In this document: positions 1-64,000 of the stretch, piece by piece | How positions within the stretch are numbered: the first letter of the stretch is position 1 | Layout of the letters: each line of letters begins with the position of its first letter | DNA from: Paramacrobiotus metropolitanus | Lineage: Eukaryota > Tardigrada > Eutardigrada > Parachela > Macrobiotidae | Length of the DNA: 64,000 nt | Assembly (NCBI RefSeq): GCF_019649055.1 | Contig: NW_026570228.1 | Span: 1,860,001 to 1,924,000 of the forward strand | Reading direction: 5' to 3' | The notes under the pieces: model-generated | Seen by the model: only the letters and a program-made list of their open reading frames with translations | What the model was told of the DNA's origin: nothing | The model's database searches: none | Made by a program: the position numbers and the translations under genes

Positions 1-2212
1 GCGACGAGATCATCCAGTTCAAACCGGACGTGGTCTTCACCGAGAAGGGTGTTTCCGATCTAGCGCAGCATTTTCTTCTGAAAGCCGGCATCACGGCCAT
101 ACGTCGCTTGCGCAAAACCGACAATAATCGCTTAGCCAGGTTCGTAATTACTTTGATTAATGGGAACTGGTCCTTTTTTTAAGGAATTCGAATGTTTTCG
201 AACATTTGATCTTTAGCTAATTTTGGTTAGCGTATTTTGCTGAAATAAAGAAACAATATTTTAAAATAATTTAATTAGACTTTTTGTCATTAGGGTTATG
301 ATGGCTGTTTGGCATAGTCATAGTTTAGCAAGAAGATGGTGTTAATTGTAGTTTAGTAGTAGCATTAAAACATCGCATTCTCGACTATCCAGTGCGGTGA
401 TTAGTGACGAGATACATGTACAAGTTACAGTCTTAATGCTGGGACAGGGTTATTTGAATTTTTTTCCTAATTCTGATATCTATTTTTTCTTCAAGCCAAA
501 TCTTTTTGCTTATCCTGTCATATAGTTTTGTTAATCGTGTAGAGCTTGTGGCGCGCGCATTGTCAACCGGACCGATGAGCTGCGAGAGGAGGATGTGGGA
601 ACACAGGCCGGTTTGTTTAATGTGGAGAAGCTTGGCGATGAGTACTGGATTTTCGTCACTGAGTGCAAGCAGCCCAAGGCGTGCACTATCCTGTTGCGCG
701 GGGGCAGCAAGGACATGCTTAACGAGGTGGAACGCAATATGAATGATGCCATGAACGTGGCGCGTAATGTAATTCTGGAGCCGAGAATCGTACCTGGCGG
801 CGGCGCCGTGGAGATGTTTCTGTCTCAGGTATACATTTCCGTTGCTCACCTTTTACTTGTCACATGTAATGTGTGATCCTACGAGTATATGTTTTGCTGT
901 CAGGATAGTTCAACTGAACAGATTTAATTATATGGTTAATACGAGCGTAAAATCACTACGCAGGAACTCTACGAATAACTGGCACGAACTAAACCGTTTT
1001 CATAAGTTGAAACGAATTCGGCTGTGTATTTTTGTTGTTGTGTGGTACTGCTCTCAGTACCGACATTACTGTTTGAAGCATCTTTATTAGTACGAGTAAT
1101 TATTCAGTTAAAACTGTTTGCATTATTTTTGTTTGATATTACTCATATATCTGTACGGTAGAAGTATTCTTTTTTGCAAAATACTGAAGTGTGTTCATCA
1201 TGTAATCAACAGTAGCAGTTGATAAACTGGTTTGTGGCAGCGACTTACTTTGCATGATATTTATTGTAGGCTATTGCCAAGAAAGCCGAGGAGCTGAGCG
1301 GTGTACGCAAAGGACCTTATGCCGCCGTGGGAACGGCGCTGGAGATTATTCCGCGTACGCTGGCGCAGAATTGTGGTGCTAGTCCGATTCGGACGCTGAC
1401 CGCACTGCGGGTAAGTTTTTCGATATGGTTTTCTTGTCTTGTTTTCGGAGCGAATTATATGTCGATACCTTCGCTGTTAAACAGGCTAAACACAGCACCG
1501 CCGGTGGAACGTGGGGTGTTAATGGGACCACCGGGGAGATCGTCGATATGAAGGAGTACGGTGTCTGGGAGCCGTTGGCTGTCAAGATGCAGACCTACAA
1601 AACAGCCGTCGAGGTACGTGATGTGTTGTTATGTCCCCGCGCGTATATTGCTGAACTATAAGAATTCTATATATCGGTTTATAAGAAGTAATTATGTGTA
1701 ATAATTAATGATGGTGAATCGTTTAGTTACGAGTTGCTGAGTTTGTGAATTGTTCAGTTCGTAATTCGTATTAATGACGAACATAATCTACCGGTAGTTA
1801 TCAGCGAAGATGAAAAAAATTCAAATAATTATGTCATGAATGAACGACTGATGACTTGATTGATCATTGATTCATCAATAGTGTTGCTGAATTTTTTTAT
1901 TGCTTTATTGAATTACTATCGATAAAATTCACGCTTTTAGTAATACAGTAACTAATAAGTTAAATACTCGTAGATATGAAGTTTTGCTGGTGGCACGTTA
2001 TTTTCTCAGGAAAATTGACATGTCTGTAAATTCTTTGGAGAAAATAAGAATGTTGATTGCTTAAATGCTTCAGTGTTTTGTTGTTTTAGACGGCGATTTT
2101 ATTACTGCGCATTGATGACATTGTCAGCGGTGCCAAGAAAGCTTCCGATGTGGACAAGCCGGCCGGGCCGCAGATCTCCGGTCCGACGGAAGAGTCAATG
2201 CGGGATGACTGA
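1..2212 (+). CDS. CCT3: T-complex protein 1 subunit gamma (CCT3), C-terminal half
   Basis: This is one of the eight subunits of the cytosolic TRiC/CCT chaperonin, which folds actin, tubulin and other proteins using ATP. Exons read 1-139 (frame starts at base 3), 543-828, 1270-1410, 1485-1613 and 2090-2212, all with GT-AG borders and matching phases. About 271 residues are visible and the N-terminal half lies before the window. Family stretches include the apical-domain RRLRKTDNNRLARACGARIV, PKACTILLRG, the VPGGGAVEM element, PRTLAQNCG, WGVNG and the ending RIDDIVSG. The ATP-domain aspartate of the GGGA(x)E region is replaced in the gamma-subunit manner. A short acidic tail ends in MRDD and stop. 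A candidate AATAAA polyadenylation signal is at 2517-2522. Identity is secure; the 477-bp last intron is ordinary. Confidence 0.96.
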
Positions 2213-4751
2213 GTGGAGACTTGGAAAAAGATCTTTTTTTATATAATGAAGTGGATCGGTCCATTGTTTTTGACGGACATTGCAGTCGTATGTGTTTTTT
2301 CCTAATAGTGGTGAGTTTGTTAAGTACTTTTTATGCTGTTCCGGACGGTTCCTCTGGTTTTCTCGTTTTTGTTAACTTTAACTGAAAATTTTAGTGCTGT
2401 TCAAAATTATTGACTAACATTTGTCGTTACCAAATTATCCCGATTTCGAAAGCCGATACGAAGCCGTTGTAGGAGAAACCAGTAAAACAAGAGCGGAAGA
2501 AAAAGAGAAAATGCAGAATAAATGCCAGAAAAATTACTGAATTAAGTATACTAACAAAATAACAATTTCAACAACCATAACTCAATAAAATGCTGAACGT
2601 ACAGTGTGACAGCGTTAAATGTTTGAAATTTGAAACTTTCTTGGAGGATTATGCCTCGAAAACTTCCGCATTAAGACGCCACGGTTCCGCGTTGGGTAAA
2701 CCACTTCTCCTGGGTCGTGTCCGACCGCGCCCAACACGATTTGTCCACCCCAGTTTGGCTCGGACCAGAAAACGGTGATCGTTTGGGCACAGTACAGTGG
2801 ATCAGCGGGTCCCCCTTGATAGTATGGCAAGGAAACGCGCATAAATGGATGGTTAATTAAACGGTCAAGCTTATGCAGGAAATGACGACTCGGCAACGAT
2901 AGAAACACTCCCTTGTACTTCCAGATAAAGTACTAATCAACATCCGGTGAACATTCAAACTGAAGCTAGCACGTGGCGGAAAATTGCCGGTGCGGATACA
3001 TCAGCGTGATATCCATGAATTTTTCAAAGATATCACGGATGTCCCGCGGTTGTGGGAGCAGCGCGTATGACCGCACCGGACACAGATACGTCGCTACGGC
3101 AGCGTTGATAGCCAGTGTCCGTTCCCCTGCTACTATATATGCGTGACATTAGTGATGTCCAGGCTGTTAAAGTTACCTCGAATGCAGATGTCCGGCCCAC
3201 CGTATCCGCGACCGTTGTACAGATGATGAATATGCTAATGGGAACGGTTTTCTCTGAGTTCAAACCACGTCACCCAACAATGCCGCCAGAGGATCACCAA
3301 CCCAGCATGACAGGCTCAGATCAGCGCCAATCATTGGTCGCTCAACACCGTCCTCGGGGCGTGGTTTGTATTGACAGCCGAACATAACAAGCTACTCAGC
3401 CTACTCTAGTATGGACATGTACAGAAGACCTAAAAAATTTGAGAAATCGGCATCCGTTTACACCAGCCGAAAGACAGCTATCGGAGCGCATAAGATTTAA
3501 TGGACTTTTGATTATCAAATTAAATTTTTGGTTGGTTGGCTAGCACTAGTACTGAAGTAAACTTTTTGGCAGAGAACTTCTTGGGCGAATTACACTATAT
3601 AAGATTTGCTTGTTTTACTGGCTTTCAATTTGATCAAAGCGGTCTTGTTCTGTAGTCTGTCATTCTGTATTCTACAAAAGTACATACGTAAATTCGACCG
3701 TGACCACGTGGTCCTGCTGCTGGTGTTTGTCAACGCAGAACCTTGTAATTTACAGCCCACAGTGACTACCGGCACACAAGGGCTACTTCGCTGCAGTTTT
3801 CGGCCATGGCCAATGCGTTCCAAACTTCCAATGTGCATTTTCCTACAGTAGTAAAAATTTTAAATTTTAGAATGGGATCACGTATAATAAATTTGATCAA
3901 CAAAAAAATGCATACGCTGTAGTGTTGCCAAGGTCACCCACACTGGTTAGACAGTAAGACATTTTTATAATATCACTACTTACTAATATGGTTATATTGG
4001 TTTTATAAGTAAGTACTGTAATATACTCTGTACCTATATTCTTCGACTCGAATACATCAAAATACTACAGTACTGTGACATTAATATTGTTAATGCCGCT
4101 ATACAGGTTAATAATGGCATATTACTTAAAGTACCCTAGGTACTCGTACGTAGCTGCAGATCCGTCTTGCTACTCGAAGTAGTCAGCTGGTGTATCCTGC
4201 ATAATAATATGTACCAGCAACAATCACTTTATACGACAGACGACAGTAAGCAAGTAACGACGACGAGTAAGCAGTAGCACTAATGGTAAGCATTTTTGGC
4301 TTTTAGGCATGCAATATTTAGCATTTAGCCGTTACAATTTTTCAAAGACTCACGACGACGCTTAAAGCATACTACGACGCACGACGACGCCAAAAGCAGA
4401 CGCACGACGACGCCAAAAGCATACAACCTCTTAATCGAAAGTTGATTTTACTCAGCAGGATTTTTTTAATAATGCATGTACTATGCTTATAAATTTCATT
4501 TGGTGCGTCCAAGTAAATAAGTCTTAATAAGGACATTTTTTTATGATTTCTTATCTTACTGAAATTTTACATAATTGCATCAGATGCGAAACCGTACCTT
4601 ACTTATCAAGTGCCTGCTGGATTAGTTCATTTGTTGCAGCTATCTGTAAATCAAATTTCTACAGCGTAATTATAGCAAGGTTTCTTTAACCCTTCAGTTT
4701 GTTGAATTCCAGCTTAATTCTCATAATATACGAGCGAGTAATTACTGCATA
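2213..4751. other. Intergenic stretch, no supported gene
   Basis: No reading frame here looks like a conserved protein. The 2.6-3.4 kb part is more GC-rich than its surroundings and has short open frames on both strands with no clear splice structure, so it could hold decayed mobile-element sequence. The 3' untranslated region of CCT3 probably ends near 2517-2540. A small tandem repeat at 4351-4430 is listed separately. Confidence 0.5.
4351..4430. repeat. Short degenerate tandem repeat rich in CGACGACG
   Basis: Copies of a unit of about 22-29 bp beginning CACGACGACGC and followed by an A-rich part (CCAAAAGCA or TTAAAGCA) occur at about 4351, 4380 and 4402. A related CGACGACGAG stretch lies at about 4258. 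It sits about 320 bp upstream of the start of the coiled-coil gene. Confidence 0.7.
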
Positions 4752-7016
4752 ATGCAAAGCGCTACGACTGGATCTTTGGATTCTGGAAACACCAATCGAG
4801 CGTCATCCCCAGTGACGGCCATGGGTTCCCATGTGCGACGCCCATCCACCAGTTCTTTCACCACTGCACGCGATCAACCGTCGCCAGCGGGGATTTTTGA
4901 TACGCAGTCAGAAATCAGTAGACATGAGTTTCAAACCAATCTCGCAGTACGTTCCTTATACATTTTTGCTAAATGCACTGCACCGATAAAATATTTGACA
5001 CTAGCGTCTGTAAAAGGCCAATTCCACAAAAGTTCTGAAAAGCCTTCTTTCTTGTTTTGACGTTTTTTAAGCATCAGATGTTTAAGCTTTTAATAATAAG
5101 CGAGAATGCAATCTGCAAAATTTAGGCAGAAACTTGTAATGCAACATTACAACATCGTTTCAAAAATATAATATCGTTATCTAAGAAGAAAAAACGTTGT
5201 ATACATGACTGCTTTGATATACGAAGTATGAATGGTAAATTTCAAAAGTATTATATTGCCTTGCACTGCATTTTTTAAATAATTTGATTTAAATGTATTA
5301 AAATTGAATTGCAATAGTATAACTGCATATCTAATATTTTAAACCGATGATTTGATCGCTTAACGAACTAAGTTTTGCCGCTTCATTAAAAAAAGTTCTA
5401 AATTTCAAAATTTCCTCTGCCCTATTAAACGTGCGGCACTTGTACGGCAAGCATATGTCTACTGTCTAGTTTGGTGTTTTAGCGTATCTGTACTTCTACA
5501 GCTGTCCTCGTAGACTGCAAGGGTTAATTTTTACTTACAGATGTATGGCCAGTTAACCAAAATGACGAGTAGTTTGAGCGTATGCATGCCGGAGATGGAA
5601 AAGCTCAGTACTACTTTATTGGACTGGTGCCGCAGTGTGGATAAATCGTTCTCCTTACTGCAAACCGAAATTCTCGGGTTACGCGATGAAATCTCCACCA
5701 GGAACGCCCAAGTACATACTGAATTCCACCGTGCCGTCACCGAAATACAGCAGCAAACCGAAACTACCTTTCAAGACAAATGTGTACACCGCTTGGACAC
5801 GATCGAGCATCGCTTAGATCTGTTCGCCCAAAAGGTCACCCAGTTGCAAGATCAGCTCTTCCAGAAGATGACATCGGTTCTGGAAGTCCAGACGAATTTT
5901 ACTTCTGTCGTCAATACGTTGCGGAATAACCAAGATGGGGTGCACGATGAAATTCGAAAGGTCACCGATGACGGTAAAAAAGCGTTAGGCGATAACACGA
6001 AAGAATTGCACAAAATTCACGATGGACTGGCTAATGATGTGAAGACTGTGCAAGAACGACTGGAGCACGCTGATGCGGAAATTCGCATGCATAGTACGGC
6101 ACTGAATGGTATCGCTGCGGATCAGAAGAACTGCATGGATAACTGCTACGGATTAGGACAAAAGTTGGCCAATGTGCAGATGGAGTTCCATGATCAGATT
6201 GCCGGTTTACAAGACGGTTTAATTAACCTGGATCGTCAAATCGGCTATGCTTCACAGCGCAATGATCACGTACAAAACAATGAGCAATTTTTAAAACACC
6301 AAGAAGATTTCCAACTACTGTTCGATGAAGTAAAACGTCTACAGAAAGCGTTGTATGAACAAGAAGCAAAAGTGTCAGAGCTGTCGAAAACGACTGCCGT
6401 TTTACCCGGCTTATCGGAAACGGTAACGGAAGTGCAGCTTAAGAACGACGAGCAAGACGCCAGAATCACCTCACTAGAAAACTCGTTCCATTCACGGGTA
6501 GATTTGCAGATCGTGGATTCTACCGAGAATATACACCTCCATAAAGATGTCAACGATTTACTGAAAAAAGTCAACATTATTTTTGAAACCGTTGGCACAC
6601 TGCGCACTGAAGTGGCCGGATTAAAATCCGCGCAGACGTCACCGACGGATTTCGTTTATGTTTCCAATACAAACCCGTCACCGGATGTTTATGCTAAATC
6701 CACACCGGAATACACATTGCCCTTCGGCAAACCCAATCAGCAAAATTTTTCCAACACATGTAGTCTGGGTTATGAAAATTGTTTTTTATCAAAGAGTGGA
6801 TTGTGCTCGGAAACATTTCATCTACCGAAGAAATCGCCGACCGGCTTCCATTCGGTGACCCCTAGTTTTGTGCATAACGAAGGGGTAGCGGAAGGCAGTG
6901 GGTTGGATCAACTGAACGAAACTTTTCGGGACATTGTGGCAAAAAATGTTGTGTCTTTGGACGATGCACCATTAATGAAGATTAACAACGCTCGCCATAT
7001 TTCTGGGCATATATAA
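4752..7016 (+). CDS. Coiled-coil protein of unknown function, two exons
   Basis: Exon 1 (4752-4946) encodes 65 Ser/Thr-rich residues starting at an ATG. Exon 2 (5541-7016) follows in phase 0 after a GTACGT donor and a TTTTTACTTACAG acceptor, giving 556 residues in all. The N-terminal 50 residues look disordered. From about residue 70 to 440 the protein is Glu/Gln/Lys/Leu-rich with heptad-like spacing, as expected for a long coiled coil. The last 110 residues are Pro/Ser/Thr-rich and again look unstructured. I see no signal peptide or membrane segment, so a cytoplasmic or nuclear scaffold is the simplest reading. I do not recognise a family. Exon 2 also begins with ATG (MYGQ), so a protein starting there is possible. 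Confidence 0.85.
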
Positions 7017-8047
7017 ATTTATCTTGTTTACGATAAATCCCAAATAATCCCGCACTTTTGGCACTAATAATGTTGAATTAGCAAACTTTGTTCATAACTC
7101 TGGCTCTTTGTGTAAATGGACGACAAGAAGAGATCATATACAAAGTATTATTTGGTGCGCTAGTAGAACAGTGACCATTTTTTTAAGTACCATGGCCATG
7201 CGCATTAGTCGGTCAAGTTCTAAATCCAAAAACCTGCTATTAATAATTTGTAATTAATTAAACCGATACTTATTTTAACTGTCAACATGCTCTTCCAGAA
7301 CTTTCCGACGGAAACCAAGAGCATAACACAAACCGCACACCACATCCGAAAAAATTCCAGGAAATACAATAACTTAATTATAATGCCCAGGCCCGTCTTT
7401 AGCTTTTTGGAAGGGGGTGGCGCACGACTTCGCGCCATTTGGAAAATGGCCGAAAATTTGAGGAAAATCGTAGAAAAGTGGCTCCAAAAAGCCACTTTTC
7501 TATGATTTTGTTCGTTTTTTAGGTCACTTTTCTACGATTTTCTTCGAAAATTTCGGTGCGCCCCATGCGCCAGTCCAATCTTCTCGCGTCTGCGTCTGCC
7601 AGTTTTTGCGCCATGCGATTAATTCATTAATGCCTGTCTACTTACTGATACATTATTCGTACTGGACAACGAATTACCGCAACTGGTTGCTAGCATTTGT
7701 TGCAGTGCACTTGTTTCACCATGGAGTGTGCTTAATCAGTAGTGGACTGTGCTTAATTTCCTATGGGCGTTGACAGTTGTGCCACGGCTTAGTGTTTTTT
7801 TCGGTTTATCAGGTGACATGCTCCACAACTGTGTCAGGATGGAAGTTGCCACTCATCAGCTATTAGTGCGGGTTCAGTTCACTTTGTGCAACTACGTACT
7901 TAACTCTTAAGGAATGCACATGAGCCAGCAGTTTTTATGGGTGTGTTAGAGTTAATTAGTGGTGAAAAAAACAGACTGCTTCATAAGTTTCGAACGGTGC
8001 GTGGTTGACGATGACTTTTGCAGATGTAAAGGTCGCTGCATTATGAA
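7017..8047. other. Intergenic stretch with a foldback repeat
   Basis: No conserved protein is seen. The interval separates the coiled-coil gene from the kinase gene and should hold the kinase promoter. A run of inverted repeats at 7449-7556 is listed separately. Confidence 0.5.
7449..7556. repeat. Foldback (inverted) repeat, possible non-autonomous mobile element
   Basis: The arm at 7449-7482 (GCCGAAAATTTGAGGAAAAT onward to AAAAGTGGC) is complementary, with a few mismatches, to 7524-7556 (TCACTTTTCTACGATTTTCT onward to ATTTCGG). A third, inner complementary copy (GCCACTTTTCTATGATTTT) lies at 7491-7509, so two nested hairpins can form. GC-rich flanks with GGCGCACGAC and GGTGCGCCCC may belong to the same element. 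No transposase is present. Confidence 0.7.
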
Positions 8048-8815
8048 ATGGAATCGAGCTTTGGTGGGAATTTTCGTTTTGCCCTGGAAGGCGGCAACGG
8101 AGCTGGCAAAACCAGTCTCTTGCATCGAATACAGGAATTGCGGCCTCTCTGGTGCGTCCATGAAGTGCCCAGTGAGCGCTGGGGATTCTGGGGACCGGAT
8201 CGAATTGCGCAGTTTCATGAAGGCGAGTTTGACAGCAAAACCTTTCGTGACCTACAAAAAGGGTTGATCGATAGCTATGCGGGGGTGTGTGGCAAGGGGC
8301 CTTTCGGTGGCATCCACATCTATGAAAGATCGCCTTTGTCGGCGGCACGCATTTTCGCCGTTGTTAATTCGAAGATGGGGTACTCGAGTGCTGATGATGT
8401 GAAGATGATCCAGAATTATTATAACGCCGGTATACGCACTGGCTATCTCAAAGAAATGGATGCGATGATTTATTTGCGCACACCGCCGGAGATTTGCCGT
8501 CAGCGACGACTGGCCCGAAGCGCGAAATCGGATGGTGGCGATGGTGTGGACGTTAACCAAAATGCCCTGGATGTGGAATATGAGCAGCAGCTGTACGATG
8601 CACATGAAGTGTTCTTCAATCCTGATGGTACGCGTGCATTACTGCCTGGATGTTACAAGGTTCGGTCGGTGATGGAGGAGACGTACGGTGAACTGAGTGT
8701 AGATGAGAAAGCTGACTCCGTCATCTACTATATCGAATCCAGACACTTCCTGAAAACTAGTGCGTATGGTATGCCTCATGTTCGCACTCGCAAACCATTG
8801 CCGTTTTCCTGGTGA
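8048..8815 (+). CDS. Deoxynucleoside kinase family protein (thymidine-kinase-like), intronless
   Basis: The 255-residue product is predicted to phosphorylate a deoxynucleoside with ATP, the first step of nucleotide salvage. Visible hallmarks in order are a P-loop EGGNGAGKTS at residues 14-23, a base-site region with PSERWGFW near residue 40, the ERSPLSAARIF segment (residues 99-109, equivalent to the E/DRS motif), the MIYLRTPPEICRQR strand and LID region (about 140-153), and a tyrosine/histidine-rich helix LDVEYEQQLYDAHEVFF. The length fits the dNK/TK2 family. The P-loop GNGAGKTS differs from the usual animal GNIxSGKTT. There is no organelle presequence, which points to the cytosol. It has no introns, unlike most neighbours. 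An ATG five bases upstream (8043) is in another frame. Substrate cannot be read from sequence; acquisition from a DNA virus or by retrocopying is possible. Confidence 0.8.
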   Translation: MESSFGGNFRFALEGGNGAGKTSLLHRIQELRPLWCVHEVPSERWGFWGPDRIAQFHEGEFDSKTFRDLQKGLIDSYAGVCGKGPFGGIHIYERSPLSAARIFAVVNSKMGYSSADDVKMIQNYYNAGIRTGYLKEMDAMIYLRTPPEICRQRRLARSAKSDGGDGVDVNQNALDVEYEQQLYDAHEVFFNPDGTRALLPGCYKVRSVMEETYGELSVDEKADSVIYYIESRHFLKTSAYGMPHVRTRKPLPFSW

Positions 8816-9985
8816 TTGATTAACGATTATGATTGATGAGTAAGAAGGACCGTTCGTTCTTCAGTGGACTCTCTGTACTTTACCCCCTTTATGCGCTGAA
8901 TGAACATCCGTCAGTGCCTTGTATGAATTTGTGTGATTGATACCGTTAGAAGATTGGCGACACCGTGGCATCCTGATAATCTTATGACGATGGAGTAACG
9001 AGTTATGTGGACAACAAGATAAAATATGGTAATTTGAGTTTCGGATAAACTGGAAATACGTTCTGCTGCTGTACAGTCTATGCATTTTTTTACAAAAGGT
9101 AGCTGTGTGGCGTCTGCATTGCATACTGCATGCGTTATAAATTGCATGTTGTCGAACAGAATTATAGAAGTATAGATGATAGAAAAACTGTACCCTGTTA
9201 TAGAAAGCGGTTTTCTGGGTTCTGTTGATGAGATTAAGCAATACAGTTTCTGTGGTGATTTTGATTGAGTTTGGTGCTTCTTACATCCGACGTCGACAAT
9301 GAGATAGATGCTTCGAAATTCTTTTACAAGCTTTCGCTAAGCTTGAGTGTGGCATTGCCAGCTGTCTAACAGCATAAACCTTGAAGGCACTGTTCAAAGT
9401 ACATAAATCAATCGGTTTGCGGACACGTTTCCAATTAAACTTTCAAATTATGCCTGAATCTAAATTAAACAGTTACTGTATTATTTTATGACACCTCATA
9501 TATGGCCTCATTACGCTACGAGTAGGGCTTGTACAGAGTACATAGTGTTATCTCTGTGTTTAATTAAGTTTCCTTGACCATGGGAACTTCCCATTGGGAA
9601 GTGATAACAAAAGTTCAATTAATACAGCAAAAATGGAGGTTCTTTGGCGCTGCTTCCGAGTACCGAATGTATTATTAATACTTAACTGTTTGCGACCAAC
9701 GAAACAAAATATCTATATATAAATATATACAACTAAGCATTGTTATATACATGGAATTTTACTCCCGCTTTGACATAACAATTATAGTTTGACAAGAGTT
9801 ATTCAAGCACTATTTTCGGGAAATATAAACTGTACAACTTCGTCTACACTACACCTTTTAGGTCCCTGATGATCTCCAACTTTATTGGTGCGCTTCGGCT
9901 TGGCCTTTAAAATGTAAATGTCTATAACACGCGTAGTTCCACTGTGCACAGTGCACAGAACTAGCTAAGCAAACGCCACATTTCT
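8816..9985. other. Intergenic stretch between convergent genes, nothing recognised
   Basis: This AT-rich interval lies between the 3' ends of the kinase gene (+) and the first secreted-repeat gene (-). It must contain both polyadenylation regions. Short open frames on the minus strand show no family features. Confidence 0.5.
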
Positions 9986-11506
9986 TCAACGAGGAAACAC
10001 CGCACGTCCGGTCGACTTCCGTCTCGAATATTTGCCATTGTCATATTGGATGGTTTCTTGGGGAGGATAGGAGTTGTACTCCACAGGTAGTAAAGATCCT
10101 GCTGACGCGTATACCAACATCGATGGCCAGTACTGCTTCGGACCATCGGATGAATCGGCAGGATACACCACTTCCGGTGGTTTATTGTAGCCGGCATAAC
10201 CTACATCACCGGTGCCATATAGTCCCGATGATACTTCCAGTGCAGGTACATACTGCACCGCACGGGATAATGAAGGGGGAGAAACGTACGGTGCCGGGGT
10301 CATCAGATTATAGTATGACGCTAACGGCACCGATGAAGCGTCGTTGTATGTTTCTGGCGCTTTTGGGTATTTCTCGAGATGTAACGTGGGATTGTAGTAA
10401 GGAACTGTGGACGTATAAGAAGGATTATAAACGGACGGCATTGTTGTAGAATACGGCGCTGGTGTCGAGGCCATGGCGTAATACGACGCCGGTGTCGAGG
10501 TCATGGCGTAATACGGTGCTGGTGTCGAGGTCATAGCGTAATACGGCGCCGGTGGTTGGTAGTAACTATAATTCCCCAGTGTCTGGTTATTCATCAATGG
10601 GGCTGCTGCGTAATCTCCCTGTCCAGCTGGCTTATAAGGAGCTGAAATGGTCGCATATTCTGGTTGAGCGTTGTATGCAGGTTTTGTCTGGTCGCCGTAG
10701 GACATTGTTGGGGCTGGTGCATAGCCGTATCCTTGATCCGGAACAGGTTGTGTGTTATAAACAGGCTGACCAGTGGTCACACTGCTGTACGACGGCGGCT
10801 GTGCGTATTGGTCCAAATGTAGCGTCGGCTTATAGTAAGGTGCGACAGTTGTCGTATCTGACGCGTAAGCCGAAGGCACTGGATTGTACGACACAGGAGA
10901 GCTGTAATTAATAGGAGCTGGTGCAGGCTGTACGTATACTGGCTGACCAGTGGTCGCACTGCTGTACGACGGAGCAGGCGGCTTTGCGTACTGCTCCAAA
11001 TGCAGTGTCGGGTTGTAGTACGGTGCAGCCGTTGTTGTATCTGTTACATAAGCTGGAGGCGCTGGATTATACGACCCGGTAGTGGGATAATAATATGGAG
11101 CTGGTGTCGGCGGTGCATACACGGGAATTGGGGTTGTGGTAGGATACGGGGCAGGCGTTGCAGGATAGGCTGGAGGCGCTGCAGTATTATAATACTGTGG
11201 CGGTGGATAGTTATCAGCACCAGGGGTCATGTTAACATAGGGAGCAGGAGCTGCATAGGCTGCTGGAGAATAACCAGAAGCATTGTACGTTGATTGGCTG
11301 TTGAAATACTGGGATATAGCCTGGAAAGCGCCGGCCTGGTTGCCTCTAAAATGTGGATTAGAATATGGAACGAATGTGCTGGGCGCTGATCCGAATTGGA
11401 CCAGATAGCCAAGTAATGTATCCGGTCCAGCGTCGATTTTAGGATACGGTGCAAATATCCGAGAAATTAACGTTGTAAATATTACAACTAAACGAAAAAG
11501 TAACAT
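9986..11506 (-). CDS. Secreted Tyr/Pro-rich repeat protein, family A member 1
   Basis: A single open frame encodes 506 residues. A hydrophobic start (MLLFRLVVIFTTLISRIFA) is a likely signal peptide. Residues about 25-70 hold the family-A block DAGPDTLLGYLVQFGSAPST then FVPYSNP and AFQAISQYF. The rest is Tyr/Pro/Ala/Thr-rich. The motif PYYNPTLHLEQY (or K-PTLHLDQY, LEKY) appears three times, each about 80 to 200 residues apart, TTGQPVY appears twice, and PAPYYAMTST is repeated four times. The C-terminus reads RRKSTGRAVFPR. This composition resembles extracellular structural proteins of cuticle or eggshell, but that role is inference. It is transcribed away from members 2-4. I do not recognise a named family. 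Confidence 0.88.
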   Translation of the reverse strand: MLLFRLVVIFTTLISRIFAPYPKIDAGPDTLLGYLVQFGSAPSTFVPYSNPHFRGNQAGAFQAISQYFNSQSTYNASGYSPAAYAAPAPYVNMTPGADNYPPPQYYNTAAPPAYPATPAPYPTTTPIPVYAPPTPAPYYYPTTGSYNPAPPAYVTDTTTAAPYYNPTLHLEQYAKPPAPSYSSATTGQPVYVQPAPAPINYSSPVSYNPVPSAYASDTTTVAPYYKPTLHLDQYAQPPSYSSVTTGQPVYNTQPVPDQGYGYAPAPTMSYGDQTKPAYNAQPEYATISAPYKPAGQGDYAAAPLMNNQTLGNYSYYQPPAPYYAMTSTPAPYYAMTSTPASYYAMASTPAPYSTTMPSVYNPSYTSTVPYYNPTLHLEKYPKAPETYNDASSVPLASYYNLMTPAPYVSPPSLSRAVQYVPALEVSSGLYGTGDVGYAGYNKPPEVVYPADSSDGPKQYWPSMLVYASAGSLLPVEYNSYPPQETIQYDNGKYSRRKSTGRAVFPR

Positions 11507-12593
11507 GTTAATGCGAAAGTTAATGTACTGATTTCAGATTTCTGAATAGTAAACTTTATTAATTAAAGTATACTGTAAGTTCGCCTGCCAGTTAACAGAA
11601 AACAAACCCATCGAACAAAATTTGTAGTATGTGTTGAATATGCAGTTATATATCTATGCGTTAAAGATAATAAAATTTAATTACAATGCAGCGTTAATGG
11701 GTTCTTCTGGTCTATACTTCCTCGTAAAACTAAATATTCACCTGCAGATTTCGTGGTCTGTTTTCTGTCAAAATAGTTTAAGACGGTGATTATGTTTTTA
11801 TGCGAACACTGCAATGCAAACGCCACACTGCATTTTAAAACCCGCAACTGCAAGCAATAATTGTGTAGATTTTATGCTTAATTTGTTTTTAAATAACGGG
11901 CGTAAACCGTTAACGTTTGCCATTGTAAGCTTGTACGTGACCTTTTGCATAAATTCTAATTATACGAAGTATTTAATTCCCGGTCGGATTGTCGATATAA
12001 TTGTACCGAATGGGTGGTGCAGACTATAGACTATAACGTACGCCTAACGAACATATCTGTACAGATATCAGCACAAACATGTTCTTTACGCAAACCACAC
12101 CAAGTATTCCATCGAGGTCAGCCGGCGTTTGTACGCCGCACCGGCGCGCGCATGTCACTTGCCGCTTGTCCGTTTCTGTCGTAATTATACCAGATGATCA
12201 AATTTATTAAAACAAATGCTCGACACAAGAATGATCACTGTCTTACTTAGCGGTAAAAGCGGGACAATACACCTTAACAATTACCGCGCTAACGAACGCA
12301 TTGCGGCTGGTCAGTTAACAAAACACTAAATATACAGAATCTGTACAAAATCTACCGATCAAATCTGACTGCATTTAAAACAGATCCGATAAATCATGAT
12401 ATAAGTCGCGCCCGATGATTCACCATAGCGATCGGCAATCGCATCAATCTGGTGTGAAAATCTGCCGGCAAGCAAAATCATAAAGAGGTTAGAGAAACGA
12501 GGAAACAATAAAGAAGAAAATAGGCACATATATACAGCATTTTTCTAACATCGCGTATATACAACAAACTGTCGCATCATAAATCGCTGAACA
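11507..12593. other. Divergent intergenic region between family-A members 1 and 2
   Basis: The two genes are transcribed away from each other, so both promoters lie in these 1.09 kb. A TATA-like TATATA at 12529-12534 sits about 60 bp before the member 2 start. On the other strand TATATAACT at about 11648-11656 (reverse) could serve member 1. No other gene is seen. Confidence 0.5.
12529..12534 (+). promoter_or_regulatory. TATA-like box of family-A member 2
   Basis: TATATA lies 60 bp before the ATG at 12594, which leaves room for a short 5' leader. Position only; no expression data. Confidence 0.45.
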
Positions 12594-13151
12594 ATGGCCG
12601 GTCGCGTTGTACTTTCACTTTTATCGGTTGTATCCGTCATATCTGCCGCTTTCCCCAATATCGACGATGGACCGGAGACCCTCGTCGGCTATTTAGTGCA
12701 GGTCGGTAATTCGCCCAGTTCCTTTGTTCCTATCGCCAACAGCAACCAAAAACCGGGCGCGTACCAAGCCATCTCCCATTATCTTCGCTCGCATCCCGCG
12801 TCCTTCCGCACATCTCCCAGTTATGCTAATAAAATCATGCCGTCCGCTTTTGGTAATCTGGCATCCAAAAAAATTAAAATCGCTCCACCAGCGGCGGTGA
12901 CCTCGACGGCGACCAAAGCCCCGGCATCTGCGGTGATTGGTGCGGCGTTGAATTTTGCCACGCCCATGCCGGTTGTCCCGACACCTGAACCAATGCTGGA
13001 GTATGATAATGTGGACGAAGAAAATGTACCCATGGCATCGGAGGCTGATCCAGAGTTGTTCAAGTCCGCGCCACCGGATGCGGATGCCGATAACGAGACA
13101 CCGGTAGTGTCGCAGCGGAAGCGCACATGGAAAGCGATCTTTCCACGGTGA
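12594..13151 (+). CDS. Short secreted protein, family A member 2
   Basis: The 185-residue product has a signal peptide (MAGRVVLSLLSVVSVISAAF) and then the clearest copy of the family block at residues 20-66: NIDDGPETLVGYLVQVGNSP, SSFVPIAN, PGAYQAISHYL. After that comes an Ala/Pro/Thr stretch and an acidic segment (YDNVDEENVPMASEADPE). The end SQRKRTWKAIFPR matches the C-terminus of member 1 (RRKSTGRAVFPR), with a basic site just before it. It lacks the long repeats of its paralogues and may show the minimal architecture of the family: signal, N-block, spacer, basic site, FPR tail. No intron is needed. Confidence 0.9.
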   Translation: MAGRVVLSLLSVVSVISAAFPNIDDGPETLVGYLVQVGNSPSSFVPIANSNQKPGAYQAISHYLRSHPASFRTSPSYANKIMPSAFGNLASKKIKIAPPAAVTSTATKAPASAVIGAALNFATPMPVVPTPEPMLEYDNVDEENVPMASEADPELFKSAPPDADADNETPVVSQRKRTWKAIFPR

Positions 13152-14255
13152 TTTGATTACATTTTACGCGGGCTGCTTAATGTTAACCTGCGATTGTTTT
13201 TAATAGCTTTCCATATTTTTTGTCGGATGTGTACGCGAAACATCGATTGTTTTAGGTATAACAACTATTCTGTTTTCCCATACCATACGTTATCTTGCTC
13301 AAATTGTTTGTTAATTATAAGAACGGATAACATTATTAAAAAACCTGTTCAGATTCGTGATGGTGTACTCATATCTCTCTACACCTAATGTACAGACGGT
13401 GGACATTGTTTTTTATTTCATTTACACGGTAATAAATTGATAAATAAATTTGAAATGAATAATGAAAAATTTGTTTGGAAGACGATATACAAACAAACAC
13501 TTATTATATAGGCGTGTATTACACAGTATGTAGTTCGCAATGATGATAAATACTATTGGTTACATCGTTATATTATTATTCCGTACTATTATTGTCTATC
13601 AATTTGTAATTCCTAACGTACGTATACTGCGCTCAGTCAGCTGCGGTATCTAGAGTATTTGTAAAATCGCCAGCGGTCGCTTTGTTTTATCGACGCTAAA
13701 AATTATTACGAATTTCCGGCCACGCTGATCAGCCGCGCGTTGTACAACAATAACTACACTGGTCAGCTGTTTTTTGCTCTATAACTTCACGCACTGCCGG
13801 GAGGCAGGACATCTTCAAAACAGAACGGTGAAGATGTATGAGATTTAGTGGTCATGTTTTATTAACTGATGCCAGTCAATAACCGGAAGGCACTTGACAA
13901 TATCGTTTCAGACTTTGCACAGAATCCGCATCTTGCAGTCATTCTGTCGGAATTAGATTAACGACTAAATTAAGTGGATTTATAACAAACCTCAAACGGT
14001 CTCTTCGAAGACTATCATATGCGCCTAATCGCGGTCACCGCCTATGCTGCAAATGGCATTTATGCCGGTTTGATATCAACTACACTGCAATGCCGGCAAA
14101 TATAGTCTGTACGATATTATGCTGTGATGCAGTGATTCGCTTACCGGTCGATGTAAAAGAAAAGCATTTTATCATCTTCCATTTAATTTTTTTTTAAAAA
14201 TGCGGCGCTAATGCGGCCTGATCACCCAGAATGATTATCCCATAAAAAAGTCGAA
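13152..14255. other. Intergenic stretch, nothing recognised
   Basis: AT-rich spacer between family-A members 2 and 3. An AATAAA-containing stretch at about 13430-13450 could end the member 2 transcript. No conserved coding is seen. Confidence 0.5.
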
Positions 14256-16370
14256 ATGGCTTCAGCTAGGATATCCCGGTTTTTATTAATATGGAAATTC
14301 CTGGTTTTCTATCCTGGATCCAACGCTCGCCAGACCCTTGTCGGTTACATGCTGCAAATCGGCAACTCCCCCAGCCGCTTCATTCCCTTATCCGGCGGAA
14401 ACTATGATGCTAATCCCTACCAAGCGGTTATCGCTCCGTATTTTAACGGGGGAGCCGGTTATTCGGACACCGTGACCCCCGTTCCCTACTACAACCCTAC
14501 GCTCCATCCGGAACGCTACACCAAAGCCCCGCCTTTCAGTCAAGACTATGGACCATCGTATTCCATGGCGCCCATTCCCCCGCCTTACCTCCCGCCCATC
14601 CTACCTGCGGGCGGTCGGCCGTATGTTCCGCTTCCGGGTGCCTATTATAACCCCTCATCGGTCGCCTACGTACCGCCGGTCGCCAATGGACCCGTCGTGG
14701 CACCTCCGGCGGTGCCGGTCTATAATCCAATTCCACCGGGATCTAACCCGGGTATCCCGGTATACGGTGGACCGAGTGTTGGACCCAACCCGGTTGTTCC
14801 GGTTTATGGAAACCCCGTGGGGAGCGTGCTCCAACCGGCTGGCTCCGGATCGATTACGTACATACCGTCCAACGCTCCAGTCAGCGGAACTCCATCAGCA
14901 AACGCGTATAATAACCCAACTGGACCCGTTGGGACGCCGGGAGTTCCGGTTTATAGTGGACCGGCTCCCGGAACCAATCCGGTTGTTCCGGTTTATTCCA
15001 ACCCGGCGGCGACCGTAACTCAACCGGCTGGCTCCGGTTCGATCACATACATCCCGTCTAATGCCGCATCCAGTGGAACTCCATCAGCAAACGGGTATAA
15101 TAATCCAACCGGGGCCGTCGGGACGCCGGGAGCTGTGATACCAGTTTATGCTAACGCACCGCCGGCGGGAAATAACTACGCCACCGCAGGGGCACCGGTA
15201 GCGTATCCCTCGACGCCGGTTAACACTGGACCGATATCAAATCCTCCACCCATTTCCGGTTCGGTGACATATATCCCATCCAACGCGGTTCCTTCCAACG
15301 GTAACTCTCCGGGGACTGGAGCCACAGGCATGTACAACGCTCCACCCGGTGCAATTTCACCGGCTTCTAATTATACGTCATCTCCCGGTACATCCACCGG
15401 AGGCGGTTATTCTAATGCTCCACCACCGTCATCGAGCAGCCCTAATACAGTATCGGGGTCAATCACATATATTCCATCGGCCGCTGCTACTGGCACCCCT
15501 TCAGCATCTGGTGGGGTTTACGGGACGCCGGGATCGAATGCAAACCCTTACACTCCCTCTCCGTCGCCACCGGCAGGCTCGACAAATGGCTATTCATCCG
15601 GGTCATCGTCTTCCGCTTATGGTACCAGCAACTCTCCAGTAAACGCTCCAAGCGGTACAAATTATATTCCCACTTCTGGTGGACCAGTTGGAAATGGATA
15701 TACTGCCGGCAGTGGTAGTTCGCCGACATCCGGTTACGGTACTGGTTCATCGACATCCTACACATCACCAACTGGAAACGCCAACCCACCGGGAACATCC
15801 ATAACGTACATACCATCCGCAGCGGCGCCTCTTTCCGCTACCTCCCTGGCAGAACTGTATTACGGCACCCCCACAGGTTTGTCTGCTGGTCAGGCGTACA
15901 ACAATCCGCCGGCGACATCCGCGGTCATCGACTACATGAATCCACTGGGAGCTGTCGTGGCGACGTACGCTCCACCCACTGCTCCTGCTTATATCGCTCC
16001 ATCCGGTGTCAGTGCAGGGTCATCAGGGCCCGGGTCCATTACGTACATTCCGTCGGCTGCCGCTGGCACTTCCGGTGGCGTTGCGGGTTCTGGCAATTAT
16101 GGAACGCCGTCGGGTGAAAACGGGTATGCATCATCGAGCCCCTCCCCGGGTGACCTTTCGGGGGGAGCAAATTATGCATCAGTGTCCAGTGGAAATTCAT
16201 ATGGAGCTTCGTTAGGCAGTAGCAACAATTCAAGCATAGTTCCGGGATCCGCCGATTATGGCACGTCGGGATCGGCTTCCGGTAGCTCTGCTGCCGTTGC
16301 CTCAGCGATTAACAATGTTGTTAGCAGTAAGCCTGTAATGGAATTCCATGGATACTTGAAATTTACTTGA
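14256..16370 (+). CDS. Secreted Gly/Pro/Ser-rich repeat protein, family A member 3
   Basis: The frame encodes 704 residues. A hydrophobic N-terminus (RFLLIWKFLVFYPGSNA) is followed by the family block RQTLVGYMLQIGNSPSRFIP (about residues 25-44) and PYQAVIAPYF. PYYNPTLHPERYTKAPP at about residue 75 matches the motif repeated in member 1. The body is built of Pro/Gly/Ser/Tyr/Asn repeats. A module reading GSGSITYIPSNA, with variants such as SITYIPSAAA, recurs about seven times, and long tracts such as VVPVYGNP and NAYNNPTG repeat near the start. The C-terminus, EFHGYLKFT, lacks the FPR tail. A GTAAGC at about 16328 could be a splice donor leading to another last exon, but I could not find one. 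An extracellular matrix, cuticle or eggshell role is inferred from composition only. Confidence 0.86.
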   Translation: MASARISRFLLIWKFLVFYPGSNARQTLVGYMLQIGNSPSRFIPLSGGNYDANPYQAVIAPYFNGGAGYSDTVTPVPYYNPTLHPERYTKAPPFSQDYGPSYSMAPIPPPYLPPILPAGGRPYVPLPGAYYNPSSVAYVPPVANGPVVAPPAVPVYNPIPPGSNPGIPVYGGPSVGPNPVVPVYGNPVGSVLQPAGSGSITYIPSNAPVSGTPSANAYNNPTGPVGTPGVPVYSGPAPGTNPVVPVYSNPAATVTQPAGSGSITYIPSNAASSGTPSANGYNNPTGAVGTPGAVIPVYANAPPAGNNYATAGAPVAYPSTPVNTGPISNPPPISGSVTYIPSNAVPSNGNSPGTGATGMYNAPPGAISPASNYTSSPGTSTGGGYSNAPPPSSSSPNTVSGSITYIPSAAATGTPSASGGVYGTPGSNANPYTPSPSPPAGSTNGYSSGSSSSAYGTSNSPVNAPSGTNYIPTSGGPVGNGYTAGSGSSPTSGYGTGSSTSYTSPTGNANPPGTSITYIPSAAAPLSATSLAELYYGTPTGLSAGQAYNNPPATSAVIDYMNPLGAVVATYAPPTAPAYIAPSGVSAGSSGPGSITYIPSAAAGTSGGVAGSGNYGTPSGENGYASSSPSPGDLSGGANYASVSSGNSYGASLGSSNNSSIVPGSADYGTSGSASGSSAAVASAINNVVSSKPVMEFHGYLKFT

Positions 16371-18313
16371 AACAGAAGACATCGCATCCTTCTGCCGGTG
16401 GGAACAAGTGTGTGAACTGGAAAAGTTGTGCAGATCAGCAGATATGACTTTCTTTTGGCTGGAGCGGCTGTTAATTATCGGAAGATATTCGTACATATAG
16501 ATATAAAAAAATTGACAATAATCCCGCTGTGTGATACGCTTATGGCTGTGATACGCTCGTACTTACGTTCGACATCAAACAACAGGAAGCAAGAAATTAC
16601 AGCAATAATAAATATTCGGTGTGCGCCGAAAATGTGGCTTGATTTTTAAATTTCGTCGCCGGCTTTGCTTATGTTGACTTAGCCGTGCTACGAGGTATTA
16701 AGTATTGTACATAAGTTTCGTGGTAACCTGTACAAAATGTGTACAATTACAAGCGCAAATGCAAGCAAAGATCGGGAAAGCAACTTTCCTGCAATGAAGC
16801 TAAGTGAGCTGATATCAGCACAGCCTTATTATACGAGTATATAATTAACACCCCACCCTCAGCTGTTTGGGACTTTTATGTAAGGATAATTAGACAACAT
16901 CGACGCCAGACGGTATTCGTGAAGTTAGACTATGTTAATGGGGAAACCTCTTAATTAAGAAAAGGTCATAAAAGGTAAAAACTTCAAGTATGTACACACG
17001 GGCTCATAACTAACAGTGTAAAGTTAAATAAACTGGTTTACATAATTATGTCAGTCTTTCTGCTTTGTGTGTGCGCGAACTCGTATTTTTGTAACGAATA
17101 ACTTTTGTAGATTATAAAATTTTATGTATAAAAATTTTTGATCCAATTTCGATATCAAGAATAAATGCACACTCTACTGCCATATTATGGCTACCGTGCA
17201 GAGAAGCGCAGTTAATGTTATAAACCTTTACTTAGGATGTTTGCATTGGTCGTTGCATAAGCAGCGCATATACAAACCGGTAACAATAATTTTAAAAAAT
17301 TTGATTTTTGTTAAATGTGCCCTGTCATCGGTGACCGACATAACGGCCAGGTTGTACGACAGGATAACGCGATACACCCGTGTACGCCTTGCGACGTGAC
17401 CTCTACGGTCTACACACGCCGAAAGGTAACCGCCGGCATTCCTACGCTGGTGGTCGATGCCTTCGGGCGTGTATATGTCGTCCGTTGTTCAGACAACGGC
17501 GTCCATTTGACTGGCTGCTTGATCATCATTAGCCTAAAACAATGCCTCGCAATTAAACTCCAAGTAATACAGTATTACACTGTATTAACGTAAGTTGAAT
17601 TAATTACAGCTTCTTTAGTAGGGGAACCGGCGCCGATAACGCATGCATCACGTACGAATAACATTATTCATACGAATTAGAATGAAATAATACACTTACA
17701 CGCTGATAACGAACCGTTTATTGGAAAATAATAGCGCTGTAAAAAAGTATCGGACAGATTACGGACAATACAGTAGCACAAGTCAGATCAGGCTATCATG
17801 TACAATATGTACTACTTGTATCGCTTAGTAAACTGATGCGTTAATTAGTAATTGCGCGCGGTTGTTTTGTGACCGCGGCTACAAGGCAAATAATGTGCTT
17901 TGCACTAACTATGCACTATATTTTTTCCTCCGATTCGCACCGTATTAGTCAGAATTGTACATGGCAATGACCAGATCACAACAATAATATCCAAAAGCAG
18001 GACAATACACTCGATCGACGTTTTATTCGCTAATTAGCAGCCAAAACACAATCGAACGATAATACCACATCGCTTTAAAACTTGACTATAATCTAATAAA
18101 TCACAAAACTTAACACACTGTAGTACTAAAAAGTCACCAATTGTTAAATCAGTAGAAAAATGGGCGTCGTTTAAAATGAAAGCGTTTCCACCCGAAACCG
18201 ATCACAAATTTTATGAGCTGCAAGCCATGTGTCAGTTTATATAATCTCTGCCAACCGCCCAGAATAATAATAATCTCCGGCATTGACTGACATTGACTTT
18301 TACATTTCTCAAA
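16371..18313. other. Intergenic stretch, nothing recognised
   Basis: Spacer between family-A members 3 and 4. A more GC-rich patch at about 17310-17530 has overlapping short open frames but no signature I recognise. The promoter of member 4 lies at the right end. Confidence 0.5.
18238..18244 (+). promoter_or_regulatory. TATA box of family-A member 4
   Basis: TATATAA stands 70 bp before the chosen ATG (18314), consistent with a start site near 18270 and a short 5' leader. Confidence 0.55.
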
Positions 18314-21300
18314 ATGGCGCTCTTTTGCGCACTGTCTTTGATATTAGTATATGTCCATAATGCTTATTCCTTTTACGGTGTTGGACCGCAGACCTTGGTG
18401 GGTTATTTGGTGAAAGTCGGACAGGATCCCAGTACATTCGTCCCCGTCCCGAATCCCAATTATGGACCGGGTACATACAGTGCCGTTTCCTCGTATCTCA
18501 ACAGTCCCAAACCGTATCCGCCCATTGCCGCTTACTATAAACCGCCGGTGATTGTCCCCCGTCCGCCGTACCTCCCCGGGTATGGGATGACCGTCCCGGA
18601 GGTCATGCAGCCCATTTCCGGCGCCGCTCCGGGTGCCAGTTCGAATATATCCCCAGCGGAAGCCGCCGCCCAGGCTGCAGCTGCCGGTGCCCCACCGGCA
18701 TCGCAAGTCGCTGCCGGAGAAGCCGCCGCCATCGAGAACGGCGTGCCGGCGTCCGTGGCTGCGGAGGTAGGCAGCGAAATTTCCGCCGGTGTCCCTGCCG
18801 GTCAGGCCGTGGCCAACGTTGCCGAAGCCCAGGGCGCACCACCCGCAGTGGCGGAGCAGATCGGAGCGGAAGTGGCGGCGGGTGTTCCGCCCACTCAAGC
18901 CATTGAAAACGTTGCCGGACCGGCGGGACTCGCTGCCGCTATGGCTACCGCCCCGGCCAGCGCATCCATCGGATCGACGGGAGGATATTATTCGGGAGGT
19001 TATTCGTCGGGTTACGGCTCCGTTGCACCGGCCGCCGCCATCTCGGGCGACACGTCATCGGCCGCAGCCGCGGAGCAGGTTGCAGCGGAAGGTGGATCAG
19101 AAGCACAGCAAATTGCTGCTGGAGAACAAGCTGCGGTTAACAGTGGAGTGCCGGCGTCCATTGCATCCGAAATCGGAACAGCGATTGCATCCGGTGCACC
19201 ACCGGCCGAAGCGATCGCCGGAGTAGCCGCGGCCAATGGGGCACCGCCCTCGGTGGCGGCTCAAATTGGAACGGAAGTTGCCGCAGGAGTGCCAGCTGGA
19301 CAGGCCGTGGCCAATGCGGTATCCGGCACGCCAACACCGGCTGCCGTGTCTGTGGCGGCTTATACCTATCCGAAAACCTTAACACGGACCCTGTTGACCT
19401 CTGTTGCCAGTGCAGTCAAAAGACGTTTCCGCGGTTCCCGGCGCAAAGGTAACCTACCCCTGATAGCCTCCCCCTCCTCGTCATACTACGGCTCCGCACC
19501 GGCAGCGATTTCCGGCGCGGGCACCTCATCGGCAGCAGCCGCGGAGCAGGTAGCAGCGGGAGGTGGATCTCAAGCACAACAAATCGCCGCCGGAGAGCAA
19601 GCGGCTGTTAACAGTGGAGTCCCGGCATCCGTGGCATCGGAGATCGGCACCGCCATTGCATCCGGAGCGCCACCTGCCGAAGCCATTGCTGGCGTGGCTG
19701 CAGCGAACGGCGCACCTCCCGCGGTAGCGGCGCAGATCGGAACAGAAGTAGCCGCTGGTGTCCCGGCTGGGCAGGCGGTTGCCAACGCGGTTGCCGGTAC
19801 ACCGACACCGGCTGCCGTTTCCGTGGCCTCCTACGCGTATCCCAAGACACTGACCCGCAGTATGCTGACCTCGGTGGTCAACGCGGTGCGAACGCGATTC
19901 CGTGGTAGCCGACAGAAGAAACGTACTGGTAACCGGCAGTCTATCCTCGGTACCTCGTCGTACTATGGCGCCGCCGCCGCACCCGTCTCGTCAGGGCAAA
20001 CGTCATCAGCGGAAGCTGCCGCCCAGGTAGCAGCGGAAGGTGGATCGCAAGCACAACAGATCGCCGCCGGAGAACAGGCAGCGGTTAATAGCGGAGTGCC
20101 GGCTTCGGTCGCTTCGGAAATCGGTACCGCCATTGCTTCCGGTGCCCCGCCCGCCGAGGCCATCGCTGGGGTAGCCGCGGCCAACGGTGCACCCCCCGCG
20201 GTGGCAGCACAGATCGGAACGGAAGTGGCAGCCGGCGTTCCGGCCGGACAAGCAGTAGCCAACGCAGTTTCCGGCACACCGACGCCCGCCGCAGTTTCCG
20301 TAGCGTCTTATACATATCCCAAGACGCTAACCCGTGCCATGCTGACGTCAGTAGTGAATGCGGTCAAAACACGTTTCGGTCGTCGTCGAACGCAGAAAAA
20401 GGGCAACCGCCAGGCGACGCTGCTGGCGTCCGGTTCAACCGGGTATTACGGAGGCAGTGCCGCACCGGCCAACACAATGACCTCCTCGGCCGCAGCCGCC
20501 GCCCAGGTAGCAGCGGAAGGGGGATCTCAAGCACAGCAGATTGCTGCAGGAGAACAAGCCGCTGTTAACAGCGGAGTCCCGGCATCCGTCGCATCGGAGA
20601 TCGGCACGGCTATCGCCTCCGGCGCACCACCGGCCGAAGCCATTGCCGGTGTGGCTGCCGCGAACGGCGCTCCTCCCGCGGTGGCGGCGCAGATCGGAAC
20701 GGAAGTGGCTGCTGGTGTCCCGGCCGGCCAAGCGGTGGCCAACGCGGTGTCCGGCACACCGACGCCGGCTGCGGTGTCCGTTGCGGCATACAGCTATCCT
20801 AAGACCATCACCCGCGGCATGGCCCTTGCCGTGGCCAACGAAGTCAAACGACGGTTCAGCCGGCGGGGACGCAACCGACAGACGATCGCCGCACAGTCCG
20901 TTGGCCTGAATTCTTACTACACAGCCGGGTCGGCACCGGCCGCAGGAGTGCCGCCAGCCAATGTCGTGGACGCGGAGACGGAGGCGGCCATTGAGTCAGG
21001 CGTGCCGGTCGGTGTCGCTGAGGAGATCGGCTCGGAGGTGGCAGCGGGCGTGCCGCCGGGTCAAGCCATCGCCAACGTGGCGGCGGGGACCGGGGTGTGC
21101 CGTCTTCTGTGGGAATCGGGGCGATTGCGTCGTACTACAGTCCCGGTGGTTCGGTTATCCCCACGCCGTCACCCATTGAGGTCATCGAGGAGGAGGAAGG
21201 CAATCATGGTGGATTAACGCCGGATGGATATTACCAGCCGCCGGCCAGTTCCGGAGGGCTGCCGCCCGCTGTGCAGGAGACCGTGGATGAGGTGGAAGCC

Positions 21301-21465
21301 ATGAATGGTGGATCATCATACGGCTCGGTGGCGCCAACTCCGGCTTCCAACATACCGGCCGCGGTGGTGGCAGCCATTGAACAAGCGGCTAAGAGCGGGA
21401 CAAGAATAACGAAGCACAAAGTTAGTTTGTTCCCCAGATTTCCCATTCGTGGTCGAGCGTTGTAA
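18314..21465 (+). CDS. Secreted Ala-rich repeat protein, family A member 4, with probable frameshift
   Basis: The start is ATG 18314, giving signal peptide MALFCALSLILVYVHNAYSF and the family block GVGPQTLVGYLVKVGQDPST then FVPVPNPNYGPGTYSAVSSYL. From 18650 the protein is made of Ala/Gly/Val helical units. Four long repeats (marker position at 19136, 19607, 20084 and 20564; period 471-480 bp) each hold two units of about 29 residues (VPASVASEIGTAIASGAPPA type), a YPKTLTR segment and a strongly basic patch such as RRFRGSRRK. The first frame stops at 21217. The repeat pattern continues in another frame (GVPSSVGIGAIAS) through to 21465, and a doubled GT at 21095-21098 explains the switch. The continued frame ends LFPRFPIRGRAL, recalling the FPR tail of members 1 and 2. 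An AATAAA lies at 21519-21524. Whether the shift is real, an assembly error or polymorphism cannot be told here. Confidence 0.88.
19048..20890 (+). repeat. Four coding repeats of about 157-160 codons
   Basis: The units start near 19048, 19525, 20002 and 20480 and are nearly identical in protein over their first 90 residues, then vary at the basic patch. Many third codon positions differ between copies, so the repeats are not recent DNA duplicates. Confidence 0.9.
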
Positions 21466-23080
21466 AAATATTTTATTCGTCCAATGATGCCAAAGCACAA
21501 AAGTTTTCTGTAATAACAAATAAAATTATGTATATCACACGAACATTGCATTAGCAGTAAGTAGTAGTAAGTTGCTGATCCTTAACCTTTTAATGCATTT
21601 TATCCAGAACATAACATAATATTATTTAGACGTCAATGTGATACGACTACGTTTTTTTAATTAACCACAACATGCGATACGAGTACCGGTACAGTACTGT
21701 CCAATGAGTGTCCATACGAAGCAGCTTAAAGTTTAATACAGTAACAAAAAAAATAGATCCATATAAAATGTCTATACTGTAAAGGTTAATTTCAATTTAA
21801 TAGAAGATCACAGTTCATATGTTATTTTAATCACATCTGCTTGAATTGTTCAGCCGCATGCATTTATCAGTTAATTCATGTGACATAGTATTGCGTAGTT
21901 CCATAATTATCATTATCATTAGTATGTACTAAATATGCGTAGGAACGTGTTTCGCGAGTGACATAACTACTATTAATTACAAGCAGATTGATCACTATTG
22001 AAATTACGACACATGTAGAATGTATCGTGTTATTTATAGAACAAAAGAGAAAATTTTCTGTGTGATAGAACTATTTTCTGCATTAGAGTAACGAAGCTTA
22101 ATATTTGTGTTAACTTTCACTTTATCTGATGATGTATTGTACAATGTGGTTGCACGTTATGCCTTTTTATAATTATGACTTATTTCGCTAGTGATTGTGT
22201 TATTACTGTTTTGTTTTTGTTTGAGAGGTTTGTATACTGAATCGTTTTCTGTACTCTGCTTCTGCTGCCTTCGTTCAGTCTACTTGCGACATAATAAATT
22301 AATAAATAGGTAGATAATACCATACTCGTAATTGATTTTTCTTATTTTCTTAGTAAGTATATTTTATTTTGTTACTTACTTCGGCCTCATCTTTGGCTCT
22401 GATATTTATAGTCAATAACAATACGTAATGCAGTACGTGCCGTACTAAGGTGTTTATACAGACACGCAATATAATATGACATGAAAGATTCCACTGTCGT
22501 CAACCCTTTGTCGGCTCCCTTTTAAGTTTTGACACTGGCCGCGCAGTATTTCTATGGCATGCCGGACCTCGAACTGATTACTGTGTTGTGACAGGAAATG
22601 TCGGTTTTTATACCGCGAAATATGTAGGCACTTCTAAGTTCTATGCGTATTTGCCGTTTTGTCATTTTTTGCATCTTGTTCCGCGGCAGTTTTTTTACAT
22701 GAGTTCCCCCTTCTCCAGTGTTGCACGTCTGAACGTGTCTGCCTCTCTTTTGTCTGTCTTATCTGATTCTGCGTGCACGTGCAGCAAAATCGGATTCGTC
22801 GTATTTCTCATGTCAGAGACTGCGTACTGTATGTTCAGTATGTGACTAATTTGTATGTGAGGCTTTGTGAGCAAAGTTGTTTGAACTGTCCTTTCAATAG
22901 TTATCCGGTTGTTCCGTAACTGATCCGTACTGATTGCGACTTGAGAGTTATTGCAAAAGTAATTTCCTTGATTACTCCACAAATTTGTTATCACTTCCAA
23001 AGTTCCATCACTTACTGTCCTTGTTGATATTGGTCCTTGTCCTTACTGTCCTTGTTGATATTGCACTGTTGGCCATTATT
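21466..23080. other. Intergenic stretch, nothing recognised
   Basis: AT-rich spacer. It contains the polyadenylation region of family-A member 4 at its left end and a perfect 22-bp direct repeat (CTTACTGTCCTTGTTGATAT then TG) at 23011-23032 and 23042-23063, just before the next gene. Confidence 0.5.
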
Positions 23081-24839
23081 ATGGACGGTGTGATGGACGA
23101 CAAGGAAATGGAGAAAATCGATATGGACGATCAACCGCACCAAGCAGTGGAGGAGGACATGGCTAATGAAGATAACCTGCCAGATTTGGACGCGTTGGTG
23201 GCGGTTTACAGTAAACAGGACGAAGAAAAGCAGCGCGCTCCCACATCGCGAATGTCCGTCGCAGGGCTGACGCTGGAAGACGTGGCGGCCATGCGCGGCA
23301 ATAGTCACAGTTTGGCTCCTTATCATCGCGGCTCTCGCGGAAATGGACGCGGACGCGGGAATGGGCGCGTATCCCCCACCAAGAACTACCACAGACGCCA
23401 CAATTTTTCGGTAAATATTGCACTTCCGACGTTTTTGCTCGTGTCTCCGTTTTCCTGCTGTGAGTTTTTGAATTGTATTTTGGACTTTTTTAATTTCTGT
23501 TACTACACTGCGCATACGGTATTTCTCTGTACGAAGCCTTGTTAAGTCAAGCTGGGTAACAGCTTTGTGATACGAAAAACCGGATTTTTTCAAAGATTGT
23601 TCGTAACAGAGAAGCTGAAGATATAAAACTGGTAAAACCGTAAAAGCTTGCTGCTAAAATTAGACGCTTTCCCAGTTTTATGGCTGCTTGTGATAATGGC
23701 CATAGTGGTGTGTTGCTTTTGTGTCATTCCGTGCAGTTAGGTATTTCGTAATTGTGTTACGTTGCAATGCTCTGAAATATTTCGTTTGGTTTTTCTGCCT
23801 GGGTAGATGGAGAACGCTTTTGGCGGGCGTAGCGAACAGGAAAACAGTGTCAGTGGGGCGTACGGGAAGCGCGGTAGAGGACAAAATGGCGACAAGGGAA
23901 ATTATCTCCGGATGCCGCACTATGACGATCTGCAGGACGCGACTCCGAATCAGAAACAGGCGGTGAGTCTTTTTTTACTGGACGTTAATTAGAAACAAGT
24001 GTTTATAAATCACTTGATTTTAATTTTGGATGCATTCAATTGCATGCTTCGATGCATCGTGTTTTTGCCGCTGTATGTAATTGGTTTTTCATTATAAATT
24101 TGTTTTTGCAGATTGAGTTTCCTTTTGAGATTTTGCCGTACACGAAGCAAAAGACAACCGTAACATTCGGCAAACTCAGTGACAAAATCGTCGATGAGGA
24201 CATCGAAGTATGCAGGATAAGTTTTCTTGTCAGTTTTGATATAAATATTTATTATACAAAATTCGCTCGCCTTAAAACAATTTATTAATGCATTTATCCT
24301 ACAGTTTATTGCAGACCGCTAAAATTATTATTATGAATATTGTGGACGCTTGCGAAGCGCGTAATTATGTGCACAGAAACCGCTGACTGGTCGTTTGATC
24401 ACTTTGATGACCTAATTTAGTTTTCGATTTTTTTGCAGGAATTGTGCCGTGTCTATGGTGATGTCCACAATTGTCATATTATTCGCGATCGTAACGGGAC
24501 ACCAACGGGATACGGCGTGGCCGATTTTATTGACCGGGTGGCAGCGGAGAAAGCCGTGCAGGAGTACCATAGCCGCACTTTGGATAGTATGAATATTAGT
24601 TTTTTTTATTTTGTATGCGTTTATTAATTTAGGGGTGCTATAAGTAATCAACTGGAAATGCGTGTGGATAATTGCGAAAAAAAATGCGCCTTATTTATTT
24701 TTCAGGCATTCCGATGCTGTGTGTGATTAATGAAGAGAAATTCAGCCCCTATGGGCGCGACCGAGATCGGGAAGGAAAGCGCGATATCCAGTCGCGACTG
24801 GGGAATAAGACTGGCATTGGATACACCAACTTCCGATAA
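23081..24839 (+). CDS. Aly/REF-like RRM protein (mRNA export adaptor)
   Basis: Proteins of this family bind spliced mRNA and hand it to the export receptor through the helicase UAP56, in the nucleus. Exons are 23081-23410, 23807-23962, 24112-24207, 24439-24586 and 24706-24839; they sum to 864 nt (287 residues) and all junctions are in phase. Exon 1 is acidic and then has an Arg/Gly patch (RGSRGNGRGRGNGR, about residue 86-99). Exon 2 has a second GRGQNG patch. The RRM spans about residues 178-250: TTVTFGKLSDKIVDEDIEEL, the RNP-like GYGVADFI, and EYHSRTLDSIPM, in line with Aly. The C-terminus is RLGNKTGIGYTNFR. The usual C-terminal UAP56-binding helix is not obvious, though LTLEDVAAM in exon 1 may be the N-terminal version. 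A second in-frame ATG is at 23093. AATAAA is at 24923-24928. Confidence 0.82.
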
Positions 24840-26133
24840 CTAACCATCGGTCTTGCGGCGCTGCAGTGAAAATCGCTTCGATTCAATAACTCTTCGTGGA
24901 CGAGCATCGCTGCATCGGTGTAAATAAAGTTTTATCGGATGAATTTTTTTTATATACTTAACGGTTTCAGCTTTTTTTAAAATTGAAGAAGCTATATTGC
25001 AGATGAATTATGAAGGAAGTCTTTTTGTTAATCTTTTACTGGGTCGGAACTTTGAGAATATGATCTTCTCAGTTTGTCACGCATCGCACTTGTGGAGCGG
25101 GTTGATTTTCTAATCCTTCTCACTGTTATGTACAGGCCTTTGTATTTTATCGTTTCCGGCACAGTGGGAAGTTTGTATCTTGTTGGGCTTTATTATGGTA
25201 TACGGATGTGAGAGATATTTTGACTTCGTTTTCTGCATAAAGTAACATCGTAGCAACTATGAATTCGCGAGTATATTATGATTTCTAATAAATTGCTTCA
25301 TCAGTTTTGGTACGAGTACTGTATATGTACAGATAGATGAGTGATGTTAGACAGTTTAAGACTAAACTCCGCTTGATTCTTGAATAAGTTCAAATTTAAA
25401 TAAAATAGAAATGTGTTCGAGGTAAAATAGTTGAGCCGATATGCATAAAGTAATATCGTAACAAGTCACTAACAGTAACTAATAATACTTGTATTATGAA
25501 TTCGTATGATTAGTAATTTAGTACAGTATGATTTCAGATAAAATGCTTCACCAGTTTCGTTACGAATATTTATACAGATTGATAAGTGATGTGTGAAAAT
25601 AAAATAACACCGCTTGATTCTTGCATAAGTTCAAATTTAAAAGTTTAGTAAAATATGTGAGGTAAAAAACTTTAGCAGACCTGACTTGTGAGATGTCAGT
25701 CCGTTTTGGATAAAGCTTCCGCCGAATTATGACTTACTTTCAAAGCCGCCTTCCTGGGCCGGGCGTCAAGTCAGCACCGGCAGTTTAGCTCGGCGAGCAG
25801 TATCATCCTGATAAATCTGAAATTTTATCATCTTGCTTGCAGTCAATTTTTTCCAGTTTATATCAAGTTTTACTTCCTGAATTTATTTAGCTGATTATAA
25901 ATTATCAGTGATTTTTATCTCTGTACGATTATGAATTAGACACTGCATATGGCTTAGCTTCGCAGGCGTAAATACATATTTGTGAATTGTGACCAGATTC
26001 GCAAAATGCTGCGTCTGAACTTCTATCCTTTTACCGTTTACGGATGATATAATCAAAGTCCAACAGCCTTAATCGTGCTTTGGCTGCTTGAACTGGCAGT
26101 CCTGCAATAGAAATAGATTATCCTCCAAGGACA
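24840..26133. other. Intergenic stretch with a tandem duplication
   Basis: Two related copies of about 200 bp lie at 25234-25433 and 25441-25667. They share GCATAAAGTAAYATCGTARC, TTATGATTTC and CCGCTTGATTCTTG blocks. No gene is seen between the Aly-like gene and MLH1. Confidence 0.6.
25234..25667. repeat. Diverged tandem duplication, two copies
   Basis: Copy 1 is about 25234-25433 and copy 2 about 25441-25667. Shared landmarks occur in the same order: GCATAAAGTAA, ATGAATTCG, TTATGATTTC, ATTGCTTCATCAGTTT or ATGCTTCACCAGTTT, GATRAGTGATGT, CCGCTTGATTCTT, AAGTTCAAATTTAAA and GAGGTAAAA. Confidence 0.75.
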
Positions 26134-29100
26134 ATGACGAACCCTCGACCAGGCCCCGGTCGGATTCACAAGCTGGACGAGAGTGTCGTTAATCGCATCG
26201 CTGCGGGGGAAATCATCGTGCGTCCTGCTAATGCTGTGAAGGAGATGCTGGAGAACAGGTTGGCAGACTGTGGAACACGGACCAGTTGCTGCTGGATCCG
26301 TTGTTTCTTGCATCCTTCTCGTAGTTTTTTTCCTGAAGACTGGGGTACTGTAGCGTGTGCAGAATTTTACAGTTTATCGCTGACTAATGTTGCTTGCAGT
26401 CTGGATGCAGGCGCGACCGAAATCAGTGTGGTGGTGAAAAACGGCGGACTTGGTATGGTGCAGATCCATGATAATGGCTGTGGGATTAAGGTAAAATATT
26501 TTCACATTTTGTCTGAATTACGCGCGTTGGCAATAGCGTTTCGGTGTTGGGAAGACAGTAATTTTCGATTTAATTTCCCACAAATTCGCTAAACATATTT
26601 TGAGCGGGTTGCTGGAGTTAAAAAATCAGTTAACCGTATATTTAATTTGAAAATTTTTAAATGATCACTTGTCAGTCACTGAAATCACGAGGTGTATCAT
26701 TTCATTTCTTACTTTTTAATCGTAAGATTTAAAATTCACTCTTTTATATGTACTAGAAAACCCGTACATTGCAACATGAATTTGTGCTGTTTTAAATAAA
26801 CAGACTTTTTTGAAATTGGTTTTTAATGGTCTTTTCGCGACTGAGCAAGTTAAATAAAAAAAAATTTTGAATCAAAAAAGAGAGCGCAAAATTGCATAAT
26901 ACCCGTCTGCTTATACTTACTTACTTATTAAGATTTTCGAGAAAACGTTTACGTGGTAATTAACAATGCAATAAAATTTCAAAAACTTGGGATGGATAAT
27001 TACGTATTTATGCTGGTTTCGTGGTTTCTTAGAAAGAGGATTTCTCCATCGTATGCGAACGGTTCACGACGAGTAAAATCGAGAAATTCGACGACATTAC
27101 CCGGTTAACTAGCTTCGGATTCCGTGGGGAAGCGTTAGCCAGTATTAGCTTCATCGGCAAAGTGCGCATCATCAGCCGGACAGCGGACGCGGTGTGCGCC
27201 TATCAGATGGAGTACAACATGGGATTACCCATGGCCGCCGCGAAAGCCCTGGCAGGAAATGTTGGCACCATGATTACCGTAAGTGTGGCGACATTTTGTC
27301 CGGCTGATGTAGTGCGTCAGTGTTTTTTGCCTACGTCAAATATCCGGAGAGTTGTGACATGCGGAAAATAATTTTATATTTTGTCTTTTTAACAAGGCCG
27401 TAATTTCTTCACCTTATTTTTTTGTTAAACCCGTCGATAATTTTGGCAGCTTTGAACTTCTGACTTCTGTCTGGAATGTCTTATTAAAATTGTCAGTAAA
27501 CGGGCAGTTCCTTAATTATCTTTTTGTGGATTTGTTTCTTCAAATTCTTCTTTCTCCATATTGCTACGTGTTTGATTCTCTGTAGGTGGAAGATTTTTTC
27601 TATAATAATCCAACCAGACGCGCCGTACTGTCCAGCGCTGCGGATGAATACGGGAAGATTATGGAAGTGCTGACAAAGTATGCGATGCGCTATCCGCATG
27701 TAGGATTTTCTCTGAGAAAATTCGACCAGCATGCTGCTGATCTGCGCACCCCGGCCAAGTCCACGACATTGGATAACGCTAAAATTCTATTCAAAGATAC
27801 CATCTCGCGGTGTGTGCGCAAAATTCGTCCGGTGATACTATTTGGATTAATCGTCTTGATGGATAAAATTGTTTAATTTTCTTTTCTAGAGAACTTCTGC
27901 CTGTTGAGGATACGAATGACAAATTCCAGTATAAACTAACCGGTTACGTTAGTAATCCCAACTTCTCCACCAAGAAGTACATCTTCCTTTTCTTCATAAA
28001 CGGTAGATACACAATACACGTGCATTGCTTCATCATGCCATCTTTGCGCCTTTTTATTAACTTACTTTTGGTTGGAATAAATGGTTGAATGTACTTGTTG
28101 AATTTACAGGAAGAGCGGTGGAATGCGGTGAACTGCGAAAGTGTATGGAATTACTGTATGCTCCCATATTGCCAAAACAGGGCTTTCCTTTCGTTTACTT
28201 GAGGTGGGCATAAAAATTGAACACGTTTTGATTTGTTTGTTTTCTGTTTATCCAGATTTTTTTCTGTTACACTAATTTGCTTCGTTGTTGCTGTATGTTT
28301 GGCAGTTCATTTTGCTAAAATGGCTTTGTTTATGGTCGGTTTTGGTGCTGTTACTAGTAACTGATTTTCCTGTACATATGTACAACACGTCGGTTTTTAC
28401 AATTTTTTTTCATTTCCGTTTGCTGAAATTTTTCGGTCTGTTTTTACCATTATGCTGGTTTTATTGTTTTTTTTTATTAATTTTCATACTGTGTGTACTA
28501 TTTGTTTTGTGTGTCGTTTTTTGAGATTTTTTCATTTGGTATATTTCTACCGTTTTGATGATTGTAGTTTGGATTTGCCACCCATTCTCGTGGACGTCAA
28601 CGTGCATCCCACCAAAGCCGAGGTGCATTTCCGCTTTGAGAAGGAAATCATCGCCAGCCTGTACACCGCCGTCCAGCAGTGCCTTCTAACCTGCGATCAG
28701 TCGCGCACCTACTCTGTTATCATCCCTCCGGCGCGCACCCTCTCCACCGGCTCCAACAGCAACGAACTGCCGTATCTCAGTCAGGCCAGCACCATCCTGC
28801 CCGACCGCATCACCCCCGCGCGGGCGGTCCGCACCGACAGCCGCCTGCAGACGCTGGACGCATTCATCCGGCCGTCCAGCGCCCTGGACATCGATGTGGA
28901 TGAGGAACTACGCAGTATGGAGACCGCGGCCTCGGAGGTGGTCAGTTCGGTGCTGGCGACCAAGGAGCGCGCCCGGGAGTTTAATTATACCAGTCTGCTG
29001 GAGCTGCGGGCCACCGTGGAGGGCAGTATGGATGTGGAGCTGCGGAAGGTGTTCGCCGAGCATAAGTTTGTCGGGTGTGCGTCGGAGAACACGGTGCTGA

Positions 29101-30580
29101 TACAACATGGGACCAAAATGTTCGCGGTGAATATCAGACGACTGAGGTTGGTCATTTTGTATTAGAAGTAATACTTTTGCCGTTAGTATGCGGGGGAGTG
29201 AAGCCGTCAAGATAAACCGATTTTGAGAACGAAGTACTTTATAAATTAATAAATAATATATATACACACAGATGCTGTCTATGTGAGTAAATCATTTGTC
29301 AGTTGGTACTGAACAGTACTTGAGTAATTTGATGTGATTGTAATCATTTACTTAATATGACTGTGCATTCTGACCAGATGCGGAATGCACGTGAATAACC
29401 AGCACACAGATTTTTAAACATTTCTTTATGAGAGTTAATACTTGAGCAGTTTTGTAGAAAAAAACATGTATATTTTTCAAAAACGATGTTTCTCCAGAGC
29501 CCTTGTTTTCTGGAAATACCTGGAACGCATTTTCCGTGTGAATCGGCTTGTGCTTTTATATATGGACTTATCTCGTGAAATTCTCCTGACTCTGATTGTG
29601 TTTCAAATTTGCAGTGAAGAATTGTTTTATCAGCTGGTGCTATTCGATTTCGGCAACTTCGGTGTGTTTAAACTGGAAAAGCCCTTCCCGCTTCGCAAGC
29701 TGCTGTACTTGGCCATGGATGAGCATAGTGCGACGCCTGTCAGTGATTTGGCGGAAAGGGAACATATCGCCGATAAAGCCACGGAATTCTTGAAGGGCAA
29801 AGGAAAAATGTTGGCTGATTACTTCTCGCTACAGTTTAGCACGGTACGTTCTAACAACTTCGCTAGATTTGTGCGTAATGACTGAACTGGAGCAAAACAC
29901 GAGCTGACATTTAATCGTATTTCACAGCAAGGAAATCTGTTAACGTTACCGATATTGTTGACCAATTATGTTCCACCGTTGTCTGAACTCCCGTTATTTA
30001 TTGGCCGACTGGCGACGGAAGTACGATGGACATCGGAAAAGGTACTTCACTTCAGATTTTAAAGAAAAAAACTTTACAACTTTTGAGAGTATTGCATTGG
30101 TTCTGAAGTTACTTAAAAACTAATAACTGAGATAATAACTGAGATCATTAATAACTGAGATTTCATTTATCATTGATTCTGTTAATTAAATATGCAAAAC
30201 ATTAAACAAAAGGAAAATAATGAAATTTAACTGTATGGTTTTTTCTCGCCTTGTATATTTGTTTATCGTATCGTTTTACTGCATGTTTTAGCCTTTGCCT
30301 TTTATTAGACTTTGTTTGTTTTCGTAAAAATGTTTTGGTCGTTCTTGCTTAGGAGTGCTTCGAAGACATCGCCCGTGAAATCGCCAGTTTCCACGCATTC
30401 TGTCGGGATTTCTACGCGGAAAATGACAATACAGCTGCATCATGGAAATGGACCGCTGAGCACATCATCATGCCGGCCGTTCGCTCCATGCTGCTCCCGC
30501 CCAAATCCATGTGGACGGACAGGATTATTGTGGAAGTTGCTGATCTGCCGAAACTCTACCGGGTCTTTGAACGCTGCTGA
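26134..30580 (+). CDS. MLH1: DNA mismatch repair protein MLH1
   Basis: MLH1 pairs with a PMS partner to form the MutL endonuclease complex that acts after mismatch recognition, and it also works in meiosis. Ten exons fit with matching phases: 26134-26258, 26400-26490, 27033-27278, 27586-27809, 27890-28002, 28110-28203, 28568-29146, 29615-29843, 29928-30041 and 30353-30580. They total 2043 nt, 680 residues, against about 750 in human. The GHKL ATPase motifs are present: VNRIAAGEI with the catalytic Glu and VKEMLEN, DNGCGI, and [24 protein letters not shown] closes the N-terminal domain. The linker is short. The C-terminal dimerisation domain includes [22 protein letters not shown] and the invariant last residues FERC, which complete the PMS active site. 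An AATAAA is at 30804-30809. The gene looks intact. Confidence 0.97.
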
Positions 30581-32835
30581 AAGTGCGATGAGGCGCAGCG
30601 TTTCTATGGAGTTGATCTGATTCACCGCGTGAGTCGGGCTGGTATGTGATCTGCTCTTGTCGGGATTATACAGAATCTGATGGAGACTTAAAATACATCC
30701 AGTGTGAATTTTTACGAGTCAGTTGACGCAGTTTTCTTCCTTTTTCTGTGATTTTTTAAATTTTTCTGCTTTATTGTTGTTTTTATTGTACTATTATAAA
30801 TGGAATAAATTTATGTGTTCATTTGACAGAATCAGGTTCGGGTTTTTTTTGGCTGGAAATGATTTTTAAAAATTAAACTTTTTAAATTCAGCGAGTCTTA
30901 ACAGAGTCGAGTGTTTTTTGCGGACACGTTTTCGTTTGGATTTTGCCGTTACAGAATGCAGTGACAGCGCAGGAAAAGCAGAAGGATATTTGTCTTTGTT
31001 CTAAAAAAAGGTACCTAATTGTATGCTGTGTTAGCACAACGCATCACGCGCGCGCTTGCGCTGGGCCCAGAATCTGAACTTGGCCGGCATAATTTGCAAA
31101 AAATAGCACGACAACATGATCACATTGGTGCGGCGAGTAAACGGAGAAAGGGTTTATTTTTAAAGATTGTATGTCAAGAACGATGAGCGGGGTCGTTGCA
31201 ATGTGAAGCCCAGCAGTGCGGAGTGTTGCGTGTGGTGTCTTAGAAATGCAGGGGATATGCATGTGATTCGTATATGGGGAATTTGGGGGAATTCGCTGCT
31301 AAAAATACACGAACTCGGACTGTGAGCGCTGTTTCGGTATGTTGTCATAGCCCGGTTTCCGAGAGCGGTGCTGGTCATATGGCACAATCTGCTGATTGTC
31401 ATTAGATGAATTGTGGGGGTTAACGGGGATGATCGTCCAGCTGGGTTATTACTTAGCCTAGATGTGCAACCGCTGATCGACAAAACAACATCTGTAGGCA
31501 GAATTGTGAAATTTTTTACTTTGCATATTGTTTAGTGAACTTACAAAGATAACAGTTAATTTTGGCGTACTAATCAAGCAGTTTTTTTTTTAAATTTGGA
31601 ATTCCGAATGACCATTGATCGAGCTAACTAGCAACAGTATGGTGTGTTGAGGGAAATTCTTTTACGTTTTCCGTTGGTATAACTTCATTATTTATTAAGT
31701 TATTTTTGCCGACTGTTGTGTTATGTTGTACAAACACAGCATCTCGTTATCGATAACGCACAGTACTTCTGATTCACATTAGAGGAAACCAATTTTCGTC
31801 AACTATCGTAGTGCAGTGTATCGGGTGAAAGACAGGCGCAAGTAGAATGTCATGGAAATTATTTCACAGAATAAAAATGTTGTACAGCTATGCTTTTTGT
31901 CGTTAAATTGTTACTTTTTTCCTACTTGTTTACGGCAGTTTCTGTCCCGTTATGGTGTGAACTGCTATAGAAGATTTAAGAAAAAATTTTTATTTAAATG
32001 TTTTGCGGTTATAGTTTATTTTGCGTTTTTTATATCAGTGAATTTTTCGAATTACAAACAGTAGTATTTGAAAATGGCGGAGATGTTCGTGATATTTTTG
32101 CTGGTTTTACGTGTTTTCTTGACACTGCAGGGGAGCGTTGTTTTTCGGTGAAGGCAAGATTTCCGTCAAGGTGATTCTTTCCATGCGGAAAATCCAGCGC
32201 TCCCCTGATTCCGCTGGCGTCAGTTGTAACTGTTTGCTGAGCACTGCGAGAGCAGGATAAATAAACAGCCGGAGCCTTCCTGTGGCGCATGTGATCGATC
32301 CGGGGTGTGCATATATCTCGCATCACTCTCGGTGACTGTTGTAAATTAATGATAAAGTGTATCAGTCGCCGACTTCCGATTGGCGCTCACATAAAACAGC
32401 CAACAGGCGGAACTGTTTTTGTACTTACGCAGCACACACACGTGGGAGATGCAGTGTGTGTTGCCGATCGCCGCGGTAATATAAGCAGCTGACATTTTGT
32501 TGGTGTTCGTAAACGAACTGGATTTTTAATTTTTCTTCGGGTAGTGAAAAGAAGTTTTTATTTGAGACGCACGGTAGTTAGTGCGGCAGTGTTTTTTGCC
32601 TTGGTTTCTCCGATTGCTCACAAAGATGTTCGCGCCGGACGACCGGTTGTGTTGTGCCACTTTTTAACGCGAATTCACTCGTATACGCTTGGCACCTTGG
32701 CGGTGTGTTGGGGTGACGGCTTGGTGATTAATTTTGATCAGAAGTTAATTCGGACCAAGTGACGACAGCATTTTTGATTAGACATTTTTGGAAATTTTAT
32801 ACGGTTATTTTTTGAAAATTTGCTGCTGATTCGAT
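30581..32835. other. Intergenic stretch, nothing recognised
   Basis: It holds the MLH1 3' region and the promoter and leader of the LRRC20-like gene. The short open frames carry no family signature. GC content is uneven (GC-richer near 31040-31100 and 32100-32470) without repeats that I can define. Confidence 0.5.
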
Positions 32836-35800
32836 ATGGCTCTGGCGGGAAAAGCTGTGACGCGTGTCGTGCATCGCTGCCATGAAGGACAAAGATCACA
32901 AGTTCTGGGTAGGATAATTCATTGTAAAATTTGTACAAAACAGGCAAATTTATAGCGCATTATCTAAAATTTACAGTGCTACTGTTTATGGTTTATAGAT
33001 AAATTTATTCGCTCTGATTAATTTGTTATAAACTGCTTAATTGGTTATTGCATCATAAGCGTAATCCGGTAAATTGTCATTTTTGTCTAATTAAATTTTT
33101 TTAGCTGTGTGTATTACAAGCTAAGTTATTCTCTACCTGTATTATTTAGTGCGCTGGTTATTCGTTATTTGTTATGAAATTAATTTTGTATAGATTTTGA
33201 TAATTATTTTTTTATTTTTTTGTAACATAAGGCTGCTTTAGATTTATCGGCTTGTACGCTGAAATCCTTCCCGGACGCTGTGTATTTTCTCCTGCGCAAC
33301 ACCCGCCTCCTGTCCTGTATGCTGGAGCAGAATCAGATCTCCCGTCTTCCCGGGAAGTTCTTCTTTAATTTCGACGCGTTGACAGGTGAGCCAAATATAC
33401 TATTATTGGTAATTCTGCTTTTCCCTACGAGGCCGCATGATGTCATTTAAATCTTGCTTGGCTCGGTGATAAAAACGGTAACAATGCCACGCTGACTGGT
33501 TTACCGGCATTCAGACTGCTCAGCGGTGTGATAAAAGTGGCTGCGATAAATGAATAAATTTACTCATGGCTAATTTTTCCTGGCGGACGGTTGTGTTATC
33601 CGGTGCCAAATGCTTACGCTAACTAGGTTATAGGTGATTACGCTATCAGCCAAAAAGCGTGTGGCAGCGCGTGAAGAAGTGTTTACGCCGGTGGTTTCCG
33701 CATTTTAATGGAAATTTTTTGCAATTTTCAGTAGTGGATATTTTAAAAAAAATTTTGTTATGCAATTTCTTTTCAATTAAATACGGAAGCGAACAGCACA
33801 ATCTGTTGTATAAATTTGTGACAGTATTGCGAATTTTTAATTTTGATTAGGCAGTATGGTAGTTTAGTGATTTTAGTTTTTACCCAACTTTAGTTTTTTT
33901 TCTTTTTAAATGGGAAAAATTATTTTGGCCCCGTAAAATAATTTTCTGAATAATAATTTCGCAAAATTCTAGTTTTACTTGTTGCAGTTATATTTTTGAA
34001 AATTTTGGTAAAATTCACTGTTGATTTGTATAAAAATTCTAACTTAATTAATTATATTAAATCCTGTTTGAACAGTTTTTGAAGTTTTATTTATTTAATA
34101 TCCTCTTCGCCGACTCTGTCCTTGTGTTGTTGTTTTTTTCTCGATCTGATAACCAGGCGCCGTCGATTACGCATCGCCGGATGAGCACATTCGGCAGCAG
34201 CCGCTTTTTTCTGTCTTGTCAAGTGTTTTGTGTAGGGTTTAAGGAAACGATGGCGTGTATTTGCTCACACACCGTTGCCGCTGCTGCGAACGCAAGGGTG
34301 GCAAAACTGACAACACACACCGAGAGACATCAGCTGACTAATAATTGAGTGGGCTTTTTTATCTCTGCAAAACTGGCCCATGTGAGCTCATTTGCATCGC
34401 CGTTAAACTTCCGCCTTAACATCGTAAAAAAATAGCTAAAAATATAATTTCACCTGGTTGATCGTGTGGTCACACAGTGCCGCGATTGTTTGGGAAAGTG
34501 CTGTCCGGTATGTTTACACCGGGCATTAAATGCCGATAAAATATCCGTTTACCGGTTCAAAGAACGTATACATTTCAACTTGAGCCGTATATACACGTTT
34601 TTTTTCGCCGGTGCATACGTCTGTTATTGGCGGTTCATTAACGACGTTATGCATGTTGCACAAGTGGTGGTTGCGAACTGCATTTATGCGTGAAGAAAAA
34701 ATTGTGCAATAAATTTATAAATAAAAATCAACATAAAACATATTTCGCATGCACGTGCATTAGATTAATGTTCGTCGTTTTGTATATAAGTAAAATGGCC
34801 CCTGTTTACATTAAAATTACCAAAACCATTATTTACATGGCATTTTATTATATATTTGTTTTGTTTTGGGCATGAATTTTTTGCGTTAGCCCAACAGTTT
34901 TTTAAATGAATTATCTTAATGTAATCGCTTCCGTTACAGTATTTTATTATTCGCAGGATTTTGTTGCCTTCGTCGTATAAATAATTTGCTTATGATTATT
35001 GTTATGCTAACTTTGCAGTTTGCCTTTATCTCATTTCCATCCTTGTGTTAGAACACAATTATCGTAATCAAGACAGACACAGCAACTACAAAAAATATGC
35101 CTATTCAGCGAAATATATTGCTTGCATTAGATAGTAGCATTTTTCGCCTTGTGTAATATGAGTGTTATGTTTTTGGCTTTGTCTGGGGCTAGAACGTGCT
35201 GGTCAGGCAGTTTTTGTTCGCCGGAGAAAGAGCGCAAGTGTCTTGGTAATCGATCGGGGCAAGGCAGCGGCAGCTTGACGGCCGATTATGTAATACTTGA
35301 TAGCGAATTAAATGCCGGCTGCGCTCGCACAACACGCGGCCGTCCAGATGATCCTGCCGGTGCAAAAGAGAGCGGCTGATTGTTTTTTGCGGGGTGGGTT
35401 GCCGGTTCGGTCTAAATGGGCAGCACGCGTCGTTTCTTGTTGCCGATCACGGTAAATTGTGAAAGGGAGGGAAACAGGAAGGATGAGTGTTACGTAATTT
35501 TTCCTCTCTCCCAGCTGGAGAAAATAAATTTCCCTGGCGGGCTAATTTTCCGGTGACTTAAAGCGGATGCGCCCAGATGGAGCAGTAGAATACAAAAAAA
35601 TGGGAAAAACGGCAAATCGATATTTCTTATTTCCGTGATGATTGGAATGGCCTGGATGACCATTATTAAATTATTAATCATATTGGAAAGAGGAGCTTCC
35701 ACATCTTATATGAAAATTAATTAAAAATAAAAACTTTCCACAAACTTTTATTTGGCTATTTAAGAATATTTGTGGAGGCATTTCTACAGAAATGCTTAGG

Positions 35801-36651
35801 AAAACCCCGATTAGATTAACGTTCAGTATTTACAGGCAACCAAAGCTATTTGTACAGGATACTACGGAGGTGTTGTTTATTGCTACTTGACTGATTCACA
35901 AATTCATGTCGGAAGAAATATCTGTAATAACATTAATAAGAATAATTCTCGTAAACGAAATAATTTTTTTGTTTTCTTTTTGTAGTGTTGAACCTGCGCA
36001 GTAACCGGCTGACATCCCTCCCCAACGAAGTGATCCGCATGACTGATCTCAAAGTGTTGGACATCAGTAACAACCGTTTCACCGTCTTTCCCACCATCAT
36101 TCTGACCATGCCCAACCTGCAGACGGTCATTGCCGAGGAGAACGAGATATCCGGTTAGTACAGACGCTAAACATTCAACATTTAACGCTAAACAAATCAA
36201 CATCACTCGTAACAATATCCCACATCCATCCATTGCGGTAACAATATTACCGCACTGTTATTACTCAGGATACCGGTACAGGTTGAATAATTGCACGTAT
36301 AATTATTCTAAAGTTTACTGCTTATCCATAAATCAGAGTTAATTTGTTTATTATTATTAATCGTATAAAATTAACATAATATCAGTAATTATTCATTTTG
36401 TTTTTCATTTACTGTTATTAATCATATATTATTAATCTGACATGATTATTTATTTTGTTTGGTTACCGATAGACATGGACACGGAAGCGCTGAGCAGTGC
36501 CGGTAGTAGTCTGCAGGAGGTGAACTTATGCAAGAATCCGCTCAGTCAGCGTCTGATCGTCCAACTGGAGCGGATGCACGAGGCCCACCAGTTGAGCTTT
36601 ACCATCACCTACTCCTCACCGTCCGCCGATCATTTCCAGGGAATGGATTAA
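32836..36651 (+). CDS. LRRC20: Leucine-rich repeat protein, LRRC20-like
   Basis: A small intracellular leucine-rich-repeat protein whose family function is not well known. Exons are 32836-32901, 33232-33385, 35986-36153 and 36473-36651, totalling 567 nt and 188 residues, close to the 184 of human LRRC20. Repeat strands read LDLSACTLKSFP, MLEQNQISRLP, LNLRSNRLTSLP, LDISNNRFTVFP, VIAEENEISDMD and VNLCKNPLSQ. The exon 1 donor was chosen by phase (GTTCTG at 32902); the stronger-looking GTAGGA seven bases later would break the frame, so this border is the least certain. Intron 2 is 2.6 kb, long for this window. There is no signal peptide. The order and spacing of the repeats support the orthology call, which I hold with moderate confidence. 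Confidence 0.85.
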
Positions 36652-38651
36652 AGATTGAAAACGCAACGGACCGGTTTATATATGGAGACAAGTGTATCGG
36701 ATGATTTGTAGACATTATTAATTACTCTCCTATTTTTCTTGTTATGTACAGATACATATTTTTTAGTGGATGTGCCCGGTGCATATGAATGGCGGCTCCG
36801 GTTTGTGATGCATGATTTACAGGTGCCTTCTCTAAAGGTCAATGTAGCGGAACCCATGGTTATCAACTATGTGTTATTGTATTTGATTACTTTTTCTCTA
36901 ATATCCTAGTTGGTCCCTGTCTCACTATGTGGTTTTATGTTTCTAACTGTGATAGTTTGTCTGCAGTTCTGTACTGTATAATTGTCTTCTACAATATAAA
37001 GTTGACTAGTCCGTACACACAACTTGATGCAAGTAAAGTGCTTATAGACAATACACGAAAACTAAAAGAAAATAAATTTATGTAGGAAACTTATAATGAA
37101 ACTAAGATTATGGCTTTTGATCCAAGTACACAACTACCGTGAACGAACAATACAATAATATAGTATAAATATGCAATACAGTATTAATTTAAGCAGTCCA
37201 CAATGTATTGTACGCTATTTCAAGTGGGGGTGAACAATATGTGTGCAGTGCAGTGCTGCACTTCATTGGCTCACAACTACGTAATTGCCGGTATATCACA
37301 TAATTTATCGTTAATTCTGATCTACAACACAATGTAAAAAATATTGGGGTAGAATCGTGCTTTAATAACTCCGGTGTGTTTCTTTCTTATGCTTACAAAA
37401 ATATATTTTTCGGGTTTTGGGTACAAAATTCGTGATTTACGTTTAGGAAGCCTAAAGAAATTACGAAGATTATTAAGGCATATATAAACGCTGCAAAAAC
37501 GGAAAGCAAAACTTAAACCAGATGTAGTAACATTATTCAGAAGCTTTTGTACGGTGTAAAATGCTGTATAGTGTATACCGAGTCACTCCGTTTCTGTATC
37601 GTGTATACGGATTTGTTGTTCCTGAATTATTCGGAACTGCCAATTTTGACACATATGTACTCGTACAATATGTATATCCATATAACGATAAGTAATATCT
37701 TTCGATGCCACTTGTGTTATGACGTAATCGCGTCTTTACCAAAATTAATATCCTCGACACAATAGGCAACTCAAGTATAAGCTATCCGTTACCAATAGAA
37801 TATGAAATACAATAATCCGGCAACAATGCCCACTTGCTCAATGTACTGTACAATTTCCGTTGCACACTGAACTTCTTCCTTTCTGTTATAGCGATACTGT
37901 CTAATTTTAAGTAGTACCCATTTAAAAACATAATGTGTACTAAATAGCAAACTTTTGCGTAAGCATCTGTCTGTAATCATAATCTTCACGAGTTGGAATT
38001 ATGTGGCACAGTATTAGGTTTTGTTGTCCCACATGCTAATAATATTTCAGAAACGGTGAGGCCCGCTTCCATTATCGTTAAACTGCAATCGATGTACGCA
38101 CTACGCAGGCCACATAAAGCAGTGTTAATTTTGTTAAACCAGACGTCTGATTATTAGACAAAGGTTACACGCCGCCGCTAATTGCGTTGTTTATTACATT
38201 TGCGTGCGACTTAATTTTTTGGATTTTTTCTTTTGATAAATTGACTGGAACATTAGTTCAGTATGCATACGTTTACTTTCTTCAACACTTGTGCGATTGG
38301 CTGCATTATCTGGATGATAATGCTGAATTCGTCTGCTCATACACTTCCGCTGGATCGTATCCCAAAAATTTCCGGTTTGTGTATATAAAAGACCTTTGCA
38401 TTAGCATAGCAGCAGCACTTCTGCCATTACAGCTATCATAAACTAGCTATCATAAACTGTGAATATTTTCTGAGAGGAGCAAGTAAAACCTGGCGTTAGC
38501 CATTTGTGCGTTCTTCTTATAGCAAATTAGCAACATATACTGTACTTAACCCGTAGACAGTTCCACACTTCCACTTCCATATGTTTTATCTACATAGAAT
38601 GCAACGCGTTTCCTTTGAATTCACACCCCTTATCAGATGGCCGTTTTTCAG
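36652..38651. other. Intergenic stretch, unassigned
   Basis: AT-rich, with no conserved protein. A strong TATA element at 38382-38390 precedes the first exon of the secreted-precursor cluster, but I could not find a signal-peptide exon for that member. Confidence 0.45.
38382..38390 (+). promoter_or_regulatory. TATA box before family-B member 1
   Basis: TATATAAAA lies 262 bp before the recognised exon 38652-38759. No ATG occurs in the 190 bp downstream of it, which leaves the first exon of this member unexplained. Confidence 0.5.
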
Positions 38652-39635
38652 GAAAAATTTCTGAAAGGAGCAAGAGATTTATCGGAACCCGTGGACCCTG
38701 GGGCATCGGAGCGGACGTGACGGGATTTCTTTGGGGCTACATTCTTCATCAAGCATTAGGTAGACCGTAGGTCGTTGTTATAACAGATAAACAATACTGA
38801 AGAGAATTATTAAAAGCTAGCATGTATATCTAGCTATATATAGCATGTAGCATGTATAGCTAGCAAGTATTGTATATCTTTAAATATTAAATTTCGTTGT
38901 CCATTAAATAGCAAGTAATAGGAGTGTCTCGACAATAGCCATGAATGAGTGGTCAGAAAAAACGAACAGTAGAGTCTGAGCACACAAACTGACTGGCTAC
39001 ATTTTTGCTGTACTACATGGTTTAGTGTACAATATATATAGATATACATAATAACCTTTTGGATAATTAAGAAAGCTCTTTCCTGAATCCTGACTGCCTT
39101 AATTGCCTGAACTCTTAGTTGTCTGACAGCCGTTTGAATTACGAACTTAGTATTAAGATGCCTTGTATGCCTTGTATCTGTAATTATAAAATTCTGCTTT
39201 TAAATTGGCCACAATATCAACAGTGGATACTGCACGGTATATATTGCCAAATAAACAATACTGATCTCAATTGTAGGTTACTTGTCTTCGCTCGACTTTG
39301 TAGAAAACCTAGGGTAGTATTTCGGCAAGAAAAAATAATTACTGCCTTCTGAATCTTCTGTATTATATGCAACCTAAATTTTTACTTTTTGCATTACGTA
39401 TTTTACATGTCGGGTTACTTAAGACAAGTTCAAAACTATCGTAACATTTAAAAAATCAAAATTTCGTGACAGTTGCATTAATACAGCTAGGCAGATTATA
39501 TTTACTGCTCTCGGGGTCTGTACGTTTATATGGTACACATGTTCCAGAGTTTACGTTGGAACCCTACTTTATTAATTTGCTTCCTACTTTTCACCAGGTT
39601 CTGGAGCTCTTCGTGGAGGAATAAAACTCGGGTGA
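38652..39635 (+). CDS. Secreted precursor, family B member 1 (partial or decayed)
   Basis: One exon is clear: 38652-38759, after TTTTTCAG and before GTAGAC, starting with two bases and ending with one, as in the sister genes. It encodes KISERSKR, a Lys-Arg site, then GPWGIGADVTGFLWGYILHQ and ALG. The block closely matches member 2 (SPWGVGREVQGFLWGYIL). A possible last exon at 39598-39635 follows a good acceptor (CTTTTCACCAG) and reads SGALRGGIKLG and stop in the right phase. No first exon with a signal peptide was found; the only ATGs between the TATA box and the exon are at 38581 and 38599 and lead out of frame. It may therefore be a pseudogene or have a distant first exon. Coordinates cover the exon and the possible last exon only. 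Confidence 0.55.
38816..38864. repeat. Short palindromic GCTAGC/GCATGT repeat
   Basis: GCTAGCATGTATATCTAGCT, then ATATATAGCATGTAGCATGT and ATAGCTAGC form a compact set of direct and inverted copies in the intron after the family-B member 1 exon. Confidence 0.6.
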
Positions 39636-40152
39636 AGCGGCACTACGGATGTGAAAAATGCTACGCTTTTTTCTAGAGAAACCTTCTCTTTTTTCTAAAG
39701 AAAGCGGCGCACCGCAAAGACACGAAATGGTGCAAAAACGAACTAATCTTTCCGTTAATAACTGTTAGTGCCTAATTTTTACTGCTACCAGTACTTACTT
39801 GTTCGACCACTGCGAGGATTTGTCCACAGTTATTCTTCGTTATTTTTAATCCTCATAAAACGCATTATGTGCTCGTTGGAGTTGACTTAATCTTGTGTGG
39901 TGTTTTGGATTAAACAGTAAACTGCGCTACTCGTACACACTTAGACACTTCCTCATCTTTTGGCTTTCTTAACTACATATGTAAAAATCAACAGTGGTAG
40001 TTTAAGACTAATGTGCACATGGACTTATAGATAATGCCTTAAATTGTAGTCAACCCTATTACAACTATCAGTTGGTTGTAACAGTGTTACATGTACAAAT
40101 ACAAATTAATGTGCAGAAATCTCTCATCGAACTTTGAAGAAAAAGCACGGTG
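39636..40152. other. Intergenic stretch, nothing recognised
   Basis: AT-rich spacer between family-B members 1 and 2 with no open frame of interest. Confidence 0.5.
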
Positions 40153-40160
40153 TATAAAAA
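40153..40160 (+). promoter_or_regulatory. TATA box before family-B member 2
   Basis: TATAAAAA lies 120 bp before the ATG at 40273. Confidence 0.55.
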
Positions 40161-40272
40161 CCCCATGCGCATGTATTTGGGCAGATTAATTCAGCTATAA
40201 TACTTTATGCATACTTGCAGACTCATTAAGCACGTTTTTCTTGGAATACATTATTTTGTTGAAATCTGCATC

Positions 40273-42991
40273 ATGTTTTCTTTTTCGACAATGGCTGTGT
40301 ATGCCTGTTTAATGTTGTACATTATTGGCTGTCCGAATCATTTGTATTTCATGTCGGCATCCGGCGGCGTGGAGGCCCGGGAGTTATCGTTTAATAAGAC
40401 GAAACTGCCTGGGCCCATCCCAAAGATCAATGCAACAGTCTCGAAGGATCCTCCACTGCCAGCTGCTCGAGGTAAACGAAGGCATCAAATTTTTTCCAAA
40501 TAAGTCTAAATCTAAAAGTGCACGCCGGTCTGACAGTAAACTCTGTGCGTCACTATAACTAATTAATGTATTTAATGAATGTATTTAACACTGTATCTGT
40601 AGTACTCTGTAGTCTGTACGTACTCGGTAATTACAGAACTGCAGTACTGAAATTTTTATATTAAATACCAGTGTACCGGTGTAATATTCATATTTTTAAG
40701 ATGTATATCCTTTATTTGTGCTAGGCATCGTTAACAGCTGTTGTTTTTGTAAGTGTGAGTAGTTTTGTAAATTCGACATGAGCTTAATACGGATATGAAG
40801 AACCGTTAAATGATAGCGACATGTTTTAGCAAGAACAGTATTAACAGCAATTCTCTGAATGCCGCCTAAACATTTATATTGAGTTTTTCATCCGTCGGTT
40901 GTTATGATTAAAATATTAAAAGAAGAACATTCGCGGACTCAATACACAGTAAAATATAAATAACATACAAGGCACTCGGCTCCCAGTTAGTCTAATAATT
41001 ATCCATTATCATAATTATATGCTATCATTACTATGTCATTCATGCGGAAAACAGTGCTTTTAGGCTTTATGATATATGTATTGTACGTATTACTAAAAAC
41101 ATGATCCAATGTGCGTATTATGATCAAATTACACGACTCTAAGTACAGGATTAACGAGCATAGACAAGCTATCTCTTCACCAACCGAATACAAACTACCG
41201 GAAGAAATTGTACAACTTGGAGCCCTTCTGTCCTAAACTCTGGATAAACTTGACGATATCCAGGGAAAATCCCGATTCTGACTCGGCCGGCGCGCCCCAT
41301 CCTTGTCCGTTGTGGTATGCCGTCGTGGTGGTCTGAGGACCCCAGCCGGCGCCGGGTGTCGTCGGCCACCAGGTAGTGGTGGTCGGTGCATTCGCATACT
41401 GGCAATTCCATGCACAGTTGTTAACTAAGTAATCTGGACATCCGTCGTAGGCGCGTTTTTTGCGACCAGACGGTGCAGTTGTTGTTGTAGTCGTTGTGGT
41501 CGTGGACGTGGTGGTGGTAGTATCGGTGGTAGTAGTAGTACTGGTTGTCGTAGTTGGGGGGTTAACCCACCACGGTGTCGTGGTGGTTGTTATCCACCAC
41601 GGTGTCGTGGTGGTTGTGGTAGTTGTGGTAGTGGGACCGTTAATGTAATAATAGCAACCGTTCACACTGTTGACGCAGTTATTAAAACACGTATAGTAAT
41701 CCGATCCGTAATACTGCCGGCTTTGTGGAGCGTCACGTCGGCTGCGGTATGAGCCGGATGAGCGGATACGAGCCACCGGTGCCGGATCGCCGCTACCGGC
41801 GTTGATTAAGTAAAGCACAAAAAGTACCCATCTGGCGAATACTGTGCCGGGACTGTATATATCCATGGTAAATATAAAGGTCACGGGTGATCTTGATCGA
41901 GGCGCGAAGTAAAATATGAAGAAAGGAAGAAAGATTGCCGGATAACTGAAGCTTCATATATTTATTTAAACAACTTAAATACTTGAAAATTTGTTGTCAG
42001 ATCGGTGAGTTGATTTTGCCTCCAGTGATTTTCGACTGTTGGTGAGTTACAGAGAGAAGCTTTAGTCCAATAACCTAGCAGATATATAGTGACGATTCAT
42101 TGCCATTTGCGATATTGCAGGATTGCCGTAAAACAGTGTACGTTGACGTTCATGTCGTCGTAATATCGATGTAGTATTACATATCTTAGACATTTTAATA
42201 AAATAATTTAAGTTTAGACGCTGATTTTTTAAAGAACAAATTGTCACAGTGTCTGCGTATCTGTAGTTCAGTTTGTACAACGTATGTGCGTGCATGTTAC
42301 AATGCATGTCATGTTTTTGTGTATACGATATTGTATACGCATTCTGCCGACAAAACGTCATAGCTTACAGCCGTGCACAGTTACACCCAAGACATACGTT
42401 AATATATCTGTATTTTCGCAAAATAATATTTCTTACTATTGCCTAAAGCGAAAACACATCGTTTTTTTAGATTTGATTAGTTAGAAGCCAATGACATGTC
42501 CTAACCATTTTCATGCATTTCGATGCCAAAAGCGAGTAACTATCCGGCATATTTTACCTGCAACTCCTCGTAATTACTGTGACGGGCAACGAACCCTGTT
42601 ACAGCTTTCTCCCTGCATAAAACGCAAGAATTAACGCAGTACTTAACATTCTTTATTCCATACATACATCAACCGTAAGCTTCGAGTAGGAACCTTACGA
42701 ATTACACTACTTTTGCAGATAAATTATTGGAGAGGAAAAAGCGGCAATTTTTCCCAACAGGAGTCAGATCTCCCTGGGGTGTAGGGAGAGAGGTTCAGGG
42801 ATTTCTATGGGGTTACATATTAAGCCAGCTTTTGCAGAGTAAGTACAAAAAAAGGTACAAACTTTGATCTTTACGAATAGGTATAGACATTGCATAATTA
42901 ATAATTATGGACAATTCCACACAAGCGATTGTATAATGATGCATGGTTCGTTATTTCAGCGTCATCATCTTCATCTTCGTCCAGTGGATAA
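40273..42991 (+). CDS. Secreted precursor, family B member 2
   Basis: Three exons are proposed: 40273-40471, 42719-42838 and 42960-42991, 351 nt and 116 residues, all introns in phase 1. Exon 1 gives a signal peptide (MAVYACLMLYIIGC region) and an acidic/Pro-rich pro-segment. Exon 2 begins KLLERKKRQFF, a Lys-Lys-Arg processing site, and continues to SPWGVGREVQGFLWGYIL, shared with member 1. Exon 3 encodes a run of eight serines, Gly, stop. Exons 2 and 3 are solid; linking them to exon 1 over a 2.2-kb intron is inferred from phase and from the lack of another candidate. The unspliced exon 1 frame would run on to ARGKRRHQIFSK and stop, so a separate short protein is the alternative. A Thr-rich gene lies inside intron 1 on the other strand. 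Function unknown. Confidence 0.62.
41195..41866 (-). CDS. Secreted Thr-rich mucin-like protein
   Basis: Reading from ATG 41866, 223 residues follow. A hydrophobic start (FARWVLFVLYLINAGSG) should be a signal peptide. Two short cysteine-bearing segments, YYTCFNNCVNSVNGCYYY (about residues 50-70) and YDGCPDYLVNNCAWNCQY (about 140-160), are joined by a Thr tract in which PWW occurs twice and which likely carries O-glycans. Each cysteine segment follows a basic cleavage-type site (RSRR and GRKKR). The tail, SLDIVKFIQSLGQKGSKLYN, looks like an amphipathic helix. It is intronless, lies within a long intron of family-B member 2 on the opposite strand, and shares the basic-site plus Thr-tract style with family-B member 4. 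A mucin-like adhesive or cuticle-surface role is a guess. Confidence 0.85.
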   Translation of the reverse strand: MDIYSPGTVFARWVLFVLYLINAGSGDPAPVARIRSSGSYRSRRDAPQSRQYYGSDYYTCFNNCVNSVNGCYYYINGPTTTTTTTTTTPWWITTTTTPWWVNPPTTTTSTTTTTDTTTTTSTTTTTTTTTAPSGRKKRAYDGCPDYLVNNCAWNCQYANAPTTTTWWPTTPGAGWGPQTTTTAYHNGQGWGAPAESESGFSLDIVKFIQSLGQKGSKLYNFFR

Positions 42992-43640
42992 CGGATATCT
43001 TTATGGATATACAACAGTGCTCTGTAGTACAATATAAATAACATCCATATTCGCTTAAAAATACTGGTGTTTTGCATTCATATTCCCTTTCTTGCTGAAC
43101 TGCAACTAAACGGACTGTAGTTTTTTTGTGACAGTAATTATTTATTCATCAGCATGGCAGAGATAATTTTCCTACACAACTGCTCAGGTTATACCTATGG
43201 GTTACAGTATTTGAATGAAGAAGAGAATTATGATGGCTTTGTGGAAAAATTATCAGCAGCGACGGCTAAGCCGAATTTGGCTGCTGTCATCAGCATAATT
43301 ATACTCTGTACACTTGATTCGCCGCCAAGTCACGGAACAATTTAAGTTGTTTACATTTTTTCTACAAGTACAAGCATCACAGCAGATCGTAAGTATTGTT
43401 GTAGTGTGTAAAAGTCAGAAAAATTCCATTCATTAAATTCCCTGATAGTTTTTCCAAAAACAGAGCAGCTAAGTGTCTGAAAACACTTCAGCTCCACGAA
43501 AACTCTATGATTGCGTGCGATAAAAATTACAGCCACTGCAGTAACAAACTTTCTAGAACAATTTGTAAACAAAACAACTGTCCAGTTACAACTTCACTGT
43601 AGCGATCGACGACGTACTGTACGCCGGTACGCGTATAATA

Positions 43641-43647
43641 TATAAAC
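43641..43647 (+). promoter_or_regulatory. TATA-like box before family-B member 3
   Basis: TATAAAC, in a run GTATAATATATAAAC, lies 158 bp before the ATG at 43799. Confidence 0.45.
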
Positions 43648-43798
43648 ATTGTAAACACGTCGGTTTTTAGCGAAGCATTTTGCATAAACCTTCTGAACTG
43701 ATCCTAACTAATTGTTCTGTATTCAAAATATTTTTGGATTCTTATAAATTATATACCGAGATTTTCTTTATCTGCGACACGGTCACAACATCTGCACA

Positions 43799-44488
43799 AT
43801 GTGTTCGTTACCGCTCTTTGGAATTGCTCTATTGATATCGCTGCTGGTAGCGCGCAGTGTCACGATGCCGGTTTTATCCAGCGCTGATGGTGATTTTGTA
43901 TTCGATGACCTTTCCGGCCAGCCAAACGGTACGATAAAGTTAAATTAAGTTCCTGAAAGATTTATAACTTTTAATAAAGGATATTTATTACACTACCATA
44001 TTACTAAAAGGTTCGGAAAACAATAGACTGCAAGCATGTGTATTAAATAGGGTGTACGTATTGAATAGGGCATGAGCGACATAAACGTGATCATTCCAAA
44101 GAATACTGGAGATATTACGGATACGGAGGAACGGGACTGTACAATCCATACGCTTACGCTGCACCTCTGACTTCCGATGCTGCAGGTCTGCTAACTGGGT
44201 TGACGTTGCAAAGAGCAATAACGGGTAAATACTGTAAAATTCCCAATGGAAACCAATGTGTCCATTATTTCCTTATTTTAATTTGCTGAATTGTGCAAAT
44301 TACGTACAGGTGATGCTTCGGCAACGTTAAGTCCTTCAGCGCAAGGCCTTCTAGCCGGCATGGCACTACAAAGGGCACTCTATGGCAAGTTTCTCTTTTT
44401 TTTATTTTTAACTTCATTACTACGCCTGCAACGATATTATGATTGATATCATGACGACTTCATACTTTATTTTCAAACAGGAGGATGA
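43799..44488 (+). CDS. Secreted precursor, family B member 3
   Basis: Four exons, 43799-43928, 44069-44224, 44310-44384 and 44481-44488, sum to 369 nt (122 residues), all introns in phase 1. Exon 1: signal peptide MCSLPLFGIALLISLLVARS and an acidic pro-part ending GQPNG. Exon 2: HERHKRD, a Lys-Arg site, a Tyr/Gly-rich YYGYGGTGLYNPYAYAAP part and SDAAGLLTGLTLQRAITG. Exon 3 is a diverged repeat of the end of exon 2: SPSAQGLLAGMALQRALYG, so exon duplication built this protein. The last exon adds only GG and stop. The third intron begins GCAAGT, a GC-AG intron with an otherwise perfect donor. The hydrophobic core LLxGxxLQRA corresponds to GFLWGYILxQ of members 1 and 2. Unknown function; extracellular by signal peptide. 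Confidence 0.78.
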
Positions 44489-45365
44489 CTTGCCCAAAAT
44501 GAAAATATACTCCTGGATTTTACAGCCTAATATACTGCAGTACTTCAGCGCTCTTAACGATACACCTGTACATCTGCAGTTGCAGTGGTGGCGTTTGAAA
44601 AATTGGCACGAAAATACCGTTCCTTATACTTATAGAAATACTTACCATTAGGATATTCTGGGATCACATTTCTGGCATATACTAATTACAGCATGATTAT
44701 GGTCAGATACAGAATATGTGCTGAATTTCAGTATTGTTAACTTAAATTCTATTTTGACATGACGGAAATGTATTCAGTCGATGTGTAAAGTATTTTTGTA
44801 CAGTGTAAATAATAGTTATGTAATATAAAGCCTTCGTTCTTCGTACATACATTAAAGCGATTGATATAAATGATGCATTATATATGTTATTACTTAAAAG
44901 CTGCCACATGCAGATGCTATGTTAAAATAGTATAACTATAGCAAAAGGTGTACAATACTTATGCATGCCTCACAAAGAACGGGCTAGTATTACGTACACT
45001 TATTTTATCGTTTGTCATAACAGTAATTTAACAACACCAAAGCGTTCTGCTTAAAGACGTATCGGAAATTCGGCAAAGGCCGCAACCAGCGCCCGACAAT
45101 ATGCAACTGTGCAATCCATCGAAATTCCAACGTATTTTACCATACGATGCATGCAAAGCTAAGCAGATATTTTGCATACGCATACCAAATTTCGAGGTGG
45201 ATCATTTTCTGCGAAAAAATTGCGCCCTTGAGGGAACTGATGCCACTATTGACAGCCAGTTGTTCTAGTAGGACATCTGCCAAAGAACGCCAGTTGAGCA
45301 TTCTAAAGGTCAACCAGCTGCTTTTAGTGTGTTGCGCTAATTTTTTACATAGCCGGCACGCAAAA
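44489..45365. other. Intergenic stretch, nothing recognised
   Basis: Spacer between family-B members 3 and 4. An open frame from ATG 45147 runs in frame into member 4, but the residues before 45366 do not look like a signal peptide or domain, so I took it as leader. Confidence 0.5.
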
Positions 45366-46386
45366 ATGGTTGGCGGTTATCGATACACCTTGTTCGCACT
45401 GGTTATGGTCACCCTCTTGTGCGGAATGTCCTGCTTGACCTTTGGAAACACCCAGAGTGGAGCAGCAGCGTCGCCTTTCCACTTGGCCGCCATCCCTAAC
45501 GGTAAAAGTACATCAGTGGTCGATGCATGCACGCTTAACAATATTACTTACTGTAATTACATTTTTACGTTTCAGCATTTTTTTTTCTGTGTAACTCTAA
45601 ATGCACAATGTCTTTCTTATAACCTGTCTAACCAACAAGCTCCGAGAATGTGTTGTTTTCGGTTCAGTTGTCCGTTCATTTCAAAAGAACTGCGAATGTG
45701 CTTGCATAATGCATAATTGACTTCAACTATTATAGGCAAAATCTGCGCAACATGAACACTTAACAAATACTATATAAAGTATTTTATATTAATGTGGTCA
45801 TCAACAGGTAACCAGCTGCTGAGCCGAGTAAAACGTGACAGTGGAGAGGGCGGATATTTTCGTACAGTGTACTACCCCAGCTATGGATATAATAATTATT
45901 ATAATTTCCAGCCTTTACTGACGGCGATGCTCTTGAGAAACTTACTTGGTACGTATATTATTTTGGAGAAAAGCACAGACATAATTATGACGAAGTGTAC
46001 ATGGCATGCTCTTTGAAAAAAACAGAAGATGAGATACATTTCTCTGCACTGTAACAGCCTTGTGGTTACATACGTCTAATTCTGTTACTGTAATTTTTGG
46101 TTTGGGAAACTTTTCGTGCAGCTAATGCCGGACACTGAATAATTTGTACTGTAACACTTTTATATGCGAAGAAAATGCTGTTTACTGCGGCTGCAAAGCG
46201 CAAATGTATTTGTACCAAGCATTACTGCGGCTCAATAATTATATTTCGTTTAGCGATCAGATAGATGACTGCAGCGTAGAATTTATTAACGCAGCTTGAC
46301 CTTTTTGTACGTTTGTAATCGTAGATCCGGGGACTCCACCAACCACACCTACTACCACTACGCCCACCACCACAACGAAAAAGTAA
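45366..46386 (+). CDS. Secreted precursor, family B member 4
   Basis: Exons 45366-45501, 45808-45948 and 46325-46386 sum to 339 nt (112 residues); both introns are phase 1, as in the sister genes. Exon 1 encodes a signal peptide (YTLFALVMVTLLCGMSCL) and a pro-part ending AAIPNG, similar to GQPNG of member 3. Exon 2 begins NQLLSRVKRDS, a furin-type RVKR site, followed by a Tyr-rich segment (YYPSYGYNNYYNF) and the hydrophobic core PLLTAMLLRNLL. Exon 3 is Pro/Thr-rich (TPTTTTPTTTTKK) and ends the protein. Upstream in-frame ATG 45147 would add 73 residues. The agreement of phase, cleavage site and core with members 1-3 argues that this is one gene family even though the cores are diverged. Confidence 0.78.
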
Positions 46387-47086
46387 TCAGCAAAAATGTT
46401 TTTGCGTGTTACTCGTTTTGCGGGTGATAACGCAGTATACCGGATGGCCATGCGCCAGTTTATAAAGACACAAGCCTACGTCGTTACGTTTTTCGGCTTA
46501 CACAAAGAAATGTAAATCGGACGAATGTGTTACGTATTAAGTAACTGTGTGCGTATCAATATTATGATTGTTTCTGCTTCATGTTCGCAATGTAATCGAA
46601 AGCAGTCTCTATATACCATATTTATGCGCAAAAATACGAGGTACGATCTGACAATGAGCCGAAAATATATAAGTACTTAAAATCTGCAAATAAGAAGCAT
46701 AAAATTACCTTGGTGCACGTTCGCCTAACAAACGTAAGACGGAATGAAACATACACGGAAATAATAAGCCATTTTTATATCAAATGTGCACAGTCGCATA
46801 TGAGGATGTTCTTTTATCAATACCGTACTTCACAGCACACTGGAAAGCATTAAGTACTTACAAACTACTCTATCAAGAAAGCCAATATTAAAATAAATAT
46901 CTTTTAGAAACAACGTACGTACAACGGATGATACAAGGGTAAAAGACAGAGATGCAAATAAATTAAGTTTCAAAAGTTTCATAGACGTATCAATACTCCA
47001 TCTACTTACACAAACCAATGACTCGGCAAACCACACGCAAAAAATGATATAAAGTTTCAAAAAAAACAACGGAAGATCTAAATAAA
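46387..47086. other. Intergenic stretch, nothing recognised
   Basis: Spacer between two genes that end toward each other (family-B member 4 and the SWEET gene). No conserved coding. Confidence 0.5.
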
Positions 47087-48953
47087 CTAAGGTATGGCCA
47101 CGGTTGGGACGATTTTCGATCCATGGCTAGGAAAGAAGAGGAACAGGCTCAACTGGATACCCGATAGTAGCATCCCCACAAAGTTAGGGAACTGCAAAAC
47201 GAGAAGCACAACATGGATTACCTTGCCCAAATAATGTGCAGTAATTATGAAGGAAATTATCTACACACCTGCACAAACACATCCTGTATGAGATAACCGT
47301 ACAGTAGCCACTCTGAACACACCAGGAACGTCATCAGAATCCAGATAAACGGCAGAGATTCCGTATTGCGGGTACGCAGTACATGCGCCTGTAAAACACC
47401 AACGAGACATTGCAAAAATGAATAAAATTTTATGCTCAAAGTTCACAGTCAGTAACAAAGTCAACAGGATTCACACTATATAACCTGCCGCCTACTAAAA
47501 TCGTTGTACTACGATTTCCCTTAAACATAATCGAGTTTCGATCGAATCACTCAGGATCAGTGTAAAATGTACATGATATTAGACTCATCTAAACTGCAAA
47601 CCACGCGAAAAATTAACTGCAAGCGCCGAATGTATTGCGTCGAAAATCGATGTAAACTGTAAACTATTTTAGGGACAAGAAAAAACGAAAACACAGGAAA
47701 AACATACACCAGTCCACATAATGGCAATAAAAATTGGAAACTGCACTGTAAGAAATCAGGAAACTGAACAAATTAGGACAAATATGTCTTCATCAAAATT
47801 TTACGCCTTACCAAGGTGGCCAAAGGAGCTGCACAGAAGAAGCACGTCGCCAGGCAGCAAATCAATCCCTGGTAGAGGACGGCTTCCTCGGAATTATCCG
47901 TCAGAAGCCGCGTGGATGCCACAATAATCAACACCGAACCCACCGACGTGACGATCTGCTGATTGACACTGGTCTACAAAACATAAAACACATTTTCGCA
48001 ATACAGTTATCTTTTTGAACATCCAGTGAATTCCGTAATAAAAAAGGGATTTAAACTTCGTGTGCTGAAATACACTGTTATGCACGGCAGATTAAATAAT
48101 ATGTGAAAATTACACTGTACCTTCGATACGGCATATCTCCAGAAAACAATAATATAAACAATCTGCATCGCCAATCCGACAGAATTGACAAGAATTAAGG
48201 GAGTATCGCCTTTCAATAATCCATAATGTGTCCACATGGCACAACTGAAAATTAAATTAACAACATCAGTAAAGGCTCGCGTTCACTGTTTCGCAACGTT
48301 AAATTCCAATACAAATCTATTGTTTACAAACAAGTCCAAGACAAATAAGATTACAAAAGATATAAAGCGCTATCCATAATTTTTGCATAAAAGCTAATGT
48401 AGACAATCCAATTTTCACAGGCAGAAACTCCACTGCGAACTACTTTTATTTACATGAGGCATTTAAACAACTTACTGCAATGTTTACTCACATCTTGCAG
48501 ATGATCACAAAACTAAAAACATCTTTACCACTCAAACAATATTACTTATTAAAAACTACGCCTCATCGGAGAAGTCCAGGCGACTATGGAAAATGCGAGT
48601 ATTTCAATTTAACAAGTAAACTGTTCTTCAGTTTTCCAAATTTTACCTGAACATTGACGCAACAAACGGCAGCCCCGAAAGCTCCCCCGTCGTCCCATTG
48701 CGAACGATTTTCCTGCACGACGGTCTGAAATAAACACAGCAGGCATTTTAAGCTTTCACCCACATGTGCGACGAAGAAGGAAAGCAATCTCGTGGATACG
48801 GACGCAGTTTCCGTCAACACAAAACTGGCCACAAAATGCAGGCTCTTCCACCAGAGAATCCAATGCAACTTACATTCCGGAAAGAAACTGCCCGATAGTT
48901 GTCACCGTGGCAAAGACGGACACGCAGTTCGTTAGGGTATTAATCGACACCAT
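47087..48953 (-). CDS. SLC50A1: SWEET sugar transporter (SLC50A1)
   Basis: SWEET proteins let sugars cross membranes by facilitated diffusion, at the plasma membrane or Golgi; most animals have one to a few. Six exons in transcript order are 48953-48874, 48724-48647, 48244-48121, 47973-47812, 47388-47269 and 47191-47087, total 669 nt and 222 residues, all junctions in phase. Two MtN3 triple-helix bundles are visible. The first contains QFLSGIPSCRKIVRNGTTGE, LPFVASMFSCAMWTHYGLLK and GD then PLILVNSVGLAMQIVYIIVF. The second contains ATLAHVLRTRNTESLPF, EWLLYGYLIQDVFVQFPNFV and GMLLSGIQLSLFLFFP. The linker helix lies in exon 4. Length matches animal SWEETs. The gene is divergent from the Frizzled-like gene with 883 bp between the starts. 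Confidence 0.93.
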
Positions 48954-49836
48954 CTTCACTGCAGAAGATCCAACAGGCGAGAGGAGATGGAATCGAGAAA
49001 ACAGAGAATCAGAGTCGAAAAAAATCACAAGCCAAACAGGCAACTCGGTTCCCGTTTCAATCGCGCCTGATAAATAACCGCGACACACAGACTGTCACGA
49101 ATTCTCCATCCAGCGAGCTGCAATCCCGTTAACTTCCATCAAACAACCATTCACAGATTTCACTCAACATAAGGATTCGCAATTTCAAAGAGGAGCAACA
49201 ACAATATGCGAAGAAGAGAAGCAAATCTGCAAACGATCAAATTCAAAAAAACTGTTTATCTTTGAAATTTTGATTTTATTCCAAATTGCCAACACGCTAC
49301 ACGTATTTTGCACCGTGCACACGTCTTTTGAATACCGCTACAGCGGGCACGATGCGCACACCGCGCAGCGGCGCAACGAGCACCGCAAGCACTGAGACAG
49401 CCGCCAGCAGCGGCCGAAAGCGGCGGGTACGAAATGAAACGATGTGATGCAAAATTCCCCGCTACGTCTTCATTTCCTGTACATTATTAGCGAAAGCAGT
49501 ATTCCCGTTATATTCAGATTTGTGTTTTTCTTCTCCGGTACGTGAAATTGTGGAAGTTTTTGAGTTTCAGAACCGATCCCGGTTAGAATGACGTCAGTGC
49601 GCACGCGAACAATACCGACCTGTTGCTGTTCCTGTAGCGAATAAAACGTACTCATCTCCGTTCGTCCGCTGCTAATTTTGACTTCGTGCCAACCTAACGG
49701 CACAATGAAGGAATGACTCATTGCATTCCCGCCGTCTGATAATACTGGTAGTTTATATTCTGTTTTCGTGCGCCATTTTCCCCCGAACTGCCAGGATTAT
49801 TTTCCTATCGTCCTGCATTGATTATAGTGCACTACG
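48954..49836. promoter_or_regulatory. Divergent promoter region, SWEET (-) and Frizzled-like (+)
   Basis: The two start codons are 883 bp apart on opposite strands. A GC-rich patch at about 49300-49440 (GCGCACACCGCGCAGCGGCG) lies between them. No TATA box is convincing. An upstream exon for the Frizzled-like gene could hide here. Confidence 0.45.
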
Positions 49837-52351
49837 ATGGACGCCATCACGGCCTGCAGTTTCGTGGGAATATTTTCCGCCTGTACTGTTCTGTACCGCG
49901 CCTGGCTGTCATCCTGGTGGAAACTTTATCCCGAACGGTTGTATCCGTGTATGGCGTTATCCCTGATACTCCTCAGTGCAGCACAGTGTCTGGCCGCGTT
50001 TGCGCCGTGGACGGTCACGCCTGGCCAGCGGCCGAACCAGACCCGATCGGCCGACGCCAGTGACCCCTTTTGGACGGTGAATGGGACGGATGTTGGATCC
50101 AAGGTGGCGGATGCCGTCTGCGGTCTCCTTTTCCATTCGGTTTGCCTGTGGTAAGTGACTCGTTGACCTTTAAACGAAGGTTGTAATTGTGTGTGGAAGA
50201 TTTTTCTTGATTAGAAACGTTTCTTAATTCAGACCTTTTGAATGTGAAAACTACTGGGTTTTGTTCGGACTTCGAACTGTAGCCTTGTTTTTTCGCTGAT
50301 GAAATCAATGGTTCACGTTGATTTTTCTTAAATAACTGAATAACTGTGTTGTTCAGTCCTTTTGCAGCTTCTTGTCCTAATTAATCATACCATTATTAGT
50401 TTATTATATTAATTTATTAAGATTACATCTAATATCTATTATTTAATCGTATTTTCTGTAATTACCGTATACTGATTTCGTCCCTTATTTTACCGCTGCA
50501 GCAAATAAAATGGTTTGTTGACTGTTGAGCTGCCTGAATTTTGTCGAAGCAATTACTGTATTTTATCAATTAGTGACCCTCCCCGATTTAGAAGCCCTCC
50601 CCGAAATACAAACCCCATGCTCAACCGTTACGAACTTTATAAGCAGGGCTGGTAAAAAGTGGTAAAAGCAAAAGCGGCACCAGTTAAAATTACACTAGTT
50701 CCATGTAAAAATAATGTGATCTAGTGAATGGCATTGTAATTAGTTTCATAAATGACGCGTAGACTGGGTAATGAACGTTTTTTAACATAATTACTTATTA
50801 TGGGCTTTATTGGGATTAATAATAATACATAAAATCTTTCTCTTAACAATAACAAATCGAATAAAACATGTTCAACGCTAATCCATTTAGCTTGCATAAA
50901 TAATAATAACCCTTCACGAATTACAAGCCCTCCCCGAAATAAAGACCCCATCCGAAACCTTTACGATGAAGTAGTAACGCTGGGTCACTATTTGATAAAA
51001 TACGGTATGGTTAGTTCGTTAATTTACTGATTATTTTCAAAGCAGCGCAAGGTGCTTCCGCCTTCCAGTTCCGACGTTGAGCTTGTACCGCGACAGTTCT
51101 GCCCTTGCATTTAATCTGCGTTCGTATTGATCAGCTTGGTAGTAATTACTAATTACTGGTCAATTTATGCCATATATGTATGGCACTATTGTGTAACACG
51201 TAATAAGACGCTTTAAAATATTCGCAGTGTGTTGCATTTGTATGAATCTGCGCTGCACGTATTGTTAAATTCAGTTCTGTACACGAAAATTTTTTAATCA
51301 TTACGAATGGAATTTAACTGACAGTTCCTTTCGCAGCTGGCAATTGTTGTCAATAAGTATGGCATTAATGTGTAGCACGTATAATAATTATAAATGAAAT
51401 AGAATAGCAGTTCAAAATGGTTTTTGATTTTTCCTAAAAGCATATGAAACGCGTTAAATTATTCGCAGTATATCTATATAATATTTAGTACGAGTATGAA
51501 TGTGCGCTGCAGGTTTTGTAAAATTCGTTCCGTGATCAATATTTTTTAATCATTTTGAATGGAATTTAAATGACAGTTACTTTCGCAGGTGGCTACTGTT
51601 GTCTATGTGGTGGTTCCTGTCCACCAGCAGAATGTGGAGTCAGGAGGCCTTTTCCGGTATTTTCGGGCTATACCACGGCCCCATTGCGGTCTGGGCCAGC
51701 GCCGCGGGCTTGTCCATCCTGGAGTTTGTCACTAACCAAGTCGCTGACGCTGCCCTTCTTCCACCATCGGCGCAGACGGCCGTTATCATCGTCAGAGCGT
51801 TCCCGCTTGTGATGTGCCTCTTCACCGGAACGGGACTCAGCATTGCCGGCTACCGAGCCGGCCTCACCATCGCGCAGCATCTAGCCGTGGCCAACGATCA
51901 CGAACTGCGCGTTCTGCTGCGGAAATTGTGCGTAGTGTCTTCCGTGTTCGCCGTGATTTTGTCCGGGTATATAGTCTTGACTGTCGGCCAGCTTGTTAAT
52001 CCATCACCGGGACTACGATATGGGTTGCATCTACTGCCGCTGCTGCTGGCGGCATCCTGTGGTTGCTGGTTGTCGGCCGTTATCGCGCGCCCGGCGGCAC
52101 AGCCAGCCATCAAAGCTCCCGCCCTGTCCCATTCATCGACCAGCCGCAGCTGCGCCGTGCAGACCGCGGATTACCTGTTGAGTTTTCTGGACGATGGGAT
52201 CAGCCCGGATGATTCTGTTTCGCAGTTGTCAGTGTCTGCGGCAGATTCTGACAAGGCTCTGGATCATAATCACGACGTGGTGATTGATCACCAGAAAGTT
52301 GGGGGCTTGCTGTCGCTGCCCAGTTTACAGTCGGTTAACGAATGCGCTTGA
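49837..52351 (+). CDS. Frizzled-like seven-pass membrane protein without cysteine-rich domain
   Basis: Two exons (49837-50150 and 51589-52351, joined in phase 2) give 358 residues. The segment FSACTVLYRAWLSSWWKLYP followed by ERLYPCMALS matches the Frizzled TM1-TM2 loop with its YPER signature, and WWLLLSMWWFLSTSRMWSQE then AF matches TM3 and the following loop (WW...WFL...W..EA). Further hydrophobic stretches at about residues 145-170, 180-205, 225-250 and 265-285 complete about seven passes. There is no Wnt-binding cysteine-rich domain and no signal peptide in these exons. The KTxxxW motif after TM7, which recruits Dishevelled, is absent (CWLSAVIARPAA instead). The cytosolic tail is Ser/Asp-rich. 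A TAG 12 nt before the ATG could be part of an acceptor, so upstream exons cannot be excluded. Family call is by eye. Confidence 0.62.
50554..51006. mobile_element. MITE-like element with 24-bp inverted ends and TA flanks
   Basis: The left end CTGTATTTTATCAATTAGTG then ACCC (50556-50579) matches the reverse complement of the right end (50981-51004) with two mismatches. Each end is bordered by TA, as in Tc1/mariner insertions. About 450 bp long, with no transposase frame. It carries two direct copies of AAGCCCTCCCCGAAATA (about 50591 and 50926). It sits in the intron of the Frizzled-like gene. Confidence 0.78.
51170..51605. repeat. Tandem duplication spanning a splice acceptor
   Basis: Two diverged copies, offset by 252 bp, both contain AATGGAATTTAA, TGACAGTT, CTTTCGCAG and an ATTGTTGTC or ACTGTTGTC segment. 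The second copy holds the acceptor actually used (CAG at 51586-51588). The first has a CAG at 51334-51336 that could act as a cryptic acceptor. Confidence 0.75.
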
Positions 52352-52907
52352 AAGCGCCGCTGTTGTTTTTCTTTTGACAAACGTCAGCTGTGATTTGTAT
52401 CATATACTTTTTTCCGCAGCTGGATTTGTTATCTGCTCGACACAATATACTCTTTATCGTCGCAATTTTTTGTTTTGGTTGGCTGTTGAATTGTTATCGC
52501 TATTCGCTGGTTCGAATTGTTTCGCTGCGTGTTGAATCTGGATGATTTGCGTTGCGTCGTTTTTTAGCAGCTGGTTCCTGAGAATGTGATGGAGAAATTA
52601 AAAACAGTAGGTAGTGTTTGGCTACTAGGGCAGTTATTAAATTTCGGGAGATTAACCATTTAACGCCGACAGGAAACTCGGGTTTCATTTTTACTGAAGT
52701 CAGCTCTATATTTCGATAAAACTTCCACAAAAACACCATGCGCAACGACAAAATTAATCCCAATCCACCAACAGCAATCACGGATTCACGATAACACCGC
52801 GTAGCTACTCCACAGTAACGTCACAAACTTTGTTATAAATATATCATAAAACTTAGTGAAATCGACGGATAAAATGACAAAAAATTAACAACATTACAGC
52901 TGCCGGT
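52352..52907. other. Intergenic stretch between convergent genes
   Basis: The Frizzled-like gene (+) and AP-1 mu (-) end toward each other across 556 bp. Nothing else is recognised. Confidence 0.5.
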
Positions 52908-55900
52908 TTAGTTCGTTCGGATTTCATAATCACCGTTCTGTGTTATGTAACGCACCCACGGAAGGGCTTGGTATCCACTCTTCTCAATAATTTTCAAATA
53001 CCGCACCTGTAGAAAATACAAAAACCATGAACAGACAATCCATAAAGCAAAAACATGGTTAATAGAATATCCAATTTAACAAAACGACACAAACAACATA
53101 AACATTTACAGTCGAATCCAAAGAGCAAACTGCATATCCACTTCCAGTGATCCAGTGCGTAAAAACAACTCTTCCATTTATCAAGCGCAAATTTAGTAAT
53201 TTTCAAAATCAGATTGATTTCACGTATTTACTCGAACGTACGTACAGAATACAGATAACGCAATACAGGAAGATCCGAGATAGCACTGTACAATGTGTTA
53301 CCTGAATGCCTGATGTAGTAAAATAAGGGATTTCAAATCTGACGCGTATCGGCGGTTTGCCTTCCTGCTCCTCGGATTCCACACTGGGCAAATTGAAATG
53401 AGCTTTCATGATGAATTCCTTTCCTCCCTACCACAAACAATGCTAGATATTATCAAGGTTCCAGCAGCGGATGATATCACGAGGACACCAACCGGAAACG
53501 ATCGCACGGTCCAAATAGCTGCCGATTCCTCCGGAACATAGCGCACGTGTCCGACCGTGGCCTTGAATTTCGGTGTATCCGCATCGTTAGGCACCGGGAT
53601 AATAATTTCCACATTGTTGGCTGTTGACCGCCTCTTAAACTGACTTTTAGCCTGTAATAATAAGCGAAATGGTATAAAGTGGAGTGGACCACATAAGCTT
53701 ACGCTCCTACTGATATCCAAGACTGCGTATCAATCCAAAAGCTTTAAACTCCACAAATAAAACAATGTTCATTTGGATGAAGAATGCGCGCAAGAAACGC
53801 AATAAGAAATTAGGTAAGATCAGAATAACTTCACCAGCGATCATTCACGCAAAACGCAAAAATTCACGCAAAAAGCCCAGTAATTTTCAGCAAACAATAC
53901 ACAAACAAACAAACAATATCCTCGTATTACAGGAATTACAAATTTCCAATTTACACACATAACACTATGATTCTGACACTTTGAAATTCTGACAATTTGA
54001 AACACAACCGTACCTTGACCATGTATTCCACTCGACTATGGGAAAACCTTTCAATGACAGATTCTATCCAAATTAGCGGTTTCACCTGAAGAAAAAACAA
54101 ACATTGTACTCACGAAAAAATCAAGTTCTTACCAAGTAACACCCTACTTCCGGAGCAGGAATAAAAAGATTTCAGAATTACCGGCCATGCTTATGCAGAT
54201 ATGAATTCTTAATGAATTTTGTGCAATACGAACATACTGTACACATTACAGAAAAACGGAAGCTAACCTGCGTGCTTAGCCTGTAGGACATCAGCTCAAA
54301 TTCGCCATCCGGTGGAATGAAGGAAATGGTGCGGTCGTTTTCAAAGCGCGACAGTCGCACGCACTGATGGAACTTGACATCCTCCAGTTCGACGGATTTG
54401 GTTTTGGATCCCGCCGCTTTAATAATACATCAAACGATCATTAAAGTTACCATCTTCAATAATTTACTGGCAAACAGATGCTTACCACCAGCACGTCCGG
54501 TAGATTCAAATAGCACCTTATCGTTCAATCCCAACCGCAATTCCGGCATACCCGATAAAAACACTCGCATTTTGATTACACCGCAGATTTCACTGCGCAG
54601 AACTGTCCCGTTGACATTGACCTACAACCAGCCATATCAATCACATAAAACATTTCAATCACTTTTAAAAATGTATGTGCGGCTGCAACTTGCACTCGTT
54701 GATAATTTCACGTCTATTCCAAAAATAAGAAATTATTTTCATCTTCGCTCCGGCTTCGCCAAGAATAATTTTAACCCGCTACCAGTAAAATCAGTTGCAA
54801 TGGTAGGAATAATAGGGAACCATCTGCAATTCGGTACGACATGAATATTTAAAGTTCAACATCAAAAAACATTCACTAGATAACGCATCAACAAAAAATG
54901 GCGCAACAAAATTAAAAATCTACACAGCCGTTTTACAGACTACTAGCACCGAAACTATTAGCACACAAAGTAAAGCAAGGCAACAAACAGTATTACTATT
55001 CACTAACATGATTCTTATATACACAGACAATACGCAACCATATCGAAAAGGTTATATCTATATATAAAAGTACTTATATTTCATGCATTCAACTTGTATT
55101 CATAAGTACTAGTAGTTCTTAACTGTTTATGAGACTCATTATTTTTATGATAGAGGATGGATACTGATCGTAGAATTACCATCACTAAATCTAAATGGTA
55201 TTCCAAGTCTGGACAGACACTCACCAGAAGATTGACAGATTCAATAACATCTAAAAACACTTCGTTCTTCCGGTACTTCAGTCCTTCCGATCTCCAGGAG
55301 ACCGCATTCGTCACGGCCATCGGAGGACGAGGAGCAATCTCCAGTTTCTGACCTTCCTGTGTGATGTATCTAGAGAACACATACCCGATAACGTACCGTG
55401 GACTGTGTGCAAAGGAGGTTGGCCAGCACTTACTCCTGCAATATTTTACTGTCCGTTGTCTGTGGATATCCAAAATCCATCAGTTCATCCAACAGTTCAT
55501 ATATTATCACAAAATTGTCGCGGATGCTCTCTTCTTCCAGCTCTTTAAAGTATTCACGAAACACCTGCAATTGAACACCTGTTAAAAAATTCAGAGATAA
55601 CAATATTTACACAGCGCAACCGTAAAAATTGGCAAAATATACGATAAAAAAAATCTACGAGTATTGTGACTATTGTCACTACTGAGTACAGTAATCTTGT
55701 AATTATCCGGAAAAAAGTCAAAGTGACTGCAAAATCAATCGCTGCTGTACAATTTCAAAAATGCATTTTTTAGTTATTAATTATCATTTAAGCAATGGCA
55801 TCAGAAATTTCTTAAACCTGAAAATCTGGGAACACTGCAGCATACTATTTAATCACACGGCAATTACGGTACCAGCGCGATCCATACCTCAACAATTTTA

Positions 55901-56349
55901 TGGAGAAAGGCAAATATCTGTGTGATGTTGGCGTTCTTTTTGGTCGTGGCAACAACTGTAAAACACACACAGGATACTCAATTCACAGGCCGCGACAGGA
56001 TCAAGGAAAAAAAAGTTCTCCGCTGAACGCTGAAGAACTCTCCAATCTTTAGTGCCATATCTTCCCCCTTTACTTACGATAAAGATTGCTGAATTTTATG
56101 TAGGCAAACGTCACTCCCAGTGTCGACAATAACGGCGTCACATTGCCCTCTTCCTCCTTCTCCATCAGCAGGGGAAGAAAGCGCTCAATGATGGCCATAT
56201 CGATATCGCCACGATAGTTGCGCGATACCATTACCTAGATTCACAAACAATAAACTGCTCAATCCGCGGAGTAAAGGCTTGATAATTTGAGGCAGTATAC
56301 TGCGTACTTTTCCCTTAACATCCAGGATATAAATGGCAGATGCAGGCAT
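52908..56349 (-). CDS. AP1M1: AP-1 clathrin adaptor complex subunit mu-1
   Basis: The medium subunit of AP-1 recognises YxxPhi sorting signals and helps form clathrin vesicles at the trans-Golgi and endosomes. Eleven exons in transcript order: 56349-56308, 56234-56078, 55955-55888, 55564-55434, 55369-55225, 54621-54486, 54416-54268, 54085-54014, 53651-53493, 53427-53302 and 53006-52908. They total 1284 nt, 427 residues (human 423). The longin-like part starts MPASAIYILDVKGKVMVSRN, with FKELEEESIRDNFVIIYELL, followed by DELMDFGYPQTT. The mu-homology domain includes WRSEGLKYRKNEVFLDVIES, FLSGMPELRLGLNDKV, VRLSRFENDRTISFIPPDGE, KSQFKRRSTANNVEIIIPVP and the C-terminus GYQALPWVRYITQNGDYEIR then TN. 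The gene is complete and strongly conserved; intron 1 is only 73 bp. Confidence 0.97.
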
Positions 56350-58059
56350 CTTAAGGAATGGGAGGAAGAACACGGGGATAAAGGACTCGAAGGAAACAGC
56401 AACCTGTTTGATGAGGGGATACTGCGTGAGTGCTCCTCCACGTGGAAAGTGGCCGAGCCCGATCACGCACAGATTACAAGTTCAGTCCGTGGGTAACAGT
56501 GCTGTTTTCATGCAAAACAGGAACGCAGATGGACTGATGTACCATGAAAACTGAATAATACGATCAGGATCAAGGTGTTTAAATGAATTCCGTGAACAGG
56601 AAATCGTAAAATCTCAGATCATAATTATTATACAAATTAAAATGTGCAGCAAAACTGTTTGTCACAGTTTGTGCTTCTGAGCTTCTCTCACATTTAGTAA
56701 TTTACAGCACTGCCTATTGCATATGATCCAGACTGTGTAAAGTGCCAGTCCGATACACAAATGTGCTAGTAACGGTACTGTACTTACTGAACAAGAACTG
56801 TATTCGTTCGCATGTTTAATTTTGAATGTTTGCGTGCTTATCTACAGACAGTTTAAACTTACTTGCAAATAAAATAACTAAGTAGTAAAATTCAACATAC
56901 TAGATAATGACGGGAATGCGAAAACAAGCTGCCGTTTGAGTGCAAATTTCAAGTTGCAGCGTTAATTCAGTATACGCCCAGCTTTTTCAAAGCAGCTTCA
57001 ATTTTGTAGAAGCAGGCAATTCTACTTAAAAAAACCCTGTGCGTATGACTGGTATGAGAAAATCCAAAGGAACCTGCACGGTAAAGTTGTAAATTCAAAC
57101 GGCGATATTCGTAATTGCAAGACGGTAGTAGGTGAGCAATGACACAAACACAATCTGAATTTCGGACATGTTCGGCAACAACCCCCAGCGTCCCCCCACA
57201 CCCCAGAACGATGTTGCCAAAATTTTAAGTTTTTGGCAACATCACAAGCTGCTTGCCAGAGCCATGCTGCCGAGCAAGACATGATTCCAAACGGGACGAA
57301 AAAGGCTAGCCAATCACAATCGTTCAGTGACGTCATGAATTTTTAATTTCCGCCGGCAGCATCAAAAACATTTATCGCCAGCAGCACGCCCTGAGTTTTC
57401 GCATTCGCATCAATATGCCGCTTCATTTATACCAACTTATTATTTTAAATATTATGCCGGTCGGTTGACAACTTGACAGTGGTTTCACTGGTAAATTTTG
57501 CAGTTACAGCATAGAGAACTACTACCCTACACTATTTTGGTTACTCTGGTTTGGTTATTTTGGTTTGGATTGGTTGCACTATTTTATTTGTACCTATCTG
57601 TGTACCGGTCGTGACCCGCTTATACTTCGTATGAAAATTAAAATGTTTCACTTTTAACAAGTGCTGTCCTTACTTAATCGTACATTCAAAAATTTTTCAT
57701 TACAGTACTCATATCGGACTTGTGTATAGAGTACATATGCACAGCATGCACTTACAAAATCTTTACGAACCGATTTGCTGACAGTCAAACGAGCAGCTAT
57801 CCTTAAATCTACAGTGGCTTATGTTTTCGGTATAAATGCTGCTCAACGCAACTGCACAAGTTTTGACCATCGTTTTGTAAAGAAAGAAATACTCGTACTG
57901 CATGCAGTAGACTTTTATTAACTTCGACAAAATATTGGAACTAGTAATAATTAATGAATGAATGCATGGTACCGATGAAACGCCATAAACGGCACTCTTT
58001 CCGCTATTGTTGCACATTATCAAAATTAATAGAAAACAAATCATGAGAAACAAGTAGCA
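56350..58059. other. Intergenic stretch, nothing recognised
   Basis: The interval holds the AP-1 mu promoter and the 3' region of the proteasome gene. At 57200-57250 a TTGCCAAAATTTTAAGTTTT then TGGCAAC stretch forms a short palindrome. No conserved protein in either strand. Confidence 0.5.
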
Positions 58060-59769
58060 TCAATCACGGCGCAACTGATAATCGATGAAATTGGTGCCAT
58101 CCTTGGTCAGTGCCATGATCGTAACCGTATCGCCCGTATAGACATCCCGTTCCGCCGCCGCCAGGTATGAATCTTTAATCAGTTTGATGGCCTTTTCCAT
58201 CGTCAGTTCAGGCGGAGCCTGAATCGGCACATCACTCAGCGTCCTCTTCATTCCGATCTGCAAAAAAGTAATTTTTCTAACATCCTGCTCATTCGGTTTC
58301 ACAGCATTAGCGATTTATCTACTTTACAGTATCATCTTTGCGTGTACGAAATTTCAGTAACCCGACAAATATAAAAATCAAATTGTGTAAAATACAAGTG
58401 CTAATTATTAATAGGACCAACAGCAGAATCAGGGTAAACAGTTGCTGGATATTCCCAAACCGCAAAAACGATCTCAAATTCGTGTACATAATGCTTATCG
58501 GTCCTATTGCTGTTAGCAGCATACGAGTATAAATGCAGCGGTTCCAGATACACAAAATTAACTTTATCACATAAAGTAAATTCATACGACAGATTGCTAA
58601 TGCTTTTAACAGAAAGCCATTCAAGAGAGATAAGTACACCATTACGACGCGTACCTGATTATGTAGGAAAGGATGCACAAGATTTTCCGCGCTGCCTTGA
58701 ATAACGTAGTCGAAAAATTCCGGTGTACCAACAGGATCATAAGAGGCGACGAGACCGCGTCCTATTAAATACAACATCTTATAACGTCATATTAAATATG
58801 ATTAACAAATACAGATCTTATAACGTAATATTAAACATGATTAACGACAATAAAAACACCCTTTTGGTAGCTGTTTATCGCTACAAAACCACTTCGTATG
58901 GTTTTTCGAGTATAATGTTTCAGCTTTTAAGGAGTAAGTGCAGAATCATTAAATTCATCATTGGTAGTAGTACCAACTATAATTAAACAGTGACTTAAAA
59001 CCACCATGTAAGTTAATACATTGTACAACATGTTAAAGTTAATACAACATGTTAAGTTGACATCATAAAAATTTAAACAACGATGTGAACAGAAAAAATG
59101 ATTAAATTCATAAATGTTAGTGGAGAATGACGATGCGAACGGATAATACTATCCAATCAGGGATTTTCGAAAGACCAGAACGGTCGCTACTTACCATCGC
59201 GATCCAAACCAGCAACGATCGGTCGAACATAGAACGGGAAGAATCTGCGTCCGTACAAAGTGGGCAGCATCAGCGCCATCATGGCTTTCGTCGACATCTC
59301 CTCGCCATGCTCATGGACAAACAACTACAAAACATCGTATGTTTCACCGTGCAACCATTAACCAATTCCGTACCGTAAACATACTTTCATGCGAACTTCG
59401 AGATTTTTCACCAACGTCAAGACATCAGCATGGAACCCTGCGCAGGCGAAGACAGTTTGCTTCGAGCTGCAAAAAAAGAACGCTGTAATTCCTTCCCGGA
59501 GAAGTGAAAGTTGTATTTGTAACCAACGCACAGCGGATAGATTTTCGGTGTTACGCGAGACAAAATTGTGGATCCTGTGCTCAATCGGCTGTCGCACGCA
59601 ACGAGAACATAATCCTGTCCAGCAATGGCTGCCACGGTACTACAAGGAAAAATTTGTTGCTTTCAGCTTTCTGCTTTCAAATTTGCGATCTCTCCCAGTG
59701 CGCAGTCAAAGTGTTCCAGTCGACCAGCTCTTACCCTCCATTGTCATCATAAGGATTGAAGTCACCCAT
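58060..59769 (-). CDS. PSMB1: Proteasome subunit beta type-1 (beta-6)
   Basis: PSMB1 is a non-catalytic beta subunit of the 20S proteasome core. Exons in transcript order: 59769-59735, 59639-59532, 59466-59385, 59324-59195, 58761-58655 and 58257-58060, 660 nt and 219 residues, all in phase. Landmarks: MGDFNPYDDNGGTVAAIAGQ, ACDSRLSTGSTILSR, KIYPLSKQTVFACAGFHADV, MLPTLYGRRFFPFYV, ASYDPVG, and AAAERDVYTGD near the end. The catalytic N-terminal Thr and Lys33 of active subunits are not expected in this subunit, and NGGT without a processing site fits. It is shorter than the human protein (241) because the N-terminal propeptide is nearly missing. That could mean an unseen upstream start or a real loss. 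Divergent from the SKAR-like gene. Confidence 0.93.
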
Positions 59770-60263
59770 TATAACCGTTCAGAAAATGATAAAGCAAAAA
59801 TCAGTAGACAATCCAAATGTTTGATCAAATAAAAAGACCAAACGCAAACTGAAAGTATTTTTTTGCAAATAAACTGTCAAACACTCAAACTCAAAACTGA
59901 CTGTGAAAAGTGAATTTCAGAATTTTGTTGTGTCACGGAATACTTATGTGATGGTATTTCCATTTCCGCTGGGCACGGTATTCCATTTCCATTGCCGAAA
60001 TACATTCCGCCACGCGCCAGCATTTCCAATTAGAATGCATTGAATCAATGGGACATGCGGAAATCGTTGCCTGTCGGCTGTTGGCAACTGGCAATCAAAC
60101 GAAACCGACAGTGATCAGAATCTGGGATTTAGTCGACCTCATAAACCGAAACATTTTTTTGTAATTTAATTGTTTTAACAACCCGTCCCTGCATTTGTCT
60201 ATTCCGGAAAACCCTATATTAGTGTATTTATATCTTCCGGAATCTGATCTTTAAATTTTAATC
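59770..60263. promoter_or_regulatory. Divergent promoter region, PSMB1 (-) and SKAR-like (+)
   Basis: Only 494 bp separate the start codons on opposite strands. There is no obvious TATA box. The GCACGGTATTCCATTTCC and CGGAATACTTATGTGATGGT stretches contain repeated GGAAT and TTCC elements, but I cannot assign a factor. Confidence 0.45.
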
Positions 60264-62657
60264 ATGGTGAATCCAAGGTAGAGAATTTTTCTGTATAATT
60301 TATCGCGGATTACTGGCTGTTTTGAGCAAGGCTTTGGTTTACGGGATCTGTCTTTCCTTGCAGGCGTTCCAAGCGCCTCAATCCACTAGGAATAGCTGGT
60401 GTCCAGACATCGCGGGGACGGGGAAGAGGCGGCGGACGGGGTGGTGCGCGTGGCAAGGGCCGTGCAGCGGTGATCGATGCCCGCGCCAACATCAACCAGC
60501 GTCAAGCGAGGTTCGTATTTTTGCCGTGCTCCATGGATCCTGCGTTGCACCCTGGCATAACTTTGCCAGTTCGGCCAGAATCTGCAGTTTTCGTTGATGC
60601 GGTAGGGGCGGCCGACGCGGACGGGGGATGGGTGTCCGATCGCGGCTGGGTGGACGGATCAGCGATGCCCGACAGATTCTGGATTCGCAGCAAGCAGCGC
60701 GCGGCGGTGGTGGTCGCAGCGGTCGCGGGGTAAGTACGGTACAATTACAATTCATGGTGTTTTGCCACTTTTCGTCACAGTTGATTTTGAAATATTACTG
60801 TCCAGAAAGTTTACGTACATGCCCCTGCAAAACAAAACTGAAAGGATTGCTGCGATTCGAATTTTCAAAAAGCACTACTGCTGAATATTGAAAATTTTTT
60901 AAAATTCGTGGTTTTGTTACTTTTGTTGGCTGTAGCCCGTATTCTAGCTTTCATGCAAAGTTTTTGATTAAATGCGGCGTGCAGAAGTTGAAGATGGTTA
61001 GAATCATTGCTTATAATTGGGGGGGGGGGTGCCTATCTAAATACGGTTGTCTGGCAGTCAGATAATAAAATGTTATTAATTATTGGTGCTTTTTGATTGT
61101 TTGTCTTGCAGACTCCAAGTCGTTCCCGGATTTCACGCCCTTCTGCCGTTGCCGCCGTGCTGAACAGTTTGAGCTTAACCACCACATCCGAGCGGAATGT
61201 GTTCAGCCAGGCCGTGGTAAGTAAATCTGATTTCACATTTTAACAAATCCCGGAAAGCGATGTTAGACGCTGGCGCTACCAACTTGAGCATTTGCAAAAG
61301 TAATATATATTTTGTGGCGTTTGTAGTACGGTGGAAGTTTCGTGGGTATTCCGTTGAACTTTGCGCAGTGATATGTTGATCTTGTTTGCAAAATTGTTTT
61401 TCTTAAAAAGAAAAACTTTTTTGATTCTTTATTTTAATCAACACTAATTATGCAAGAACTGATTGTCATCCACGTTGATTTGAATGTTTTAGCGTGCAGC
61501 AATGGCTCCCGTCATTGCTCCCTTACTGAGTCGCGGAAGCACAACAACAGTCACATCCGTTCGTACTCCCGGCAACACCGGAAATGGTCCGTGTGCGCTG
61601 CGCGTGGCGAATCTGGCACAGACGGTCACCGTCAGCGATTTAAACGTCAGTGTTGCTGTATTCTTCTTTCTTATGGGACGCCATGGAATGTTACTGTGGC
61701 TTTCCCTATAGGATCTCTTCAGCACCTACCCAAGCTATGTCAGTGCTGATTTCGAGGCCGGAGGCATCGCGGTGGTGCGTTTTGCCAAGCGGGATGCCGC
61801 CGAAGTGGCCATGGAGGAGTACAACAATCGCGAGCTGGATGGTAAGTACTTTCTATTTGCACAAAACCGACCCGTGATGCGACCTTATTGCGTTGATTGT
61901 CGCTAAAACACCGCATCTACAAATTACAATCTATCACAACGCGGTTTAGTTTATTTTCGTTCGTTCGTTGTTATTTATTTCCCATCAAGCTTGCAACTGG
62001 TTATTTTTCTTTTACAGAGCCTATTTAATTTTATCATAAGTTGCCCTTACAGTCTAATCGTGGTGAGACCACTATAATATTGTCGTCGCTGCATAATGTG
62101 AATTGTTTGCGCATTTGGTAGTAGGTAACTTAGTGCAACATAAGAGATTTAGCGTAGTGCAAGTGCAACGGATGTTTATGGCCGGTACAATCAAAATGGC
62201 AGTTAGCGCACGACTGAAGCATATAAAATTCTCTGCAAATGCTCGGCTGCCGGTTTCTTTTTTAAATACTGACTCGTATGTGCAACTACTTAATTAAAAC
62301 CTGGTCGTTTGTTTTGCACACTTAATAAGTTGGAAAAATTAATGGTAAACTTTAACCGTAAGCTGAATTTGTATTTGGAAGTCCACGCAGTTTGAATGAG
62401 TATGACTACTGGTCAGGGACTGAAGCAAACACTTTATCATTATTATTTGCATCTACAACCACCCGAAAATAATTTTCCGCACATTACAAAGCTGTTCTCT
62501 ATTCATCGATTGCGTTAAATTACAATAAAATTTGAAAGGTGTCCATAATTTTTGTTTCTTTACAGGCCGCACAATGGTGATCCAGCTAGATACCGCACCC
62601 AGCGCCGCCAGCCACGGCGCCATGTCTCGCCTGGGTCCGAAGCCTTCTCTAAGCTAA
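60264..62657 (+). CDS. POLDIP3: POLDIP3/SKAR-like RRM protein (mRNA export factor)
   Basis: Seven exons, 60264-60277, 60364-60510, 60606-60729, 61112-61216, 61493-61645, 61712-61841 and 62566-62657, sum to 765 nt and 254 residues with all phases matching. After an Arg/Gly-rich part (RGRGRGGGRGGARGKGR) come DAR elements, VIDARANINQRQAR and ISDARQILDSQQAAR, like the DAR(x)K repeats near the N-terminus of POLDIP3/SKAR. A single RRM (about residues 165-235) reads CALRVANLAQTVTVSDLNDL, then EAGGIAVVRFAKRDAAEVAM, then EEYNNRELDGRTMVIQL, of the Aly/REF type. SKAR couples splicing, export and S6 kinase signalling in mammals. The protein is about half the length of human POLDIP3, so plain Aly-like is the alternative. 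It is the second Aly-type gene in the window; the other starts at 23081. Confidence 0.78.
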
Positions 62658-63488
62658 AAAATCTGTTTTTGCAGCAATATAACGTGCACACTGAGGACTC
62701 TTTTCCACTGTATGCGAAAGAGGTCCGGTTTTTACACAGTTTTTAATGCTTCCGCGATAATATTTTTCGCACTAGAATAGTGCAAGTGGTCATTGTTACG
62801 CATTTTTTGGTGGTTTAAACTAATTTTGTGTGTTCAGTATCTCCCTTAGAAAAAGTATATTTCTACATTTTTATTGTTATTTGATTAATTTTGAACCGCT
62901 TTTTTTGTAAAATCTTTGTATATACAACGCTTGTTAAGCTAACAACGTGCCTAATCGGTTCCCGCAGCCAGAAATATTTGTATCGTGTGAAGTGTGACGT
63001 ATTTATTGTTGGTTGTCCAGGAGTGAATATTAAGAAATAAATTAAAAATCCTGTTGAGTGGTGACTGACCAGTGACCACTCTCTGTGACGTACAAAGTTC
63101 GACATTTATTCCATTTTCTGAATTTTGGTTTGTAATGATGGCAGATGGCATCTTACGATGATAGTAATGTTTGTATTAAAAAATGATGGATTGCAGTACT
63201 TAATGGTGTAAAAAAATTGCAGTTTAAATAAAATTTATCGCACTTTGGTTTTTTCTATACGGAATAGTGATTATTAGGAAAAACCGAGGGATTGGTGGAA
63301 ATTCCTTAAAAAAACATTTAATAAGAAAAATAAATTTATACAGTAAAGTTATTAATAAAATAGTGAATACGAATGTCGAATGCACCAACTGTATTTGTCA
63401 CGGTCTGGAATGTGGAGAAATTTTTATCAGGAAACTTCAATCTAAATGGATCACCGGTTCAGTCGGTATTCGGCCAAGCCCGAAAAAC
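62658..63488. other. Intergenic stretch, nothing recognised
   Basis: AT-rich spacer between the SKAR-like gene and the last, minus-strand gene. AATAAA-type signals occur near 63036 and 63226. No gene is seen. Confidence 0.5.
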
Positions 63489-64000
63489 TCATTCATAAAA
63501 AACACACAAAGCTGAAGCGATTGCGTAAACGCGCGACATCCGCTCGTCCACCACAGCGTTCGTGCCGCGGTCAAAGTGCAGACAGATACCGCCCACCACA
63601 CGAGTGGCTGCCGTGTATACTGCAATATCCGCATACACCTGTGCGTACAGACTACAGAGGCGTGCGGATTAGAGTTCATTCAAAATGCTTTTGATGAGTT
63701 TATTTACGGTTGTTTAATGTTGGCACGAGCTGTATTTTGATCCAGTGTGTATGGTGGTTGGTATCGGATCATAATTACTGAATTGCATACCTTTGACCGT
63801 AATCGGTCTTCTGACAATTATGCCACCATATTAACGCCTGATCGCGGTGGCATAATCGGTTTGGACGGTGTAGTGTGTGGATGTCGTGCGCAGCTGTTCA
63901 TCCTGTCCTTCATCTGCTCCATGTGGAAAAATGGCATCACGAATCCGCTCGAGTCGTCCGCGTCGTTCCAGCGGTACGAGCAAGCACGCTCTTGCCTCAT
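63489..64000 (-). CDS. C-terminal part of an unrecognised protein (incomplete)
   Basis: Two minus-strand stretches look coding. The first, from 63998 down to 63838 or to a stop at 63831, reads ACLLVPLERRGRLERIRDAI then FPHGADEGQDEQLRTTSTHY. The second, 63651-63489, follows a CTCTGTAG acceptor and reads LYAQVYADIAVYTAATRVVG and GICLHFDRGTNAVVDERMSR before a stop. They join in frame if the intron uses a GC donor (GCGTTA after ATCAG). Without it the first part ends at TDYATAIRR. The second part has amphipathic-helix character. The gene continues beyond the right edge and I do not recognise it. The joining is uncertain. Confidence 0.5.

What the first reader, a model, noticed from the sequence alone, without database searches (positions are those of the whole stretch)
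38652..46386. A cluster of short secreted precursors with phase-1 modular exons and a conserved hydrophobic core
Four plus-strand genes or gene parts share the same plan. An exon 1 with signal peptide and pro-part ends with one base of a Gly/Asp codon. Exon 2 starts about 4-8 residues before a Lys/Arg site (SKR, KKR, HKR, VKR) and ends in a hydrophobic core: GFLWGYILHQAL, GFLWGYILSQLL, GLLTGLTLQRAI/GLLAGMALQRAL, PLLTAMLLRNLL. A tiny last exon adds a low-complexity tail (Ser8-Gly, Gly-Gly, Pro/Thr). All introns are phase 1, so exons can be duplicated without breaking the frame. The matching phases in diverged copies are strong evidence of descent from one gene. Processing at the basic site would release a short hydrophobic peptide; hormone, antimicrobial or structural roles are all open. 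I know of no named family with this core.
Basis: partly seen in the sequence, partly recalled or inferred. Interest (0 to 1): 0.85.

Follow-up and report, generated by a model that had tools for sequence, protein, structure and literature searches.

The report
Tardigrade family of furin-cut secreted peptides
A water-bear genome carries a small family of genes, four of them side by side, for short secreted-looking proteins that seem built to be cut at an Arg-x-Lys-Arg site, freeing a water-repelling helix with a short, often Ser/Thr/Pro-rich tail; no known family was found for it and its job is still a guess.

Summary
The window lies in a 169.8-Mb genome whose size and three TPS loci fit the tardigrade Paramacrobiotus metropolitanus. 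Four plus-strand genes (A-D, 38263-46386) share a signal-like first exon, phase-1 introns, a second exon with a basic site near its start and a hydrophobic core at its donor, then a short tail. The basic site is an exact furin-type R-x-K-R in 6 of 6 genes. Genome searches gave two more complete copies, E (contig 43) and F (contig 80), with the same plan. Homology of A, B, E and F is shown by sequence; C is supported by post hoc donor-anchored tests, D less strongly; an ordinary profile sees neither. AlphaFold2 makes the core of A a 19-residue helix; GxxxG stands in 6 of 7 cores. Pfam has no match; the one PDB search (gene E) gave nothing convincing. Most likely these are precursors of small hydrophobic-helix peptides, freed by a furin-like protease, that assemble outside the cell as a coat or matrix. 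Secretion, cutting and assembly are inferred. No transcript data could be checked.

The parts
38263..38374 (+). Gene A exon 1: signal-like peptide and pro-part, ends phase 1 at GTTTGT
   Evidence: hydrophobic 11-mer 2.60
38652..38759 (+). Gene A exon 2: RSKR site and GFLWGYILHQAL core; reads on to GRP-stop at 38770 if the weak phase-1 donor GTAGAC is not used
38699..38755 (+). Predicted 19-residue helix of A (exon-2 residues 16-34)
   Evidence: AlphaFold2 on 2 sequences; block means of pLDDT 65 (residues 11-20) and 88 (21-35)
39598..39635 (+). Possible tail exon of A (GSGALRGGIKLG-stop)
   Evidence: phase and acceptor only; no homology support
40273..40471 (+). Gene B exon 1
42719..42838 (+). 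Gene B exon 2: RKKR site and GFLWGYILSQLL core
42960..42991 (+). Gene B tail exon (TSSSSSSSSG-stop)
43799..43928 (+). Gene C exon 1
44069..44224 (+). Gene C exon 2: RHKR site, Tyr-rich stretch, GLLTGLTLQRAI core
44310..44384 (+). Gene C exon 3: second core GLLAGMALQRAL, followed by a GC-AG intron
44481..44488 (+). Gene C last exon (GG-stop)
45366..45501 (+). Gene D exon 1
45808..45948 (+). Gene D exon 2: RVKR site, Tyr-rich stretch, PLLTAMLLRNLL core
46325..46386 (+). Gene D tail exon (Pro/Thr-rich, ends KK-stop)

Best explanation
A paralogous family of at least six tardigrade genes (four here, E on contig 43, F on contig 80) encodes short precursors. Shown by sequence: common descent of A, B, E and F, open phase-1 exon modules, an exact R-x-K-R site, a conserved hydrophobic core, short tails, and constraint on the protein. 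Inferred: the precursor enters the secretory path, a furin-type convertase cuts after R-x-K-R, and the freed peptide of about 30-72 residues packs through its hydrophobic, GxxxG-bearing helix into oligomers while the Ser/Thr/Pro-rich tail of B, D, E and F (possibly O-glycosylated) stays exposed. The cut thus times assembly of an extracellular coat or matrix (cuticle, egg or gland secretion); the Tyr-rich stretches of C and D would suit cross-linking.
For: Genome search with B exon 2 finds A (E 2.3e-7) and E (3.3e-7) but does not list F; with E exon 2 it finds A (1.2e-10), B (4.0e-7) and F (5.0e-6). A degenerate pattern for G-[LF]-[LF]-W-G-Y-I-L meets exactly three places in the genome, A, B and E, and its reversed control none. 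E and F have complete three-exon models, phase 1. R-x-K-R in 6 of 6. In the six pairs of A, B, E, F third codon positions differ in 18 of 32 to 29 of 37 codons while positions 1+2 differ in 17 of 64 to 27 of 64; dS could not be computed in 5 of 6 pairs, which I read as saturation, and was 1.33 in the sixth: old coding sequence under constraint. Core predicted helical in A (residues 16-34) and in D (34-45, lower confidence). Mean hydrophobicity of the 20-residue stretch is 0.38-0.57 for A, B, E, F with helical moment 0.05-0.13, fitting a packed helix more than a surface-seeking one. GxxxG at the same place in 6 of 7 cores.
Against: No transcript, peptide, localisation or signal-peptide prediction. 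The helix models rest on two and four sequences. The cores of C and D are less hydrophobic (0.17-0.28). A D or E lies inside the helix stretch of A, B, E and F. C and D are at noise level in an ordinary profile search. GxxxG is a common motif (recalled), and a full GxxxGxxxG is present only in E and F (2 of 7 cores; D has no GxxxG). Nothing found here places the product in a cuticle, egg or gland.
Confidence: 0.45

Rival explanations
1. Host-defence peptides: the cut frees a membrane-active helix, some copies perhaps amidated from a C-terminal Gly before the stop.
For: Tandem, diverged small precursors; B, C, F and the spliced form of A end in Gly-stop.
Against: Net charge of the mature part is only -1 to +2 in six genes and the helical moment is low (0.05-0.19 over 20-21 residues, 0.14-0.29 over the last 13), unlike typical cationic amphipathic peptides (recalled); D and E do not end in Gly.
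Confidence: 0.2
2. Signalling peptides (hormone or neuropeptide-like): the freed peptide acts on a receptor.
For: Prepro layout with one R-x-K-R site; terminal Gly in several copies.
Against: No Gly followed by two basic residues in the mature part of any of the six (read; D ends in KK without Gly); hydrophobic products with low-complexity tails; copies differ strongly in length and in the stretch after the site; no known neuropeptide motif recognised (recalled, no peptide library searched).
Confidence: 0.1
3. Salivary or gland secretion used in feeding.
For: Small, diverged cluster of secreted-looking proteins; the strain is reared on an alga and a rotifer (PMC8277472, passage).
Against: No cysteine in the mature parts and no Pfam match; no tissue data.
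Confidence: 0.07
4. C and D are not homologous to A/B/E/F; only A, B, E and F are a family and the likeness of C and D is convergence on a common secreted layout.
For: The profile from A/B/E/F scores C2 and D2 3.8 bits and C3 3.0, within noise; genome searches with C2, D2 and C3 return only themselves; D2's core score (11.0) is below the 15 used in the Markov control.
Against: Donor-anchored scores: C2 and C3 0 of 20000 shuffles, D2 74 of 20000; ranks 4, 5 and 8 of 2676 donor ends; similar R-x-K-R offset and same phases; tandem position.
Confidence: 0.18

Closest known systems
Furin-activated self-assembling extracellular proteins (cuticlins and other ZP proteins; recalled)
   Same: Secretory precursor with an R-x-K/R-R type site whose cutting could permit polymerisation
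   Different: No Pfam match, so no ZP domain; only 76-122 residues
Low-complexity secreted protein families of the C. elegans pharyngeal cuticle (PMC9629831, passages seen)
   Same: Short secreted proteins with low-complexity stretches in an ecdysozoan, as a type of matrix component
   Different: That secretome is described as biased against charged and hydrophobic residues (passage); the core here is hydrophobic; the word furin does not occur in that text
Glycine-zipper two-peptide bacteriocins CdzC/CdzD of Caulobacter (PMC5380434, passages seen, one of them from the abstract)
   Same: Small secreted hydrophobic proteins with GxxxG repeats
   Different: Bacterial, type I secretion, extended zipper of small hydrophobic residues; here animal, furin-type site, a full GxxxGxxxG only in E and F, bulky residues inside
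Cationic amphipathic antimicrobial peptides of arthropods (recalled)
   Same: Prepropeptide plan, helical mature part, terminal Gly in some
   Different: Near-neutral charge and low hydrophobic moment

Membership tests
The proposed family itself | Exon 2 with R-x-K-R shortly after a phase-1 acceptor | tested here: met
   6 of 6 genes; for E this rests on choosing the nearer of two possible acceptors
The proposed family itself | Core similarity beyond chance | tested here: inconclusive
   Met for A, B, E, F and, by a post hoc test, C; marginal for D (74 of 20000 shuffles; rank 8 of 2676); C and D not seen by a profile
Secreted proteins | N-terminal signal peptide | tested here: inconclusive
   Hydrophobic 11-mer 2.38-2.90 in exon 1 of 6 of 6; no predictor run
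ZP/cuticlin | ZP domain | tested here: not met
   No Pfam family up to E 1 in 6 proteins
Cationic amphipathic antimicrobial peptides | Clear positive charge and amphipathic helix | tested here: not met
   Charges +2 (A in its spliced form), +1, 0, +1, 0, -1 for A-F; moment 0.05-0.19 over the 20-21-residue stretches
Cdz-like glycine-zipper bacteriocins | Extended GxxxGxxxG with small hydrophobic x | tested here: not met
   Full motif in 2 of 7 cores, x includes D, W, F
Neuropeptide precursors | Peptide followed by an amidation Gly and a basic cleavage site | tested here: not met
   No Gly plus two basic residues in 6 of 6 mature parts, read by eye; Gly-stop in B, C, F and spliced A
Any described protein family | Match in Pfam or a solved structure | tested here: not met
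   Pfam 0 of 6 proteins; PDB best E 0.32 for the one protein tried, E. NCBIfam was not searched

The most novel reading that the evidence does not exclude
An animal has independently evolved glycine-zipper peptides: hydrophobic GxxxG helices kept inert as a precursor and released by a furin-type cut to form oligomers on a surface or in a membrane, working like the zipper peptides of bacteria but encoded by phase-1 exon cassettes in a tardigrade, perhaps tied to its drying coat or its defence.
Probability: 0.12. Interest if true: 0.75.

Novelty: new variant of a known kind. Interest (0 to 1): 0.45.

Why it matters
Few protein families of tardigrade outer layers and secretions are characterised, as far as I recall. 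A compact family with a clear cut site and a short predicted helix can be synthesised whole and tested, and the exon cassettes, with an old internal core duplication in gene C, give a case of phase-1 module duplication. If the peptides assemble on cutting, they are candidates for cuticle, egg or tun surface material; if they attack membranes, they would be a tardigrade defence of an unusual, uncharged type.

Tried and rejected
An ordinary profile of A/B/E/F against 3627 phase-1 candidate exons put C2, D2 and C3 at noise level (3.8, 3.8, 3.0 bits). The donor-anchored tests (3654 candidates, slightly wider donor rule) and 56 were designed after seeing this, so they are post hoc. In one search F's own full exon is not in the printed lists; it ends one residue short of the anchor used, so the test misaligns it. 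The first-exon pro-parts were compared pairwise: none of 15 pairs is convincing (best 114 of 2000 shuffles), so likenesses of A to B (IPKI) and C to F (MPV) are not claimed. E has a second possible acceptor upstream (L002 4939) that would lengthen exon 2 by 17 residues; I took the nearer one because it fits the family. Neighbouring genes with an LVGYLVQVG-like N-terminus (9986-21217) and 35904-36257 were tested as relatives: a core profile gave the first four no match at E up to 100 and the last 0.8 bits, so they are kept apart. That profile was built from the A-F cores themselves, so its good scores for A-D prove nothing. TATA-like boxes lie within 300 b upstream of 4 of 6 first exons (B, C, E, F; background 46 on the window's plus strand, 0.22 per 300 b); one of the three patterns was chosen after seeing E, and A has none there but one inside its intron, so this is weak. 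Scans of viral contigs (15 pattern matches) and prokaryote genomes (71) gave no relative confirmed by tblastn; they are not collections of animal genomes, so this says nothing about other tardigrades. Literature: 0 papers hold the string GFLWGYIL, and no such tardigrade family appears in the listed titles and abstract openings (15 of 80; 10 of 30; 10 of 36; 12 of 457); these cover only open PubMed Central text. Organism: published assembly 170.48 Mb in 684 scaffolds with three TPS-TPP genes (PMC8277472, passages) against 169.8 Mb in 533 contigs and TPS matches on three contigs here (67, 208, 84; 7 matches); this is an inference.
Full report
What is there. The window is G000 contig 8, 1860001-1924000, of a 169.8-Mb genome. 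Its size and the TPS matches on three contigs fit the published Paramacrobiotus sp. TYO assembly, 170.48 Mb with three TPS-TPP genes (PMC8277472, passages seen). The organism is therefore most likely Paramacrobiotus metropolitanus, a tardigrade; this is an inference.

Gene models. A: 38263-38374, 38652-38759, and either read-through to a stop at 38770 or a possible tail exon 39598-39635. B: 40273-40471, 42719-42838, 42960-42991. C: 43799-43928, 44069-44224, 44310-44384, 44481-44488, with one GC-AG intron. D: 45366-45501, 45808-45948, 46325-46386. Every modelled intron is phase 1.

Further copies. Searching the whole genome with B exon 2 found A (E 2.3e-7) and a new place on contig 43 (3.3e-7), but not F. 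Searching with A exon 2 added a place on contig 80 (E 0.0024), which the contig-43 exon finds at 5.0e-6. A degenerate pattern for the core meets three places in the genome, A, B and E, with none for its reversed control. Reading the new places gave full genes: E, at L002 minus 5167-5023, 4888-4778, 4660-4611, and F, at L003 minus 4862-4742, 4182-4087, 3930-3905. Both have a signal-like first exon, phase-1 splice points, R-x-K-R, the GFLWG core and a Ser/Thr/Pro/Ala-rich tail. E has an alternative upstream acceptor. Genome searches with C2, D2 and C3 returned only themselves. The search scores only its best candidates, so six is a lower bound.

The cut site. All six genes carry an exact R-x-K-R: RSKR, RKKR, RHKR, RVKR, RAKR, RSKR. 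Its first Arg is residue 4 to 7 of exon 2, the split codon counted. This is the furin consensus (recalled).

Chance. Of 3654 open phase-1/phase-1 candidate exons in the window, 34 have R-x-[KR]-R near the start; ordered by likeness of the last residues before the donor to the A/B/E cores, A2, B2, C2 and D2 come first with 62.7, 60.0, 19.7 and 11.0, the next at 2.7. A2 and B2 are partly matched to themselves. Without the basic-site condition C3 and C2 come third and fourth and D2 is not among the 14 places printed. Twenty Markov windows gave a mean of 5.9 places with such a site near the start (maximum 10), and in 0 of 20 did any of these reach a core score of 15, a mark that C2 passes and D2 does not. 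Over the window and four loci (2676 donor ends) C2, C3 and D2 rank 4, 5 and 8; shuffles of their own letters reach the score in 0, 0 and 74 of 20000. Against this, a normal profile of A/B/E/F gives C2 and D2 only 3.8 bits and C3 3.0, inside the noise. I take A, B, E and F as shown, C as very likely, D as likely. Random anchors have a signal-like phase-1 first exon within 320 b upstream in 154 of 4000 cases, 343 within 600 b and 992 within 2300 b; A, C and D have one within 320 b, B at 2247 b. The rules of that control were set after seeing the genes. E (134 b) and F (559 b) were read by eye and not put through it.

Selection. In the six pairs of A, B, E and F, third codon positions differ in 18 of 32 to 29 of 37 codons, first plus second positions in 17 of 64 to 27 of 64; dS could not be computed in 5 of 6 pairs, read as saturation, and was 1.33 in the sixth. 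The exon is old, coding and constrained. The pro-parts of exon 1 show no significant likeness, so the conserved function probably lies after the cut.

The mature part. It has 31 to 72 residues and net charge -1 to +2 with A in its spliced form; A's read-through form would leave 30. AlphaFold2 gives A exon 2 a helix over residues 16-34 (pLDDT block means 65 for residues 11-20, 88 for 21-35; two sequences) and D exon 2 a helix over 34-45 (block means 74 and 81; four sequences). The core of A, B, E and F is hydrophobic (0.38-0.57) but hardly amphipathic; those of C and D are less hydrophobic (0.17-0.28). GxxxG stands at the same place in 6 of 7 cores; D has PxxxA; GxxxGxxxG is complete only in E and F. 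In C a second core sits in its own phase-1 exon (27 of 51 bases equal, 5 of 17 third positions equal).

What it most likely does. A signal-like start, a furin-type site, a packing-prone helix and, in B, D, E and F, an exposed Ser/Thr/Pro tail fit a precursor whose cutting starts assembly outside the cell. Cutting, secretion and assembly are inferred, not shown. The low charge and low moment speak against a classical antimicrobial peptide, and the lack of an amidation-plus-basic site after the core against a classical neuropeptide. Tyr-rich stretches in C and D would suit a cross-linked matrix.

Comparison. Pfam has nothing for the six proteins at E up to 1; a PDB sequence search with E alone gives only E 0.32 and 0.95. 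Bacterial glycine-zipper proteins CdzC/D (PMC5380434, passages) are an analogy only. The C. elegans pharyngeal-cuticle secretome (PMC9629831, passages) has short low-complexity families but is described as biased against hydrophobic residues. The family is new to Pfam and to the PDB search made; the kind (small processed secreted peptides) is known.

Noticed in passing
window 41195-41953 (-), inside intron 1 of gene B: A nested opposite-strand open frame for a secreted-looking protein with RSRR and RKKR sites, Tyr/Cys modules and long Thr runs; 12 genome matches (pieces, not genes) including itself, on contigs 8, 94, 95, 208 and 266; those on contig 208 lie within about 6 kb. No Pfam match.
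   Followed up: partly
window 9986-11533 (-), 12591-13151, 14235-16370, 18287-21217 (+): A second cluster of low-complexity secreted-looking proteins sharing an N-terminal motif like TLVGYLVQVGxSPSxFVP; the search with one of them gave 6 matches including itself, two outside this cluster, at C8:1411005 and on contig 170. 35904-36257 (-) has a similar LTGYLVLLGN but is not among those matches.
   Followed up: partly
window 38382: A TATA-like box (TATATAAAAG) lies inside the proposed intron 1 of gene A, about 270 b before exon 2; A has none in the 300 b before its first exon. An alternative promoter or a wrong first exon for A is possible.
   Followed up: partly
window 12591-13151 (+) and 9986-11533 (-): Two proteins of the second cluster, on opposite strands, end in nearly the same letters (KAIFPR-stop and RAVFPR-stop) after a basic stretch.
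   Followed up: no
window 8030-8815, 28365-29165, 51536-52351 (+): Ordinary genes nearby: deoxynucleoside kinase, Mlh1-type mismatch repair and Frizzled-type membrane region by Pfam.
   Followed up: no
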